Shown here: positions 1 through 64,000 of the stretch, one piece after another | Layout of the letters: the number at the start of each line of letters is the position of its first letter | Numbering within the stretch: the stretch's first letter is position 1 | NCBI GenBank assembly: GCA_036362785.1 | Contig: CP143625.1 | Coordinates: 1,365,401 to 1,429,400 of the forward strand | From: a beta proteobacterium MWH-UniP1 | GTDB lineage: Bacteria > Pseudomonadota > Gammaproteobacteria > Burkholderiales > Burkholderiaceae_A | DNA: 64,000 bases | Reading direction: 5' to 3' | Translations under genes and position numbers: made by a program | Notes under the pieces: generated by a model | The model's database searches: none | What the model saw: the letters and a program-made list of their open reading frames with translations, nothing else | What the model was told of the DNA's origin: nothing

Positions 1-1305
1 GTGTTCCAAGAGCCCATGTCGGCACTCAACCCCCTGCTCACGGTAGGTCAGCAGATCGCAGAAGTGCTGGAGTTGCACGAGGGCCTATCGACCAAGGCGG
101 CCTTGCAAAAGGCGGTTGAGCTTTTGGATCGCACCGGCGTGGATGAACCGCAGCGCCGGGCCCATAGCTATCCCCACCAGTTATCGGGGGGGCAACGTCA
201 GCGGGTGGTGATTGCCATGGCCCTGGCCTGCAGCCCGAAGCTTCTGATTGCCGATGAGCCCACCACGGCGCTCGATGTCACTATTCGTGAACAAGTCCTG
301 GAGTTGCTATTAAAACTGCAGCACGAAGAGGGCATGGCCATTTTGCTGATCACGCATGACCTGCCTTTGGTGCAGCGGTTTGCCAATCGGGTGGGCGTGA
401 TGCAGCTCGGCAAACTGGTGGAACAAGGGCCAACGGACACCATCTTTACATCCCCCCAGCATGACTACACCAAGCGACTCTTGGCGAGCCGGCCACGTCG
501 AATGGTAGGCGACTCCGTATCGCGGGATGTGATTCTGAGTGCCCGCGGTGTGAATGCCACTTTTGAAATCCCTGTGGGCTGGTTTGGCAAACGCAGATTC
601 ATGGCTGTGGCCAACGAGGCCTTAACGTTGTCGAAAGGCGAAACGCTGGGAATTGTGGGGGAGTCAGGCTCTGGCAAGACCACCTTTGGCATGGCCCTGC
701 TGCAGTTAAGTGGCGCGCAGGTGAAGGGTGAGGTGCAGTTTGACGGTCAAAGCCTGTATCAGTTGCCCAAACAATCCTTGCGCAAACTGCGCCGCCGTAT
801 GCAGATCGTGTTTCAGGACCCCTTTAGTGCCCTATCGCCACGCATGACCATCGGACAGATTCTCGGTGAAGGCCTGCAGCTGCATTTCCCAGAACTGAGT
901 CGAGAAGAACGGGAAACAAAAATCGCTGAGATGCTGGAAGAGGTGGGCCTGCCTGCGAACAGCGTTGGCCGCTATCCCCATGAGTTTTCTGGCGGTCAGC
1001 GGCAACGGATTGCGATTGCGCGCGCAGTGATTCTTCAGCCAGACCTTGTGCTACTGGATGAACCCACCAGCGCCTTAGACGTATCGATTCAACAGCAGGT
1101 CTTGGAACTCTTGGTCCGGCTGCAACAAAAACACGGCATGGCGTATTTGTTCATTACCCATGACCTGGCCGTGATCAAGGCCATCGCCCATCGGGTAATG
1201 GTCATGCGCGCCGGAAAAGTGGTGGAGTCTGGCTACACCGAAGAAGTGTTGTCCAAGCCGCGCGAGGAATACACCTGGCGGCTGGTTACGTCTTCGGCAG
1301 TGTGA
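1..1305 (+). CDS. Dipeptide/oligopeptide-type ABC transporter, double ATPase subunit (5' partial)
   Basis: This is the tail of a fused two-domain ATP-binding subunit that energises an inner-membrane peptide importer of the Dpp/Opp/Yej type. The first domain lacks its Walker A, which lies upstream of the window. It starts at the Q-loop (FQEP, residues 2-5) and continues with LSGGQRQR (about 61-68) and Walker B ending in DEPTTALD (about 84-91). The second domain is complete: Walker [10 protein letters not shown] near 219-227, FQDP Q-loop, FSGGQRQR near 330 and [10 protein letters not shown] near 353-362. The GTG at base 1 is an internal valine codon, not a start. The 3' end overlaps the convergent dcd gene by 20 bases. 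The exact substrate cannot be read from the ATPase; a YejF-like protein is the closest architecture. Confidence 0.9.
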
Positions 1306-1852
1306 CGCCCGTCTGGCCCTGGTACTTACCGCCCTTGTCTTTGTAAGACGTTTCGCAGACTTCATCGCTCTCGAAAAAGAGCATCTGGGCGCAGCCCTCG
1401 CCAGCGTAGATCTTGGCGGGCAGCGGCGTGGTGTTCGAGAATTCCAGGGTCACGTGGCCTTCCCACTCGGGTTCCAAGGGGGTAACGTTCACGATGATGC
1501 CGCAACGTGCATACGTCGATTTCCCCAAACAGACCGTGAGCACACTGCGGGGAATGCGGAAGTATTCCACCGTGCGGGCCAGGGCAAAAGAATTGGGCGG
1601 AATAATGCAGACATCACCCACAAAATCGACAAACGATCCCGTGTCGAAATTCTTTGGGTCGACAATCGTGCTGTTGATATTGGTGAAGATCTTGAATTCG
1701 TTGGCACAACGAACGTCATAGCCATAACTCGACGTGCCGTAGGACACAATTTTGTTATCGCCCACATAACGCACCTGTTCGGGTGCGAAGGGCTCGATCA
1801 TTTTTTGGGATTCCGACATGCGTCGGATCCACTTATCGCTTTTGATGGTCAT
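1286..1852 (-). CDS. dcd: dCTP deaminase
   Basis: The 188-residue product deaminates dCTP to dUTP in the cytosol, feeding dUMP and then dTMP synthesis. Family blocks are visible: [15 protein letters not shown] near the N-terminus, FDTGSFVDF, and the segment STYARCGI...[17 protein letters not shown] with the catalytic glutamate and surrounding nucleotide-binding residues, then AGEGCAQ and the C-terminal [11 protein letters not shown] that closes over the nucleotide. An open frame runs 35 codons further upstream, but MTIKSDKWI at 1852 is the usual family N-terminus, so that start is chosen. It lies downstream of apbC on the same strand, after a strong terminator, and converges on the ABC gene with a 20-base overlap. 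Confidence 0.95.
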
Positions 1853-1906
1853 AGTGCAGGAATTCTCGCACAGCTGAATCACGGCGGTGCCGCAGGCCCC
1901 CGGCTC

Positions 1907-1935
1907 AAAAAAAAGCGGGGCCAAAAGACCCCGCC
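1907..1935 (-). terminator. Rho-independent terminator downstream of apbC
   Basis: Read on the minus strand, a GCGGGG/CCCCGC stem (1929-1934 with 1915-1920) with an 8-base loop is followed at once by eight T residues (complement of 1907-1914). This is a textbook intrinsic terminator ending apbC transcription before dcd. A second GC-only hairpin (CCCGCC/GGGCGG, about 1950-1966) lies between it and the apbC stop codon. Confidence 0.85.
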
Positions 1936-1974
1936 AAGCCAACCAGTCACCCGCCAAAGCGGGCGGAGGCGGCC

Positions 1975-3078
1975 TTAAGTACCCACGATCTTGATGCTCG
2001 GGAACTTCGCGCTGTGGTCTTCCGACAGCAGGGCCACCCGTGCGCCCACTGTGCGGGCAATCTCACGATAGGCCTGCGCGATCGGGCCATCGGGCTCTGC
2101 CACGACCGTGGGCCGGCCAGAATCCGCCTGCTCCCGAATCTTGATGTCCAGCGGCAAGGCCCCCAGGAACTGGACGTTGTACTGGTCCGCCATGCGGGAA
2201 CCACCGCCCTCGCCAAAGATGTGTTCAGTGTGGCCGCACTTCGAACAGACGTGCATGGCCATGTTTTCGACAATCCCCAGAATCGGCACTTTGACCTTTT
2301 CAAACATGACCAGGCCTTTTTTGGCGTCCAGCAGAGCAATATCCTGTGGCGTGGTGACAATCACCGCGCCCGTGACTGGAACCCGCTGCGACAGTGTGAG
2401 CTGGATATCCCCCGTACCCGGCGGCATGTCCACAATCAGATAGTCCACATCGTCCCAGGCCGTTTCGGTCAGCAGCTGCTCCATCGCCGATGAGGCCATT
2501 GGGCCGCGCCAGACCATGGGCGTGTCGTCGTTGGTGAGCATGCCCATGGAAATCACCTGCACACCATGGGCCACCTTGGGTTCGATCTTATTGTCTTGAT
2601 TGGAATAAGCCTGGCCTGCGGTCCCCAGCATCATGGTCTGAGAGGGGCCGTAGATATCGGCATCCATCATGCCCACTCGGGCACCCTCCGCCGCCAGTGC
2701 CAGGGCCAGGTTGGCGGCCGTGGTGCTCTTGCCCACACCGCCCTTGCCCGAGGCCACTGCAATGATGTTTTTAATGCCGTTTAAGCGCTTCATGGCGCCA
2801 GGAACGGCCCGGGCCTTGACCTTGACCGAGACATTGACCTTGACCTTGCCGCCCGGGGCAATGCCGGCCAAGGCCCTGGCGACACGGTCTTGCCAAACGC
2901 CGGACTCCCCCATCGCGGCATAAGGCAAGACAATGTCAACCGTGAGCACGCCATCCTGGATGGCGACATCGCCCACCATCTTGGCGCTCACCAGATCCTT
3001 ACCGGGAGCCGGCCCAAGCCGTGGGTCATAAACAGTGGATAACAGCTTATTAACGTCTGAGAGAAGTGTCGTATTCAT
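1975..3078 (-). CDS. apbC: Iron-sulfur cluster carrier ATPase (Mrp/NBP35 family)
   Basis: The 367-residue protein is a cytosolic P-loop ATPase that carries and hands over [4Fe-4S] clusters. An N-terminal DUF59/MIP18 domain (about 1-85) precedes the ATPase domain with the deviant Walker [10 protein letters not shown] near residues 109-117, the DADIYGPSQ block, the [13 protein letters not shown] block and the CSKC cluster-binding pair (about 278-281). The start MNTTLLSD at 3078 fits the family; an ATG six codons upstream (3096) is possible. It is divergent from metG with 76 bases between them, a gene order common in Burkholderiales, and it is followed by a strong terminator. Confidence 0.93.
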
Positions 3079-3154
3079 AGATGGGGCAGAATACACGGGT
3101 TAACGAGAACACGTGGGCCATCGGGTCTTCGTATCTTCCCCAATTTCCCTGCAA

Positions 3155-4894
3155 ATGTCCCAGCAATTGTCCGAATCCAACTCAGAACAAAAACGCCGCA
3201 TCCTGGTCACCTCGGCCCTGCCGTATGCCAACGGCGCCATTCACCTTGGCCACCTGGTGGAATACATCCAGACCGATATCTGGGCCCGTTTCCAGCGCAT
3301 GCGTGGCCATGAGCTGACCTATGTCTGCGCCGACGACACCCACGGTACGCCCATCATGCTGCGGGCCGAAAAAGAAGGCATCACACCAGAAGCCCTGATT
3401 GAAAAAGTCTGGCTGGAGCACACCCGTGACTTCGCGGGTTTTCATGTGTCCTTTGACCATTACTACAGTACCCACTCGCCTGAAAACAAAGAACTCTCAG
3501 AGAAGTTTTACAACGCGCTGAAAGCGGCGGGCTTGATCGAAGTTCGCCGTATTGAGCAGATGTATGACCCGGTTAAAGAAATGTTCTTGCCGGATCGCTT
3601 CATCAAGGGTGAGTGCCCCAAGTGTGGCGCGAAAGATCAGTACGGGGATTCTTGTGAATCCTGCGGCGCGACTTATGGCCCAACTGATTTAAAAAACCCT
3701 TTTTCAGTGGTGTCCGGTGCGGCGCCCATTCGTAAAGAATCCGACCACTACTTTTTTAAACTCTCAGACCCACGCTGCGCTGCTTTTCTCAAGCAATGGG
3801 CCATTGACGATGCTCGCCTGCAGCCCGAGGCCACCAACAAATTAAAAGAATGGCTGGTCGGCGATAAAGAAAACGAGAGCAACACCACGCTATCGGACTG
3901 GGACATCTCCCGCGATGCGCCCTATTTTGGCTTTGAAATCCCTGGCGCGCCCGGCAAGTACTTCTATGTCTGGCTCGATGCCCCGATTGGCTACTACGCC
4001 AGCCTGAAAAAATACTGTACTGATCACGGTAAAAACTTCGATGAGTTCGTTGCGGCCGACTCCACCGTTGAGCAGTACCACTTTATCGGCAAAGACATTC
4101 TGTACTTCCACACCCTGTTCTGGCCGGCGATGTTGAAATTCGCGGGCTACCGCACGCCCACCAATGTCTTTGCCCACGGCTTTCTCACCGTCGATGGCGC
4201 CAAGATGAGCAAATCACGCGGCACTTTTATTACCGCGCAGAGTTATCTCGACCAGGGACTCAATGCCGAATGGCTGCGCTACTACTTCGCCTCTAAGCTC
4301 AATGGCAGCATGGAAGATCTGGACTTAAGTCTCACGGACTTCATCGCCAAGATTAATAGCGACTTAGTGGGCAAGTTCGTCAACATCGCGAGCCGCTCGG
4401 CAGGTTTTATCACCAAGCGGTTTGATGGCGCACTTCATGCCGAGACACTCGCCGAGGCCGACAACCCGATTGGCCAGGCGGTCATGAGGGCCGCGCCTGA
4501 AATCGCAGCGGCCTATGAGTCCCGCGATACCGCCCGGGTGGTCCGCGAGGTCACGGCCCTAATGGACTTAATCAATGGCTATGTGGACACCGAAAAGCCC
4601 TGGGAGATCGCCAAGCAGGCCCAGACTCAGCCCGATCTGATGCCCAAACTCCATCAGGTGTGTACCCTGGCCCTGCGGTCTTTTGCACAGCTCACCATTT
4701 TGCTCAAGCCCATCCTGCCCATCACCGCCCAGCGGGTCGAAACCGAGGTCTTTGGCCTGGCCCAGCCCCTTGGCTGGGGTGACCTGAAAGCCCCCCCAAT
4801 CGCGCGCCTGCAGGGCTTTTCCCACCTGATGACCCGGGTGGACAAGGCCCAGATTGATGCCCTGATTGCGGCCAACCAACAGTCCCTCGGCTAA
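3155..4894 (+). CDS. metG: Methionyl-tRNA synthetase, short form
   Basis: This class I aminoacyl-tRNA synthetase charges tRNA-Met. The HIGH motif reads HLGH (residues 30-33), the zinc knuckle is formed by CPKCGAKD...CESCG (about 156-172), and KMSKS lies near 350-354. The C-terminal helical anticodon-binding domain is present. The 579-residue product stops right after it ([15 protein letters not shown]), so the EMAPII/Trbp111-like tRNA-binding and dimerisation domain found in E. coli MetG (677 residues) is missing; no remnant of that domain is seen downstream. The ATG at 3155 was chosen over the one at 3113 because the family normally starts a short way before the catalytic fold. It is divergent from apbC and followed after 9 bases by a DUF3460 gene. 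Confidence 0.96.
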
Positions 4895-4903
4895 AATCGC
4901 GCC

Positions 4904-5092
4904 ATGGCACTCTACGAATCTGACATTACCCAGTTCTTACGCTCACTTAAAGAGCAAAAACCCCACCTCGAGGAAGCCCAGCTAGAGGGCCGCGCTCTGC
5001 TCTGGGAAAAAGATCCTTTGGATATCAACGAGCTTGAGCGGACCAAAGCCGTCAAGGTGAAGCAAAAGCCCTACGTGTATCAGACCAACTGA
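4904..5092 (+). CDS. DUF3460 family small protein
   Basis: The 62-residue soluble protein has no signal peptide or membrane segment and is rich in charged residues. The pattern MALYESDITQFLRSLKEQ...RALLWEKDP, ending in KVKQKPYVYQ, matches the betaproteobacterial DUF3460 family as I know it; its function is unknown. It lies 9 bases after metG and 43 bases before scpA, so it is probably cotranscribed with both. In other Burkholderiales this family also sits between metG and scpA, which supports the call. Confidence 0.85.
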   Translation: MALYESDITQFLRSLKEQKPHLEEAQLEGRALLWEKDPLDINELERTKAVKVKQKPYVYQTN

Positions 5093-5135
5093 TCTGCGTG
5101 AGATCAGCCTGAAAACCGTTTAAAACTCGCCCACC

Positions 5136-6029
5136 ATGACCGCACCCCAAGAGTCCAACGTCCAAGAGGACAACGCAGCCGCTGCAATTGCGGCCGAGGG
5201 GGCTGCCGATCAGCCACAGGCAAACGAGGCACCCGTCATCGAGACGATTGCGCGCCTTTATGGCGAGCCGCTCACGGAAATTCCCAAAGACCTCTATATC
5301 CCGCCGGATGCCCTTGAGGTCATCTTAGAAACATTCGAGGGTCCGCTGGACCTGCTGCTGTATCTGATCCGTCGCCAGAACTTCAATATTCTGGACATCC
5401 CCATGGCCGAAGTCACACGCCAATATCTCAGTTATGTCGAGCAGATCCGCTCACGCAACTTGGAATTGGCCGCCGACTATCTGCTGATGGCGGCGATGCT
5501 GATTGAGATTAAATCCCGCATGCTGCTGCCGGTTCGCGCCAAAGAGGGCGAAGAAGAAGTGGGCGATCCGCGTGCCGAGCTGGTGCGCCGCTTGTTGGAA
5601 TACGAGCAGATGAAAATCGCTGCCCAGCAGATCGACAAGATTCCACAGCTTGGCCGCGATGTGCTGACGGCCCAAGTCTATGTCGATCAGACCATGACGC
5701 CACGCCTGCCCGATGTGAACCCTGATGATTTGCGGGCCGCCTGGGCCGACATCCTGCGCCGGGCAAAACTGGTGGCCCACCACCACATTGCCCGCGAGCC
5801 GCTCTCGGTTCGCGAACACATGTCACGGATTTTGAAGTTCCTACAGGGCCGCCCCTTCGTGGAGTTCACCGAACTCTTCATGGAAGAGCTGGCCCATGGT
5901 GGTGGCGTACCCATTGTGGTGGTCCACTTCCTGGCGCTTTTAGAGCTTGCCCGCGAAGGCCTGGTCGAAGTCACCCAGGCCGAGGCCTATGCCCCGATCT
6001 ACGTCCGCCTGGGCTACACCGCTTCTTAA
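5136..6029 (+). CDS. scpA: Segregation and condensation protein A
   Basis: ScpA is the kleisin subunit that bridges the SMC dimer and, with ScpB, helps condense and separate chromosomes. The recognisable core begins near residue 60 with EVILETFEGPLDLLLYLIRR and continues with the NFNILDIPMAEVTRQYL and LAADYLLMAAMLIEIKSRMLLP blocks; the C-terminal winged helix contains EFTELF and ALLELAREG. The first ~50 residues are an acidic, Ala/Glu-rich extension of the kind common in betaproteobacterial ScpA. At 297 residues the length is normal. No scpB is visible nearby. murB follows after 18 bases. Confidence 0.94.
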   Translation: MTAPQESNVQEDNAAAAIAAEGAADQPQANEAPVIETIARLYGEPLTEIPKDLYIPPDALEVILETFEGPLDLLLYLIRRQNFNILDIPMAEVTRQYLSYVEQIRSRNLELAADYLLMAAMLIEIKSRMLLPVRAKEGEEEVGDPRAELVRRLLEYEQMKIAAQQIDKIPQLGRDVLTAQVYVDQTMTPRLPDVNPDDLRAAWADILRRAKLVAHHHIAREPLSVREHMSRILKFLQGRPFVEFTELFMEELAHGGGVPIVVVHFLALLELAREGLVEVTQAEAYAPIYVRLGYTAS

Positions 6030-6047
6030 GCCACGCGGGCTCATCGC

Positions 6048-7061
6048 GTGAATCTGAGTCAACACAACTCCCTTGGTCTGCCGGCACGGGCCGACCGCAT
6101 CATCACGGTGCACAGCCCAGACGAGCTGCCTGCAATCACCAACGATCTTGGCCAGCAACCCCGATTCATCCTGGGCGGTGGTAGTAATGTCGTGATTCGT
6201 GCGCCAATATCCGCCTGCGTCTTACTCAATGAATGCAAAGGCAAATCCATTGATACCAATGGCCGACTGACCGCAGCATCAGGTGAATCCTGGCATGACT
6301 TAGTGATGTGGTCGCTCGATCAGGGCTATGCGGGATTAGAAAATCTGGCGCTCATCCCTGGCACGGTGGGCGCAGCACCCGTTCAAAACATTGGTGCTTA
6401 TGGTGTCGAACTGAAAGATATTTTCGTTGCGCTCACGGCCTGGGACTTTGTCGAAAAAAAGTTTCGCACCTTTACCAAGGCGGACTGCCAATTTGGCTAT
6501 CGCGACAGCATTTTTAAGCACGCCGATATCCAAGGGCCGTGGAATGCGCCGCGCTACTTTATTACCGACGTTGTGCTGCAGCTCGCCCCAATGGGCACCG
6601 CCACCTTGTCCACCAACTACGCCGATCTCAATGCGGAACTTGCAGCACTCGGCAATAAGGTCACCGCACGAGATGTGGCCCATGCGGTGATTCAAGTGCG
6701 GCAGCGCAAACTGCCCGACCCAAAGCTGTTGGGCAATGTCGGCAGTTTTTTCAAAAACCCCATCATCAGCAATGTGCAGGCCAAGCACTTAAAACTGCTA
6801 CACCCCAACCTGCCCCAGTACCCGGTGTCTGACACCCAAGATGATGTCTGCAAGATTTCTGCGGCATGGCTGATCGATCGCTGCGGTTTTAAGGGCGCTC
6901 GGCGTGGTGACGTGGGCGTGCATGCCGACCATGCCTTGGTCTTGGTGAATTACGGCGGTGGCAGTGGCCGTGAACTACTGGCACTCGCCAGCGAAATCCA
7001 ACAGGCCGTGGTGGCAAAGTTTGGCGTGTTCCTAGAACCAGAGCCAATCATCGTCCCCTAG
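6048..7061 (+). CDS. murB: UDP-N-acetylenolpyruvoylglucosamine reductase
   Basis: This FAD enzyme reduces UDP-GlcNAc-enolpyruvate to UDP-MurNAc, the second committed step of peptidoglycan synthesis. Visible marks are the PP-loop FAD-binding segment FILGGGSNVV, GLENLALIPGTVGAAPVQNIGAYG, the FGYRDSIFK block with catalytic context, and GNVGSFFKNPI with the active-site serine. The C-terminal domain ends in the usual catalytic glutamate region (EPEPIIV). The start is a GTG at 6048. The segment encoding YPVSDTQDD contains an exact GGTGTCTGACACC palindrome (6824-6836), a sequence that recurs elsewhere in the window. It probably belongs to the metG-scpA transcription unit. Confidence 0.95.
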   Translation: MNLSQHNSLGLPARADRIITVHSPDELPAITNDLGQQPRFILGGGSNVVIRAPISACVLLNECKGKSIDTNGRLTAASGESWHDLVMWSLDQGYAGLENLALIPGTVGAAPVQNIGAYGVELKDIFVALTAWDFVEKKFRTFTKADCQFGYRDSIFKHADIQGPWNAPRYFITDVVLQLAPMGTATLSTNYADLNAELAALGNKVTARDVAHAVIQVRQRKLPDPKLLGNVGSFFKNPIISNVQAKHLKLLHPNLPQYPVSDTQDDVCKISAAWLIDRCGFKGARRGDVGVHADHALVLVNYGGGSGRELLALASEIQQAVVAKFGVFLEPEPIIVP

Positions 7062-7123
7062 AACACGATGCGTACCGCCTGCGATTGCCGCAACGGCGGC
7101 ACAACACGCGAATCTTTGCTTAC

Positions 7124-7885
7124 TTAATCGCGACGAAACACTAGCCGGTCATCGGTTGATGCTTTTTTATCGAAGACATAGTCTTCCACATCAAAATCTT
7201 TTAGTCCTGCGGGATCGTCAATCTTGTGATCCAGGGCATAGCGAACCATAAGACCGCGGGCACGCTTGGCTGAAAAACTCACAATCTTGTAAACATTACC
7301 TTTTCGCTCTTGAAAGACCGGTGTGATCACGGGGTAGTCCAAGCCCTTCACGGCCTTGAAATACTCGTCCGACGCTAGATTCACCAAAACTTTGGTCTTG
7401 TGGCTGGAAAGCTCGGTGTTTAGCGCCTTGCCTAGCCGATCACCCCAAAAGGCATACAGATCTTTGCCCTGTGAATTCGGCAGGCTCGTGCCCATTTCAA
7501 GCCGATAGGGCTGCATTAAATCCAGTGGCCGCAGCAGACCATAGAGCCCCGACAGAATTCTTAAGTGCTTCTGGGCACGATCCAGCCCCGCCTTATTCAG
7601 TGAAGTCGCATCCAGGCCGTCATAGACATCTCCATCAAAGGTCAACACGGCCTGCTTGGCGTTCTTTGCCGTAAAGGGCCGCTTCCAGGACTCAAATCGC
7701 GCCACATTTAATGCGGCCAGCTTGTCGCTTAAGTCCATGAGCTTGGCCACCTGGGGAGCTGTCATGGGCTTCAAAATCTTGATCAGCTCGGCCGACCGAT
7801 CCAAAAAATCACACTGCGTGCTGGCATCGGTTGTCGGTGGCGTGTCAAAATCAAGCGTTTTCGCTGGTGAAATCACCATCAACAT
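7124..7885 (-). CDS. yaaA: Peroxide stress protein YaaA
   Basis: The 253-residue protein belongs to the UPF0246/DUF328 family. E. coli YaaA lowers free intracellular iron during hydrogen peroxide stress and binds DNA. The N-terminus MLMVISPAKTLDF is the family signature, and LSGLYGLLRPLDLMQPYRLEMG and the C-terminal FSAKRARGLMVRYALDH block are clear. It converges on murB with about 60 bases between the stop codons; only a small T-less hairpin is seen there. It is divergent from the LEA14-like lipoprotein gene. No OxyR site was identified by eye. Confidence 0.93.
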   Translation of the reverse strand: MLMVISPAKTLDFDTPPTTDASTQCDFLDRSAELIKILKPMTAPQVAKLMDLSDKLAALNVARFESWKRPFTAKNAKQAVLTFDGDVYDGLDATSLNKAGLDRAQKHLRILSGLYGLLRPLDLMQPYRLEMGTSLPNSQGKDLYAFWGDRLGKALNTELSSHKTKVLVNLASDEYFKAVKGLDYPVITPVFQERKGNVYKIVSFSAKRARGLMVRYALDHKIDDPAGLKDFDVEDYVFDKKASTDDRLVFRRD

Positions 7886-7941
7886 GGCAGTCTCCTGTGG
7901 TCAACTGTGAGAAAAATAACAGCAAGGAAGCTATTTTAGAC

Positions 7942-8475
7942 ATGATCAGCACCAACACTTTCTGGGCCCATCGCACCCCCTTGAGAAGCAGCAATCGCAT
8001 CCAAGGCCTTGCCGGCTTGGGCCGCACCGGACTGATTGCAGCCATGCTGGTCTTCGCGGCACTGCTTGCAGGCTGTGGCAGCGCATTGAAAAAACCCACG
8101 GTAGAAGTGGCTGACGCCCGTGTGGCAAATTTTGATCGCGACACCGCACAATTCACCGTCACATTAAAGGTGGACAACCCCAACAGTACGGAGCTGACCA
8201 TTTCCGATATTCAAGCGAAATTCTTTTTGGTCGATGAAGAAGTCGGCACCGCCGAGGGTACACAACCAAAATATATTCTGCCGGCCAACGGCAGTGTCAT
8301 GCTGCCCGTACGCGTGAATGTGACTTTTAAGACCCTGCCCGATGTGCTGCGCAAGAGTCTGATTGCACTGGTCAGTGGTGGCCTGCCCTATAAAATTTCG
8401 GGTAGCATCACCACTTTTAATGGCCTGACCACCATTCCGTTTGAGCGCAAAGGCGACTTGGCAAAGCCACGCTAA
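7942..8475 (+). CDS. LEA14-like (WHy domain) lipoprotein
   Basis: This is a predicted lipoprotein of about 177 residues. A hydrophobic segment ends in a lipobox (FAALLAGC) with the acylated cysteine near residue 48, followed by a single late-embryogenesis-abundant type 2/WHy-like beta domain containing FTVTLKVDNPNSTELTISDIQAKF-type repeats. Such proteins sit in the outer membrane periplasmic face and often relate to stress; the exact role is unknown. The basic N-terminal stretch before the lipobox is long (about 30 residues), so the true start may be an internal TTG/CTG nearer the hydrophobic segment; ATG 7942 has a fair AAGGAAG site 11 bases upstream. hyi follows after 8 bases. Confidence 0.7.
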   Translation: MISTNTFWAHRTPLRSSNRIQGLAGLGRTGLIAAMLVFAALLAGCGSALKKPTVEVADARVANFDRDTAQFTVTLKVDNPNSTELTISDIQAKFFLVDEEVGTAEGTQPKYILPANGSVMLPVRVNVTFKTLPDVLRKSLIALVSGGLPYKISGSITTFNGLTTIPFERKGDLAKPR

Positions 8476-8483
8476 AGTTTCAT

Positions 8484-9263
8484 ATGCCCCGCTTTGCTGC
8501 CAACCTGACGATGCTGTTTAACGAGGTACCCTTTCTTGATCGGTTTGAAAGGGCAGCCGCCAATGGGTTTCAGGCCGTTGAGTTTTTATTTCCTTATCCC
8601 TACACGGCCCAGGAAATAAAGGAGCGCTTAGCACGCCACAACTTACAGCTGGTGCTGCACAATCTACCCGCAGGCGATTGGGATGCGGGCGATCGCGGCA
8701 TGGCCTGCGACCCAAACCGTGTCGATGAATTTCGTGCAAGCGTGGCCAGGGCCATAGCCTATGCAAGCGTTCTTGGCACCCCCCAGATCAACTGCCTGGC
8801 AGGCAAGGCGCCTGCGGGTGTGAGCGCAGCGCAACTTCGCGACACCTTTGTAGCCAACCTGCGGTTTGCAGCCGCAGAACTTCAACAGGCCGGCATTAAA
8901 CTCCTGATTGAACCGATCAATCACTTCGATATTCCTGGCTTTTATCTCAACACCACCGCACAGGCCATCGACATCATGAACCAGGTGGGCTCTGATAATT
9001 TATTTTTGCAGTACGACATCTACCATGCCCAGCGCATGGAGGGTGAATTGGCTGCCACTATTGAAAAGTACCTTGACCGCATCGCCCATATGCAATTGGC
9101 CGATAACCCCGGCCGCAACGAACCGGGCACAGGTGAGATCAACTATCGGTTTTTATTCCAGCATCTTGATAAGCTTGGCTACCCCGGCTGGATCGGCTGT
9201 GAATACAAGCCCGCCACCACCACAGAAGCGGGCCTGGGCTGGCGATCGACACTAGCGGCCTAA
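8484..9263 (+). CDS. hyi: Hydroxypyruvate isomerase
   Basis: The 259-residue TIM-barrel enzyme interconverts hydroxypyruvate and tartronate semialdehyde in the glyoxylate/glycerate route. The family N-terminus (PRFAANLTMLFNEVPFLDRF), the barrel block LVLHNLPAGDWDAGDRG, the metal-ligand strand LLIEPIN and the QYDIYHAQRMEG and IGCEYKP blocks are typical of Hyi/OtnI proteins. Directly downstream is glxR, which reduces tartronate semialdehyde, so the pair forms a coherent pathway. No glyoxylate carboligase (gcl) is in the window, so the source of the substrate remains open. OtnI-type isomerases of closely related sequence are an alternative. Confidence 0.88.
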   Translation: MPRFAANLTMLFNEVPFLDRFERAAANGFQAVEFLFPYPYTAQEIKERLARHNLQLVLHNLPAGDWDAGDRGMACDPNRVDEFRASVARAIAYASVLGTPQINCLAGKAPAGVSAAQLRDTFVANLRFAAAELQQAGIKLLIEPINHFDIPGFYLNTTAQAIDIMNQVGSDNLFLQYDIYHAQRMEGELAATIEKYLDRIAHMQLADNPGRNEPGTGEINYRFLFQHLDKLGYPGWIGCEYKPATTTEAGLGWRSTLAA

Positions 9264-9347
9264 CCGCCTGCACGGGCGTTGATTTGGATTGATGTCAAGC
9301 GCAGTTCAATTATTAAAACAACACTTTTCACCCACCAAAGGAAGACT

Positions 9348-10247
9348 ATGAGCGCAGCACCCTTTAACGTTGGTTTTATCGGACTTGGCATTATGGGCGC
9401 CCCCATGTGTGGCCACCTGATCAATGCCGGACACAAGGTCTTTGTCACCACCCGCAGCAAGGTGCCTGACACCATTGCACAAACCAATGCGGTGAAGTGC
9501 AAGACCCCGCAAGAAGTCGCCGAAAAAGCCGACATCATTTTCACCATGGTGCCTGACACCCCCGATGTTGAGAAAGTGTTGTTTGGTGAAACCGGTGTGG
9601 CCAAGGGCTTGAGCAAGGGCAAGGTGGTAGTCGATATGAGTTCGATTTCCCCCATTGCCACCAAAGAGTTCGCACAAAAAATTAATGCACTGGGCTGCGA
9701 ATATTTAGATGCCCCGGTCTCGGGCGGCGAAGTCGGTGCCAAGAACGCTGCACTCACCATCATGGTGGGGGGTAGCGACGCAGGCTTTGCCCGCGTGAAG
9801 CCCTTATTCGAACTGATGGGCAAAAACATTACCCTGGTGGGCGGCAATGGCGATGGTCAAACTGCAAAAGTCGCCAATCAGATCATTGTGGCGCTCAATA
9901 TCGAGGCAGTCTCTGAGGCCCTGCTCTTTGCGGCAAAGGCCGGTGCCGACCCCGCAAAAGTCCGTGAGGCCCTGATGGGTGGCTTTGCGGCATCACGCAT
10001 TCTGGAAGTCCATGGTGAGCGCATGATCAACCGCACCTTTAACCCCGGCTTTCGAATTGAGCTGCACCAAAAGGACCTGAACCTGGCCCTGCAAAGCGCA
10101 CGCGCCATGGGCATGTCACTACCCAACACCGCGACCGCCCAAGAGTTGTTCAATGCCTGTGCCGCACACGGCGGCAAGGCCTGGGACCACTCGGCGATGG
10201 TCCGTGCTCTAGAAAAAATGGCTAACTTTGAAATCGGCCAGAAGTAA
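9348..10247 (+). CDS. glxR: 2-hydroxy-3-oxopropionate (tartronate semialdehyde) reductase
   Basis: This 299-residue beta-hydroxyacid dehydrogenase reduces tartronate semialdehyde to D-glycerate with NAD(P)H. The N-terminal Rossmann motif GFIGLGIMGAPM, the FTMVPDTPDVEKVLFGE block, the substrate-binding LDAPVSGGEVGAKNAALTIMVGG and the catalytic-lysine block GQTAKVANQIIVALNIEAV are all present. The ATG at 9348 has an AAAGGAAG ribosome site 4-10 bases upstream and directly precedes the Rossmann fold; a longer frame from 9279 is not supported. It follows hyi and ends before a bidirectional terminator. Confidence 0.93.
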   Translation: MSAAPFNVGFIGLGIMGAPMCGHLINAGHKVFVTTRSKVPDTIAQTNAVKCKTPQEVAEKADIIFTMVPDTPDVEKVLFGETGVAKGLSKGKVVVDMSSISPIATKEFAQKINALGCEYLDAPVSGGEVGAKNAALTIMVGGSDAGFARVKPLFELMGKNITLVGGNGDGQTAKVANQIIVALNIEAVSEALLFAAKAGADPAKVREALMGGFAASRILEVHGERMINRTFNPGFRIELHQKDLNLALQSARAMGMSLPNTATAQELFNACAAHGGKAWDHSAMVRALEKMANFEIGQK

Positions 10248-10303
10248 TCCCTTAAGCACGCTCTGATCCATAGCAGCATGGTGGAAATCAGAGCTGCACC
10301 AAG

Positions 10304-10346
10304 AAAAACCCCGCAGCCTCTTTTTTAGGAGACTGCGGGGTTTTTT
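10304..10346. terminator. Bidirectional Rho-independent terminator between glxR and the old yellow enzyme gene
   Basis: The stem CCCCGCAG (10309-10316) pairs with CTGCGGGG (10333-10340), extended by CTC/GAG with one mismatch. It is flanked by A-run on the left and T-run on the right, so it can end transcription of glxR from the left and of the convergent oxidoreductase gene from the right. Confidence 0.9.
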
Positions 10347-10365
10347 GTTGAATTGAAGTAAAAAA

Positions 10366-11469
10366 TCAGTCCGTTTTGTAAAACGGGTAATCCGTGTAGC
10401 CCTTTTCTCCGCCGGCATAAAACGTGGTTTGATCCGCCTGATTTAATGGGTAGCCGTGCTTAAAGCGCTCCACCAAATCGGGGTTTGCAATAAACGGCAC
10501 GCCAAAGGCAATCAAGTCGGCCTTGCCCCCTTCCACTGCCGCCTGGGCCATCTCACGTGAATAGCCGTTATTGGCCATCACTGCATGACCACCCGATGAC
10601 TTAAACAAATTTTCAAGCATTGGGAAATCGACTTCGGGCCGGGCATCGCGCGGCCCGCCGGTCTGGCCTTCGATCACATGCAAGTAACCCAGTCCCCGCT
10701 GGCCAAGTTCTTTCACCACGTAAGCAAAGAGTTCTTGGGGGTTGCTGTCATCAATGTCGTTAAAGGTGGATGCGGGGGAGATACGGGAGCCCACACGTGC
10801 TGCTGGGTACACCTCGCAGACCGCATCGACCACTTCCAGCAAGAAACGGGCTCGATTCTGAATGCTGCCACCGTAGTCGTCCTGACGCTGATTGGTCTTA
10901 TTGCGCAAAAACTGGTCGATCAAGTAACCATTGGCGCCATGGACTTCCACCATGTCAAAACCAGCCCGTTTGGCGTTTTCTGCTGCCTGGCGAAATGTCG
11001 CGACCAACTCACGAATCTCTTCCACCGTGAGCGCACGGGGCATGGACACATCATCGAAACCGCTGGGAATAAACACCTTGGCATTGGCACGAATCGCCGA
11101 AGGTGCCACTGGTGCTGCATTGCCAGGCTGAAAAAATGTGTGCGAAATACGGCCCACGTGCCAGAGTTGCATACAGATTTTGCTACCTTTGGCGTGGACC
11201 GCATCGACCACTTTTTTCCAGCCGGCTACCTGCTCTTCCGAGTAGATGCCGGGAGTGCCAATATAGCCCTGCGCCTGGGGGCAGATTTGGGTGGCCTCGG
11301 TCACGATCAGCCCAGCCCCGGCGCGTTGCTCGTAATAGGTCCGCATTAAGTCTGTTGGCGCCAACTGCTCATTGGCGCGGCTACGCGTGAGCGGTGCCAT
11401 CACCATGCGATTCGATAACGTCAAAGAGCCCAAATGAAAGGGCTGGTACAGCGCACTGCTTGCGGTCAT
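10366..11469 (-). CDS. Old yellow enzyme family alkene/N-ethylmaleimide reductase
   Basis: The product is a cytosolic FMN-dependent NAD(P)H oxidoreductase that reduces activated alkenes, quinones or nitro compounds. The TIM-barrel marks are PFHLGSLTLSNRMVMAPLTRSRA (FMN-binding start), QLWHVGRISH, FDMVEVHGANGYLIDQFL with the substrate-binding His-Asn pair, and the C-terminal NGYSREMAQAAVEGGKADLIAFG block. Length is 367 residues from 11469, where GGAG lies six bases upstream; an ATG four codons earlier (11481) has no ribosome site. It resembles NemA, but several paralogous types exist, so no symbol is given. Confidence 0.9.
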   Translation of the reverse strand: MTASSALYQPFHLGSLTLSNRMVMAPLTRSRANEQLAPTDLMRTYYEQRAGAGLIVTEATQICPQAQGYIGTPGIYSEEQVAGWKKVVDAVHAKGSKICMQLWHVGRISHTFFQPGNAAPVAPSAIRANAKVFIPSGFDDVSMPRALTVEEIRELVATFRQAAENAKRAGFDMVEVHGANGYLIDQFLRNKTNQRQDDYGGSIQNRARFLLEVVDAVCEVYPAARVGSRISPASTFNDIDDSNPQELFAYVVKELGQRGLGYLHVIEGQTGGPRDARPEVDFPMLENLFKSSGGHAVMANNGYSREMAQAAVEGGKADLIAFGVPFIANPDLVERFKHGYPLNQADQTTFYAGGEKGYTDYPFYKTD

Positions 11470-11485
11470 TGTTTGCTCCATAAGT

Positions 11486-11519
11486 TAAAAAATTCCGTGC
11501 CAAACCGACACGGAATTTT
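11486..11519 (-). terminator. Terminator downstream of the pirin gene
   Basis: On the minus strand AAAATTCCGTG pairs with CACGGAATTTTTT around a 9-base loop and ends in a T-run. It lies just past the pirin stop and just before the start of the old yellow enzyme gene, so it separates the two transcripts. Confidence 0.8.
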
Positions 11520-11545
11520 CTGATCGAACCGAATTTTACAAAGTA

Positions 11546-12457
11546 TTATGGCTTCGCGTTGTTAGGTTTTTTGATCGGCATCAAATGGGCCGGTTCCACC
11601 GCCAATCGATTGTGACGGTAGTCATCAATGGCCTGCTCGATCTCTTCACGGGAATTCATCACAAATGGCCCGTATTGCACGACGGGTTCGCGCAAAGGCT
11701 TGGCCGCCAAGAGAATCACCCTGGTCTCGCTTGCGCCAGCCTGCAACACGAGTTGGTCGCCATCGCCAAAAACCCCACCTTGTTTGGTCTGTAGCGACTG
11801 CGTCAGGGATGTGTTGGCGCCCGAAATTAGTTCGCCCTGATACACATAAACATAGCAACTGTGGCCCGCGGGCAGATTCTGAACAAAACGACCGCCCGCC
11901 GGCAGGTGGATATCCCAAAAGATTGGCGCTGTGCTGACCCCTTGAATGGGACTTACGGCATGCTGCCCATCACGGTGCAAATCCCCTGCGATCACCTTGA
12001 TTCGCAACCCATCGGCAAACGTCAGACACGGGATATCGGCCGCATCAATGTCGCAATAGCCAGCAGGCTTCATCTTCTCTTTAGCAGGTAGGTTGATCCA
12101 CAGCTGAAAGCCACGCATCGCACCCTGCTCTTGCTGTGGCATTTCTGAGTGAATGATGCCCCGACCAGCGGTCATCCACTGCACGCCGCCTGACTTTAAA
12201 TGGCCACGATTGCCCAAGTGGTCTTCGTGCAACATGTGGCCTTCCAACATATAGGTCACAGTCTCAAAGCCACGGTGTGGGTGCGGTGGGAAGCCGGCAA
12301 TATAGTCATCAGGCCGGTCACTACCGAATTCATCCAACATCAGAAAGGGGTCGACACGTGCATGCGGTGTCTGCCCCAGACTGCGGAACAAGGACACACC
12401 GGCACCGTCAGAAGTGCGGGCCGCCCGAATCACTTGTTGCAACTGTCGAATAGTCAT
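11546..12457 (-). CDS. Pirin family protein
   Basis: This 303-residue bicupin contains the classical pirin N-terminal metal site: FPPHPHRGFETVTYMLEG and EDHLGNRGHLKSGGVQWMTAGRGIIHSE, providing three His and one Glu ligands, then the PCLTFADG linker and the second cupin. Some bacterial pirins have quercetin 2,3-dioxygenase activity or bind regulatory partners; the substrate here cannot be read. It begins at MTIRQLQQV (12457) and is followed by a terminator. Its neighbours, an oxidoreductase and maf, do not define a pathway. Confidence 0.92.
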   Translation of the reverse strand: MTIRQLQQVIRAARTSDGAGVSLFRSLGQTPHARVDPFLMLDEFGSDRPDDYIAGFPPHPHRGFETVTYMLEGHMLHEDHLGNRGHLKSGGVQWMTAGRGIIHSEMPQQEQGAMRGFQLWINLPAKEKMKPAGYCDIDAADIPCLTFADGLRIKVIAGDLHRDGQHAVSPIQGVSTAPIFWDIHLPAGGRFVQNLPAGHSCYVYVYQGELISGANTSLTQSLQTKQGGVFGDGDQLVLQAGASETRVILLAAKPLREPVVQYGPFVMNSREEIEQAIDDYRHNRLAVEPAHLMPIKKPNNAKP

Positions 12458-12595
12458 TTTAAAAATTAAAACGTCTTTAACATCACTAAAAAAGTAGAAA
12501 AATCATAGGTTGTCGATCACTATAGCTGATATGAACCAGAACTTGTGCATAGCCCCAGAGCAAGAGCAGGCATTCATTACGCTAGCCCAAATCAA

Positions 12596-13237
12596 ATGAC
12601 CCAACACCAGATCACACCCAATCTCTTTCTAGCTTCACAGAGTCCACGCCGCAAAGCACTATTGCAAAACATGGGGATCACGCCACTGGTGATCCCCGCT
12701 GACCAACAGATCGATGCTGAAGCGATCGAAACACCACAACCTAACGAAGACCCCATCGCCTATGTGGTGCGTGTGGCCAATTTAAAACGCGACCTAGCGC
12801 AGCAACGGCTACAGGCCTGCCCGCCATCAGAGCTGCCCACACCACAACCCGAAGATCTCGTGCTTGCGGCCGACACCACAGTGGCGCTTGACCAACACAT
12901 TCTTGGCAAACCCAGCAACAAAGTGCAGGCCCAAACAATGCTTAAAGCACTGTCGGGAAACACCCATCAGGTGCATACCGCTGTGAGTATTTGCCGCATG
13001 GATGGCGCCGCCAAAGACACCGCGGTCGTGTCGTCCGATGTCACCTTTGCACCGCTGACCAACGACTGGATTGACCATTACATTGCCACGGGCGAACCAA
13101 TGGATAAAGCGGGCAGCTACGGTATTCAGGGGCTTGCGGGCAGCATGATTCCGAAAATCTCTGGCAGCTACACCGGCATCATGGGCCTTCCGCTTTATGA
13201 AACGCTCAACATGCTGCGGCGATTTGGCCTCCGTTAG
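12596..13237 (+). CDS. Maf family nucleotide pyrophosphatase
   Basis: This 213-residue Maf/HAM1-like enzyme hydrolyses non-canonical or excess nucleoside triphosphates to the monophosphate. The phosphate-binding motif LFLASQSPRRKALL occurs near the N-terminus, the catalytic DLVLAADTTVALD block near residues 82-95, and the C-terminal DKAGSYGIQGLAG and SYTGIMGLPLYET blocks are conserved. The ATG at 12596 precedes the fold by 14 residues; a longer frame to 12545 has no support. Maf-1 (dTTP/UTP) and Maf-2/YceF classes are hard to separate by eye, so no symbol is given. Confidence 0.9.
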   Translation: MTQHQITPNLFLASQSPRRKALLQNMGITPLVIPADQQIDAEAIETPQPNEDPIAYVVRVANLKRDLAQQRLQACPPSELPTPQPEDLVLAADTTVALDQHILGKPSNKVQAQTMLKALSGNTHQVHTAVSICRMDGAAKDTAVVSSDVTFAPLTNDWIDHYIATGEPMDKAGSYGIQGLAGSMIPKISGSYTGIMGLPLYETLNMLRRFGLR

Positions 13238-13244
13238 GTCGCGA

Positions 13245-13258
13245 TTGATCGATATCAA
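13245..13258. promoter_or_regulatory. FNR/Anr box upstream of frdABCD
   Basis: The sequence TTGATCGATATCAA matches the FNR consensus TTGATNNNNATCAA in all ten specified positions and is a perfect palindrome. Its centre (13251.5) is 41.5 bases before 13293, and a TAGACT hexamer at 13281-13286 would be a -10 element for a start at about 13293. This is class II activator geometry, implying activation of frdABCD when oxygen is low. Confidence 0.8.
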
Positions 13259-13294
13259 GCCCAAGTGGTGATTCGATCGATAGACTCTTGGCCA

Positions 13295-15103
13295 ATGACT
13301 CCTGAAACACTCCAATGCGATGTGGCCATTGTTGGTGCAGGTGGCGCAGGTCTTCGCGCTGCCATTGCGATTGCCCAACACAATCCCAAGCTCTCGGTTG
13401 CGCTGATCTCAAAGGTCTACCCCATGCGCAGCCACACCGTTGCGGCCGAAGGTGGCTCGGCAGCCGTAACCCAGGCGCATGACAGCCTAGAGGCCCACTT
13501 CCACGACACAGTCGCAGGCGGTGACTGGCTCTGCGAACAAGATGTTGTGGATTATTTTGTGGCCCATGCCTATGAAGAGATGGTACGGATGGAACACTGG
13601 GGCTGCCCGTGGAGCCGGCGGCCCGATGGCCATGTCAATGTCCGCGCCTTTGGTGGCATGAAAATTGAACGCACCTGGTTTGCTGCAGACAAGACCGGCT
13701 TTCACATGCTGCACACGCTGTTTCAGACATCGTTACAGTTTCCGTCTATTCGCCGGCTTGATGAACACTTCTGTGTGGACTTGCTGGTGGAAGATGGTCA
13801 GGCCCAGGGGGTTGTTACCGTTGATATTGCAAGCGGTCAGCTTCATGTCGTGCAGGCCAAGGCCGTCATCATGGCCACAGGTGGTGCAGGCCGCGTCTTT
13901 CGTGAAAACACCAACGGCGGCATCGTGACCGGTGACGGCATGGCCATGGCCTATCGGCATGGCGTACCGCTGCGCGATATGGAGTTTGTGCAATACCACC
14001 CCACCTGCATGCCGGGCACCGGGCTTCTCTTTACCGAGGCCTGCCGTGGCGAGGGCGGCTTCTTGTTAAACAAAGACGGCTATCGCTATCTACAAGACTA
14101 CGGACTCGGCCCAGCCGAACCCACCCCCCGTAATAAAGCCATGGAGCTTGGTCCCCGTGACCGACTCAGCCAAGCGTATTGGCACGAAAAACAAAAGGGC
14201 CGAACCATTGATGGCCCCCACGGCCCGGTTGTGCACCTGGACCTACGTCATCTCGGCGAGGCCAAACTGCGCGAGCGTTTGCCCCAAATTTATGAGCTCG
14301 CGCTGGACTATCTCGGTGTAGACCCAGCCCGCGAACCCATTCCAGTGCTGCCTGCAGTCCACTACACCATGGGCGGCATCACGGCAGACGGTCTCACCCA
14401 ATCCCCAATGCCGGGGCTATATTCCGCGGGTGAGTGCTCAAGCGTGGGCATTCATGGGGCCAATCGACTTGGTTCTAATTCACTGGCCGAATTATTGGTC
14501 TTTGGCAAAGTCGCGGGAATTCAGGCGGCAGACTTCGCACAGTCACGGCCCCACTTGTCTTACGACCGTATTGCATCGCTGGCCCAGCAAAGCTGCGATG
14601 CGGCACTCAATGTTGTGCGCAACACTCATGGCAAAGAGCGTCTGTCGCATCTTCGCAAAGAAATGGCCAAGACCATGGAAGACGGCTGCGGCATTTATCG
14701 AACCGAGTCTTCCATTCAGGCCACCTGCGACAAGCTTGCCGAACTCAAAGAGCGGCTGGGTAACCTGCATCTAGACGACCACTCACGCATGTGGAATACC
14801 GAGTGGTTCCTGGCCATTGAGCTGGGCTATTCGTTAGATGTTGCCCAGGCCATGGCCCACAGCGCCCTGCTGCGCCGCGAATCACGTGGCTCTCATCAGC
14901 GCTTGGATAGCGGCATGACCGAACGCAATGACACACAGTTTTTAAAGCATAGCCTGGCTTATTACAGCGGCCCCGCCAATGCCCCCCGAATTGATTACAG
15001 CCCGGTGACCATTACCCGCTCACCGCCTGGCACCCGCGCCTATGGTGCTGCTGGCGAGCAGGCAGATCGTCTCGCCAAAGAGGCCACAACCCATGTCGGA
15101 TAA
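13295..15103 (+). CDS. frdA: Fumarate reductase flavoprotein subunit
   Basis: FrdA carries covalent FAD and reduces fumarate to succinate at the cytoplasmic face of the inner membrane. The FAD-binding VAIVGAGGAGLRAAIAIAQ lies near residue 9, the histidyl-FAD attachment site is in MRSHTVAAEGGSAAV, and HPTCMPGTGLLFTEACRGEGG and HYTMGGI are active-site blocks. Length is 602 residues, as in E. coli FrdA. An earlier in-frame GTG (13265) lies just inside a predicted promoter, so ATG 13295 is preferred. It starts a frdABCD operon, overlapping frdB by 11 bases. SdhA is the alternative, but the subunit set downstream is of the fumarate reductase type. Confidence 0.93.
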   Translation: MTPETLQCDVAIVGAGGAGLRAAIAIAQHNPKLSVALISKVYPMRSHTVAAEGGSAAVTQAHDSLEAHFHDTVAGGDWLCEQDVVDYFVAHAYEEMVRMEHWGCPWSRRPDGHVNVRAFGGMKIERTWFAADKTGFHMLHTLFQTSLQFPSIRRLDEHFCVDLLVEDGQAQGVVTVDIASGQLHVVQAKAVIMATGGAGRVFRENTNGGIVTGDGMAMAYRHGVPLRDMEFVQYHPTCMPGTGLLFTEACRGEGGFLLNKDGYRYLQDYGLGPAEPTPRNKAMELGPRDRLSQAYWHEKQKGRTIDGPHGPVVHLDLRHLGEAKLRERLPQIYELALDYLGVDPAREPIPVLPAVHYTMGGITADGLTQSPMPGLYSAGECSSVGIHGANRLGSNSLAELLVFGKVAGIQAADFAQSRPHLSYDRIASLAQQSCDAALNVVRNTHGKERLSHLRKEMAKTMEDGCGIYRTESSIQATCDKLAELKERLGNLHLDDHSRMWNTEWFLAIELGYSLDVAQAMAHSALLRRESRGSHQRLDSGMTERNDTQFLKHSLAYYSGPANAPRIDYSPVTITRSPPGTRAYGAAGEQADRLAKEATTHVG

Positions 15104-15866
15104 GCCCATGCCAAGCACCATCGAGATCGATGTTCTTCGTTACCGGCCCGAAGATGACAGCGAACCGTTTTGGCAGCGCTACAGCGTGCCGTTTTCAGAA
15201 GACATGTCGGTCTTGCAGGGGCTGCAGCACATCAAAGACGACATCGACGGCACTCTGAGTTTTCGCTGGTCATGCCGGCAGGCCATCTGCGGTAGCTGCG
15301 GCATGATGGTCAACGGCAACCCCAAGCTGTCGTGCCAGACCTTCTTGCGTGATCTGCTTCCGGGCCCCGTGAAAATCGAGGCGCTGGCCCACATGCCGAT
15401 CGAGCGGGATTTGATTGTGAGTGTCGAGCCCTTTGTGAAAAAGCTTGAGCGTGTTTCGCCTTACATCATCCCCAAAACACCGCGTGCCCTTGCGCAAGGC
15501 GAGCATCTGCAAACACCCGCCGAGCTTGATGCCTTTGCGCAATTCTCTGGCTGTATTAACTGCATGCTCTGCTATGCCGCCTGCCCCCAATACGGTCTGA
15601 ACCCAGATTTCTTGGGCCCTGGTGTGCTGGCGCTCATGCATCGCTACAACGCCGACTCACGTGACGGTGGCACACGGCAACGCATGGAAGCCATCAGCAC
15701 GGAAGATGGCGTGTGGAGTTGCACGGCTGTGGGCTACTGCTCCGAGGTCTGCCCCAAGCATGTGGACCCAGCCAACGCCGTGAACCAAAACAAGGTGAAC
15801 AGCGCGAAAGATTACTTCCTGCGGTTTTTCGCACCCAAAGCCAAACCGGACACCACACCAACATGA
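15093..15866 (+). CDS. frdB: Fumarate reductase iron-sulfur subunit
   Basis: FrdB passes electrons from quinol through three Fe-S clusters to FrdA. The N-terminal plant-type ferredoxin domain has the [2Fe-2S] ligands in SCRQAICGSCGMMVNG and a later Cys (KLSCQT); the C-terminal domain has CINCMLCYAACPQYG and CTAVGYCSEVCPKHVDP for the [4Fe-4S] and [3Fe-4S] clusters. The 257-residue length is normal. It overlaps frdA by 11 bases and frdC by 4 bases (ATGA), suggesting translational coupling. Confidence 0.95.
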   Translation: MSDKPMPSTIEIDVLRYRPEDDSEPFWQRYSVPFSEDMSVLQGLQHIKDDIDGTLSFRWSCRQAICGSCGMMVNGNPKLSCQTFLRDLLPGPVKIEALAHMPIERDLIVSVEPFVKKLERVSPYIIPKTPRALAQGEHLQTPAELDAFAQFSGCINCMLCYAACPQYGLNPDFLGPGVLALMHRYNADSRDGGTRQRMEAISTEDGVWSCTAVGYCSEVCPKHVDPANAVNQNKVNSAKDYFLRFFAPKAKPDTTPT

Positions 15867-16276
15867 GCCAGCAGACAACACCCCGCCGCGCTCCTTACAT
15901 TCGTCCCATGGGCGGCTGGTGGAAACGCAATCCATTTTTCATGGCCTATATGCTGCGTGAGCTCACCTCAGTCGCGGTGCTAGCCTATGCGATTGTGTTG
16001 GCCGTTGGCCTGGTGCGTCTGTCCCAGGGCCCGGCCCAGTGGCAGGCCTTTATGGACGCAGTCACCTCGCCGTTGGGCGTGGTGTTTCATTGCATCATCT
16101 TGATCTCCATGCTGGTTCACACCAAGAGCTGGTTCGAGATCATGCCCAAGACCATGCCCCCCGTAGTGATCAGTGGAAAACCAATTCCAGGCAAGACCAT
16201 TACGCGGCTTGGCTGGCTAGCTGCCGCAGTTGTATTCGTGATCATGATGATGCTTGCAAAGACGCTCACCACATGA
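15863..16276 (+). CDS. frdC: Fumarate reductase membrane anchor subunit C
   Basis: This 137-residue anchor holds FrdAB to the inner membrane and helps bind menaquinol. The start YIRPMGGWWKRNPFFMAYMLREL closely parallels E. coli FrdC, including the conserved RPM..WW and MLRE signatures; three hydrophobic membrane spans follow, with HTKSWFE between spans two and three. The start ATG at 15863 overlaps the frdB stop and its own stop overlaps frdD by 4 bases. Heme ligands of SdhC-type anchors are not obvious, which fits the heme-free E. coli class. Confidence 0.92.
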   Translation: MSQQTTPRRAPYIRPMGGWWKRNPFFMAYMLRELTSVAVLAYAIVLAVGLVRLSQGPAQWQAFMDAVTSPLGVVFHCIILISMLVHTKSWFEIMPKTMPPVVISGKPIPGKTITRLGWLAAAVVFVIMMMLAKTLTT

Positions 16277-16629
16277 AACGCTCCCACGCCCCAATCTTTT
16301 GGTTATTGTTTGGTGCCGGCGGCATGGTGGCCGCACTGGTTGGCGTGGCCATGGTCTGGATTGGCAGCTTCGATGCCGCCTTTGGCCTGCTGTTAAGCCC
16401 CGCTTTACTCAGCTATGACAATATCCTGACCTTTGCCCAACACCCGGTGGGCATGCTGTTTTTCTTCGTGACCACCAGTCTTTTCGCCTGGCACGCCATG
16501 CACCGCATCTTTCACAGCCTGCACGATGTGGGTATTCCTGCTGGCACTGCAGCAAAACTCATCTGCTACGGCGGCGCACTGGCCATCACAGTCACTGCGG
16601 GCGCTGCACTCTTATCTTTAGTCAAATGA
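16273..16629 (+). CDS. frdD: Fumarate reductase membrane anchor subunit D
   Basis: The 118-residue hydrophobic protein has three membrane spans and the FrdD signature KRSHAPIFWLLFGAGGMVAAL at its N-terminus, with a HRIFHSLHDVGI motif after the second span as in E. coli FrdD. Together with FrdC it forms the quinol site and anchors the catalytic dimer. It overlaps frdC by four bases (ATGA) and completes the operon. The next gene begins 15 bases later and may be cotranscribed. Confidence 0.93.
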   Translation: MKRSHAPIFWLLFGAGGMVAALVGVAMVWIGSFDAAFGLLLSPALLSYDNILTFAQHPVGMLFFFVTTSLFAWHAMHRIFHSLHDVGIPAGTAAKLICYGGALAITVTAGAALLSLVK

Positions 16630-16644
16630 TTTAGCATTAGGGCC

Positions 16645-16854
16645 ATGGACAACCAAGCCCTAATTGAATTTTTTGATAACGCCACCCCCTATTTCGTTGC
16701 CGGCCTGATTCTATTCATGGTGGCCATCGTGTTTTCACTGGCCCGAGAATCCAAGGGCGGACGCATGGCCTACATTGTGCTGACCATCGCTCTTTTGGTG
16801 GGCACAAGTGGCTGGATCGCCAAGACCGTCATTCAGTACTTCATGGAACGCTAA
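16645..16854 (+). CDS. Small two-span membrane protein, DUF2788-like
   Basis: The 69-residue protein has two membrane spans, roughly residues 15-33 and 41-62, separated by a short polar loop ARESKGGRM, and ends in AKTVIQYFMER. The loop and the end resemble the DUF2788 family as I remember it; no function is known. It follows frdD by 15 bases and precedes the enoyl-CoA hydratase homologue by 2 bases, so it probably shares a transcript with one or both. A link to respiration is only suggested by position. Confidence 0.6.
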   Translation: MDNQALIEFFDNATPYFVAGLILFMVAIVFSLARESKGGRMAYIVLTIALLVGTSGWIAKTVIQYFMER

Positions 16855-16856
16855 GC

Positions 16857-17591
16857 ATGTCGATCAACCCACCTGAACTCTTGGTCAAACAAGACAACGG
16901 CATTTGGTGGATCACGCTGAACCGGCCAGAGAAAATGAATGCCCTGTCGGCCTCTTTGGTCGACGCGCTAATCGACACCATTTCACAAGCGAATGCTCAG
17001 CAAGCTAACCTGTTGGTGTTTCAAGGGGCGGGCAAGACCCTAAGTGCTGGGTTTGATATGTCTGACTTAGACACCCAGTCCGAGGGCGATCTGGTCCTTC
17101 GATTTATTCGCATTGAGCTTTTGCTTCAGGCGATTGCCGATACTTGCGCGCACACCGTGGCCCTTGCCCACGGCAGAGTCTTTGGTGCTGCTGCCGATCT
17201 GTTTGCAGTGTGCCGGCAACGCATCGCCACACCAGATGCCAGTTTTCGCATGCCAGGACTTAAGTTTGGTCTGGTCTTGGGCAGCCGCCGGTTCGCAAAC
17301 ATTGTGGGCATTGAGCGGGCGCGGCCACTGTTAGAAGAAACGAAATCGTTTAGCGCCCAACAGGCCCTGGACATGGGCTTTGCGCATCAGCTTGCACATG
17401 AGAGCGATTGGCCAGAGATTGTTGCTGCAGCTGCAGCTCGGGCAACCCATCTCGACCGTCATGCTCGGGCAGGCCTGGACCATGCACTCCAGTCTCAACA
17501 TCACGACCAAGACCTGGCCCATCTGGTGCGATCCGCAGCCCGCCCAGGCCTCAAAGCGCGACTTCGCGAATATTTACAGTCTGGTCGTTAA
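16857..17591 (+). CDS. Enoyl-CoA hydratase/isomerase family protein
   Basis: The 244-residue crotonase-fold protein begins with WWITLNRPEKMNALSASLVDAL. The first oxyanion-hole block reads GKTLSAGFDMSDLD and the second ALAHGRVFGAAADLFAVCRQRIA. Canonical catalytic glutamates of enoyl-CoA hydratase are not clear: the usual GGG-E element is altered, so the reaction may be isomerisation, hydrolysis or another crotonase chemistry. It starts 2 bases after the DUF2788-like gene and converges on ghrA. Substrate unknown. Confidence 0.8.
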   Translation: MSINPPELLVKQDNGIWWITLNRPEKMNALSASLVDALIDTISQANAQQANLLVFQGAGKTLSAGFDMSDLDTQSEGDLVLRFIRIELLLQAIADTCAHTVALAHGRVFGAAADLFAVCRQRIATPDASFRMPGLKFGLVLGSRRFANIVGIERARPLLEETKSFSAQQALDMGFAHQLAHESDWPEIVAAAAARATHLDRHARAGLDHALQSQHHDQDLAHLVRSAARPGLKARLREYLQSGR

Positions 17592-17623
17592 AACGCGTAT
17601 GTGAAACGGCCCGCAAGAAAAGG

Positions 17624-18580
17624 CTAGTAACCCCGGCTACGTTGCACCAAATGCTCAACCGGCCCACCCGCCACCCAAGCCCGAATCTGCTTTGCCACAA
17701 TTCGGCTTGCACTATCCGGGTCGGTAATGGCAGCGACATGTGGCAAGAGCGTGACCTTTGGATGCGCCCAAAATACACTGTCTGCAGGCAATGGTTCTGT
17801 CTTAAAGACATCCAGCACAGCGTGGCGCAAATGGCCCGCATCTAGCACCGACAATAAATCTGCCTCGATCAAGTGGCCGCCACGGCCCAGGTTCACAACC
17901 GATGATCCCTTGGGCATGGTCAGAAAAAAGTCCCGGTTCAATAGCCCCCGAGTCTGTGGGGTGAGCGGCAGCAGATTAATCACGATATCGGATCTGGCCA
18001 AGACCGAACGTAGCGCATCTGACCCGGCCACCACGTCAATTCCCAGCGCATTGACTGCATCGCGATGGCCCGCTCCTGTGTGCCAGGCACACACCGAATA
18101 GCCCAGCGATGCAATCCGCTTCGCCGAGGCCAAGCCCATCGCCCCCATGCCCAAGACGGTCACACAAATATCACTTGCAAGACGCTGCGGAAGGTCCTGC
18201 CAAATTCTGGCCTGCTGTTGACGTTGATAATCAAAATAACCGCGATGTAACGACAATGTCGCCCACAAGGCCGTTTCAGCCATCGCTTGGGCCATGGCTG
18301 GGTCCACCATACGGGCAATCATCAAATGCTCTGGTACCGAGGCATCGGCCAGCAGACTATCCACCCCGGCCCACAAGGACTGCACAAACTCGAGTTTGGG
18401 ATAGCCGCGCAGGGAACCCGCAGGCGGATTGGCCACTACGGCGACCCGAATCTGACCAATAAGTTCTGGCGGAACCTCTGACTCCAAATGCCAATGGACT
18501 TCCGGTAAGGCCAGCGACAAGGCACCTTGCCAACGACGGATTTCGTCTTCGGTATCACGGATTCGAAGCAAAACATGCAT
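17624..18580 (-). CDS. ghrA: Glyoxylate/hydroxypyruvate reductase A
   Basis: This D-2-hydroxyacid dehydrogenase of 318 residues reduces glyoxylate to glycolate and hydroxypyruvate to D-glycerate with NADPH. Family marks are the Rossmann motif VLGMGAMGLASAKRIASLGYSV, the catalytic arginine block INLLPLTPQTRGLLNRDFF, the glutamate block AVLDVFKTEPLPADSVFW and the catalytic histidine in HPKVTLLPHVAAIT. Like GhrA it has an atypical N-terminal substrate domain. It lies 3 bases after the P-type ATPase gene on the same strand. It could use the hydroxypyruvate handled by Hyi elsewhere in the window. Confidence 0.88.
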   Translation of the reverse strand: MHVLLRIRDTEDEIRRWQGALSLALPEVHWHLESEVPPELIGQIRVAVVANPPAGSLRGYPKLEFVQSLWAGVDSLLADASVPEHLMIARMVDPAMAQAMAETALWATLSLHRGYFDYQRQQQARIWQDLPQRLASDICVTVLGMGAMGLASAKRIASLGYSVCAWHTGAGHRDAVNALGIDVVAGSDALRSVLARSDIVINLLPLTPQTRGLLNRDFFLTMPKGSSVVNLGRGGHLIEADLLSVLDAGHLRHAVLDVFKTEPLPADSVFWAHPKVTLLPHVAAITDPDSASRIVAKQIRAWVAGGPVEHLVQRSRGY

Positions 18581-18583
18581 GAT

Positions 18584-21097
18584 TTAAAAGCGATAGAAAC
18601 GCGAAAAAAGTTTCGTGAGCAGAATAAAAACTGTTGCCGCCAGGTTGCAGGCAAGCGCCCAGCCTAACATCTGCAAAGAAATTGGCGCAAACTGAAACAG
18701 CTCACGAATCACATCCACCGCAAACACTAACGCCAGCATCACCAAGGTAATTGTTGATAAAAACCAAAAGGCCTTGTTGCTCAGCGCCTGCATTAACCCC
18801 GACCAACTCGCGCCCGCCAAGCTACTTAGGGTAATCACAATTCCCCCTATCACCAGCGCCAGGAAAGAGGTCGCTCGTAACGCATCCGGCGGAACCGATA
18901 GCCGGTGCAAGACAACATACAAGACCCCCAAGGACAACATCAGACCAACCCCCGCAAACAGACTGCTCAACAACGACACACCAGAAAACAGTGTCTCGTC
19001 AGGCGGCCGCGGGGGCTGACGCATCAGATCTTGATCGGCCTCTTCCGACTCGAAAACAAAACAACTGGTCGGATCAATAATCAGCTCTAAAAACGCAATA
19101 TGGGCCGGGAAAAACAGCATCGGCGCCCCAAAGGCCAAGGGCAACACTGCAAGCCCCGCAATGGGAATATGAATGGCGACGATATACACCAAGGCTTTTT
19201 TTAAGTTGGCGTAGATCCGCCGGCCCTGCGCAATTGCCCGCACAATCGATGCAAAATCGTCTTGCAGCAAAACCAACGATGCCGACTCACGAGCCACGTC
19301 GGTGCCCCGCCCTCCCATGGCAATTCCAATGTGGGCCGCCTTTAGCGCCGGGGCATCGTTCACGCCGTCTCCCGTCATCGCGACAGTCTCACCACAGGCT
19401 TTAAGCGCCTGAACAATACGAAGTTTTTGCTCAGGCCGAATTCGGGCATAGACTTTCACGGTGGCCACCCGCTGCTGCAATTGCTCATCGCTCAGAGCGC
19501 CGAGTTCTTCTCCGGTCAGTAACACATCGGTTGTTTGGTGGGCTTTCGTGATACCTGCCTGCCGGGCAATGGCCAATGCAGTGCTGGGATAGTCGCCGGT
19601 GATCATCACCACGCGAATACCAGCCTGGTGGCACTGGGCCACCGCTGTCGGCACTTCTGGGCGCAAGGGATCTGCCAAGGCAAGCAGCCCCAGAAATTCC
19701 AAATTCAATCCGTGCTGATCAATAGCGGTCGGTTTGCTGACAGAGCGAGCCGTGGCCACGGCCAACACCCGCATGCCCTGGCCCGCCAGTTTATTGACAG
19801 CACCACGAATTTCTTCGGTCAGAACGGAGTCCAGGTGGCATAGATCAAGCACAGCCTCTGGCGCGCCTTTGGTGGCGACTTGCCAATCACCGCTCGCAGT
19901 CCGCCAGACATGCGAGACTGCCAGCAGCGATGATGACAGCGGATACTCGTGCTCGAATGTCCATCCAGCGCCGCGGTGTTCCGGCACACCAAACTGTTCG
20001 CGGGCCAACCCAAGAATGGCACGCTCCATTGGATCGACGGCCTCGGGCTTGCTGGCTAGGGCAGCTACCTCAATTAAGGCCTTGACCGATCCAGCAGCAT
20101 CGTTGGCATGTTCTTCCCAGTAACCATCTTGGGTCCACAGGGCGGCCACCGCCATCCGGTTTTCGGTAAGGGTTCCAGTTTTATCGGTGCATAACACTGT
20201 TGCAGCACCCAGCGTTTCAATGGTTGCACTACGGCGGGTCAGCACTCGATGCTGTGAAATGCGCCATGCGCCCATTGCCATGAAAACCGTCAGCACCACC
20301 GCAAACTCTTCTGGCAAAACAGACATGGCTAATGTGATGCCCGACAAAAGCCCCTGCAGCCATTCGCCCTGCGACCACCCAATAATCAGAACGGCGATCA
20401 GGCTTAAAGAAACACCAATCGAACCAAAAATACGGACCAGCCGCTTGGTCTGCGCATGAAGCCGTGTCGGCTCGCTTTGAAGCTCAACGAGCGAGCGGCC
20501 AATCTTGCCCATCTCGGTTGCAGACCCAGTCGCCACCACTTGGGCCAAGCCGTGCCCTGTGACCACCATGGTGCCGCTTGCCACGTGCTGCTCTTGCTCG
20601 CTGCCATTTGCATGCTTGCTAACGGCAACTGACTCCCCTGTGAGCAGCGATTCATCCACCGAGAGATTGTGGGCGGTGATTAAGCGCGCGTCTGCTGCAA
20701 TTCGGTCACCCTCGACCAGAACCAAGAGATCGCCCCGGACCAGCGCTCGGCTATCAATCAGCTGCTGTTGGCCGTCGCGAATAACAAGCGCTTTAGGGCT
20801 TGCCATCTCGCGCAATGCGGCCAAGGCATTTTCTGCCCGGCGCTGCTGAATCACCGTAATCCAGATTGAAATCTGAACAAAACAGACCAGCATTAACGCC
20901 TCACCAACATCCCCCAGCACCAAGTAAATCAGGCCCGCTGCAAGAAGCAGCTGGAACATGGGTTCACGTAAGACTTCTTTGACAATATCCATCAACCCAC
21001 GGCCACCATGCGAGGGCAACTGGTTCGGGCCGTCGGACTGTAGCCGGGCCAAGGCCTCGGCCTGTGTTAGGCCCGCTCTGAGTTGATTTGGGTTCAT
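18584..21097 (-). CDS. P-type cation-transporting ATPase (P2/calcium-type)
   Basis: This 837-residue inner-membrane ion pump has the full P2-ATPase layout: N-terminal cation-ATPase domain, the actuator loop with LLTGESV (TGES), the membrane motif PEEFAVVLTVFMAMG, the phosphorylation site DKTGTLTEN, the hinge TGDGVNDAPALKAAHIGIAMG, and six C-terminal spans including the ion-site motif FLELIIDPTSC. The PEEF/PEGL-position and C-terminal residues suggest calcium, or possibly another divalent cation. ATG 21097 is preferred; an earlier ATG is at 21121. It is divergent from a GDT1-family Ca/Mn transporter gene with 69 bases between, hinting at a shared ion role. ghrA follows after 3 bases. Confidence 0.9.
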   Translation of the reverse strand: MNPNQLRAGLTQAEALARLQSDGPNQLPSHGGRGLMDIVKEVLREPMFQLLLAAGLIYLVLGDVGEALMLVCFVQISIWITVIQQRRAENALAALREMASPKALVIRDGQQQLIDSRALVRGDLLVLVEGDRIAADARLITAHNLSVDESLLTGESVAVSKHANGSEQEQHVASGTMVVTGHGLAQVVATGSATEMGKIGRSLVELQSEPTRLHAQTKRLVRIFGSIGVSLSLIAVLIIGWSQGEWLQGLLSGITLAMSVLPEEFAVVLTVFMAMGAWRISQHRVLTRRSATIETLGAATVLCTDKTGTLTENRMAVAALWTQDGYWEEHANDAAGSVKALIEVAALASKPEAVDPMERAILGLAREQFGVPEHRGAGWTFEHEYPLSSSLLAVSHVWRTASGDWQVATKGAPEAVLDLCHLDSVLTEEIRGAVNKLAGQGMRVLAVATARSVSKPTAIDQHGLNLEFLGLLALADPLRPEVPTAVAQCHQAGIRVVMITGDYPSTALAIARQAGITKAHQTTDVLLTGEELGALSDEQLQQRVATVKVYARIRPEQKLRIVQALKACGETVAMTGDGVNDAPALKAAHIGIAMGGRGTDVARESASLVLLQDDFASIVRAIAQGRRIYANLKKALVYIVAIHIPIAGLAVLPLAFGAPMLFFPAHIAFLELIIDPTSCFVFESEEADQDLMRQPPRPPDETLFSGVSLLSSLFAGVGLMLSLGVLYVVLHRLSVPPDALRATSFLALVIGGIVITLSSLAGASWSGLMQALSNKAFWFLSTITLVMLALVFAVDVIRELFQFAPISLQMLGWALACNLAATVFILLTKLFSRFYRF

Positions 21098-21166
21098 GGC
21101 GCCAATCTTATCTTTGGTCACTGAATCGGCAGATTTCTTGTGTTCCCACTATACTTCCACCCCACT

Positions 21167-21745
21167 ATGGAATCCCTCTTCGTCTCTACCGGCGTTGTCG
21201 CCCTGGCCGAAATCGGCGACAAAACCCAGCTATTGGCCTTCATCTTGGCAGCCCGGTTCAAAAAACCACTTCCGATCATCTTGGGCATTCTGCTGGCCAC
21301 AATTGTTAACCACGGCTTGGCTGGCGCACTGGGCGCGTGGATCACTGCGACTGTGAGCCCAGAGATTCTGCGCTGGGTGTTGGGCCTGTCATTTATTGGT
21401 ATGGCCATCTGGACACTCATTCCCGATGAGATCGAAGAAGACGAGACCAAGATCGCAAAAAAATTTGGTGTCTTTGGCGCCACGTTGGTGACATTTTTTC
21501 TTGCGGAAATGGGCGACAAAACCCAGATCGCCACGGTGGCCATGGCGGCCCACTATGCCGATGCCATCATGGTGGTGATTGGCACCACCCTGGGCATGTT
21601 GATTGCCGATGTGCCTGCGGTATTTGTGGGCGATAAGCTGGCCAACAAAATTCCCATGAAACTTGTTCACTCGATTGCCGCTGCAATCTTTGCACTACTA
21701 GGGGTGGCCACACTGCTTGGGGCGGGATCAAGTCTCGGGTTCTAG
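21167..21745 (+). CDS. TMEM165/GDT1 (UPF0016) family divalent cation exporter
   Basis: The 192-residue membrane protein has six predicted spans arranged as two homologous halves, each with the family motif E-x-G-D-K-T-Q: LAEIGDKTQLLAF near residue 13 and LAEMGDKTQIATVAM near residue 118. Members export manganese or exchange calcium/manganese for protons. The start at 21167 puts the first motif in the first span. Only a short region separates it from the divergent P-type ATPase gene and no yybP-ykoY manganese riboswitch is visible in it. Confidence 0.9.
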   Translation: MESLFVSTGVVALAEIGDKTQLLAFILAARFKKPLPIILGILLATIVNHGLAGALGAWITATVSPEILRWVLGLSFIGMAIWTLIPDEIEEDETKIAKKFGVFGATLVTFFLAEMGDKTQIATVAMAAHYADAIMVVIGTTLGMLIADVPAVFVGDKLANKIPMKLVHSIAAAIFALLGVATLLGAGSSLGF

Positions 21746-21760
21746 CGCTGGCGGGCTAAC

Positions 21761-21786
21761 ACGCCAGTCTTTGGCCTGGCGGTTTT
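21761..21786 (+). terminator. Possible terminator between the GDT1 gene and the dioxygenase gene
   Basis: CGCCAG pairs with CTGGCG around an 8-base loop and is followed by GTTTTG. The T-run is short, so the call is weak, but it lies exactly between convergent genes. Confidence 0.45.
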
Positions 21787-21793
21787 GCCCTGT

Positions 21794-22522
21794 TTAACGG
21801 GTTTCGTCAAGAAACCCATTGGTACGCAGCGTCACCACCAGCGTGTCACGCCAACCGTAATCACCAACGGGCTGAATCGGCGTGGTCTCGTGAATCACAC
21901 GCCGATCATTGAGCAGCAAAAGACTCCATGGTGCAGTCAGCGTGAATCGCTGACCCTCTGAGCTGTTGGCCTGAAACACTCGGGTCTCACCGCCCTTGAT
22001 GTTATGTCGTTGCACCAAAAAAACCGCGACCCAATCAACACCATCACGATGGGCGCCCTCGGGAGTTGGCCGGCCAATACCGTCTGTCGTGTCAATACGG
22101 AACTGGTGGGCCTCGGTGTACCAGGTCTGCGAGCCGTCGATTTTCGAGGCAACACCCGCTAACCAGAGCAGCATCTTCTGCCAGGCAGAGGCGGACAAAA
22201 TCTCAGCGCTGACGGGCTCAAACCAACGCTGCATACCACCATGCAGCGCGTTGTACGACAGCGGCTGCCAATGGGCCCGGTGCGGCACAAGACGCACCTC
22301 GGAAGCTCGCAATTCCATGCTGGCATGCCTGCGGTACCGGTATCGCCCACCGTCTTTTAGGTATTGGTCCGCCGGAAGGTCGCCCCAAGAATCCCCCAGC
22401 TTTGAAAGGTCATCACAGGCAACGCGCGACAGCGCACACAAATCTTGCGGCGAGAGCACCGCATAGCCCTGCGCGTTTAGCGTCGCTTCAAGCTGATGGG
22501 CTGGCGTAAATTGTGGACTCAA
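21794..22522 (-). CDS. 2OG-Fe(II) dioxygenase family protein (PF10014-like)
   Basis: The 242-residue protein resembles the 2OG-Fe_Oxy_2 family that includes amino-acid hydroxylases such as isoleucine dioxygenase. Visible marks are RYRYRRHASMEL near residues 60-71, QTWYTEAHQFRI, the HxD pair in PEGAHRDGVDWVAVF and the second histidine in LNDRRVIHETTPIQP, with the 2-oxoglutarate-binding arginine expected in GWRDTLVVTL. Its natural substrate is not evident. It converges on the GDT1 gene and marks the last core-looking gene before the accessory region. Confidence 0.85.
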   Translation of the reverse strand: MSPQFTPAHQLEATLNAQGYAVLSPQDLCALSRVACDDLSKLGDSWGDLPADQYLKDGGRYRYRRHASMELRASEVRLVPHRAHWQPLSYNALHGGMQRWFEPVSAEILSASAWQKMLLWLAGVASKIDGSQTWYTEAHQFRIDTTDGIGRPTPEGAHRDGVDWVAVFLVQRHNIKGGETRVFQANSSEGQRFTLTAPWSLLLLNDRRVIHETTPIQPVGDYGWRDTLVVTLRTNGFLDETR

Positions 22523-22553
22523 AGACTGCTCTCCCTGATTATTGCCTGCCGCA

Positions 22554-23066
22554 TCATGAGCCAGAGACCATGGCTTTAATGTCCTTCATCAGCAGAAACA
22601 GATGAAACGAATCGGACGGACTGGGCTCAAATTCCCAGTTGAGGTACCACTGCCGGGCGGTTTCATCCTTCGCGTGCACCAGTAGCGCCCGGATGCCTGC
22701 AATGTCTGCCGCCTGAGTGGTGCGCAGCAACGCATCTTTGAGCAAAGCTTTGCCCAAGCCTGCCCCCTGATGCTGAACATCCACAGCCAATCTTGCCAAA
22801 ATCATGACAGGCACGGGGTGCTGAGGAATACCTTTGATCACTCGAGGCGCGGCAGTTGCAGGGTCGATACTGCCAACGGCAAGGCTGTAAAACCCAACCA
22901 CCGCCCCACCATAGCAACACACATAGGTTTGCGCACTGTTGGATTTTTGATTGACAAGCGCAAAGCGCTGCAAAAACTGGTTGAGTGCAACTTGGCCGCA
23001 ATCAAAGGACTCGACGGCATCCGAGCCGGCCAGTTTACGAACTGGCCCGTAGGAACGTGAACTCAA
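22554..23066 (-). CDS. GNAT-family acetyltransferase toxin (TacT/AtaT-like)
   Basis: The 170-residue protein is a GNAT acetyltransferase. The acetyl-CoA loop lies in RLAVDVQHQGAGLGKALLKDAL (Q-x-x-G-x-G), preceded by the YVCCYGGAVVGFYSLAVGS strands and followed by ARQWYLNWEFEPSP. Toxins of this type acetylate the amino group of charged tRNAs and stop translation. It starts four bases inside the upstream DUF1778 antitoxin gene (ATGA overlap), the usual order antitoxin-toxin. No membrane or signal segments are present. It is one of several TA units packed into 22.5-25.2 kb. Confidence 0.88.
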   Translation of the reverse strand: MSSRSYGPVRKLAGSDAVESFDCGQVALNQFLQRFALVNQKSNSAQTYVCCYGGAVVGFYSLAVGSIDPATAAPRVIKGIPQHPVPVMILARLAVDVQHQGAGLGKALLKDALLRTTQAADIAGIRALLVHAKDETARQWYLNWEFEPSPSDSFHLFLLMKDIKAMVSGS

Positions 23067-23341
23067 CCAAGCAACCCCGGCTCAGTTAAGAGTTTCTTGA
23101 GCTTGGGCTTGACGGTAACCGGTCGATCAAGCGCTGCCTGAAACGCCTTCCACTGCTGAGCTCCCAACTCAAAGCGGGTGCGGTCTGCCAGCGCTTGGTT
23201 GGCCGCGTTGATGCCTGCATCAAGCAAAAACTCGCTCACGTTCTTGTGCGACACGCGTGCGGCCTCCTGAAGCAATTGCTTGACCGGCGTGCTGGCGCGG
23301 ACATCAATCCGTTCGGACTTGGGCGGGGTGGCTGTACTCAT
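23063..23341 (-). CDS. DUF1778 (RHH) antitoxin of the GNAT toxin
   Basis: The 92-residue protein has an N-terminal ribbon-helix-helix DNA-binding segment (KSERIDVRASTPVKQLLQEAA) and the DUF1778 features NVSEFLLDAGINAANQAL, followed by a C-terminal tail that would wrap the toxin. It would neutralise the GNAT toxin and repress their joint promoter. ATG 23341 matches the family start. It is divergent from higB with only about 30 bases between their starts, so the two TA promoters overlap each other's coding sequence. Confidence 0.88.
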   Translation of the reverse strand: MSTATPPKSERIDVRASTPVKQLLQEAARVSHKNVSEFLLDAGINAANQALADRTRFELGAQQWKAFQAALDRPVTVKPKLKKLLTEPGLLG

Positions 23342-23371
23342 GGGGGACCTGATTTTATCGAGATTGGCACT

Positions 23372-23647
23372 ATCATAGCGTCCGGACAACATCCTGACAA
23401 TCAGTTTTTCCGATTGGGGCCCCTGTCAGGGATTCAGGCGGGGCATGCCGCTCGATTGGGGCAGCAACTGTCATCCATAGATGCTGCAACCCGCCCCGAG
23501 GATATGAACCGACCGGGCTGGGGTTTGCATCCCCTAAGAGGCAACCTTGCCGGGCATTGGTCAGTTAACGTCAATGGAAACTGGCGCCTAACATTTAAGT
23601 TTGAAAACGGAGATGCAGTATTGGTGAATTACCAGGACTACCACTGA
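23372..23647 (+). CDS. higB: HigB-like RelE/ParE toxin with a non-standard start codon
   Basis: The peptide from 23372 aligns over its whole length with HigB-type mRNA interferases: the segments GIQAGHAARLGQQLSSIDAA, EDMNRPGWGLHPLRGN, HWSVNVNGNWRLTFKFENGDA and the C-terminal VNYQDYH are diagnostic. Family homology begins at 23372, where the codon is ATC rather than ATG; no ATG, GTG or TTG is nearby in frame and the next upstream ATG (23195) lies antisense inside the DUF1778 gene. A GAG sits nine bases before the ATC. Either initiation is at a rare ATC/ATT codon, or the toxin has lost its start. higA follows after 7 bases. Confidence 0.7.
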   Translation: MIASGQHPDNQFFRLGPLSGIQAGHAARLGQQLSSIDAATRPEDMNRPGWGLHPLRGNLAGHWSVNVNGNWRLTFKFENGDAVLVNYQDYH

Positions 23648-23654
23648 GGTAACC

Positions 23655-23975
23655 ATGAACTCAATGTTTAACCCACCCCACCCAGGCTTAACTCTGCGTG
23701 ACGACATTTTGCCCGCTCTGGGCCTGCAAATCGGCCAGGCTGCGGTCCAGCTTGATGTCGACCGTACGACTTTGTCGAAAGTGCTCAACGGACGTGCGTC
23801 TATTAGTCCTGCGATGGCACTACGAATTGAGCGTTGGCTTGGCCGTGACCACGGTGGAGCGGCAGAGGTATGGCTTGCTCAGCAGGCCGCTTTTGACTTG
23901 TGGCAAGCGCGCCAAGCAACAAAAGCTTCGAAAGCCTTATCCCATGTTAAGGCCCTTAAGCTTCAATCTGCTTGA
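23655..23975 (+). CDS. higA: HigA family XRE antitoxin
   Basis: This 106-residue helix-turn-helix protein carries the HigA start PPHPGLTLRDDILPALGL, the recognition HTH QAAVQLDVDRTTLSKVLNGRASISPAMALRIERW split across residues about 30-63, and the usual basic C-terminus. It would bind HigB and repress the operon. It starts 7 bases after higB, with GAGGTAACC as ribosome site. The same GAGGTAACC and the tail of higB recur about 1 kb downstream without a second higA. Confidence 0.9.
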   Translation: MNSMFNPPHPGLTLRDDILPALGLQIGQAAVQLDVDRTTLSKVLNGRASISPAMALRIERWLGRDHGGAAEVWLAQQAAFDLWQARQATKASKALSHVKALKLQSA

Positions 23976-24034
23976 TCAGCTAAGGCACACCGTTGAGCGC
24001 AGAATGTGTCGAGCGTGCGGCTCCCAAGACTTGA

Positions 24035-24325
24035 TCACAACTCAACTGCTTCCTTCAACACGCTGTCTCGCAAGTGGCGACTAAGTTCGTGCTCTGGAAC
24101 CAGATCCACGGGGCGCCCGAGTAACTCGGCAAGTTCCCTAGCCAGCGGCAGGCGCTGCCCAAACAAATCGTAACCGCGATCAAACTCAACCAAAAAATCG
24201 ATATCACTGCTTGGCCCTTCATCACCTCGCGCCACCGAACCAAACACGCGAAAGTGCCGGGCGCCAAACTGTCTCCCCAATTGATTAATTGTGGATTTAT
24301 GGGCCCGGATTTGATTTAGGAGCAT
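24035..24325 (-). CDS. MntA-type nucleotidyltransferase antitoxin, apparently without partner
   Basis: The 96-residue protein is a minimal nucleotidyltransferase: the motif FRVFGSVARGDEGPSSDIDF has the GSxxRG active-site loop and the DxD acid pair (SDIDFLVEF). MntA enzymes of HEPN/MNT TA modules AMPylate and silence a HEPN toxin. The expected HEPN gene is not found on either side: only about 60 bases separate its end from higA and the other side is a repeat region. ATG 24325 is the likely start; a TTG at 24340 is possible. Confidence 0.75.
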   Translation of the reverse strand: MLLNQIRAHKSTINQLGRQFGARHFRVFGSVARGDEGPSSDIDFLVEFDRGYDLFGQRLPLARELAELLGRPVDLVPEHELSRHLRDSVLKEAVEL

Positions 24326-24377
24326 GAGGCGATTATGCAATCAATGACGAGGGCTAATCAATGGGGGCGCCCTAGAC

Positions 24378-24461
24378 GCTCTGGCCGCCCAGCAGGGGGC
24401 GGTTCACCAACTTACTGAGGTCAATATAAATCAAGTTTTGATGGTATCAGGGGTTCGAACC
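24378..24461. repeat. Copy A of an approximately 84-bp diverged repeat ending in a tRNA T-arm-like sequence
   Basis: This copy aligns without gaps to 25150-25233. The last 53 bases (24409-24461) match at 43 positions. It ends in GGGGTTCGAACC, which resembles a tRNA T-loop in inverse orientation, but no tRNA body adjoins it. The segment between the copies holds the higB remnant and the toxin-like/HTH gene pair. Confidence 0.65.
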
Positions 24462-24699
24462 GGCGGGCCCCGGAGGCCGTAGGGACCAAAATGCCGGACC
24501 TGGTAGCCAACAACCCCTCCTCTGCAATGCGTCTGGCAAAGCTAGCCTGCACCGATTCTCGCGGCAGATGTGCCGCTCGAAGTTGAACCATAGAGGGTTT
24601 TCGAAGTACCCGCGCTTCTGTCAAACTTTGAAAACAGAGATGCAATATTGGCGAATTATCAGGACTACCACTGAGGTAACCTGATGGCCTACCGGCCAC
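24421..24699 (-). other. Doubtful ORF in the repeat region (possible AbiEi-like HTH remnant)
   Basis: A 92-codon open frame crosses the T-arm-like repeat (its C-terminal RRFEPLIPSKLDLY) and, in its N-terminal part, the antisense of the higB remnant, so it cannot be an intact native gene. Its middle, RKPSMVQLRAAHLP followed by SFARRIAEEGLLATRSGIL, loosely resembles the N-terminal winged helix of AbiEi antitoxins. I list it as a possible remnant only; the rest of the interval 24340-24620 shows no other coding signal. Confidence 0.2.
24623..24681 (+). pseudogene. Duplicated 3' end of higB
   Basis: About 55 bases repeat the end of higB (23596-23654) with only about four mismatches, including the stop codon and the GAGGTAACC that serves higA. 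The frame reads FENRDAILANYQDYH against FENGDAVLVNYQDYH in higB. The rest of higB is absent, and a different small gene starts 3 bases later, in the place of higA. This looks like a recombination scar between two TA loci. Confidence 0.85.
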
Positions 24700-24824
24700 C
24701 TGCCAAGAGCGCGCCCATGGAGTTTTTGATCATCGACTTCTATCAAGTCGGTGTTCACGAGAATTTTTATAAAGAACTGAAACAGTATTTGCGACATGAA
24801 AAGCAAACAGGAGAAACGTCATGA
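24684..24824 (+). CDS. Small toxin-like protein, 46 residues, coupled to an HTH gene
   Basis: The short frame (MAYRPPAKSAPMEFLIIDFY near the start, then QVGVHENFYKELKQYLRHEK) ends in an ATGA overlap with the downstream HTH gene, and the join has a good AGGAGA ribosome site for that gene. I do not recognise the family with certainty. The FYKELKQYLR end resembles the C-terminal end of small TA-associated proteins, and it may be a truncated toxin whose N-terminus was replaced by the higB tail. Order toxin-antitoxin with coupling is like higBA. Confidence 0.45.
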   Translation: MAYRPPAKSAPMEFLIIDFYQVGVHENFYKELKQYLRHEKQTGETS

Positions 24825-25132
24825 ATCACGCACTGACTGCTGAGGACCTCTATACCGAGATGAAGCGTATGCCGACGACCGAGCGGATGCGGTTTTTCTC
24901 CCTGCTGGCCAGTAACGCGTTTCGGGAAGAAGACTTCACCCACGATCAGGTATTTGGTCAAACACATCAGGAGCCGTTCTCAGCTGGGAAAGCCGCCGAG
25001 TATCTGGAAGTTTCCGTGCCGACGCTGCGCCGTTATGTGCAATCGGGCAAGCTCGTACCCAGCCATGTGGTAGGGCGCAACCAGATGTTCTCGGCGCACA
25101 CTCTGCGTGCGTTTAAACGCAGTCGCGGGTGA
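24821..25132 (+). CDS. Helix-turn-helix protein, probable antitoxin or regulator
   Basis: The 103-residue protein has an N-terminal helical part (LTAEDLYTEMKRMPTTERMR and FFSLLASNAF) and a C-terminal MerR/excisionase-like HTH: PFSAGKAAEYLEVSVPTLRRYV followed by SGKLVPSHVVGRNQMFSAHTLRAFKR. It overlaps the preceding 46-codon gene by four bases (ATGA) and has AGGAGA upstream. The arrangement suggests a two-gene TA-like unit in which this protein would repress its own promoter and neutralise the partner. That function is inference; the HTH is visible. Confidence 0.7.
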   Translation: MNHALTAEDLYTEMKRMPTTERMRFFSLLASNAFREEDFTHDQVFGQTHQEPFSAGKAAEYLEVSVPTLRRYVQSGKLVPSHVVGRNQMFSAHTLRAFKRSRG

Positions 25133-25188
25133 GCAAGTTAGTACTGGTAATTTTGGCGGCCCAGCACAGGTCGCTTCGCTAACTTGCT
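25132..25188. repeat. 10-bp inverted repeat after the HTH gene
   Basis: AGCAAGTTAG (25132-25141) is perfectly inverted as CTAACTTGCT (25179-25188), 37 bases apart. It could form a long hairpin at the end of the transcript or be a recombination site. The order GTTAG...CTAAC is opposite to that of integron attC sites. Confidence 0.55.
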
Positions 25189-25233
25189 GAGGTCAAAATA
25201 AATCAGGTCCTGGTGGGGTCGGGGATTCGAACC
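25150..25233. repeat. Copy B of the approximately 84-bp repeat, T-arm-like end
   Basis: This is the partner of 24378-24461 in the same orientation. It ends TGGTGGGGTCGGGGATTCGAACC; on the minus strand this looks like the T-loop and acceptor end of a tRNA or tmRNA, but it is two bases short of a canonical T-stem/acceptor and lacks the rest of the molecule. An ancient attachment-site remnant is one explanation. Confidence 0.6.
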
Positions 25234-25254
25234 ATCTCCTGCTCTCGCTACTGT

Positions 25255-25445
25255 TTACTTTGACGGTACGACGTAGATCGGGTTCGGGTTATAGGGATTG
25301 CCAGCGCCATAAGGGTTGTTGATGCTGTTGGGGTTGTACGGATTACCGGCGCCGTTGGGATTATTGATGCACCGAGGGTCGTACGGACAATTCTGTGCTG
25401 ATGCCGCCCCAGACAGCAGCATTAAAAAATTGCGAGTTTCTTCAT
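25255..25445 (-). pseudogene. Small secreted Asn/Pro/Tyr repeat protein, frameshifted in a T6 tract
   Basis: From ATG 25445 the frame reads MKKLAIF and stops in a run of six T. One more T in that run would continue as LMLLSGAASAQ, giving a perfect signal peptide, then NCPYDPRCINNPNGAGNPYN and two further units of the type NPNSINNPYGAGNPYN, ending IYVVPSK. From ATG 25422 alone the second frame is 55 residues with no usable signal peptide. Such NPYGAGNPY repeat proteins are seen in other Proteobacteria; the function is unknown. A sequencing error or slippage in the homopolymer cannot be excluded. Confidence 0.65.
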
Positions 25446-25453
25446 AGACGGTC

Positions 25454-25918
25454 TTAGTCTACAGCCTGCGCGGTCAAGAAAAGTGACTTCTCAAGCGACG
25501 CAAAGAAGTCTTGATAGGGTTTGGGCTCCGTCACCGGTTTGCGATTGAATTCCGCATTGGCACGAACCGAGGTTTGGGTGGTTCCACGGGCTCGGGCGGT
25601 CACGTTGATTTTTAATTGATACCCCTGCAGCTTGGTAGCGCTTACCGTGCCAAGCGTCTGATCGGCCCGATCGATCACAAACCCAAGGTCTTGTAATGTA
25701 GCAATCACGTTCCTTAAGACCAGGTCTCGATCTGGCGTGTCAAAGGCCCTTGTCTGAATTGATCTAAGCTGCAGCTGGCTTTGGTCGGAATCTAGGATAC
25801 GAGTATCTGTTGTTGCACAACCGCTAAGAATTAGGGTTGATAGACAGGCAACAGCCACACCAAGCCTGACTCTGGGTAGCTTCGTGTCGCTCTTGAATTT
25901 TAAGTTTGCAGTGCTCAT
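25454..25918 (-). CDS. Lipoprotein, third gene of the lipoprotein operon
   Basis: The 154-residue lipoprotein has a hydrophobic segment ending in the lipobox LILSGC (Cys about residue 34). The mature part begins with a polar stretch, then a small alpha/beta domain: LRSIQTRAFDTPDRDLVLRN, QDLGFVIDRADQTLGTVSA, and the C-terminal DFFASLEKSLFLTAQ. The same landmarks occur in the preceding gene, so the two are paralogues from a duplication. It starts four bases before the stop of that gene. I do not recognise a named family. Likely outer-membrane anchored, facing the periplasm. Confidence 0.8.
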   Translation of the reverse strand: MSTANLKFKSDTKLPRVRLGVAVACLSTLILSGCATTDTRILDSDQSQLQLRSIQTRAFDTPDRDLVLRNVIATLQDLGFVIDRADQTLGTVSATKLQGYQLKINVTARARGTTQTSVRANAEFNRKPVTEPKPYQDFFASLEKSLFLTAQAVD

Positions 25919-26439
25919 ATTTTTTGGGCCTCCAGAAATACAGCCTTGGATAGTTTTTCGAAGAACTCGGTATGAAGTTTGGGATCTTCAAGCGTCTCTG
26001 CGAACTGCGTGTTGTCAGTCCGAGTAACAATGCGCTGAAAAGTCGCTCGAACCTGCCATGCGTCCTTAACCTTGTCGGCAGTTGGCAAAACAACGACCGA
26101 GACGCGAATCTTTTGATCTCGACTAATCGCGGTTTGTCCGCCCCCGAGCAATGCAATCAGCACAGCTGCGACCACCTCGCCAGCCTGGGTTGCATCCCGG
26201 TTTTTATTGGCAACAATCAGACCAAGCTTGGTCTCACTACCCTCCAGGGTGAAGCCCAAGTCTTGTATGACCCCACCAACTGCAGTGAGTAAATTTGTTT
26301 CCTGGACCCCCGTAAATTTGCGGGCCTCGACTTGCCTGCGCTCTAGGCTTTTAGGCGAGGTTGCCAACAGGTTCTCGGGCATGGAGACACACCCGACAAG
26401 GGACAACGCTACAAAGCCTGCTATCAGCTTTTTCATCAT
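25915..26439 (-). CDS. Lipoprotein, second gene of the lipoprotein operon
   Basis: The 174-residue lipoprotein starts MMKKLIAGFVALSLVGC (lipobox SLVGC, Cys 17). The mature domain has VEARKFTGVQETNLLTAVGG and IQDLGFTLEGSETKLGLIVA, then a Gly/Ala-rich hydrophobic stretch (VVAAVLIALLGGG, near residues 88-100), beta-rich IRVSVVVLP, and FFEKLSKAVFLEAQ at the end. The first and last blocks align with the downstream gene. Its start overlaps the stop of the BamE-like gene by one base. The function is unknown. Confidence 0.8.
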   Translation of the reverse strand: MMKKLIAGFVALSLVGCVSMPENLLATSPKSLERRQVEARKFTGVQETNLLTAVGGVIQDLGFTLEGSETKLGLIVANKNRDATQAGEVVAAVLIALLGGGQTAISRDQKIRVSVVVLPTADKVKDAWQVRATFQRIVTRTDNTQFAETLEDPKLHTEFFEKLSKAVFLEAQKI

Positions 26440-26852
26440 CAGAACCTCGATGTCTGGTAAGCGAAGTCTCTGACTTTGTTGGCCTTGTCAAACTTGATGA
26501 CCACCGTCAACGTTCTTTGCGTGGTCGATGAAGCGCCCGAGCTCCCCCGAACGCCGAGGATCAGAATATTGATGCCCCCCGAGTTGCTCGATTGGGCACT
26601 CTCGGTGGCGATCTTGTCGTAAACCCAGACTTCACGACGTTCCTCGTCTGTCGTGACCATATTGGGCGACCCGAGAACCTCGACGACCTCGGTATTGGTC
26701 ATGCCAACGCGGATTTCTTTTTGAACTCGCCCGACCGTGAGCGCCTTTTCAGACTGCTCGCCACGAACCTGATCCAGGTGGTATCCGGTGTTTTGGCAGC
26801 CAGCGAGCAGAGTCACGGCACCAATTCCTAGTAAAACCCTCAGTTTTTTCAT
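26439..26852 (-). CDS. BamE/SmpA-like small lipoprotein, first gene of the lipoprotein operon
   Basis: The 137-residue lipoprotein (MKKLRVLLGIGAVTLLAGC, Cys 19) has a SmpA/OmlA-like core: VGRVQKEIRVGMTNTEVVEV followed by LGSPNMVTTDEERREVWVYD, typical of the BamE fold with its G-M-T-x-x-x-V helix start. The C-terminal half has a Ser/Gly-rich loop (SNSGGINILILGVRGSSGAS) and TVVIKFDKANKVRDFAYQ. ATG 26852 with GGGAG just upstream is the start. It is unlikely to be the housekeeping BamE: it leads an operon with two paralogous lipoproteins and is divergent from a WYL regulator, 102 bases away. Confidence 0.75.
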   Translation of the reverse strand: MKKLRVLLGIGAVTLLAGCQNTGYHLDQVRGEQSEKALTVGRVQKEIRVGMTNTEVVEVLGSPNMVTTDEERREVWVYDKIATESAQSSNSGGINILILGVRGSSGASSTTQRTLTVVIKFDKANKVRDFAYQTSRF

Positions 26853-26954
26853 AACGCTCTCCCTTCTGATGAATGGAGTTTGTGCGCCCCGGTGTCTCAC
26901 CAGATGAGTCAGCTCTGAAATAAACTGTAGCCTCTATAACTAATAACTGAACAA

Positions 26955-27932
26955 GTGAACCGGACCGAGCGGCTCTATAAAATCCAATCCCTTCTGTCGG
27001 GCAGAAAGTCTGTGCCGATCACCACCTTTTTGGAAGTTCTGGAAGTATCCAGGGCTACTTTTCGAAGGGACCTGGAATACCTGAGAGATCGGCTTAACGC
27101 GCCGATTATCTGGGATCGTGAATCCGATGGTTATCGCCTCCAGGGCGACGGCGCCGGGACAACCTCAAGCTCCCTGCCGGGGCTATGGCTGAGCGATCGG
27201 GAGATCTTAGCCCTGTTGAGCATGATGCAGTTGCTATCCACCCTGGAACCCAACTCGCTAATCGGCAACCAGATCGAGCCGATAAAAAAGCGGCTTCAAA
27301 AGATGCTTGAGACGGGTTGTGTCGACCCCGATGAGCTTGCCAGTCGCGTACGGGTCCTGCCGCTTGCTCGGCGGCCAATAAATGCAGATATTTTCAATGT
27401 CGTGGCTGATGCCCTCTTAACCCGAGAGCGGCTTGAAATCTTTCATTTCAACAAGGGTAACAACAAAGACACAACCCGACAGGTCTCGCCGCAGCAGCTG
27501 ATCTATTACCGAGACAACTGGTATTTGGATGCTTTTTGTCACGACAAAGACGACCTACGCAGTTTCTCCCTTGATGGAATTAAGCAGGCAAAGAAAATCG
27601 ATAGCCCAGCAGTTTCATTGCCGCAAAGCGCACTAAAAGCAGCCTTCGAGGAGACCTACGGAATATTCGCAGGCAAGAAAAAGAAGGTCGCCAAACTTAA
27701 GTTCACGCCGTTTCGGGCCAGATGGGTGTCCACCGAGATCTGGCACCCAGAGCAGAAATCGTCTTTTGACCAAGAGGGAAACTATTTGCTTGAGATCCCA
27801 TACGGTGATGAGCGCGAACTGATCTTGGACATTCTTCGTCAGGGCGCGGATTGCGAAGTCTTATCCCCAGACACACTGCGACTCGAAGTCGTTCAACGGC
27901 TCAAGGCGGCCCTTAAATCCTATAAAAATTAA
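26955..27932 (+). CDS. WYL-domain transcriptional regulator (YafY-like)
   Basis: The 325-residue protein has an N-terminal HTH (LYKIQSLLSGRKSVPITTFLEV and SRATFRRDLEYLRDRL, residues about 6-50) and a central WYL domain whose core lies near QVSPQQLIYYRDNWYLDAFC (about 177-196), then a WCX-like C-terminal part. Such regulators sense nucleic acid or small ligands and often repress phage-defence or stress genes. The start is a GTG at 26955. It is divergent from the lipoprotein operon and upstream of a beta-barrel gene and the type IC restriction operon, so any of these may be its target. Confidence 0.88.
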   Translation: MNRTERLYKIQSLLSGRKSVPITTFLEVLEVSRATFRRDLEYLRDRLNAPIIWDRESDGYRLQGDGAGTTSSSLPGLWLSDREILALLSMMQLLSTLEPNSLIGNQIEPIKKRLQKMLETGCVDPDELASRVRVLPLARRPINADIFNVVADALLTRERLEIFHFNKGNNKDTTRQVSPQQLIYYRDNWYLDAFCHDKDDLRSFSLDGIKQAKKIDSPAVSLPQSALKAAFEETYGIFAGKKKKVAKLKFTPFRARWVSTEIWHPEQKSSFDQEGNYLLEIPYGDERELILDILRQGADCEVLSPDTLRLEVVQRLKAALKSYKN

Positions 27933-28004
27933 CATGACAGTCTCACTTGTTGAGATTGGCTCAAGTCAAAGATGACGACTCCTTAACCTTGAAAAGGAGT
28001 TCAG

Positions 28005-28622
28005 ATGAAAAAGTATCTGGTTGCAGTTGGCATCATGGCCGCGACCGCCTCGACGGCTTTTGCCCAGGCTAGCCAAAATAGAACGGCGTTTTATATGGGC
28101 GTATCTGCGGGGCAAACCAAGATTGATACCGGCGTATCTGGTCTTACTGGCACAGCCTCACTAGACGAATCCGACACCGGTTACAAAATTTTCGGCGGCT
28201 TCAAATTAGACGACATTTGGAGCGCCGAGCTGCAGTATGCAGATTTTGGCACTGCTTCGTTAAAAGGAAATAACGGAGATCGGTTTACTTTCGAGGGAAC
28301 TCAGTATCAATTCACTGCTGACAACGTTAACCTGTCCGTGAAAGCGAAATCATTTGGCGCCGCAATTGTTGCGGGATACGACGTGACAAAAGTAGTCCGG
28401 CCCTATGCAAAGCTAGGTCTGCACCGCTGGGACTCAGACGCTACGATCTCTTCGAGTGCTGGGAACGCCTCGCTTTCAGACAGCGGTACAGATCCTTTTT
28501 ATGGGGTTGGCATTCAATTTTCAATCACGGGCCAATTAGCCGCGCGAGTGGAGGCCGAGCACTACAAGTACGACAGTGAGAAAGCTCAGCTCATCTCTGT
28601 GGGACTGATGTATAGATTCTAA
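28005..28622 (+). CDS. Outer-membrane beta-barrel protein (OmpA-like transmembrane domain)
   Basis: The 205-residue protein has a signal peptide (MKKYLVAVGIMAATASTAFA, cleavage before QAS) and alternating amphipathic strands of an eight-stranded porin-like barrel: FYMGVSAGQTKID, GYKIFGGFKLDDIWSAELQY, RPYAKLGLHRWD and FYGVGIQFSITGQLAARVE. It ends in LISVGLMYRF with terminal Phe, the signal recognised by the BAM complex. No peptidoglycan-binding domain follows. A strong AAAAGGAG site lies upstream and an intrinsic terminator right after. Its role is unknown; it may belong with the neighbouring lipoproteins. Confidence 0.85.
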   Translation: MKKYLVAVGIMAATASTAFAQASQNRTAFYMGVSAGQTKIDTGVSGLTGTASLDESDTGYKIFGGFKLDDIWSAELQYADFGTASLKGNNGDRFTFEGTQYQFTADNVNLSVKAKSFGAAIVAGYDVTKVVRPYAKLGLHRWDSDATISSSAGNASLSDSGTDPFYGVGIQFSITGQLAARVEAEHYKYDSEKAQLISVGLMYRF

Positions 28623-28628
28623 GTTTTG

Positions 28629-28664
28629 CCGGGGGGGGAGCTAGACACCCTGCCCCCCCCTTTT
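28629..28664 (+). terminator. Terminator after the beta-barrel gene
   Basis: A GGGGGGG run (28631-28638) pairs with CCCCCCC (28653-28660) around a loop of about 14-17 bases, followed by TTTT. It starts 7 bases after the stop codon. Confidence 0.75.
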
Positions 28665-28738
28665 CCACTTGGCAAAGCCCGCTCTGTCGCCCTTTTGGTA
28701 CCTAGGCCCGGAAGTGCCTGTTCTGGTTAAAGGTCGGG

Positions 28739-28987
28739 CTATGTCATGTAAGGCGGTAGCTGTGGCTCACCCAAGAGCACTTCTGGCCCGCGTTGGGTCG
28801 AAATACGGACCGCAACACATTCGTCGTCGATGATCGCCTGCTTGAGTTCAGTGGCGGTTCGGCAAAAGATGACCCTGCGATCACACTCTCCGCATAGCCG
28901 AATGCGCTCGTCAGCCGTCGGAGTAAGCGAATCCCAGATCTTGGGGCACTTGAATTTGAATTCACAGTTACGGATTTCTGTATTCAT
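28739..28987 (-). CDS. Small cysteine-rich protein of a widespread uncharacterised family
   Basis: The 82-residue protein contains five cysteines in the first half, in the order NCEFKFKCPKIWDSL, RIRLCGECDRRVIFC, plus a later DDECVAV. The pattern with CPK-x-W, a central CxxC and VxFC recurs in hypothetical proteins of many phyla as I remember them, and suggests a zinc or metal knuckle. ATG 28987 starts at the conserved region, and the open frame upstream of it is not supported. It stands alone on the minus strand between the barrel gene and the restriction operon. Function unknown. Confidence 0.7.
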   Translation of the reverse strand: MNTEIRNCEFKFKCPKIWDSLTPTADERIRLCGECDRRVIFCRTATELKQAIIDDECVAVRISTQRGPEVLLGEPQLPPYMT

Positions 28988-29117
28988 TTTTCTGAACTTA
29001 CCCTTACCCAGTCTCACCGGATGAGCCTGGGTTGCCGTAGGATGGCCTGTTCCGTCACTATTGGACTGGATTGCCCCAAATTCCGTTAAACTGGAATCTC
29101 TATAAAGATTACAGTCA

Positions 29118-29324
29118 ATGAACGACCAAATAAAGCCCGCCATGACCGTCCGCGACGTTGCGGCCTTCCTGGCCGTAGACGAGAAAACGATCTACCGCCT
29201 AGCCCAACAAGGGAAGCTACCCGGCTTTAAAGTCGCGGGTACGTGGAGGTTTCAGATGCCGGACATTCAAGGGTGGATAGACGAGCAGAAGAGACTTCAA
29301 GGCAAGCCCCGCCCAAGTCTCTGA
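29118..29324 (+). CDS. Excisionase/AlpA-type helix-turn-helix protein
   Basis: The 68-residue protein is a single winged HTH of the excisionase (MerR-like) type: [20 protein letters not shown] then [16 protein letters not shown] and [12 protein letters not shown]. It begins 239 bases before the hsdM start and ends 32 bases before it, in the same direction, so it may regulate the restriction operon or be a left-over of the element that carried it. No integrase is found near it. Confidence 0.85.
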
Positions 29325-29356
29325 TCCACGAGCCAACAAAAAACAATAGAACTGAG

Positions 29357-30922
29357 ATGACAAACACATCAAGCCAATCCCAACGCGCCGAACTTCAACG
29401 GCGAATCTGGCAAATCGCCAATGATGTGCGTGGTGCAGTTGACGGCTGGGATTTCAAGCAATACGTGCTGGGCACCCTGTTCTATCGCTTTATCAGCGAA
29501 AACTTCGCCAGTTATATTGAAGGTGGTGACGACAGCGTCAACTATGCCCGGTTACCCGATAGCGTCATCACCCCGGAGGTCAAAGATGACGCCATCAAGA
29601 CAAAGGGTTACTTCATCTACCCAAGCCAGATGTTCGTCAATGTCGCGGCTAACGCCAACAGTAACGAAAGCCTAAACACCGAACTGGCCAACATCTTCGC
29701 TGCCATTGAGGCGTCTGCCAACGGTTACCCATCAGAGCGCGATATCAAAGGCCTGTTTGCTGACTTCGATACCACCAGCAACCGGCTGGGCAATACCGTC
29801 AAAGACAAAAACGCTCGCCTGGCTTCGGTGCTCAAGGGTGTGGCAGAACTGGACTTTGGCGACTTCGATGCCAGCCACATCGACCTGTTCGGTGATGCCT
29901 ATGAATTCCTGATTTCCAACTACGCTGCCAACGCGGGTAAGTCTGGGGGCGAATTTTTCACGCCCCAGCAGGTCTCCAAGCTGATCGCCCGGCTGGCCAT
30001 GCACGGGCAAAGCAGTATCAACAAGATTTACGATCCCGCCTGCGGTTCAGGCTCGCTATTGCTGCAAGCCAAGAAGCAGTTTGATGCCCACATCATCGAG
30101 GACGGCTTTTTTGGCCAGGAACTCAACCACACCACCTATAACCTGGCGCGGATGAACATGTTCCTGCACAACGTGAACTACGACAAGTTCAATATTCAGC
30201 TGGGCGACACGCTTATTACGCCGAACTTTGGTGACGACAAACCGTTCGACGCTATCGTTTCCAATCCGCCGTATTCGGTAAGGTGGATCGGCAGCGATGA
30301 CCCCACCCTCATCAACGACGAGCGCTTTGCCCCGGCCGGTGTGCTGGCACCCAAATCCAAGGCCGACTTTGCCTTCGTGTTGCACGCGCTTAGTTACCTA
30401 TCGGCCAAAGGCCGTGCGGCCATTGTTTGCTTTCCGGGCATTTTCTATCGGGGTGGCGCGGAGCAGAAGATCCGCCAGTACTTAGTCGACAACAACTATG
30501 TTGAGAGCGTGATTTCGCTTGCCCCCAACCTGTTCTTTGGCACCAGCATCGCCGTGAGCATTTTGGTGCTGTCCAAACACAAAACCGACACCAACACGCA
30601 GTTCATTGACGCCAGCGGACTCTTCAAGAAAGAGACCAATAACAACACTCTGCTGGATACGCATATCGATGAAATCATGGCGGCGTTCGGCAGCAAGGCG
30701 AACATCGAACATTTCGCTCAGTCCGTTCCGTTCGAAAAAGTCGCTGCCAACGACTACAACCTGTCTGTCAGCAGCTATGTAGAGGCCAAGGACAACCGCG
30801 AAGTGGTGGACATTGCCCAGCTCAATGCTGAGCTCAAAATTACAGTGGCAAAAATTGACCAGCTGCGCAAAGACATTGACGCGATCGTGGCCGAGATTGA
30901 AGGTGATGAACGAGAGGTATGA
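29357..30922 (+). CDS. hsdM: Type I restriction-modification DNA methyltransferase subunit (type IC)
   Basis: HsdM transfers a methyl group from S-adenosylmethionine to adenine in the target set by HsdS. It has the N-terminal HsdM helical domain ([40 protein letters not shown]), the AdoMet motif [12 protein letters not shown] near residue 227 and the N6-adenine motif SNPPY near 303. At 521 residues it matches EcoR124I-type (IC) HsdM in length and N-terminal sequence as I know it. ATG 29357 follows a GAGA-type site. The stop overlaps the hsdS start (ATGA). Confidence 0.95.
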
Positions 30923-32106
30923 GCAGCATGAAATTTTTGGAAAAGCTGCTGGATGGGGTGACGGTTGAGTGGAAGAAGCTCGGCACAGTGACTAAAACCG
31001 TGACGGCACCCTCAAAACTGAAAAGCCAATCCTATCGCGCCACAGGGAAGCTTCCAATCATTGATCAGGGGATAGAGTTTATTGCTGGTTACACTGATGA
31101 AGATGTAACTCCCGTTCAAGCCGGAAAATATATAATTTTTGGTGATCACTCTGAGCATATCAAGTACGTAGATTTTCCTTTTGTCCAAGGCGCTGATGGA
31201 CTAAAAATTCTAATTCCGTTGTCGGCAAATGCCAGATATATCTACCATGCCTTTCTGAACTTTTATACAAAGGAATTGAGCTACAAACGGCATTGGGCCA
31301 CAGCGCAGCAGACCTTAATCCCCATTCACTGCCCAGACAACCCAAAAAAATCGCTTGAAATCCAAACCGAAATCGTCCGTATTTTGGACGCATTTACCGA
31401 ACTTACAGCCGAACTTACAGCCGAACTTACAGCCCGCAAAAAGCAATATAACTTCTACCGCGACCAGTTGTTGAGTTTTGAAGATGGGGCCGTGGACAAG
31501 TTGCCTATGGGGCACCCTTCAGTGGGTGAGTTCATTCGAGGTGGTGGTTTGCAGAAGAAGGATTTTGCGGATCAAGGCGTTGGATGCATTCATTACGGAC
31601 AAATTTACACTTATTACGGAACGAGCACTGAAAAGACGAAATCCTTCGTCTCTGAGGAGTTTTTCAAGAAGGCGCGAAAAGCCAAAACTGGTGACTTAGT
31701 TATTGCCACGACCAGTGAAAATGACGAAGACGTTTGCAAGGCTGTCGCATGGTTAGGAGATAAGGAAATTGCTGTCAGCAGTGATGCTTGTATTTACCGA
31801 CATAAGCTCAACCCAAAATTCGTTTCATACTTCTTTCAAACCGAGCAATTTCAGAAACAAAAAAGGCAACATATTACGGGTACAAAAGTACGAAGGGTGA
31901 ATGCAGACGACCTTGCTAAATTACTAATACCGATTCCTTCGCTAGACGAGCAAGCCCGAATCGTCGCCATCCTTGATAAATTCGACGCGCTGACGAACTC
32001 GATCACCGAAGGCCTGCCCCGCGAAATCGAACTACGACAAAAGCAGTACGCTTATTATCGCGACCTATTGTTGAGTTTTCCGAAACCGCAAGGGGTGGCC
32101 GCATGA
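30919..32106 (+). CDS. hsdS: Type I restriction-modification specificity subunit (type IC)
   Basis: HsdS fixes the bipartite DNA target. The 395-residue protein has target-recognition domain 1 (about 15-145), the central conserved helix [20 protein letters not shown] followed by [16 protein letters not shown] (about 154-190), recognition domain 2 (about 200-335), and a distal conserved helix that ends [15 protein letters not shown]. The central spacer carries three 12-bp repeats, the hallmark of EcoR124I/EcoDXXI-type HsdS. Its recognition-domain DNA is visibly more AT-rich than hsdM and hsdR, as expected for swapped domains. It overlaps hsdM and the BRO-N gene by four bases each. Confidence 0.95.
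31399..31434 (+). repeat. Three 12-bp tandem repeats in the hsdS spacer
   Basis: The unit GAACTTACAGCC occurs three times without a mismatch and encodes ELTA each time. In EcoR124I-family enzymes a gain or loss of one such unit (TAEL) changes the spacing between the two half-sites recognised and so the specificity. The perfect identity of the units makes slippage likely here too. Confidence 0.95.
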
Positions 32107-32960
32107 GCGACGCACAACGCAAAATCAAATTGTTTGAATCACAAACCATCCGTTCGCATTGGGATGCAGAGACGGAAGAATGGTTTTTTTCCGTGGTAGA
32201 TGTGGTGGCAGCCCTGACGGATAGCGTTAATCCAACGGATTATCTTAAAAAATTGCGCAAGCGTGATGCGCTTTTAGGTGAGTACCTGGGGACAAATTGT
32301 CCCCAGGTAGCCATGCAAACCGACAGTGGCAAGATGCGCAAGACCCTTGCTGCCAGCACTGAGCAACTGCTGCGTATTGTCCAATCCATACCATCCAAAA
32401 AAGCCGAACCCTTCAAGCTCTGGCTGGCGGAGGTGGGCCGCGAGCGCCTGGATCAGCTGCAGGACCCGGAACTGTCTATTGAGCAGGCCATGGTCGACTA
32501 TAAGCGCCTGGGCTATTCCGATAACTGGATCAATCAACGGCTTAAAAGTATCGAGATTCGCAAGGAACTCACCGACGAATGGAAAAAGCACGGCCTGCAA
32601 GAGGGGCCAGAGTTCGCCTTTTTAACCGATGTCATCTACAAGACATGGGCGGATAAATCAGCCAAGGAATACAAACAGTTTAAGGGCCTGAAGAAGGAAA
32701 ATCTGCGCGACAACATGACCAACAATGAGTTGGTGCTGAGCATGCTGGCGGAACTGTCCACCAAGGAAATCTCGGAAACATTGCAGCCCCAGACGCTGGA
32801 CGACCACGAGGACGTGGCCAAGCGCGGTGGTGGCGTTGCGAAACAGGCAAGACTGAAGCTGGAAGCCGAAACGGGCAAAAAGGTGATTAGCCCGCAAAAT
32901 GCCAAGCAGATTCGGGCCCTGAGTCAGGCAAAAACCAAAAAGCCAGAGGGTCGGGCGTGA
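32103..32960 (+). CDS. BRO-N domain protein inside the type I restriction operon
   Basis: The 285-residue protein begins with a BRO-N/antirepressor-like domain: [32 protein letters not shown], then [12 protein letters not shown] and, after a variable piece, [20 protein letters not shown] and [17 protein letters not shown]. The C-terminal half is helical, includes [19 protein letters not shown] and [20 protein letters not shown], and ends basic. This two-part layout resembles DinD-type (DNA-damage-inducible) proteins. It overlaps hsdS and hsdR by four bases each, so it is translated with the restriction subunits. Possible roles are control of restriction or sensing of DNA damage; none is demonstrated. 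Confidence 0.8.
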
Positions 32961-35900
32961 GCGATTTCAAGACCATCGCCGAATCTAAGAACTTTATCGT
33001 TCTGGACAAATACAGTCCAGAGTGGAAGGTGGCCGAGAGCTACCAGAGCGAAAGCGACTTGGAACGGGAATTTATTCAGGATCTGGTGAATCAGGGCTAT
33101 GACTATCTACCCAACCTAAACACGCCAGAAGCCCTGCTTGCTAATCTGCGCGCGCAGCTGCAAACACTTAATACGGTGCAGTTCGCTGACAGCGAGTGGC
33201 TGCGCTTTGTAGAGACCTTTCTTGATAAGCCCAGTGACGGCATCGTTGAAAAAACCCGAAAGATTCACGACGACTACATTCACGACTTTGTTTTTGACAA
33301 CGGGCGCATCCAGAACATCTATCTGCTGGATAAGAGAAATATCGCCCGCAATAAGGTGCAGGTCATCAAGCAGTTTGAGCAGACCGGCACGCATGCCAAC
33401 CGCTACGATGTAACGATCTTGGTCAACGGCCTGCCGCTGGTGCAGGTGGAATTAAAAAAGCGCGGTGTCGCGATCCGCGAAGCGTTTAACCAGGTGCATC
33501 GCTACAGCAAAGAAAGCTTCAATAGCGAGCATTCTTTGTACAAGTATTTGCAGCTATTCGTAATCTCGAACGGTACCGATAGCCGTTACTTTGCCAACAC
33601 CACCCAACGCGACAAGAATAGCTTTGACTTCACCATGCACTGGGCGAAGGCAGATAACAGCCTGATCCGCGACTTGAAAGACTTCACGGCCACCTTCTTC
33701 CAGAAACACGCCCTGCTCAATGTGCTGCTGCACTACTCGGTGTTTGATGTTAGTAACACGCTGCTGGTAATGCGCCCGTATCAAATTGCCGCCACAGAAC
33801 GCATCCTGTGGAAGATCCGCAGTAGCCATCAGGCCAAGAGCTGGAGCAACACGGAGGGCGGCGGCTACATTTGGCACACCACCGGCTCCGGCAAGACACT
33901 GACTAGCTTCAAGGCGGCGCGTCTGGCCACTGAACTGGACTTTATCGACAAGGTGTTCTTCGTGGTGGACCGCAAAGATCTGGACTACCAGACCATGAAG
34001 GAATACCAGCGCTTCTCGCCGGACAGCGTAAATGGCTCAGACAGCACGGCAGGCCTGAAGCGCAACCTGGAAAGGAACGACAACAAGATTATCGTTACCA
34101 CCATCCAGAAGCTCAACAACCTGATGAAAAGCGAAGGCGACCTGCCCATCTACAGCAAGCAGGTGGTGTTCATTTTCGATGAATGCCACCGCAGCCAGTT
34201 TGGCGAGGCGCAAAAGAACCTGAAAAAGAAGTTCAAGAAGTTCTACCAGTTTGGCTTTACTGGAACGCCGATCTTTCCCGAAAATGCCTTGGGGGCGGAG
34301 ACCACTGCCAGTGTGTTTGGCCGCGAGCTGCACTCATACGTCATCACCGATGCGATTCGCGATGAAAAGGTGCTGAAGTTCAAGGTGGATTACAACGATG
34401 TGCGCCCGCAGTTCAAAGACATTGAAACTGAGCAAGACGAGAAAAAGCTAAGTGCGGCGGAAAATAAACAAGCCCTGCTGCACCCCGATCGCATCCGCGA
34501 GATCACCCAGTACATCCTGAACAACTTCCGGCAAAAGACCCACCGCCTGCACGCGGGTAACAAGGGTTTTAACGCCATGTTTGCCGTCAGCAGCGTAGAC
34601 GCAGCCAAGCTGTACTACGAATGCTTCAAGGCACTACAGAAAGACAGTGAAAAGCCGTTAAGGGTGGCCACTATTTTCTCGTTCGCGGCCAACGAGGAGC
34701 AAGACGCGATTGGCGACATTCAAGACGAAAGCTTTGAGGTGTCTGCCATGAACAGCAGCGCCAAGGAGTTTCTGAGCGCCGCGATTGCAGACTACAACGC
34801 ACTTTTCAAAACCAACTTCAGCGTCGATAGCAATGGTTTTCAGAACTACTACCGTGATCTGGCTAAGCAGGTCAAAGCAAAGGAGGTCGACCTGCTGATT
34901 GTGGTGGGCATGTTCTTGACCGGGTTTGACGCGCCCACACTGAATACCTTGTTCGTAGACAAGAACCTGCGCTACCACGGCCTGATGCAGGCCTATTCGC
35001 GCACGAACCGTATTTTTGATGCCACTAAGACCTTCGGCAACATCGTCACCTTCCGCGACCTGGAGCAGGCGACCATTGACGCCATCACCCTGTTTGGTGA
35101 CAAGAACACCAAGAATGTGGTGCTGGAGAAGAGCTACAAAGAATACATGGAGGGCTTCACCGATGCAGCCACGGGTGAGGCGCGTCGTGGCTTTATGGAA
35201 GTGGTGAAGGAGCTTGAAACGCGCTTCCCCGACCCCACGGCGATCGAGAAAGAATCAGACAAAAAAGACTTTGCAAAGCTGTTTGGTGAGTATTTACGCA
35301 TTGAGAACGTTTTGCAAAACTACGACGAGTTCGCCGCTCTACGCGCCTTGCAGAGCGTGGATATAACCGATCCGGCGGCGCTGGAGGCGTTTAAAGCCAA
35401 ACACTATCTGACTGATGACGACTTGGCTGTGCTGCAAACGATCAGGCTTCCCGCCGATCGAAAGATTCAGGACTACCGTTCGACCTATAACGATGTACGC
35501 GACTGGTTGCGCCGCCAGCAATTGTCCGAGGACAAGGCGGAATCCACCATCGACTGGGATGATGTGGTCTTCGAGGTGGATCTGCTGAAGTCACAGGAAA
35601 TCAACCTGGATTACATCCTGGAATTGATCTTTGAGCACAACAAGAAAACCAGAAGTAAAGCCGAGCTCGTGGACGAAGTGCGCCGGGTGATTCGAGCAAG
35701 CCTTGGCCACCGTGCCAAAGAGAGCTTGCTGGTGGACTTTATTAACCAGACTGATCTGGAGCAACTTGGTGAAAAGGCCAGCGTGATCGAGGCTTTCTTC
35801 GCCTTTGCTCAAACAGAGCAGCAACGTGAGGCGCAGGAGCTCATCAATACCGAAAACCTGAATGCCGAGGCCGCAAGGCGCTATATCACCGCCTCCCTTA

Positions 35901-36058
35901 AGCGGGAATTCGCTAGTGACAGCGGCACAGAGCTTAATGCCGTTCTACCCCAAATGAGCCCCTTAAACCCACAGTATCTCGCCAAGAAGCAAAGCGTCTT
36001 CCAAAAAATCGCAGCTTTCGTTGAGAAGTTTAAGGGCGTGGGCGGCAAAGTTCTATAA
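32957..36058 (+). CDS. hsdR: Type I restriction endonuclease subunit (type IC)
   Basis: HsdR translocates DNA and cuts it when unmethylated target is bound. The 1033-residue protein starts at a GTG. The PD-(D/E)xK nuclease residues are D151 (NRYDVTILV), E165 and K167 (VQVELKKRG), the same numbers as recalled for EcoR124I HsdR. The helicase has Walker [11 protein letters not shown] near 309-318, the DECH box [10 protein letters not shown], motif III FTGTPIF and the late motif [10 protein letters not shown]. The C-terminal helical domain binds the methylase core. A perfect 40-bp palindromic terminator follows. All catalytic motifs are intact, so the enzyme should be active. Confidence 0.96.
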
Positions 36059-36079
36059 GGGCTGGTTAGCGAACACCAA

Positions 36080-36119
36080 CCAAAAAACAAAGGGCTCATA
36101 TGAGCCCTTTGTTTTTTGG
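36080..36119. terminator. 40-bp perfect palindromic terminator after hsdR
   Basis: Bases 36080-36099 (CCAAAAAACAAAGGGCTCAT) are exactly mirrored by 36100-36119. The stem core AAAGGGCTCAT/ATGAGCCCTTT is flanked by A6 and T6 runs, so it can terminate in both directions. It overlaps the tRNA-Ser-like 14-mer by three bases. Confidence 0.9.
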
Positions 36120-36130
36120 CGGAGACGGAG
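36117..36130. other. Putative attachment-site copy: 3' end of tRNA-Ser
   Basis: TGGCGGAGACGGAG is identical, and in the same orientation, to 37609-37622, the 3' end (including CCA) of the tRNA-Ser gene. Beyond 14 bases the two diverge. tRNA 3' ends are favourite integration sites, and the copy lies exactly at the outer edge of the restriction operon. No integrase gene is visible. The 200 bases that follow (36131-36332) hold no gene I can recognise. Confidence 0.6.
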
Positions 36131-36332
36131 TGGTTTTAAAGTCACACTTAGAGCCCCCAAATAGATTTTTATGTACCTGTAGTAAAAAATCTGATGCCCA
36201 AAATCACGCGGGAATCCCTAAAACTAATGGATTGAAATCCTTGTTTCTTAAGAGATGCACGACTGAACACTAGCATTTATTAGCATCTAAAACCACTACA
36301 AATGCATGAATGTCATGCTCTCGGGAACGTGC

Positions 36333-37502
36333 CTAAACAATCCCCACCTCTGGCAACGGCGCCTGATCAACAACTCGCTGGTAACCAAGACGCGACAAAT
36401 CAATGCTTTCATAACGACCATCAACAATCAGTTCGGCCAATGCCCTGCCAACTGCCGGGGCATGCATCAGGCCGTGGCCGGAGAACCCGCAGGCCACGTA
36501 AAAGTTATCCAAACGGCCCGGCCAATTCCCTAGGATCATGTTTCCGTCTAAATCACATTCGTCGTAGAGCCCCGACCACTCGCGGCGTAGCTTGAGACTC
36601 TCGAACGCGGGGATCCGACCCGCCAACGCCGGCCATACAACCCGCTCAAACCAGGTGTGATCTACGTCGAAGTTAAACCCACGCGGCTCATGGGAATTGA
36701 CTAGGCCCACCGAATACCCTCGACCCTCAGGGCGAACGACCAGGCGGTCCGGATCTTTGAGTAACGGCATCGGGGGCAACTCGGCCTCAATTTCAACAAA
36801 GTGCTCAAACCGACGCATGGGGTTTACTGGCAAATCCATGGCGGCAAGCTTGGAGACCGATCCAGCCCAACACCCCGCAGCATTGATCACGTTGTCGGCA
36901 GTCAAAAGGTCACCACGGGCTAACTGAACGTGCGTGAGGCGTTTGCCCGAGAGCGTGAGGCCCACCACGCGATCTTCGACATACTCAACACCCATCGCTT
37001 GGGCCTTCTTGCGGAAGCCCTGCAAGGCACTGTTGGGGTCTAACCATCCGTCTCTGGGAGATAAGCACGCCAAGGCCAAATCGTCGGTTTTCATCCAGGG
37101 GTAGCGTGACGAAATGGCCATTCGGTCGAGTAGTTCTACCTCTACCCCATGCGCTCGCTGTGTGGCGAAATTCTGCTCTAGCGCTTTGGCATGCTGTGGC
37201 CCCACAACAAACAAGTAACCCCATTCCTTCCACTGGACATCGGGGTTGTAGCCGGGCACCGCCATCCGCTGGGCAAACTCTTTGTAAAACCCAATACTGA
37301 AATCCGACATCGCGATGTTCTCCGGCAAGGAGAACAGGCGGCGACACCCTCCCGTGGCCACCGGGGTGGCCGCTTTGCTATAGGTCGGGTCGGGCTCGAT
37401 CACAGTGACCCGGTCTACACCCCGGGACTTCAGAAAATAAGCCGCCGCGGAGCCAATAACGCCTCCACCCACGATTACTACATCCTGGCGCACTGAAGCC
37501 AT
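36333..37502 (-). CDS. FAD-dependent oxidoreductase of the DAO family
   Basis: The 389-residue flavoprotein belongs to the D-amino-acid oxidase/sarcosine oxidase/FOXRED1-like group. It begins with the dinucleotide-binding motif VVIVGGGVIGSAAAYFLKSRG, has the conserved ATGGCRRLFSLPENI segment, NVINAAGCWAGSV near the middle, and the C-terminal FAD block FYVACGFSGHGLMHAPAVGR. It oxidises amines or amino acids, but the substrate cannot be read. ATG 37502 is chosen; ATG 37517 is possible. It lies between the tRNA-Ser gene and the 14-bp copy of its 3' end, so it may have been inserted. Confidence 0.87.
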   Translation of the reverse strand: MASVRQDVVIVGGGVIGSAAAYFLKSRGVDRVTVIEPDPTYSKAATPVATGGCRRLFSLPENIAMSDFSIGFYKEFAQRMAVPGYNPDVQWKEWGYLFVVGPQHAKALEQNFATQRAHGVEVELLDRMAISSRYPWMKTDDLALACLSPRDGWLDPNSALQGFRKKAQAMGVEYVEDRVVGLTLSGKRLTHVQLARGDLLTADNVINAAGCWAGSVSKLAAMDLPVNPMRRFEHFVEIEAELPPMPLLKDPDRLVVRPEGRGYSVGLVNSHEPRGFNFDVDHTWFERVVWPALAGRIPAFESLKLRREWSGLYDECDLDGNMILGNWPGRLDNFYVACGFSGHGLMHAPAVGRALAELIVDGRYESIDLSRLGYQRVVDQAPLPEVGIV

Positions 37503-37608
37503 AGCAGTTCGGACCATGGTTAGAAAGAAGCAGTCATTCTAGCTACAGTGAGATGGCCTAGAAATCTGCTCGGAAACTTCTTTAAATTCAATGGGTTAGA
37601 TCTACTCC

Positions 37609-37699
37609 TGGCGGAGACGGAGGGATTCGAACCCTCGATGCGCTTTTGGCACATACTCCCTTAGCAGGGGAGCACCTTCGGCCTCTCGGTCACGTCTCC
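37609..37699 (-). tRNA. serX: tRNA-Ser (anticodon GCU)
   Basis: The 91-nt gene (CCA encoded) has acceptor GGAGACG (37699-37693) pairing with CGTCTCC (37619-37613), discriminator G and CCA at 37611-37609. The anticodon loop CTGCTAA with GCT (37665-37663) sits on stem CTCCC/GGGAG; a long variable arm typical of class II serine tRNAs follows, then the T-loop GGTTCGAATCC. It reads AGC/AGU codons. It follows lysC on the same strand after 16 bases. A 14-bp copy of its 3' end at 36117 suggests it has been an integration site. The symbol is only a conventional label. Confidence 0.93.
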
Positions 37700-37715
37700 G
37701 GAAACTGCAAACAGC

Positions 37716-38963
37716 CTAGGATTCTAGCCCAAACGCCTTGTGAAGTGCGCGTACGGCCAATTCCATATATTTGTCATCAATCACCACCGAGATCTTGATC
37801 TCACTGGTGGAAATCATCTGAATGTTGATGCCCTCGTTCGACAAGGTCTCGAACATCTGACTGGCAATGCCCACATGGCTGCGCATGCCAATGCCCACCA
37901 CCGACACCTTACAAATGTCTTTTGCACCCGTAATGGATCGGGCATTGATCACCGGCTGCACCTTCGCATTGATGACCTCAAGGGCCTTGTCTAACTCATT
38001 CCGATGGACCGTAAACGAGAAGTCAGTCGTGCCGTCGTGGCTGGCATTTTGAATGATCATGTCCACATCAATATTGGCAGCCGCGACCGGCCCCAAAATT
38101 TTGTAGGCAATGCCGGGTTTGTCGGGCACGCCCGACACAGTGATTTTTGCCTCGTCGCGGTTAAACGCAATGCCTGAAATAACTGCCTGTTCCATGGTCT
38201 CATCTTCCTCGTACGTGATCAGTGTGCCGGAGTGGGCCTCTTCTGAAAGTGGAATATCGGGGTCGGTCAGACTCGACAGCACACGAGTCTTCACTTTGTA
38301 TTTGCCGGCGAACTCCACCGAGCGGATCTGCAACACCTTAGAGCCCAGGCTTGCCATTTCCAGCATTTCCTCAAAGGTCACGCGTTCCAGGCGCTTGGCC
38401 TCGGGAACAATCCGTGGGTCAGTGGTGTACACGCCATCCACATCGGTGTAGATCAAACACTCATCAGCCTTTAATGCTGCTGCAATGGCCACTGCCGATG
38501 TGTCAGAACCACCACGGCCAAGGGTCGTGATGTTGCCCGCCGAATCAATCCCTTGAAAGCCTGTAATCACCACCACATGGCCACTATCCAAATCAGCCCG
38601 CACACGTTTATCGTCAATCGATTCGATACGGGCCTTGGTGTAGGCGGAATCTGTCTTCACAGGAACTTGCCAGCCGGTGTAGCTCTTGGCCTTTACGCCT
38701 GCGGCATGCAGCGCAATCGCCAGCAACCCCACCGAGACCTGCTCACCGGTCGATGCAATCTGATCTAACTCACGGGGGTCTGCACGATCACTAATTTCTT
38801 TCGCAAGGCCCAAGAGTCGATTGGTTTCGCCGGACATGGCCGACGGCACCACCACCACCTGATAGCCGGCTTTCTGCCACTTGGCGACACGACGCGCCAC
38901 ATTTTTGATGCGCTCCACCGAGCCCATCGATGTGCCGCCGTACTTATGAACAATCAATGCCAT
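37716..38963 (-). CDS. lysC: Aspartate kinase
   Basis: Aspartokinase phosphorylates L-aspartate, the first step to lysine (and diaminopimelate), threonine and methionine. The 415-residue protein begins with ALIVHKYGGTSMGSVERIK, has the kinase blocks TGFQGID and TTLGRGGSDTSAVAIAA, and a C-terminal pair of ACT domains (VSGVPDKPGIAYKILGPVA; VVGIGMRSHVGIASQMFETL) that bind inhibitory lysine/threonine. The ATG at 38963 is the family start. It lies in the conserved order accA-tilS-lysC-tRNA-Ser. It supplies the aspartyl phosphate that eventually reaches DapA, also in this window. Confidence 0.95.
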   Translation of the reverse strand: MALIVHKYGGTSMGSVERIKNVARRVAKWQKAGYQVVVVPSAMSGETNRLLGLAKEISDRADPRELDQIASTGEQVSVGLLAIALHAAGVKAKSYTGWQVPVKTDSAYTKARIESIDDKRVRADLDSGHVVVITGFQGIDSAGNITTLGRGGSDTSAVAIAAALKADECLIYTDVDGVYTTDPRIVPEAKRLERVTFEEMLEMASLGSKVLQIRSVEFAGKYKVKTRVLSSLTDPDIPLSEEAHSGTLITYEEDETMEQAVISGIAFNRDEAKITVSGVPDKPGIAYKILGPVAAANIDVDMIIQNASHDGTTDFSFTVHRNELDKALEVINAKVQPVINARSITGAKDICKVSVVGIGMRSHVGIASQMFETLSNEGINIQMISTSEIKISVVIDDKYMELAVRALHKAFGLES

Positions 38964-39035
38964 GGTTATGTATGAAGTAGAGTCAAAACGGACGTGAACG
39001 CACGGCCGCTTGGGCCACAAAAACCCAACCCCGAA

Positions 39036-39980
39036 TTATCGCCCAATCCGCAGAAATCGCCGCTCGCGGACCACCTGCCAGACCTGGCCAGTCGCAGGAT
39101 CGGCAATGTCCATCTGGGCAAAAGGCTCTCGGGCGGCCCGCAATTGCCGCAAAAACTCGCTTAAACGGCGTGTGGGCGGGGTCGGGGCCCCGTGCTGCTT
39201 GAGCCACCCGCGGACAATCCGAGCGGCCAGAGCCTCGTCTTGGGCAAACAACACATCCAGGTTTAGCCGCCCCTCGGGCAGCCGGCTCTCTTCCAGGGCC
39301 TGTTCAGTCACCAATTCCAACAGATCACGGGCAGTCTGCAAGTGGGCAATACTTCTGGCCATGGCGGAATCCGCGCCTTGGCGCAGACTTCTCAAGACCG
39401 GCATCACCTCATGCCGAATGCGGTTGCGGGCTAAATCAATGTCCGTGTTGGTTGGATCTTCAATCCAACGCAGACCCTCGGCCTGGGCATAGGCCAACAA
39501 TTCCGCCCTGCCCTGATCCAGAAGCGGCCGCCAACGTACAACACGTCTTGCCCCCAATTGCATGGGAGACAAACGTGTCATGGCCGATAGGCCCTCCAGG
39601 CCCGCCCCACGGATCCACTGCAGCAGTGCTGTTTCCACCAAGTCATCGCGGTGGTGGGCAAGTGCTAAGACCGCATGGTCGGGCAGGTGATCGGCAAACG
39701 CCTGGTAACGATAGCGCCGGGCAGCAGCCTCTACCCCGAGACTGGAAATTTCAGAAGCAGGAATATCCACACGCACCACCTGCAAAGACACGGCCAGCCC
39801 CGCACAAAGCTGCTGACACTGCCGAACAAAATCATCAGCCGCGGGCTGCAACCCGTGATGAACATGAATGGCCGATAACGAGAAAAGGTCAGGCCGTTTT
39901 TGCTGCATACGATGCAGAACATGCAGCAACACCGTGGAGTCGAGCCCACCAGAGAGCCCGACCACAATTTTGAGCGACAT
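39036..39980 (-). CDS. tilS: tRNA(Ile)-lysidine synthase
   Basis: TilS attaches lysine to C34 of tRNA-Ile (CAU), changing it to read AUA. The PP-loop ATP site is VVGLSGGLDSTVLLHVLHR at the N-terminus (SGGxDS), followed by ALAHHRDDLVETALLQWIRG and RWRPLL...YAQAEGLRWIEDPTN with the HxxxD and RNxxRH (RNRIRHEV) family motifs. At 314 residues it is shorter than E. coli TilS (432); the C-terminal tRNA-recognition domains appear reduced. Its start is one base from the stop of accA, so the two are coupled. Confidence 0.92.
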   Translation of the reverse strand: MSLKIVVGLSGGLDSTVLLHVLHRMQQKRPDLFSLSAIHVHHGLQPAADDFVRQCQQLCAGLAVSLQVVRVDIPASEISSLGVEAAARRYRYQAFADHLPDHAVLALAHHRDDLVETALLQWIRGAGLEGLSAMTRLSPMQLGARRVVRWRPLLDQGRAELLAYAQAEGLRWIEDPTNTDIDLARNRIRHEVMPVLRSLRQGADSAMARSIAHLQTARDLLELVTEQALEESRLPEGRLNLDVLFAQDEALAARIVRGWLKQHGAPTPPTRRLSEFLRQLRAAREPFAQMDIADPATGQVWQVVRERRFLRIGR

Positions 39981-40967
39981 TTACGCCGCCTTGATTTCCT
40001 TAAATTTGCCCATGGCGCGTATACGCGCATGACGCTGGGCAATAAGGGTGTCGGTGTCCAAGTTGTGGAAACCACGCAGCGATTCCGCGATCGCTTTTTT
40101 CAGGTTTTCGGCCATCTGGGCGGGATCGCGATGGGCGCCCCCCAGCGGCTCAGCCACCACCTTGTCCACCAGGCCGAGTGTTTTGAGCCGCGCAGCCGTA
40201 ATGCCCAAGGTCTCTGCGGCCTCGGGTGCCTTGTCTGCACTCTTCCAAAGAATCGAGGCACAGCCTTCAGGCGAAATCACCGAGTAAGTGGAGTACTGCA
40301 ACATCATCAGCACATCGCCCACCGCAATCGCCAGCGCACCACCCGAGCCGCCCTCACCAATAATGATGGACACAATCGGCACTTTCAGGCCGGCCATCAC
40401 CAATAGATTTCGGCCAATCGCCTCGGACTGCCCACGCTCTTCTGCACCAATACCGGGGTAAGCGCCCGGCGTATCGATCAGCGTGATCACAGGAATTCTG
40501 AATTTTTCAGCCAACTCCATCAGCCTTAACGCCTTGCGATAGCCCTCGGGCCTGGGCATGCCGAAGTTTCGGAAAGTGCGCTCTTTCAGATCACGGCCCT
40601 TTTGATGGCCGATCACCATCACACTCTGGCCATTAAACCGGGCAACACCACCCACAATCGCCGGATCATCGGCAAAGGATCGGTCGCCATGCAGTTCATA
40701 AAAATCGGTGAAGATCGCTCCGATGTAATCCAGGGTGTACGGCCGCTGCGGGTGGCGGGCCACCTGGGAAATCTGCCAGGGCGTGAGCTTCGCAAAAATG
40801 TCTTTGAGCTGAGACTCGGTCTTGGATTTCAGTCGATCAATCTCTTCAGAAATATCGACCGCAGAATCGCTTTGCACAAAGCGGAGCTCTTCAATCTTGG
40901 CTTCGAGCTCGGCCACGGGCTGCTCGAAATCCAGAAACGTTTGTTTTACAGGGGTTGTATTCGCCAT
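39981..40967 (-). CDS. accA: Acetyl-CoA carboxylase carboxyltransferase subunit alpha
   Basis: AccA with AccD transfers the carboxyl group from biotin to acetyl-CoA, making malonyl-CoA for fatty-acid synthesis. The 328-residue protein has the expected N-terminal [39 protein letters not shown], the crotonase-like core with [20 protein letters not shown] and [11 protein letters not shown], and the [16 protein letters not shown] oxyanion block. The order cysS-accA-tilS-lysC on one strand is a usual betaproteobacterial arrangement. It is directly followed by tilS. Confidence 0.97.
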
Positions 40968-40994
40968 TTGGCCGCAATTGTCCTATAGAAACGC

Positions 40995-42461
40995 CTAACT
41001 CGCCCGCCAGGTGGTTCCCGCTGGGCTATCTTCCAGCACCACGCCTTGGGCCAGTAAGTCTGCCCGAATCTGGTCGGCCCGGGCAAAGTTCTTGGCCTTT
41101 TTGGAGGCAGCGCGTTCGGCAATCAGTGCCTCGATGGCCTGCCGATCCAGGCCCTGGGCCGCACTCTGGTGAAAGGCCTGCGGGGGTCTGCCCAGAAGTC
41201 CCAGACAGCCGGCAAGGCCGCGCAATGTCTGGGCAATTGCCAGCCGACTGGCAGGATCTTGGGCCTTGTTGGCCTCAGTCGCAAGGTCAAATAATGCCGC
41301 CACCGCAATGGGTGTGTTGAAGTCATCGTCCATGGCGGCACGAAAAGCCGCAATGGAGTCGGCCACCGCCGACACACCCGATGCAGAGGCCTGCTCGGAG
41401 ACTGTCGCCCAATCGACGGCTGGTGACTTATTTTCGGTATCGATGCCAGCGCCTGCCAGGGCGGTGTAAAGACGCCCTAGCGATTGACGGGCATCTTCCA
41501 AATGCGCATCTGAATAATTGAGTGGGCTGCGATAGTGGGCACGCAGAATGAAAAATCGAACCACTTCGGCATCAAACTTTTTCAACACATCACGGATGGT
41601 GAAAAAGTTGCCCAGAGACTTCGACATCTTTTCATCATCGACCCGCACGAAACCGTTGTGCATCCACAGGTTTACAAACGGTTGGCCGGTCTCTTTGCCC
41701 CAGGCCCCCTCGGATTGGGCAATCTCATTTTCGTGGTGAGGAAACTGCAAATCCGCGCCACCCCCGTGAATATCAAAATGCTTGCCGAGCAGACTGCAGC
41801 TCATGGCCGAACACTCAATATGCCAACCTGGGCGGCCCTCTCCCCACGGCGAGGGCCACTTCACCTCGGCCGGCTCATCGGCCTTGGAAGCCTTCCAGAG
41901 CACGAAATCCAGAGGATCTTTTTTACCATCGCCAACGGCGACCCGCTCCCCGGCACGCAATTCATCCAAGGATTTGCCCGAAAGCTTTCCGTAACCAGCA
42001 AAGCCACGCACTGAGAAATTCACATCGCCCTGACCGCCACCGGGGATCTGGGCCTGATAGGCCAGACCATTTTTTTCCAAGGCCCCAATGACCTCCAGCA
42101 TCTGTGGGACATAGTCGGTCGCCCGCGGCTCGTGATTTGGGGGGATGACCCCAAGGGCAGCCGCATCCTCGTTCATGGCAGCGATAAACCGATTGGTCAG
42201 GGCAGAAATGGGCTCGTTATTCTCAACCGCGCGCTTAATAATCTTGTCGTCAATGTCGGTGATGTTGCGGACATAGGTCACCTGATACCCACTGGCCCGA
42301 AGCCAACGACTCACCACATCAAAGACCACCATGACCCGTGCATGGCCAATATGGCAGTAGTCATAGACGGTCATGCCGCAGACATACATCCGGACTCGGC
42401 CGGGCTCAATGGGCACGAAATCGACTTTGCTACGGCTTAGGGTATTGAAAATCTTCAACAA
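40995..42461 (-). CDS. cysS: Cysteinyl-tRNA synthetase
   Basis: This 488-residue class I synthetase charges tRNA-Cys. The zinc/cysteine-binding Cys in [20 protein letters not shown] includes the HIGH motif (HIGHAR, about 37-42); further zinc ligands are in [14 protein letters not shown] and [15 protein letters not shown]; the KMSKS motif (MSKSLGNFF) lies near residue 275. The C-terminal anticodon-binding DALR region is followed by the usual [22 protein letters not shown] end. It is divergent from the TPR-protein gene by 65 bases. Confidence 0.96.
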
Positions 42462-42526
42462 TTCACCATGCTAGACTGAATCACTCAGGACAGTTTGCGC
42501 CCCAGGGGCGCGCCACCCCGCATTTT

Positions 42527-43171
42527 ATGGGAATGACCAAGAATTCATTTTTAACCACCGGCCTAATCGCTGTCGCATTGGCACTCGCTGCAGGCGTAAG
42601 CCACGCCCAGACCGGGGCAGCACCCCTTCCGGCCACCCCAGCACCCGGCACGGGACCGACCTCGCCAGGCCAGAAGCCTGGCCGGCCAACGGCCCCCGCC
42701 GCCTCCCCTGAGTTACTGGCGGCCCGAGAACACATCAGCCGCCAGCAGTGGACCGAGGCCGCCGAATTGATTGAGGCAAGCCTTGCCAAACGGCCACGCG
42801 ACCCTCAGTGGCGTTTCCTGCAGGGCGTGCTGTTTGCGGAAATTGGCAAACGGGGTGAGGCCATCCAGACCTTTGAGTTGCTCACCGAAGACTTCCCAGA
42901 ATTGTCGGAGCCGTTCAACAACTTGGCCGCACTTTATGTTGAGCAAAACGAACTCCAAAAAGCACGGCTTTTACTAGAGCGCGCGATCCAGAACCGGCCA
43001 GACTATGCCCTGGCTTACGAAAATCTGGCAGATCTTTACGTGCGTTTGGCCATGAGTACTTATGAAAAAGCTGCAAAGGCCAAACAGCCTGCCCCCAGCG
43101 TGAAGTTAAAGCTCGACTATCTGGCCAAGACACCTGCCATTCGGTCCACGCGTGTGTTGACCAACCGATAG
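42527..43171 (+). CDS. Exported TPR-repeat protein
   Basis: The 214-residue protein has a signal peptide (LTTGLIAVALALAAGVSHA, cleavage before QTG), a Pro/Gly/Ala-rich linker, then about three tetratricopeptide units: LLAAREHISRQQWTEAAELI, WRFLQGVLFAEIGKRGEAIQ, PFNNLAALYVEQNELQKARL and YALAYENLADLYVRLAMSTY. TPR proteins are scaffolds; this one would act in the periplasm, perhaps in envelope assembly. The start may be 42527 or the ATG two codons later. It precedes ppiB, as in other Burkholderiales. Confidence 0.85.
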   Translation: MGMTKNSFLTTGLIAVALALAAGVSHAQTGAAPLPATPAPGTGPTSPGQKPGRPTAPAASPELLAAREHISRQQWTEAAELIEASLAKRPRDPQWRFLQGVLFAEIGKRGEAIQTFELLTEDFPELSEPFNNLAALYVEQNELQKARLLLERAIQNRPDYALAYENLADLYVRLAMSTYEKAAKAKQPAPSVKLKLDYLAKTPAIRSTRVLTNR

Positions 43172-43237
43172 GCTGGGTTTTACACCGCCCCCCACAAAAA
43201 TTTTTCACAATCCATTCATCACCACGGAGAACAGACC

Positions 43238-43735
43238 ATGAATGTAAAGCTACAGACCTCGATGGGCGACATCACGCTTGAATTGGATGCCAAGAAAGCG
43301 CCCGTTACGGTAGAAAATTTTGTCAACTATGTGAAGTCTGGCCACTATGATGGCACCATCTTTCATCGCGTGATGGACAACTTCATGATTCAAGGCGGCG
43401 GCTTTACCGACAAGATGGTCCAAAAGCCCACCAAAGCCCCCATCAAGAACGAGGCTGACAATGGCCTGAAGAACCTGAAGTACACCATTGCCATGGCCCG
43501 CACCAGCGATCCCCATTCGGCAAGCGCGCAATTTTTCATAAACGTGGTGGACAACGATTTTCTGAACTTCAGCTCGCCCACCAATAGTGGCTGGGGCTAT
43601 GCGGTATTTGGCAAGGTCACCGCCGGCACCGATGTGGTCGACAAGATCAAGAAAGTAAAAACCGGTAACAACGGCTTTCACCAAAACGTGCCACTTGAGC
43701 CAGTCACCATCATCAAGGCAACGGTCGTTCAGTAA
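43238..43735 (+). CDS. ppiB: Peptidyl-prolyl cis-trans isomerase B (cyclophilin)
   Basis: This 165-residue cyclophilin has no signal peptide and acts in the cytosol as a prolyl isomerase. The family blocks are [20 protein letters not shown], the catalytic [15 protein letters not shown] (with the active-site Arg and Phe-Met-Gln), [20 protein letters not shown] and [20 protein letters not shown]. It has a good GGAG ribosome site nine bases upstream. It lies between the TPR gene and lpxH on the same strand. Confidence 0.95.
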
Positions 43736-43795
43736 GCCTGTCACTTCGTGACCTATCGTTGTTAAACGGTCCACTAACGAATCGGTCTTGTCACA

Positions 43796-44638
43796 ATGAA
43801 CAACGCGACAATTCCGATTCGTTCCGCGCTCCTGGTTTCTGATGTTCACTTAAACCAAGACCAGCCCAAACTCGCCCACGCCTTTTTCTCCTGGCTGATC
43901 GCGCACACCGTCTCTGCGCCACAAAAGCCGCAGGCGCTTTTCATCTTGGGGGATTTGGTCGATGCCTGGGTGGGGGACGATCAACTGTCGCTTGCTGCGC
44001 CGTCTTCCGTTCACGCTCAGCTGTGCCAGCACCTTCGTGCAGTGGCACAAGCCGATATCGTGACGTATTTTTTACACGGCAATCGTGATTTTCTAATTGG
44101 CCAAGGATTTGCTGCTGCGACGGGGGTCACGCTGCTAACCGACCCCACTGTGATCGAGATTCGATCTGACGTCATGATCAGGGGCAGTGACAACGAAACC
44201 GTGGCGAGCACACCAAGAACAAAAGAGCTTTTACGCATTCTGCTGAGCCACGGCGATCAACTCTGCACCCAAGATGCGGCCTACCAGGCATTCCGACAAC
44301 AGGTTCGCGACCCGCAATGGCAGGCGGCATTTTTAGCAAAGCCGTTGGCCGAGCGCCTGCAGATTGCGCAACAGCTTCGCGCGCAAAGCGAGGTTGAAAA
44401 ATCTGGCAAAACCATGGCGATTATGGACATCACCGAAGCGCAGGCGGATCAATTGGTTGGCGAATGTCAGGCCGATGTGCTGATTCATGGCCACACCCAT
44501 CGGCCGGGAAAATATCTTCTATCGCATGGAAAACACCGCTGGGTGCTGCCCGACTGGGATACCGACACAAACGGCAAGTTGGTTCGGGGTGGTGGGCTGT
44601 GGTTTGACGGCCAAGGGATTCGGCCGGTTTCAATCTAA
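43796..44638 (+). CDS. lpxH: UDP-2,3-diacylglucosamine diphosphatase
   Basis: LpxH cleaves UDP-2,3-diacylglucosamine to lipid X in lipid A synthesis, peripheral to the inner membrane. The calcineurin-type metal motifs are SDVHLN (DxH), LGDLVDAWVGDD (GDxxD), HGNRDFLIG (GNHD), LSHGDQLCTQD and HGHTHRPGK. The protein is 280 residues, longer than E. coli LpxH (240): an insert of roughly 20 residues (about 125-143, including MIRGSDNETVASTPRTKE) precedes the LSHGD strand, where E. coli has a short turn. It is followed by the composite palindromic repeat. Confidence 0.92.
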   Translation: MNNATIPIRSALLVSDVHLNQDQPKLAHAFFSWLIAHTVSAPQKPQALFILGDLVDAWVGDDQLSLAAPSSVHAQLCQHLRAVAQADIVTYFLHGNRDFLIGQGFAAATGVTLLTDPTVIEIRSDVMIRGSDNETVASTPRTKELLRILLSHGDQLCTQDAAYQAFRQQVRDPQWQAAFLAKPLAERLQIAQQLRAQSEVEKSGKTMAIMDITEAQADQLVGECQADVLIHGHTHRPGKYLLSHGKHRWVLPDWDTDTNGKLVRGGGLWFDGQGIRPVSI

Positions 44639-44640
44639 TT

Positions 44641-44685
44641 GGTGTCAGACACGGTGTCAGACACCGCGTCTTGGTGTCTGACACC
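44641..44685. repeat. Composite palindromic repeat between lpxH and cysE
   Basis: The layout is GGTGTCAGACAC, then GGTGTCAGACACC (44653-44665), a 7-base spacer, then GGTGTCTGACACC (44673-44685). Each unit is an inverted repeat. The same order and spacing (46 bases) recurs inside mutS at 47558-47603. Here, between convergent genes, it can form hairpins and may serve as a terminator. Confidence 0.85.
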
Positions 44686-44689
44686 ACGA

Positions 44690-45370
44690 TTACTTTTTCT
44701 TTAACTGTTCAATTTCTTCCTGCTGGCGTTTCATCTCATCGACCAGCTGGTGCAAGACCACATCGATTGGGTCTTGCATGCCAGGCATCACGCCATAGGC
44801 TGCGAAACGTTCGCCCTCAACCTGACGGGCCATGGAGTCGGCATATTGTTCATCCACAATCCGCGCGGGTATGCCAATCACCGTGGCGCCAGGCGGCACG
44901 GCCTTGACCACCACCGCATTCGAACCGATCTTGGCACCCTCGCCCACCGTGAATGGACCAAGCACTTTCGCACCCGCACCCACGACCACACGGGCTTCCA
45001 GTGTTGGGTGGCGTTTGCTGCCTTTCACCAAGGAAGTGCCGCCCAAAGTAACGCCCTGATAGATGGTGCAGTGGTCCCCAATCTCGGTAGTCTCGCCCAC
45101 GACCACACCCATGCCGTGATCGATAAACACGCCGCGGCCGAGACGCGCACCAGGGTGAATCTCAATGCCGGTGAGCCAACGCGAAATCATGGCAATAAAG
45201 CGGGCCAACCATTTGAGCGGACCAAAGCCACTTACCCAAAACCAATGGGCCAATCGATGCAGCCACAGGGCATGCAGTCCCGGATAGCAGGTCAGCACCT
45301 CGAAGGTGCCGCGTGCTGCGGGGTCTCGATCAAGAATGGCTCGGACGTCTTCTCGTAAGGTCGTAAACAT
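44690..45370 (-). CDS. cysE: Serine O-acetyltransferase
   Basis: CysE makes O-acetylserine from serine and acetyl-CoA for cysteine synthesis. The N-terminal helical part contains [21 protein letters not shown] and [14 protein letters not shown], followed by a left-handed beta-helix: [59 protein letters not shown]. The catalytic Asp-His and hexapeptide repeats are intact. The 226-residue length fits the short CysE class; the C-terminal tail that binds CysK does not end in the usual Ile but in a charged [12 protein letters not shown] 45370 is preferred over an upstream TTG. Confidence 0.93.
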
Positions 45371-45383
45371 AGGCAAAAGGGTA

Positions 45384-46169
45384 TCAGGTGCGGCGCTCTA
45401 TCTCAGTACAAAGCCCTCTGAGCATCTGGACTTCGTCTTCCCACATTTCTTTTCTGGCTAGCAGCCGCTTTAGCCGATCTTCGAATCGGCCGGGGTTGGC
45501 GGGGTCTAGATAGCCAACACGCGTTGCCACACGCACCAAGTGATCATGCAGGCCCATTACCGCCTCGTGGCTTGCCGGTTTGGCAGAGTCGCGGTTATTG
45601 CCCCCAAGACCCATCGCCATATTTGGGCCGTCAGTGGCGCGATCGCGGGCCGCCCGCCTTGCGGCATAAGCCACGACTTGTACCGCCTGTGACAGGTTGA
45701 GTGAACTGAATTTTTCATCCACATCCAGGCTACAGACGTTTCGGCATGACAGAAGCTGATCATTGGTGAGCCCCGAGCGTTCGGCCCCAAAGACAAAGGC
45801 CACGGTTCGCGATGGGTCTTCGGACAGGTGATCTAAAAGCGTTTCACAGGCCAATTCCAGAGTGAGACGTGGTGGCTCAAACTCCCGGACCCGGGCACTC
45901 ATGGCGCAACTCCAGGTGGTCTCGGCCAGGGCCTCCCGCAGGCTGGCGACCCGGGCATCCCCGAGCACTTGGGCCGCCCCAGAGGACAAGGCCACGGCAT
46001 CAGCACGGCTGGTGATCTTGGGGTCTTCCGGATCAACGATCCAGAGCTGCCGAAAGCCCATGGCCTGCATGGCCCGCGCCGACGCCCCGACATTTCCGGG
46101 GTGACTGGGCGAGACCAAGACAAAGCGAATTCTGCTTAAGAGCTGCTGAAGTGGCCTAAAATGCGTCAT
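45384..46169 (-). CDS. trmJ: tRNA (cytidine/uridine-2'-O-)-methyltransferase
   Basis: TrmJ methylates the ribose of nucleotide 32 in several tRNAs. The SPOUT-fold marks are [20 protein letters not shown] at the N-terminus (motif 1 with the catalytic Arg/Asn), [20 protein letters not shown] (motif 2) and [20 protein letters not shown] (motif 3), with the knot-forming loop. The C-terminal helix-rich extension is longer than in E. coli. It starts at 46169, or at 46181 with four more residues. It lies between cysE and suhB, a common betaproteobacterial order; suhB is divergent. Confidence 0.9.
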
Positions 46170-46216
46170 AGGCACAATCATGCCTTGTTTTTACTCGCTC
46201 CTTAAAAGACCCGACC

Positions 46217-47062
46217 ATGCACCCACTGCTCAATACGGCCGTCAAAGCGGCCCGCCGCGCCGGCACCATCATTAACCGTGCAAGTCTCGATCTTGATTTG
46301 CTTCGCATTGGCCGCAAGGCTCCGAACGACTTTGTGACCGAAGTCGACCGAGCAGCGGAAGAGGCCATCATCGACATTCTGTCAACGGCCTATCCCGATC
46401 ATGATTTTCTGGCAGAGGAAACCGGCACAGCAGGTAAGCATGGCAAACGGGCAGCCACGTCCGACTATGTCTGGATCATCGATCCGCTAGACGGCACCAC
46501 CAATTTCATTCACGGCTTTCCGCAATATGCGGTCTCCATCGCCCTAGCGTTTCGCGGGCAAATTACACAAGCTTGCATCTACGATCCCGTCCACAACGAT
46601 TTGTTTGTGGCTTCTAAGGGCAAAGGGGCGATGCTCAACGATCGACGCATTCGTGTGTCGCAGCGAGACCGCATGGACGAAGCCCTGATTGGGACAGGCT
46701 TTCCATTTCGAGATTTCGAAAGCTTGGACATATTCGTGGCCATGTTCAAAGAATTAACCCAAAAAACAGCAGGCCTTCGCAGGCCTGGTGCGGCAGCACT
46801 CGACCTGGCGTATGTCGCCTGTGGTCGCTTAGATGGCTTTTTCGAAATGGGTTTGATGCCCTGGGATGCCGCGGCTGGCAGTCTGCTGATTACCGAAGCG
46901 GGTGGCTTGATCGGGAACTTCAAAGGTGACGACGACTACCTGTTCCAGGAAAACATCATTGGTGCGTCGCCAAAAGTATTTGGTCAGCTGGTGCAGACAC
47001 TCTCCAAATACCAACTCCCCACGCCGGAGAAAGGCCCCGCGCTCAGGCTACAACAATCATGA
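46217..47062 (+). CDS. suhB: Inositol monophosphatase family protein
   Basis: The 281-residue enzyme dephosphorylates inositol-1-phosphate and related esters; in E. coli SuhB also helps the rRNA antitermination complex. Metal-binding motifs are the glutamate in [10 protein letters not shown], the [20 protein letters not shown] block (DPLDGTTN) and the C-terminal [17 protein letters not shown]. The N-terminal [19 protein letters not shown] is typical. It is divergent from trmJ by 47 bases and followed by mutS after 34 bases, so the two may be cotranscribed. Confidence 0.93.
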
Positions 47063-47096
47063 TCTGATTTGGGATGAGATCCGCGCCTAAACGCCC

Positions 47097-49568
47097 ATGA
47101 CCACCCAGCACACCCCCATGATGCGCCAGTACCTGGCCGTCAAAGCCGAGTACCCTGACATGCTGGTCTTTTATCGCATGGGGGACTTTTACGAACTCTT
47201 TTATGAAGATGCCCAGACGGCATCACGACTACTCGGCATTACGCTGACCACCCGGGGACAAAGCGCTGGCGCACCCATTTCTATGGCTGGCGTGCCCTTT
47301 CATTCGGCGGACGGTTATCTTGCCAAACTCGTGGCCCTCGGCCGATCAGTTGCCATTTGCGAACAGATTGGTGATCCCGCGACATCCAAAGGACCCGTGG
47401 AGCGCAAAGTCGTGCGGGTTATTACACCGGGCACACTCAATGAAGCGGGACTAATTCCCGACCGGGCCCAGGCCTGGTGTTGCGCGGTGGAATTAGAGGG
47501 GGCTCAAGCGGCGGTGGCGTGGTGCGATGTGGCCAGTGGCGAGCTACTCTGGTCCCAGGTGTCAGGCACGGTGTCTGACACCGGATCTGTGGTGTCTGAC
47601 ACCTTTGCCTTGCTGGAACAGATCAACCCTGCAGAAACATTGGTCAGCGAGGTCTCACCCCTGCGTCATTCCCATCGGGGGTTACTCACCACCCGCCCAC
47701 CCTGGGAGTTCGATGCAGTGCGTGGCGCAGAACTGCTGAAAAGCCGCTTGGGTGTGATGTCGCTTGCGGCCTATGAATTAGACCAGGCACCACTGGCGCT
47801 TCGCGCCATATCCGCATTGATTGCCTATGCCGAAAAAAGCCAGGGCCGAGCTCTCACACACCTGCGGGCGCCACAGCAATACCGCGCCAACGACACACTG
47901 ATCATCGATTCGGTAGCACGCCGCACACTGGAGCTGATCAATCCTCTTTTTAATGATGCGAACCCACAGGCTACCTTGCTCTCGGTTATGGACCGCTGCG
48001 TTACCGCCGCCGGCAGCCGGAAACTTCGGCAGTGGATTGCCTCACCCCTGCGACACAACCCACAGGTACAGGCGCGGCAAGATGCGATCCATTGGTTAGT
48101 GCGCGCCGAACAAAGCAGCCAACTCTTGATACAACTGCGTGATGCCTTCTCGCCAGTATCCGACATCAGCCGCATTGCGGGCCGCATTAGCCTGCGCAAC
48201 GTGCGGCCACGAGAGTGCCTGGCACTTAAACAATCGCTGATCGCACTCACTAAGATTCAGGCGCTATTAAACACTTACCTCACCGCGGATGATTTGGCTG
48301 TGATGCGCGAGTCAGCAGCCACCCTTTCCCAGCCGAACCTTGCTGCCTGCCAAGAATTATTGGCACGCGCCATTGATGAGCAATGCAGCCTGCAAATCCG
48401 CGATGGCGGTGTGATCCGCACAGGCTATGACCCAGAGTTAGACGAATACCGAAGCCTGCAGGCCGATAGCGGCGCGTTTCTGCTGGAAATGGAGACGCGC
48501 GAGCGCGAGCGCACCGGCATTGCGAACTTAAAGGTTGGCTTTAATGCGGTGCATGGCTATTACATTGAAATCACCGCTGGCCAGCTTTCCAAAACACCGG
48601 ACGACTATCAGCGCCGCCAGACACTAAAAAACGCCGAGCGCTTCATCACACCCGAACTCAAAACCTTTGAAGAAAAAGCGCTTTCCGCCAATGATCGAGC
48701 GCTGGCACGTGAAAAGTTCTTATTTGAACAGCTCCTGATTCAACTCGATGCTTTTGTGCCGCAATTACAGACGGCTGCAGAAGCACTCTCTGAGCTGGAT
48801 TGCTGGATGGGCCTGGCAAGCTTCATCACCCAAGATCGTTGGACCATGCCGAAGCTATCGGAGAAGCCTGAAATCAAGATTGTGAATGGCCGACATCCCA
48901 TGCTGGCGCTCACCACACCAGACTTCACGCCCAACGACACGGCGCTGCATCAAGACCAACGCATGCAGGTGATCACTGGCCCCAACATGGGCGGCAAGTC
49001 GACCTATATGCGGCAAGTCGCGCTCATCGCCATTCTGGCCCGCATGGGCGCACCAGTGCCCGCGCAAGAGGCGGTGATTGGCGAGCTCGACCGGATCTTC
49101 ACCCGTATTGGTGCTGCCGACGATTTAGCAGGTGGCCGATCCACCTTTATGGTGGAGATGACCGAGGCCGCCATGATCCTGCACCAGGCGACCGACAAAA
49201 GCCTGGTACTCATGGACGAAATTGGCCGTGGCACCTCCACTTCCGATGGCTTGGCACTCGCATGGGCCATTGCGCAATCGCTCGCCCAGACCAATCGGTG
49301 TCTGACACTTTTTGCGACCCACTACTTTGAATTAACGGCGCTCGACAAACTCAGCCCCAGCATTGTGAATGTGCACGTGGGGGCGGTGGAGCACGAACAT
49401 AGCCTGGTGTTTTTGCACAGGGTCGAACCAGGACCGGCCAGCCGCAGCTTCGGTATTCAGGTGGCCAAGCTTGCGGGCCTGCCCGAATCGGTGATGACCC
49501 TGGCCAAAGAAAAGCAGCAGCAATTTAACCAAGCGCAACCTACCAAACCGCAATTGAGTTTATTCTGA
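47097..49568 (+). CDS. mutS: DNA mismatch repair protein MutS, with a repeat-derived insertion
   Basis: MutS recognises mismatches and starts repair with MutL. The 823-residue protein has the mismatch-binding phenylalanine motif ([10 protein letters not shown], about 23-32), the clamp and lever regions, Walker [14 protein letters not shown] near 628-640, Walker [17 protein letters not shown] and the HTH end [10 protein letters not shown]-like segment [15 protein letters not shown]. Near residues 154-169, the connector carries the peptide [15 protein letters not shown], encoded by the composite palindromic repeat 47558-47603; the E. coli protein has no such insert there. A further partial copy at 49297-49308 lies in the ATPase domain. 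The reading frame is intact. Confidence 0.96.
47558..47603. repeat. Composite palindromic repeat inside mutS
   Basis: GGTGTCAGGCAC is followed by GGTGTCTGACACC (47570-47582), an 8-base spacer and GGTGTCTGACACC (47591-47603). The layout matches 44641-44685 and it is translated in frame within MutS. Both copies show the same three-unit structure. Confidence 0.85.
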
Positions 49569-49657
49569 AGCCAAACGCGAATTGACGCGGCAGAGCAGAT
49601 TGATGCGACTTGCTTATCAAAAATGTTGACTCAAAAAATGTTTAGTTTTCAAACACG

Positions 49658-50875
49658 ATGACGAAAAAACTCCTCACCACTATCCAGCGGCCCATGCCCG
49701 ACCAACCTGTCTCATGGCTTGGCGGCATGACACCCGCGCAATTTATGAAAAAGCACTGGCAGAAAAAACCGCTGCTGGTGCGCAACGCATTTCCAGACTT
49801 TGTGCCGCCGGTATCGATTGAAGAAGTCTTGGGTCTATGCAGGAACGACCTGGCCCAATCGCGGATGGTCAAGAAATCAAAAACCAAATGGTCACTTGAT
49901 CACGGCCCCTTTGAGCCCGACCAAATCCCGTCGGTTAAGAAATCTAACTGGACGGTGCTGGTCCAGCAGGTCAACACCCTGCTGCCTGAAGCTGATCGCT
50001 TTCTGGACGCCTTTCGTTTTGTGCCAGAGGCCCGATTAGACGACCTGATGATCAGTGTGGCGGGGCCAGATGGTGGTATTGGCGCCCACACGGACTCCTA
50101 CGATGTCTTCTTAATTCAGGCCGCAGGCAAGCGCCGCTGGGAAGTGGCCACCAAATTTAGCCCAGAGCTAGAAGAAAATGTGCCGCTGAAAATTCTGCGT
50201 AATTTCACCGCAGAAGACGACTGGGTTTTGGAACCCGGCGACCTGCTTTACCTGCCCCCCAATGTGGCCCACCGGGGCACCGCGGTGGGCGCGGGCTGCA
50301 TGACGTGGTCGGTGGGCTTTCGGGCACCTGGCCGGGTAGCCCTGGCCGATCACGCCTGGGCTGTTCACTTAGACAGCCTGCCTGACACCGACTGGCAAGA
50401 CCCCTGGCTTGCCGCCACGGCCCACCCCGGTCAGATTCCAGACCGCTTGCTCAAGGCGTTAACCGCCCAGGTTTTGGCCAGCTTTCCAAAAAAACCAGCC
50501 GTTGAAACGGCAATCGCTACCGTTTTAAGCGAACCCGCGCCTGCGGCGGTCTTCAACCCACCCAAGCGGCCCGCCACCCCTGAGAAGTTCTGGGCACTAG
50601 CCGCCAAAAAAGGCCTGCGCCTGGCCAGCCCGAGCCGCCTGATCTATCGCGGTAAGCAGTTCTTTATGAACGGCGAAAACCTGGGGCTGGCGCTCTCCAA
50701 GAGTGAAACCAAGGCCCTTAAAAACCTGTCGGATAAGCGACAGCTGCTCGCCGCAGAATGCGCCGCAATCAGTCAGGATCTGTCAGAAACCGGGGGCAAA
50801 ACCAGGCCTTCCCAGAGACAGCACAATTCCACGCTCTATAGGATGTATCTTGCCGGTTGGATCGTATATCATTAG
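49658..50875 (+). CDS. roxA: Ribosomal protein uL16 hydroxylase (RoxA/YcfD-like cupin)
   Basis: The 405-residue JmjC-fold 2OG/Fe(II) oxygenase probably hydroxylates an arginine of ribosomal protein uL16. The N-terminal LGGMTPAQFMKKHWQKKPLL is family-typical; the iron ligands are in GIGAHTDSYDVFLIQAAGKR (HxD) and YLPPNVAHRGTAV (His); RRWEV follows. The C-terminal winged-helix part completes it. ATG 49658 starts the conserved part with a short lead; the ATG at 49694 is possible. It is followed by a separate tiny lipoprotein gene. Confidence 0.85.
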   Translation: MTKKLLTTIQRPMPDQPVSWLGGMTPAQFMKKHWQKKPLLVRNAFPDFVPPVSIEEVLGLCRNDLAQSRMVKKSKTKWSLDHGPFEPDQIPSVKKSNWTVLVQQVNTLLPEADRFLDAFRFVPEARLDDLMISVAGPDGGIGAHTDSYDVFLIQAAGKRRWEVATKFSPELEENVPLKILRNFTAEDDWVLEPGDLLYLPPNVAHRGTAVGAGCMTWSVGFRAPGRVALADHAWAVHLDSLPDTDWQDPWLAATAHPGQIPDRLLKALTAQVLASFPKKPAVETAIATVLSEPAPAAVFNPPKRPATPEKFWALAAKKGLRLASPSRLIYRGKQFFMNGENLGLALSKSETKALKNLSDKRQLLAAECAAISQDLSETGGKTRPSQRQHNSTLYRMYLAGWIVYH

Positions 50876-50948
50876 CGGGTTTTCCCGGTGGGACAAATTC
50901 GTCGGAAAAACGTCTCCTCTTATTTTTGAACCTTAAGGAAATTTGAAA

Positions 50949-51125
50949 ATGCAGAAGTCACTACTCGCAGCCATGATCTTGGCTCTCGGTGTTGTTGCTT
51001 GCGGTAAGAAAGAAGAAAAAGCTGCTGCTCCTGCTGCACCCGCAGCTGAGCAAAAGCCTGCTGACGCAGCTCCTGCTGCTGCTCCTGCAGCTCCTGCTGC
51101 TCCTGCTGCTCCCGCCAAGAAGTAA
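50949..51125 (+). CDS. Tiny Ala/Pro-rich lipoprotein
   Basis: The 58-residue product has a signal peptide MQKSLLAAMILALGVVAC (lipobox GVVAC, Cys 18), a short charged piece GKKEEKAA and then alanine-proline repeats (APAAPAAEQ, APAAAPAAPAAPAAP) ending in KK. The coding DNA is a run of CTGCTCCTG-like triplets. It would be an outer-membrane lipoprotein with a flexible extended stalk, similar to small Ala/Pro/Lys lipoproteins of unknown function. A good AAGGAAA site precedes it, and a terminator lies 25 bases beyond the stop. Confidence 0.75.
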   Translation: MQKSLLAAMILALGVVACGKKEEKAAAPAAPAAEQKPADAAPAAAPAAPAAPAAPAKK

Positions 51126-51146
51126 TTCTTCGGTTAGCAGTAGTGC

Positions 51147-51186
51147 AAAAAGCGCTGGTAAGAAATTACCGGCGCTTTTTTTATTT
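51147..51186. terminator. Terminator after the Ala/Pro-rich lipoprotein gene
   Basis: AAAAAGCGC, one mismatch, GGTAA pairs with TTACC and GGCGCTTTTTTT. The stem is about 14 bases with a 4-base loop and ends in a T-run (7 T). It serves the lipoprotein gene and, less well, the convergent MBL gene. Confidence 0.9.
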
Positions 51187-51187
51187 C

Positions 51188-52012
51188 TTAATCAATCACC
51201 ACCCAATCAAAGCCATCACCCTGGCTGGCCACGGTTAGGCTGGCCTGCGATGTCAACACCGGTTTGAAAGATGCCACGACCAGCTCTGGCCGGTTGTTGT
51301 GTCGGCTCAAATGCGCAGCCACCACATGCTGTAGTCGGGATTGATCAATCACTGCCAAGAGCTGGGCCGACGCTGCGTTAGACAGGTGGCCATAGGGCCC
51401 ACCAATCCGCTGCTTTAAAGAGGCAGGGTAGTCGCTGTTGGCGAGCAGTTCCTCATCGTGGTTTGCCTCTAGAAAAAGAGCATCCGCAAAAGACAGCATC
51501 TCTTCGATATGCAGCGTTGATTTGCCGACATCGGTTAATACGCCTAGCCGCCTTTGGGCAGCGCTTCCCGTGCCGACACCAACGCCGACTGCAGCGACAT
51601 CCTCGACCACCAACTGCACTGGCTCCCGGGCATCATGCGGCACCGGAAAACAACGCAACACCAAATCGCACAAATGTATGTGGGCGTGGCTATCTATTTC
51701 AGTCAGCCGCACACCGGACCAGAAGTCATCACTACAGGCTGCGCGGGTGCCATGCGAACACAGCACGGGCAGATTGGCATGCCGGGCAAAACGTGCCACG
51801 CCACCCACGTGATCACCATGCTCGTGGGTGACAAAAATCGCATCAAGATCTTGGGGCAGCAGACCGCGTAATTCCAGCCTGCGGACCATCTCTTTGATGG
51901 GCAGGCCGCAATCGATCAATACACGGGTGGGATGGTGGCCGGGGCCACGCCCGGTCGACTCCACGACCAGGGCATTGCCCTCGCTGCCACTTGAAAGACT
52001 AGTAAAGCGCAA
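51188..52012 (-). CDS. MBL-fold metallo-hydrolase (YycJ/PhnP-like)
   Basis: The 274-residue metallo-beta-lactamase-fold protein begins with RFTSLSSGSEGNALVVES and has the metal signature FVTHEHGDHVGGVARFARH (HxHxDH), further ligands in LEANHDEELL and VVAAHLSRHNN. Proteins of this kind cleave phosphodiesters; the YycJ/WalJ group is linked to DNA processing. The substrate is not readable. It starts 3 bases after the bamC stop and is the last gene of a dapA-bamC-MBL run. Confidence 0.88.
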   Translation of the reverse strand: MRFTSLSSGSEGNALVVESTGRGPGHHPTRVLIDCGLPIKEMVRRLELRGLLPQDLDAIFVTHEHGDHVGGVARFARHANLPVLCSHGTRAACSDDFWSGVRLTEIDSHAHIHLCDLVLRCFPVPHDAREPVQLVVEDVAAVGVGVGTGSAAQRRLGVLTDVGKSTLHIEEMLSFADALFLEANHDEELLANSDYPASLKQRIGGPYGHLSNAASAQLLAVIDQSRLQHVVAAHLSRHNNRPELVVASFKPVLTSQASLTVASQGDGFDWVVID

Positions 52013-52014
52013 AA

Positions 52015-53124
52015 CTACTTGAGCTGATCCAGGATCACCGTCAGCATGCGCTGAGAATTCGTGTCGTTGGTGGGGTTACCACTTTTGTCCAAAATGGTGA
52101 CACGAGACCCGGACTCGCCCGTGCTGCTGACCAACACACGGTATTGATTGGCCGACTCTGATGGCGTGCTGGATGAGAAGAGTTTCGAGAAAAAGCCCTG
52201 CTCTTTTTTCTCTTCAACTGTGGGGTCGCGATAGCGCACAAAAAATAACCCCTTGGCACGGTCACGGTCTTCTACTGTAAAGCCAAGCCGGTCAATGGCC
52301 ACACCCACACGGCGCCATGCACGATCAAATGATTCGTTAATTTCAATCGACGAGGCCATGCCGGTGCGAACAATCTGGGCCTTTGGTGGCGCCACCGGTG
52401 CCTGGGCCAACAGGGTCTGGGCACGGGTCTGATCGGCTCCCAAACGCAGCATCATGCGACGCAGAAGTTCTGCCTCGAGCTCACGATCCGAAGGACGATT
52501 GGTCCAGGTGGACTTCACATCGGAAGATGTCACAGATGCGATCTCGACCACACCACGGTGGCTAATCACAATTTCTGTCTGCGTGTCACTGATGCGGTCT
52601 AAGCGTGTGCGAAATTTATCGCGCTCGCCGGTGTCGTACAAACGATCGAAGACCTTGCCGAAAAGCCGGCGCAGGCCATCTTCAGCAATCTTGGCGCGAT
52701 TTTCTGCCCAATCGGTTTCAATTAACCCAGTGTCAGGATTTTCAACCGCCAACACAAAACCGTTATCCAGCCAGAACTGGCGAACCACAGGCCAGAGTTT
52801 TTCAACGGGTTGATCCACAATCAACACCCGTTGATCGGCCTGGCGCTCAATCCGCATGCCCGACACCGCCGGCAAAATCGCACCGTCGGATTTCTTGGGC
52901 TCTAGGCGATTGCGCTCGAATTCCGAGCGGCTGGCTGTGCCCGATGCAGGCATGGCAAAACGGTCATCTTTGCCCGGCGCCAACAAATCTGGCGGCACCT
53001 CCAGGGGCTTGACCTTTTGGGTCGCGGCCGACTTGTAATCAAGATCATTGCCAGGAAGTGCACCGCAGCCCACCAGCACCATTGATGCACCCAGCAACGC
53101 GAACGACGAAACCCACTGCCTCAT
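52015..53124 (-). CDS. bamC: Outer membrane assembly lipoprotein BamC
   Basis: BamC is a peripheral lipoprotein of the BAM complex that inserts beta-barrels in the outer membrane. The 369-residue protein has signal peptide [20 protein letters not shown] (Cys 20), the conserved unstructured region DYKSAATQKVKPLEVPPDL that binds BamD, and two helix-grip domains: KLWPVVRQFWLDNGFVLAVE and AWRRVGVAIDRLGFTVEDRD. The ATG 53124 shares one base with the dapA stop codon (TAATG). The open frame extends far upstream but in dapA antisense frame, so only this start is credible. Confidence 0.9.
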   Translation of the reverse strand: MRQWVSSFALLGASMVLVGCGALPGNDLDYKSAATQKVKPLEVPPDLLAPGKDDRFAMPASGTASRSEFERNRLEPKKSDGAILPAVSGMRIERQADQRVLIVDQPVEKLWPVVRQFWLDNGFVLAVENPDTGLIETDWAENRAKIAEDGLRRLFGKVFDRLYDTGERDKFRTRLDRISDTQTEIVISHRGVVEIASVTSSDVKSTWTNRPSDRELEAELLRRMMLRLGADQTRAQTLLAQAPVAPPKAQIVRTGMASSIEINESFDRAWRRVGVAIDRLGFTVEDRDRAKGLFFVRYRDPTVEEKKEQGFFSKLFSSSTPSESANQYRVLVSSTGESGSRVTILDKSGNPTNDTNSQRMLTVILDQLK

Positions 53125-53999
53125 TAAATGACTCCCAAATTCTTTAGTGCCGATTCCACGATCGACTGATTGCCCTTGGACAGCTCGACCAAGGGAAGGC
53201 GAATACCTGACTTCATCCGGCCCATACGGGCCAAGGCCCATTTCACTGGGATCGGATTGGCTTCCACAAACATGGCCTTGTGCAGGGGCAGAAGCTTTAA
53301 TTGCAAATCGGCCGCCTGCTTGGCATTGCCGGCAATGGCCAACTGGCACAACTTCGACATCAGGTCGGGCACAACGTTCGCCGTAACCGAGATATTGCCC
53401 TGCCCGCCCAAAAGCATCAGGGCCACGGCCGTGCCGTCGTCACCACTGTAGACCGCAAAATCTTCCGGTGTTTCGCGGATGAGCCACTCGCCACGCTCGA
53501 TGTTGCCGGTGGCATCTTTAATACCCACGATGTTGGGAACCTGCGCCAGCCGAACGGTTGTTTCGTGGGCCAGATCGGCCACGGTGCGGCCGGGCACGTT
53601 GTACAAAATAATCGGTAGATCCACCGCCTCTGCGATGGTCTTGAAATGCTGATACAAGCCCTCTTGGGTGGGCTTGTTGTAATACGGCACCACCTGCAAT
53701 GACGCGTTGGCACCAACGGCTTTGGCCTCGCGCGTAAGTTCAATGGCTTCCAGCGTGGAATTGGCACCCGTGCCAGCGATCACCGGCACACGGCCCCTGG
53801 CCTGCTCGACCGTGATCCGAATAAGTTCCAAATGCTCATCCACATCGACCGTGGGAGATTCACCCGTGGTGCCCACGGCAACAATCGCATCCGTGCCCTG
53901 CTCGATATGCCAGTCGACGAGTTTTCGGTAACTGTCGAAATCAAGGCTTCCGTCTTCATGCATCGGGGTGACAATTGCCACCAGGCTTCCTGTAATCAT
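53124..53999 (-). CDS. dapA: 4-Hydroxy-tetrahydrodipicolinate synthase
   Basis: DapA condenses pyruvate with aspartate semialdehyde, opening the branch to diaminopimelate and lysine. The TIM barrel shows [35 protein letters not shown] (TTGE), [17 protein letters not shown] (catalytic Tyr), [12 protein letters not shown] and the Schiff-base lysine in [12 protein letters not shown]. The 291-residue length is standard. It precedes bamC, as in E. coli, with a one-base TAATG overlap, implying translational coupling. lysC, the earlier step, is about 15 kb away. Confidence 0.97.
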
Positions 54000-54043
54000 C
54001 TTTGTTCAACCAGTCACGAAAATGTGGTCATCAAGGGGGTGCA

Positions 54044-55246
54044 TCAACTGTAATCCAGCCCCATGGCCTCGCGGACATCGCGCATGGTCTGGCGGGCCAT
54101 GTCACGGGCCTTTTCCGAACCATCAGCCACAATGCCGCGCAACAAATCAGGATCTTCCTCGTAAGGCTTGGCCCGATCAAGAAATACTTTTTGCTCATCT
54201 AACACTGCATCAATCAGGGGCTGCTTGCACTCCAGGCAGCCAATGCCCGCCGAGGTGCAGCCCTCTTTGACCCATTTTTTACGCGAGTCGTCGGAATAGA
54301 CCTCGTGCAGCTGCCAGACGGGGCAACGGTCGGGGTTGCCGGCGTCGGTTCGGCGCACCCGGGCCGGGTCTGTGGGCATCTTGCGCATCTTTTGCACGAT
54401 GCTGTCGGGGTTCTCGCGAAGCGCAATCGTGTTGTGATAACTCTTGCTCATCTTCTGGCCATCTAAGCCAGGCATGCGGGAAGCCTCGGTGAGCAAAGCC
54501 TGGGGCTCAACCAGAATCAATCGACGGCCGCCTTCCAAATAACCAAAGAGCAGCTCGCGATCATCCATGGTCAGGTTCTGGGCCTCTTGCAGCAGGGCCT
54601 TGCCCTGCTCGAGCGCCTCATCGTCACCCTTTTCTTGGTAACGGTCACGCAGTTCTGAGTAGAGCTTGGCCCGCTTACCGCCCAGTTTCTTTGCAGCTTC
54701 CAGGGCCTTTTCTTCAAACTTGGGCTCACGGCCATACAAATGATTAAAGCGGCGGGCGACCTCGCGGGTGAGCTCCACATGGGGCACCTGGTCTTCACCC
54801 ACCGGCACATAGCCTGCACGGTAAATCAAAATATCAGCCGACTGCAGCAGGGGATAGCCCAGAAACCCATAGGTGGCCAGGTCTTTTTCAGCGAGTTTTT
54901 CCTGCTGGTCTTTATAGGTCGGCACCCGCTCTAACCAGCCAAGCGGTGTGCACATGGAGAGCAACAGGTGAAGCTCTGCATGTTCCGGCACACGGGACTG
55001 GATAAAGAGCGTGGCCTGGGCTGGGTCTACACCGGCCGCCAACCAATCGATCAGCATGCCCCAGACCGATTCCGAGATGATCTGTGGGTCTTCGTAGTGG
55101 GTGGTCAGCGCATGCCAGTCCGCCACAAAGAACAGGCACTCGTATTCAGACTGAAGACGGACCCAGTTTTTTAAAACACCGTGGTAATGGCCCAGATGCA
55201 GGGCCCCCGTGGGCCGCATGCCCGATAAGACGCGTTGTGGATACAT
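54044..55246 (-). CDS. trpS: Tryptophanyl-tRNA synthetase (long form)
   Basis: This class I synthetase charges tRNA-Trp. The HIGH signature reads ALHLGHYHGVL near residues 15-25, LFFVADWHALTTHYE is the ATP/Trp pocket, and KMSKSYHNTIALRE is the KMSKS loop near 265-278. The 400-residue length exceeds E. coli TrpS (334): a segment before and within the insertion (ELRDRYQEKGDDEALEQGK) is of the long betaproteobacterial type. It ends 45 bases before the dapA start on the same strand and follows a PHP-domain gene. Confidence 0.95.
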   Translation of the reverse strand: MYPQRVLSGMRPTGALHLGHYHGVLKNWVRLQSEYECLFFVADWHALTTHYEDPQIISESVWGMLIDWLAAGVDPAQATLFIQSRVPEHAELHLLLSMCTPLGWLERVPTYKDQQEKLAEKDLATYGFLGYPLLQSADILIYRAGYVPVGEDQVPHVELTREVARRFNHLYGREPKFEEKALEAAKKLGGKRAKLYSELRDRYQEKGDDEALEQGKALLQEAQNLTMDDRELLFGYLEGGRRLILVEPQALLTEASRMPGLDGQKMSKSYHNTIALRENPDSIVQKMRKMPTDPARVRRTDAGNPDRCPVWQLHEVYSDDSRKKWVKEGCTSAGIGCLECKQPLIDAVLDEQKVFLDRAKPYEEDPDLLRGIVADGSEKARDMARQTMRDVREAMGLDYS

Positions 55247-55261
55247 ATACCGTGGATTTTA

Positions 55262-56140
55262 TCAGTGCGGCCAGCCATGCCAGACCGGACGGGTGGCATC
55301 GGGCAGGGGCGGCACAGCGCCCACGTCAAAGCGGCTCTCGCCCTCGGCATGAAAGTCGCTGCCCCGGGATGCATGTAGCCCGTGCTCGACGGCCACCCGC
55401 TGGAAACGGCGGGCCTCTTGGTCGCTATGGCTGCCAGTCACCACCTCGATCGCCGTGCCCCCCAGGGCCTTGAATTCATCAATCAGGGCCCAGTGGCCAA
55501 TGGCGCTTAAGCGATAACGGGCCGGGTGGGCCAGCACGGCCACCCCACCAGCCCCCAGAATCGCCCCCACTGCACGGGACAGGCTGGTCCACTCATGGGC
55601 AAAGTAGCCGGGTTTGCCGGGGGTTAGATACTTTTGAAAGACCTGATTCATATCCGAACAGAGCCCGCGGGCCACCATGGCCCGGGCAAAGTGGGTGCGG
55701 CCAATCAGCTCTGGGTTGCCAGCAAAAGACATGGCCTCATCAAAAATATCCGGCACCCCGTGGACCATCAGGCTGTCGGCCATGGCCCTGGCACGGGCCA
55801 GTCGGCCATGCTGAATCGAGGCCAGCGTGTCCTGCAGGCCCGAATTGTTCAGATCAAAATTTAGGCCCACCACATGGATGGTCTCCGAGCCCCAGGTCAC
55901 CGAGATTTCCACCCCAGGGATATACATCAGGCCCAGGGCCTGGGCGGTCTCTTGGGCCTCCCGCTGGCCGCCAATCGTGTCGTGATCCGTTAAAGCCAGA
56001 ATCTGCACACCGTTGGCTGCCGCACGGGCCATCACGTCCTGGGGTGCCAAAGCACCGTCAGATGCCGTGGAGTGCATGTGCAGATCAACATTGATATCGT
56101 GGGGATAGTCAGGCCTGGTGGCCTGTGCGGTAAGCGTCAT
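55262..56140 (-). CDS. PHP-domain phosphoesterase (YciV/RNase AM-like)
   Basis: The 292-residue protein is a PHP-fold metal phosphoesterase. Metal motifs are NVDLHMHSTASDGALAPQD (HxH), ALTDHDTIGG (DHD), a Glu in PGVEIS, HFARAM, AHPARY and GSDFHAEGE near the C-terminus. E. coli YciV removes 5' nucleotides from rRNA precursors and hydrolyses 3',5'-nucleoside bisphosphates. ATG 56140 is chosen; the ATG at 56149 is also possible. It precedes trpS on the same strand, 16 bases away. Confidence 0.9.
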   Translation of the reverse strand: MTLTAQATRPDYPHDINVDLHMHSTASDGALAPQDVMARAAANGVQILALTDHDTIGGQREAQETAQALGLMYIPGVEISVTWGSETIHVVGLNFDLNNSGLQDTLASIQHGRLARARAMADSLMVHGVPDIFDEAMSFAGNPELIGRTHFARAMVARGLCSDMNQVFQKYLTPGKPGYFAHEWTSLSRAVGAILGAGGVAVLAHPARYRLSAIGHWALIDEFKALGGTAIEVVTGSHSDQEARRFQRVAVEHGLHASRGSDFHAEGESRFDVGAVPPLPDATRPVWHGWPH

Positions 56141-56208
56141 GCCTGCCATTTTCCAGCAATTCCTACCGGGCATGGTAAAAACCCGTCTTCATGAAAAGGA
56201 GTGCCGTC

Positions 56209-56733
56209 ATGGCCATTTTTGCCTTTGGCAAGCACCAGCCCGATGTCCACGAGACCGCCTATGTGACCGAGAGCGCCAATGTGATTGGCCAGGTGGTGTT
56301 AAAGAAAAACGCCAGCATCTGGTTTGGCGCCACCCTGCGCGGGGATAACGAACCCATCGTGATCGGCGAGAATTCCAATGTCCAAGAAGGCGCGGTGCTG
56401 CACACCGACATGGGTTCACCATTGACACTTGGCAATAACGTTACCGTGGGCCATCAGGCCATGCTGCACGGCTGCACGGTGGGCGATGGCAGTCTGATCG
56501 GTATTCAGGCGGTGGTTTTAAACGACGCGGTGATCGGCAAAGACTGTTTAATCGGGGCCTGCGCCTTGGTCACATCGGGCACGGTCATTCCCGATCGTTC
56601 CATGGTGGTGGGGTCGCCAGCCAAAGTCCTCCGTCAATTAACGGATGATGAAATTGCCCGCATGCAACGTGGCACACAAAGCTATGTCACGCGGGCCGCC
56701 GCATTTCGCAAGGAATTAAAACGAATTGAGTAA
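56209..56733 (+). CDS. Gamma-carbonic-anhydrase-like hexapeptide protein (YrdA/PaaY type)
   Basis: The 174-residue left-handed beta-helix protein shows repeated hexapeptides (KKNASIWFGATLRGDNEPIV, GENSNVQEGAVLH, GNNVTVGHQAMLHGCTV, GDGSLIGIQAVVLNDAVIG). The metal-binding histidines lie in VGHQAMLHG and the earlier VLHTD. Members of this family are carbonic anhydrase homologues or thioesterase-like. ATG 56209 has AAGGAG seven bases upstream, so the ATG at 56191 is unlikely. hslO starts eight bases before its end. Confidence 0.88.
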   Translation: MAIFAFGKHQPDVHETAYVTESANVIGQVVLKKNASIWFGATLRGDNEPIVIGENSNVQEGAVLHTDMGSPLTLGNNVTVGHQAMLHGCTVGDGSLIGIQAVVLNDAVIGKDCLIGACALVTSGTVIPDRSMVVGSPAKVLRQLTDDEIARMQRGTQSYVTRAAAFRKELKRIE

Positions 56734-57691
56734 AAAAGAATCCGGGGAAGAGAACGCCCCCACCACGGCCGCAGGCCCTGACAACGATCACTTGCTGCGC
56801 GTCATGTTCAATGACGGCAACGCACGGGCCCACCTGGTCAAGATTGATAAGTCTTGGCTAGAAGTCGCCCATCGACATAGCGAGGCGCCAGAGGTTATGG
56901 AACTGCTTGGCGAGATGAGCTGCGCAAGCATTTTGCTATCGGCCAGCTTGAAATACGACGGTTCTGTCATTCTGCAGATTCACGGTGATGGCCCTGTCCG
57001 GCTCGCAGTGGCGGAATGCAGCGCCAGTCTGGGCTTTCGTAGCACCATCAAAATGTCCGACACGCTCACGGTGCCCCCAGGCGCCGACTGGAAGACATTG
57101 GTGAATCAAAACAATATGGGCCGCTTTAGCGTGGTGCTAGACCCCAAGGTCGACAATCAACATCCCTATCAAGGCATTGTCAGCCTGCACGATGTCGGCT
57201 TTGCCCAGGCGCTTGAGTCTTATATGACCCGCTCAGAACAATTGCCCACTCGACTATGGCTGGCCTGTGATGGTGATCGTGCTGCAGGCCTGTTACTGCA
57301 ACGCATGCCAAGCGAAGGCGGTAGCGCCAAATCCAGCGAGCCCGACGACGAATGGGATCGCTTGATCACGCTGGCCGACACCATCACGCGCGAAGAACTT
57401 CTCAACACAGAGTCGCAGACACTCTTGCATCGTCTCTTCTGGCAAGAGGCCCCCAAGTTACTGGAAAATAAGCCGGTGCAATTTAGCTGCACATGTTCGC
57501 GCACACGGGTTGGCAAGATGTTGCAAACGCTTGGGGAAGAGGAGGTCGAATCGATCCTGGCAGAGCAAGGCTATGTCGAAGTGAACTGCGACTTCTGCAA
57601 CACGGCCTATGCCTTTGATCCGGTGGACTGCGCGGAGCTCTTTACCCGAGACCACCCGCCGTCCTCTTCGGGCTCTACCACCCTTCACTAG
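56726..57691 (+). CDS. hslO: Redox-regulated chaperone Hsp33
   Basis: Hsp33 is a holdase activated by oxidative unfolding of its zinc centre. The C-terminal redox switch has CTCSRTRV (CxC) near residues 252-254 and CDFCNTAYAFDP (CxxC) near 285-288, all four cysteines present. The N-terminal domain contains RVMFNDGNARAHLVK, ASILLSASLKYDGSVILQI and the usual FSVVLDPKV. The 321-residue product starts at a TTG (56726) overlapping the upstream gene by eight bases, so its translation is likely coupled and weak; no later ATG precedes the conserved domain start. Confidence 0.92.
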   Translation: MSKKESGEENAPTTAAGPDNDHLLRVMFNDGNARAHLVKIDKSWLEVAHRHSEAPEVMELLGEMSCASILLSASLKYDGSVILQIHGDGPVRLAVAECSASLGFRSTIKMSDTLTVPPGADWKTLVNQNNMGRFSVVLDPKVDNQHPYQGIVSLHDVGFAQALESYMTRSEQLPTRLWLACDGDRAAGLLLQRMPSEGGSAKSSEPDDEWDRLITLADTITREELLNTESQTLLHRLFWQEAPKLLENKPVQFSCTCSRTRVGKMLQTLGEEEVESILAEQGYVEVNCDFCNTAYAFDPVDCAELFTRDHPPSSSGSTTLH

Positions 57692-57696
57692 CCCGG

Positions 57697-58092
57697 TTAC
57701 TGGCCTTTCGTGTCCGCTGGCGCCGGTGCGTTGGCATTGGCACCAGCATTAGTCTTGGCGTTATTGTTGGCGCCACTGGGCTGCGGGGGCGTGGCCCACT
57801 GTAGAAAACGCTCCCCCGGCATGACCAGGCCTAGTTCATAACGGGCCCGCTCTTCTGCAGCACGTGAACTCTTTTTGAAATCACGAACCTCGGCCTCGAG
57901 TTCTGCAACCCTAAGCCGGCGCTTGTCGTTTTCTTTTTGCTTACTGTCGATTTGTGATTCGAGTGTCCAGACCCGAATCCAGCCACCCTGGCCAAACCAC
58001 AGCGGAAACTGCAACAGAATCAAGGCCCCCAACAGGATCTTGGTCAGGTTGGGCTTGGGAAGCTTGCTGAGCAGACTTGCCGATTGGGCCAT
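57697..58092 (-). CDS. ftsB: Cell division protein FtsB
   Basis: FtsB is a small bitopic inner-membrane divisome protein that pairs with FtsL and FtsQ. The 131-residue product has one membrane span near residues 18-38 (ILLGALILLQFPLWFG), then the family G-x-x-W motif (GGWIRVWTLESQI), a coiled coil with KQKENDKRRLRVAELEAEV and ERARYELGLVMPGE. The last ~30 residues are a disordered Ala/Asn-rich tail, not needed in the family. It follows eno downstream on the same strand, as in many Proteobacteria. Confidence 0.92.
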   Translation of the reverse strand: MAQSASLLSKLPKPNLTKILLGALILLQFPLWFGQGGWIRVWTLESQIDSKQKENDKRRLRVAELEAEVRDFKKSSRAAEERARYELGLVMPGERFLQWATPPQPSGANNNAKTNAGANANAPAPADTKGQ

Positions 58093-58121
58093 TGATTCCG
58101 GTGTTGGTTTAAAAAAGGCGG

Positions 58122-59423
<1,302 letters not shown>

Positions 59424-59464
59424 CTAAGCCAAAGCCGCCGTTACCGACGGTGAATTAAATACGG

Positions 59465-62610
<3,146 letters not shown>

Positions 62611-62611
<1 letters not shown>

Positions 62612-63303
62612 TATCGCGTCGTCCTGTTCTCAATGTATTTCGCAGGATTTTTGTTCACGACGATGCGTTTTACAAAAATGCCTGGGGTATGGATCTCGTC
62701 GGGATGGAGTTCGCCGTTTTCAACCAGCTCTTCCACTTCCACAATGGTCATGCGCGAAGCCATGGCCACATTCGGGTTGAAATTGCGTGCGGTTAGGTTG
62801 TAGACCAGGTTGCCGGAGCGGTCGGCCTTTTGGGCCTTGACCAGCGAGATATCGGCAAAAAGCGACTCTTCCATCACGTATTTCTTGCCGTGGAATTCAC
62901 GAATCTCTTTGCCTTCGGAGACCACCGTGCCCACACCCGTGCGGGTGTAAAACGCAGGAATGCCGGCACCGCCAGCCCGCAGCTTTTCGGCCAGCGTGCC
63001 CTGGGGTGTGAATTCCAATTCCAGCTCACCGGATAAAAACTGCCGCTCAAATTCTTTGTTCTCACCCACATAAGACGAGATCATTTTTTTCACCTGACGG
63101 GATTCGAGCAGTAGCCCAAGGCCCTTGCCATCGACGCCCGCGTTGTTGCTGATGCAGGTCAGGTTTTTTGCGCCGTGATCACGGACCGCTAAGATCAACG
63201 CCTCGGGGATGCCACACAGACCAAAGCCACCAACGGCAATGGTCTGACCATCACGCAGCACGTCTCGCAAGGCAGAGGCGGCGTCGGGGTACACCTTGTT
63301 CAT
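62611..63303 (-). CDS. scoA: 3-Oxoacid CoA-transferase subunit A
   Basis: The 230-residue subunit has the N-terminal block [20 protein letters not shown] followed by [14 protein letters not shown] (the CoA-binding glycine motif), [15 protein letters not shown] and [20 protein letters not shown], as well as [21 protein letters not shown]. It would act with ScoB in ketone-body or short acyl-CoA metabolism. Its start is at 63303, 74 bases from the divergent ETF-quinone oxidoreductase, whose role in fatty- and amino-acid oxidation fits. Confidence 0.95.
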
Positions 63304-63377
63304 GGACTACTCCGAAAGAGGGAGAAAAACCCTGATAGTGTAACGGCATCAGCATGCATTTCTTGGAGACCGGAAAA

Positions 63378-64000
63378 GTGGAACAAACCCGTGAGTCAAT
63401 GGAATACGACGTTGTAGTGGTCGGTGCGGGACCGGCCGGACTGTCCGCAGGAATTCGTCTTAAGCAGTTAGCCCAGCAAAGCGGTCGGGAAATCAGCGTT
63501 TGCATCCTGGAAAAAGGTTCCGAGCCCGGCGCCCATATCCTGTCTGGGGCCATCATGGACCCACGGGCCATCAACGAGCTGCTGCCCAACTGGAAGGCCG
63601 ATGGCGCCCCCATCCATACCCCCGTCACTGAAGACCAGTTCATGCTGCTCTCCGAAACCGGGGCCACCACTTTTCCCCAGTGGGTGCTGCCGGCCTGCTT
63701 TAAAAACCACGGGAATTACGTGGTCAGCCTGTCCAATGTGACCAAGTGGCTGGCCAGCCAGGCCGAAAACCTGGGCGTGGAAATCTTCCCTGGCTTTGCC
63801 GCAGCCGAAGTGCTCTACCACGAGGACGGCCGGGTCAAGGGCGTGGCTACCGGCAATATGGGCGTGGGCAAAGACGATCAGCCCACCGGCAATTTCCAAA
63901 TGGGCATGGAGCTGCACGGCAAGTACACCCTGTTTGCTGAAGGGGCCCGGGGCCATCTGGGCAAACAGCTGATTTCCAAGTTCAAGCTTGATGCCGGCCG
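63378..64000 (+). CDS. Electron transfer flavoprotein-ubiquinone oxidoreductase (3' partial)
   Basis: ETF-QO passes electrons from reduced electron-transfer flavoprotein to the quinone pool at the inner membrane. The visible N-terminal part has the FAD motif YDVVVVGAGPAGLSAGIRLK, VCILEKGSEPGAHILSGAI, TTFPQWVLPACFKNHGNYVV, LGVEIFPGFAAAEVL and GKYTLFAEGARGHLGKQL. The frame runs off the window end. GTG 63378 (EQTRESMEYD, GGAG nine bases upstream) matches the usual protein start; ATG 63354 and ATG 63399 are in frame. It is divergent from scoA. Confidence 0.93.
   Translation, partial: MEQTRESMEYDVVVVGAGPAGLSAGIRLKQLAQQSGREISVCILEKGSEPGAHILSGAIMDPRAINELLPNWKADGAPIHTPVTEDQFMLLSETGATTFPQWVLPACFKNHGNYVVSLSNVTKWLASQAENLGVEIFPGFAAAEVLYHEDGRVKGVATGNMGVGKDDQPTGNFQMGMELHGKYTLFAEGARGHLGKQLISKFKLDAG

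Follow-up and report, generated by a model that had tools for sequence, protein, structure and literature searches.

What might three overlapping lipoprotein genes, one BamE-like and two paralogous, do in accessory DNA next to a divergent WYL regulator? In the window, that is, the whole stretch of 64,000 nucleotides analysed here, this trio lies on the minus strand at 25454-26852 (Table 1). Structure prediction, gene order and genomic contexts lead us to read it, tentatively, as mobile accessory cargo that masks or remodels surface proteins, most likely so as to exclude phages or conjugation.

Gene organisation and accessory setting of the trio

The BamE-like gene overlaps the first paralogue by 1 base, and the two paralogues overlap each other by 4 bases. 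The BamE-like start was taken as the ATG at 26852, while the mechanical open reading frame begins at a GTG at 26900. These coordinates bear out the arrangement given in a preliminary description of the locus, including the WYL gene 102 bases away on the other strand and the beta-barrel gene that follows it (OMP_b-brl, 5.4e-24). The two lipoproteins are indeed paralogous, as judged from their alignment and an E-value of 1.8e-4. Of the three sequence blocks that they were said to have in common, QDLGF and FF-x-x-L-x-K-x-x-FL-x-AQ occur in both, but R-x-x-Q-x-R-x-F does not, paralogue 1 reading R-x-x-E-x-R-x-F. A promoter scan returned none in the window module or in the trio locus of a phage contig (L081), and a terminator scan gave a near-chance 6 in the module, against 5.0 expected by chance, and 0 in L081.

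Table 1. Features of the lipoprotein module and its surroundings (window positions)
Feature	Position	Strand	Description
BamE-like lipoprotein	26439..26852	-	137 aa; first trio gene; PF04355 match
Paralogue 1 (A-type lipoprotein)	25915..26439	-	174 aa; BamC-like helix-grip domain with hydrophobic insert; VVAAVLIALLGGG
Paralogue 2 (B-type lipoprotein)	25454..25918	-	154 aa; single BamC-like helix-grip domain
WYL-WCX transcription factor	26955..27932	+	GTG start; PF13280, PF25583; divergent, likely module regulator
OmpA-like outer-membrane beta-barrel gene	28005..28622	+	PF13505, PF01389; probably same regulon
Small Cys-rich protein	28739..28987	-	82 aa from ATG 28987; possible third regulator target
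Candidate operator TCTCACCAGATGAG	26895..26908	+	43 bp upstream of BamE-like ATG
Candidate operator TCTCACTTGTTGAGA	27941..27955		upstream of barrel gene
Candidate operator TCTCACCGGATGAG	29012..29025	+	25 bp upstream of Cys-rich ATG

The neighbourhood contains a GNAT gene (PF13508, 5.3e-8) paired with a TacA1-type antitoxin (3e-24), a HigB-like toxin (1.9e-15) with an HTH gene, a Bro-N gene, a type I restriction-modification set (HsdR, HsdM and HsdS), and an MntA-like nucleotidyltransferase whose match is under the family cut-off. This agrees with the earlier placing of the trio in an accessory block beside restriction and toxin-antitoxin genes and supports the view that the trio is a discrete envelope module carried within accessory DNA. 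When an empty site of the island was sought, the two flanking genes did not share a contig in any of the listed relatives. Past lysC, other genes are found in one relative (G013), and in another (G014) the contig ends about 0.4 kb further on, a layout that agrees with a variable site but is no proof of one.

BamE-like and BamC-like features of the three lipoproteins

The first protein passes the Pfam gathering score for BamE (PF04355; 8.8e-6, 25.9 bits against 23.2), and its profile matches BamE chains among PDB sequences (best E-value 6.3e-5). It differs from BamE proper in scoring far below the NCBIfam equivalog cut-off (18.4 against 93 bits) and in being a second copy, the genome's stronger BamE match lying at 677996-678199 (89.6 bits). 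It also matches a phage family of unknown function in PHROGs (phrog_3135, 3.8e-10). The host keeps its own BamC as well (window 52033-53022), and with both BamC and BamE encoded elsewhere the trio is therefore an extra set.

For the paralogues, no family was found in Pfam, NCBIfam, PADLOC or PHROGs apart from weak hits to the signal-peptide region, in line with the preliminary description, and none of the three lipoproteins matched a family of PADLOC-DB of 2023 at an E-value of 0.01. Structure prediction and homology search of the paralogues, which that description had called for, yield a BamC-like helix-grip fold and no named family. Each AlphaFold model contains one helix-grip domain, with mean pLDDT values of 69 for the A-type (md175e75f725e) and 74.9 for the B-type (mc97dd9fa0642). 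In Foldseek searches of the PDB, the top 10 matches of the A-type model (1.4e-4 to 2.3e-3) and the top 13 of the B-type model (5.3e-7 to 1e-4) are all BamC chains. The TM-scores are modest, at 0.34-0.44 by query length and up to 0.54 by target, and the rmsd is at least 4.6 Å, reaching about 20 Å for two-domain chains. By VIA-align, the B-type model superposes on BamC with a Z-score of 10.6 and 2.6 Å over 93 residues. The helix-grip fold is a common one: the Francisella lipoprotein Flpp3 is the top VIA-align match (Z 11.6, 2.7 Å over 93 residues), and Bet v 1-like and KA1 domains, like Flpp3, reach scores close to that of BamC. The likeness to Flpp3 is one of fold, with 5-6% identity.

Sequence kinship of the paralogues to BamC is weak. 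In hhalign, their profile aligned to BamC with a probability of 7.5% and a score of 24.2, against a maximum of 20.4 in 60 column shuffles and 18.8 for a reversed control. PF06804 (BamC) was not matched at E-values up to 1 by the window paralogues or by 7 family members tested, and a PDB sequence search with the A/B profile gave nothing significant (best E-value 0.7). Like BamC, the best Foldseek match of both models, the paralogues are lipoproteins with a helix-grip domain. However, BamC has two such domains per chain and each paralogue model only one, and the paralogues are encoded beside a BamE-like gene. BamC also binds BamD through a long disordered N-terminal segment, in place of which the paralogues have a short linker; in the B-type, about 20 residues separate the lipobox Cys34 from the first strand (E56), whereas the first domain of E. 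coli BamC comprises residues 101-212 (PMC3359395). A hydrophobic insert is present in the A rows of the alignment.

Distribution, gene order and mobility

All three genes, in the order BamE-like, A-type, B-type, are present in 16 of the 32 loci read, and nine further loci have a BamE-like gene adjoining a single paralogue; two weak relatives of 220-260 aa (L054 and L055) stand outside this count. Because the gene order recurs across Pseudomonadota, the trio is more than a chance arrangement. With labels set by operon position before tree building, the A-type gene comes first in 17/17 A-B pairs, and A and B form separate clades (support 95/87 and 99/93, respectively) in a tree built without the divergent or irregular rows L052, L053, L128 and L129. 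The module is patchy across class and phylum, being present in 15/369 genomes of the class, 2/26 of its own family and 17/398 of the phylum, the last figure including five genomes whose loci were left unread (G811, G1006, G1057, G1099 and G1126). One match of a viral pattern search, L084, was discarded as false (an unrelated 66-aa frame).

Read locus by locus, the contexts give good support to the mobility of the trio. On the phage contig L081 it is encoded on the other strand from its neighbours, with portal/head-protease genes on one side and major-tail genes on the other. In L083 it adjoins a portal gene, and the same contig carries major head and integrase genes; the genes found with it in L085, for transposase and repressor, are those of a Mu-like phage. 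Plasmid contexts, taken from three of six plasmid records, include a 7,989-bp plasmid and a 704-kb plasmid. A BamE-paralogue pair sits amid TraN/TrbC/TraU genes of an F-type conjugation cluster (L125), where the paralogue is broken by a stop codon. Searches with the L083 A- and B-type proteins gave no match among 50,697 INPHARED phage records, and the module is therefore rare in isolated phages; a viral scan with alignment A3 found no conserved stretch.

The preliminary description had named as refuting it the opposite case, a trio widespread in core regions apart from WYL or defence genes. That case holds in part: core chromosomal loci do exist, between GAPDH and GlnE genes (L018), beside glucokinase (L049) and beside an RlmN-like gene (L126), all of them with the simpler two-gene form.

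The WYL regulator and its candidate operators

The WYL protein contains HTH_11 (1.3e-5), WYL (6.5e-18) and WCX (2.9e-14) domains in Pfam searches. An HTH-WYL-WCX layout is also that of BrxR and CapW. The window regulator differs from these in its weak sequence similarity, the match to a BrxR chain covering residues 135-211 only (E-value 0.0052) and that to PafBC being better (2.8e-12), and in adjoining lipoproteins and no known defence system. An inverted repeat, TCTCA-N5-TGAG (TCTCA-N5-TGAGA in its longer form), lies upstream of the trio, of the barrel gene and of the Cys-rich gene, which suggests that the three form one regulon. Its 5-base spacer is the one described for BrxR sites (PMC9122601).

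In L005, where the WYL and barrel genes occupy the same places as in the window, the counterpart of the trio site is TATCAGCAGATGAG and the site before the barrel gene is GTCTCACTCTGTGAGAC. The genome contains 11 distinct repeat sites in 2.05 Mb, and three sites fell within 2131 bp in 115 of 200,000 random placements, a figure that overstates the clustering since the motif was derived from two of the three. The third window site and the barrel site of L005 are the only ones independent of that derivation.

Two-query phmmer searches place WYL genes in 3/32 loci, two of them in one genus; in the third, L122, a WYL-WCX gene of weak similarity lies immediately upstream of the trio. The surveyed neighbourhoods thus offer one independent case of the association, but the WYL gene is no fixed part of the module. 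With the common repeat and L122, the proposed control of the trio by the WYL protein is plausible. The window barrel family was found in only 2/32 loci by phmmer; its protein has a weak match to phrog_108 (Lom, 1.7e-4). A start near the trio at 8866-9171 of L017, chosen by eye as a barrel, was set aside for want of a Pfam match. The Cys-rich protein matched no Pfam family, either as the longer open reading frame (E-values up to 1) or in its short form.

Possible function

This unnamed set, with a fixed three-gene order that spans Pseudomonadota, is carried by phages and plasmids, occurs in a conjugation region as well, and may change what attaches to or enters the cell. In the reading that we tentatively prefer, the A- and B-type proteins would be single-domain BamC-fold products of one old duplication. 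All three lipoproteins would be exported and lipidated, probably to be placed in the outer membrane, where they may act together, possibly docked at BAM or at outer-membrane proteins. Surface proteins might thereby be masked or remodelled, which would keep out competing phages or conjugative elements. In this genome, the WYL protein would probably control the trio, the barrel gene and the Cys-rich gene through the TCTCA-N5-TGAGA repeats, which makes these genes and sites a candidate regulon and operator of such a regulator.

Entry-blocking lipoproteins of mobile elements are exemplified by Llp of phage T5 and TraT of the F plasmid. The likeness of the trio to phage exclusion lipoproteins and TraT would be a functional analogy in blocking entry, the proteins themselves and their folds being different. 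If the trio acts on BAM or surface proteins, mobile elements would be using outer-membrane assembly machinery to guard their host. A new envelope exclusion system may be envisaged, in which a mobile mini BAM accessory set consists of BamE and a 'split BamC', the latter divided between two lipoproteins of which one bears an inserted hydrophobic helix. Located at the outer membrane and WYL-controlled in some hosts, this set would block or edit the display of receptors or barrels; taken jointly, these elements make a rather doubtful proposition.

The trio could instead be a dedicated assembly aid that supplements BAM to fold an accessory barrel, here the co-regulated OmpA-like one, or tunes BAM in stress. 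The BamE family match and the BamC fold point this way, as do the barrel gene adjoining the module in the window and in L005, the different barrel gene directly before the trio in L083 (PF13505, 1.2e-7), and the operator-like sites common to trio and barrel gene. There is also precedent for lineage-specific lipoproteins linked to BAM in BamF of Alphaproteobacteria, which is reported to share only an N-terminal motif with BamC and not its fold (PMC3359395). However, relatives of the window or L083 barrels, the two families searched, were not found in the other loci, parts for outer-membrane protein assembly are of no evident use to phages and small plasmids, and the paralogues are without the long segment by which BamC binds BamD. 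We regard an assembly aid as conceivable but somewhat improbable.

That the genes are an ordinary envelope-stress or housekeeping set that happens to get moved seems unlikely: the two-gene forms in core neighbourhoods would suit it, and WYL proteins also serve DNA-damage responses, but presence is patchy and the genes are carried by phages and plasmids, contexts that fit a conflict role better. Least probable, and indeed very unlikely, is an immunity module whose lipoproteins intercept the envelope-targeting toxins of rivals; membrane-anchored BamE-like proteins are described as the most widespread of the newly found Lipocone-toxin immunity proteins, but also as toxin-linked and rapidly evolving (PMC12419801), whereas inspection of the locus neighbourhoods by eye recognised no polymorphic toxin, and the BamE-like protein of the trio, which has partners of BamC fold, retains 54% identity across two families of the order.

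The lipoprotein trio and its surroundings

The window occupies positions 1365401-1429400 of a 2.05-Mb single-contig genome with 99.82% completeness. The three minus-strand lipoprotein genes of the preliminary description, overlapping by 1 and 4 bases and opposed at 102 bp by a divergent WYL gene with a beta-barrel gene behind it, were confirmed, as was their accessory setting with restriction and toxin-antitoxin genes. The first protein belongs to the BamE domain family (PF04355, over the cut-off), lies far from the NCBIfam BamE equivalog and matches a phage family of unknown function, phrog_3135 (3.8e-10). The other two, here A-type (174 aa) and B-type (154 aa), had been taken for paralogues of no recognised family, and they are paralogues of each other (E 1.8e-4; alignment A1). 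Their homology search gave no Pfam match (E up to 1) or PADLOC match, and their NCBIfam and PHROG matches were weak and near the signal peptide; none of these four libraries (Pfam, NCBIfam, PADLOC, PHROG) names the family. A simple pattern picked out a lipobox in 49/54 paralogue ORFs and 26/28 BamE-like ORFs, with Asp at +2 in one of each, which under the +2 rule for lipoprotein sorting fits outer-membrane placement. Among named relatives that carry the unit, the nearest is L005, from a Burkholderiaceae MAG.

Coordinates of features in the window, its genome and other loci
Feature	Location	Coordinates	Strand	Remarks
Accessory neighbourhood	window	22554-36058		also holds GNAT and TacA1-type antitoxin genes; HigB-like toxin and HTH genes; HsdR, HsdM, HsdS; MntA-like nucleotidyltransferase; further HTH genes
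BamE-like, A-type, B-type	window	25454-26852	-	trio
WYL	window	26955-27932	+
Beta-barrel	window	28005-28622	+
Small Cys-rich protein	window	28739-28987	-	CPKxW...CGEC; no Pfam family; operator-like site upstream
HTH protein	window	29118-29324		immediately before HsdM; close to MAD1 of the methylation-associated defence system (1.4e-18 to NF047737, under its cut-off)
Bro-N	window	32103-32960		PF02498 6.7e-8; between HsdS and HsdR, type I R-M operon
tRNA-Ser	window	37609
BamC	window	52033-53022
Stronger BamE match	own genome	677996-678199
CRISPR-like array	L045	4000-7400		about 45 repeat copies, core GTCTTAATCCCTTCTTCATCAGGTCTCGATTACTAC
BamE-like, one paralogue	L125	6658-7429		amid TraN, TrbC, TraU
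Five paralogues, one BamE-like	L128	6569-9458		two opposed sets
Distant relatives	L054; L055	7290-8401; 8133-9213		220-260 aa, then a second lipoprotein-like frame; two genera, one family

Predicted fold of the paralogues

In the AlphaFold model of the B-type protein (six-row alignment; mean pLDDT 74.9), one domain is confidently modelled from around residue 50 onwards, with a predicted beta-alpha-beta4-alpha topology. Its 13 best Foldseek PDB matches, recognised from entry title and chain letter, are BamC chains (E 5.3e-7 to 1e-4), with modest TM-scores of 0.34-0.44 by query length and a large rmsd to two-domain BamC chains. With the BamC N-domain, VIA-align gave Z 10.6 at 2.6 Å over 93 residues; Francisella Flpp3 reached Z 11.6, and Bet v 1-like and KA1 domains about 9-11. 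The A-type model (nine rows) is less sure, with a pLDDT of 69, and its ten best Foldseek matches are likewise BamC. The A-type protein carries an inserted helix that is hydrophobic across the A rows: the best 13-residue mean Kyte-Doolittle value ranges over 1.6-2.6 for 18 A rows, against 0.5-1.8 for 18 B rows and 0.5-1.7 for 9 rows from loci with a single paralogue. Comparing the family with BamC, hhalign gave a probability of 7.5% and a score of 24.2, against a maximum of 20.4 in 60 shuffles and 18.8 for the reversed control; kinship by sequence is not proved.

Gene order, paralogue tree and distribution

Gene order was read at 32 loci, window included.

Gene-order classes among the 32 loci
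Class	Number	Loci
BamE > A > B complete	16	window, L005, L017, L042-L047, L077, L078, L081, L083, L122-L124
BamE and one paralogue	9	L016, L018, L049-L051, L079, L125-L127
Paralogue pair, no BamE found	2	L048; L052 (contig end)
Cut by contig ends	2	L082, L085
Irregular	3	L053, L128, L129

A tree of 45 rows splits the paired paralogues into two supported groups, one of first members (95/87) and one of second members (99/93), and their order is identical in 17/17 pairs; 8 of the 9 single-copy rows group apart. The simplest reading is one duplication with the order kept since. The cluster at L128 (G1039, a 2.0-Mb complete genome) is an expansion of the family, and another genome, G1099, likewise has five matches.

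The A-type query matched 2/26 genomes of the bacterial family and 4/399 of the order, and the B-type query 5/399 of the order. A family-profile search matched 15/369 genomes of the class and 17/398 of the phylum, samples that overlap and include the window's own genome. One B-type query found matches in 6/72,556 plasmid records. The A- and B-type proteins of L083, used as queries, matched 0/50,697 phage records, and viral-contig scans gave four contigs with family members (L076/L083, L081, L082 and L085).

Mobile and core settings

Read locus by locus, several settings look mobile. The L081 trio runs opposite to the phage genes that flank it, portal (phrog_21 1e-53) and head/protease (phrog_4523 3.1e-80) on one side and major tail (phrog_1407 1.8e-14) on the other, which is a phage cargo gene layout. 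L083 reads barrel (PF13505 1.2e-7), BamE, A, B and portal (phrog_12082 9.7e-12), on a contig that also encodes an integrase and a major head protein (phrog_9953 2.3e-36); its place in a phage is less sure because the trio sits at the contig end. BamE and A at L085 share a contig with genes for a transposase (phrog_310 1.5e-100), a transposition protein (phrog_296 3.3e-40) and a repressor of a Mu-like phage. The B-type gene of L082, next to where its contig stops, has a DNA methylase (PF01555) and a ResIII gene (8.4e-11) as neighbours. Plasmid copies occur on a 7,989-bp replicon with an annotated RelE/ParE toxin (L078) and on a 704-kb Azospirillum plasmid, adjoining an IS5 transposase (L077). 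The L125 pair lies within an F-type conjugation cluster, its paralogue match interrupted by a stop codon, and at L051 an integrase is 1.8 kb from BamE and the paralogue. A long CRISPR-like array directly adjoins the L045 trio, AbiEii and AbiEi genes lie 3-4 kb from that of L005, and a RhuM gene is in the L124 neighbourhood. However, core-chromosome loci count against mobile settings: L018 (GAPDH, GlnE), L049 (glucokinase) and L126 (RlmN-like, pseudouridine synthase).

Proposed role

The co-encoding of lipoproteins in fixed order suggests that the three would form, and work as, one assembly. Since the genome encodes BamC elsewhere and holds a second, stronger match to BamE, the trio is an addition to BAM, not a substitute for it. 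That phages, plasmids and a conjugation region all carry it points to an advantage common to such elements, and we infer that the trio would exclude rivals of its carriers. BamC is reportedly surface-exposed, by the title of one study, which would make masking possible. Alternatively, the trio may assist BAM for the accessory barrel, or it may be an immunity module, BamE-like immunity proteins being described (PMC12419801); it may also serve plain envelope upkeep. BamF is an already described lineage-specific BAM lipoprotein (PMC3359395). By title and abstract start, no such trio appears among the matches listed in literature on BamE/BamC-like proteins, BamE in prophage or exclusion settings, and envelope or anti-phage roles of WYL proteins.

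WYL regulator and candidate operators

The proposed pairing of trio and WYL regulator held in part: the trio order recurs (16/32), but two WYL queries run against all 32 loci placed WYL genes at three, namely the window and L005, of one genus, and L122 (WYL 1.7e-9, WCX 1.8e-13), whose gene has weak mutual similarity to the other two. The motif TCTCA-N5-TGAG lies between the trio and the WYL gene and also ahead of both the barrel gene and the Cys-rich gene, with 4 matches in the window (both strands counted) against 0.37 expected. L005 keeps the candidate barrel-gene site as GTCTCACTCTGTGAGAC and has a variant of the trio site, TATCAGCAGATGAG; the L122 gap holds a different repeat. The defence-island WYL regulator BrxR is described as binding inverted repeats whose halves stand 5 bp apart (PMC9122601). 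The own genome has 11 distinct sites, 3 of them at the trio locus, a count that is partly circular because two of the sites defined the motif. Other TCTCAC-type inverted repeats, at G000:C1:333100-333114 and 549457-549470 of the same genome, could be further candidate regulon sites.
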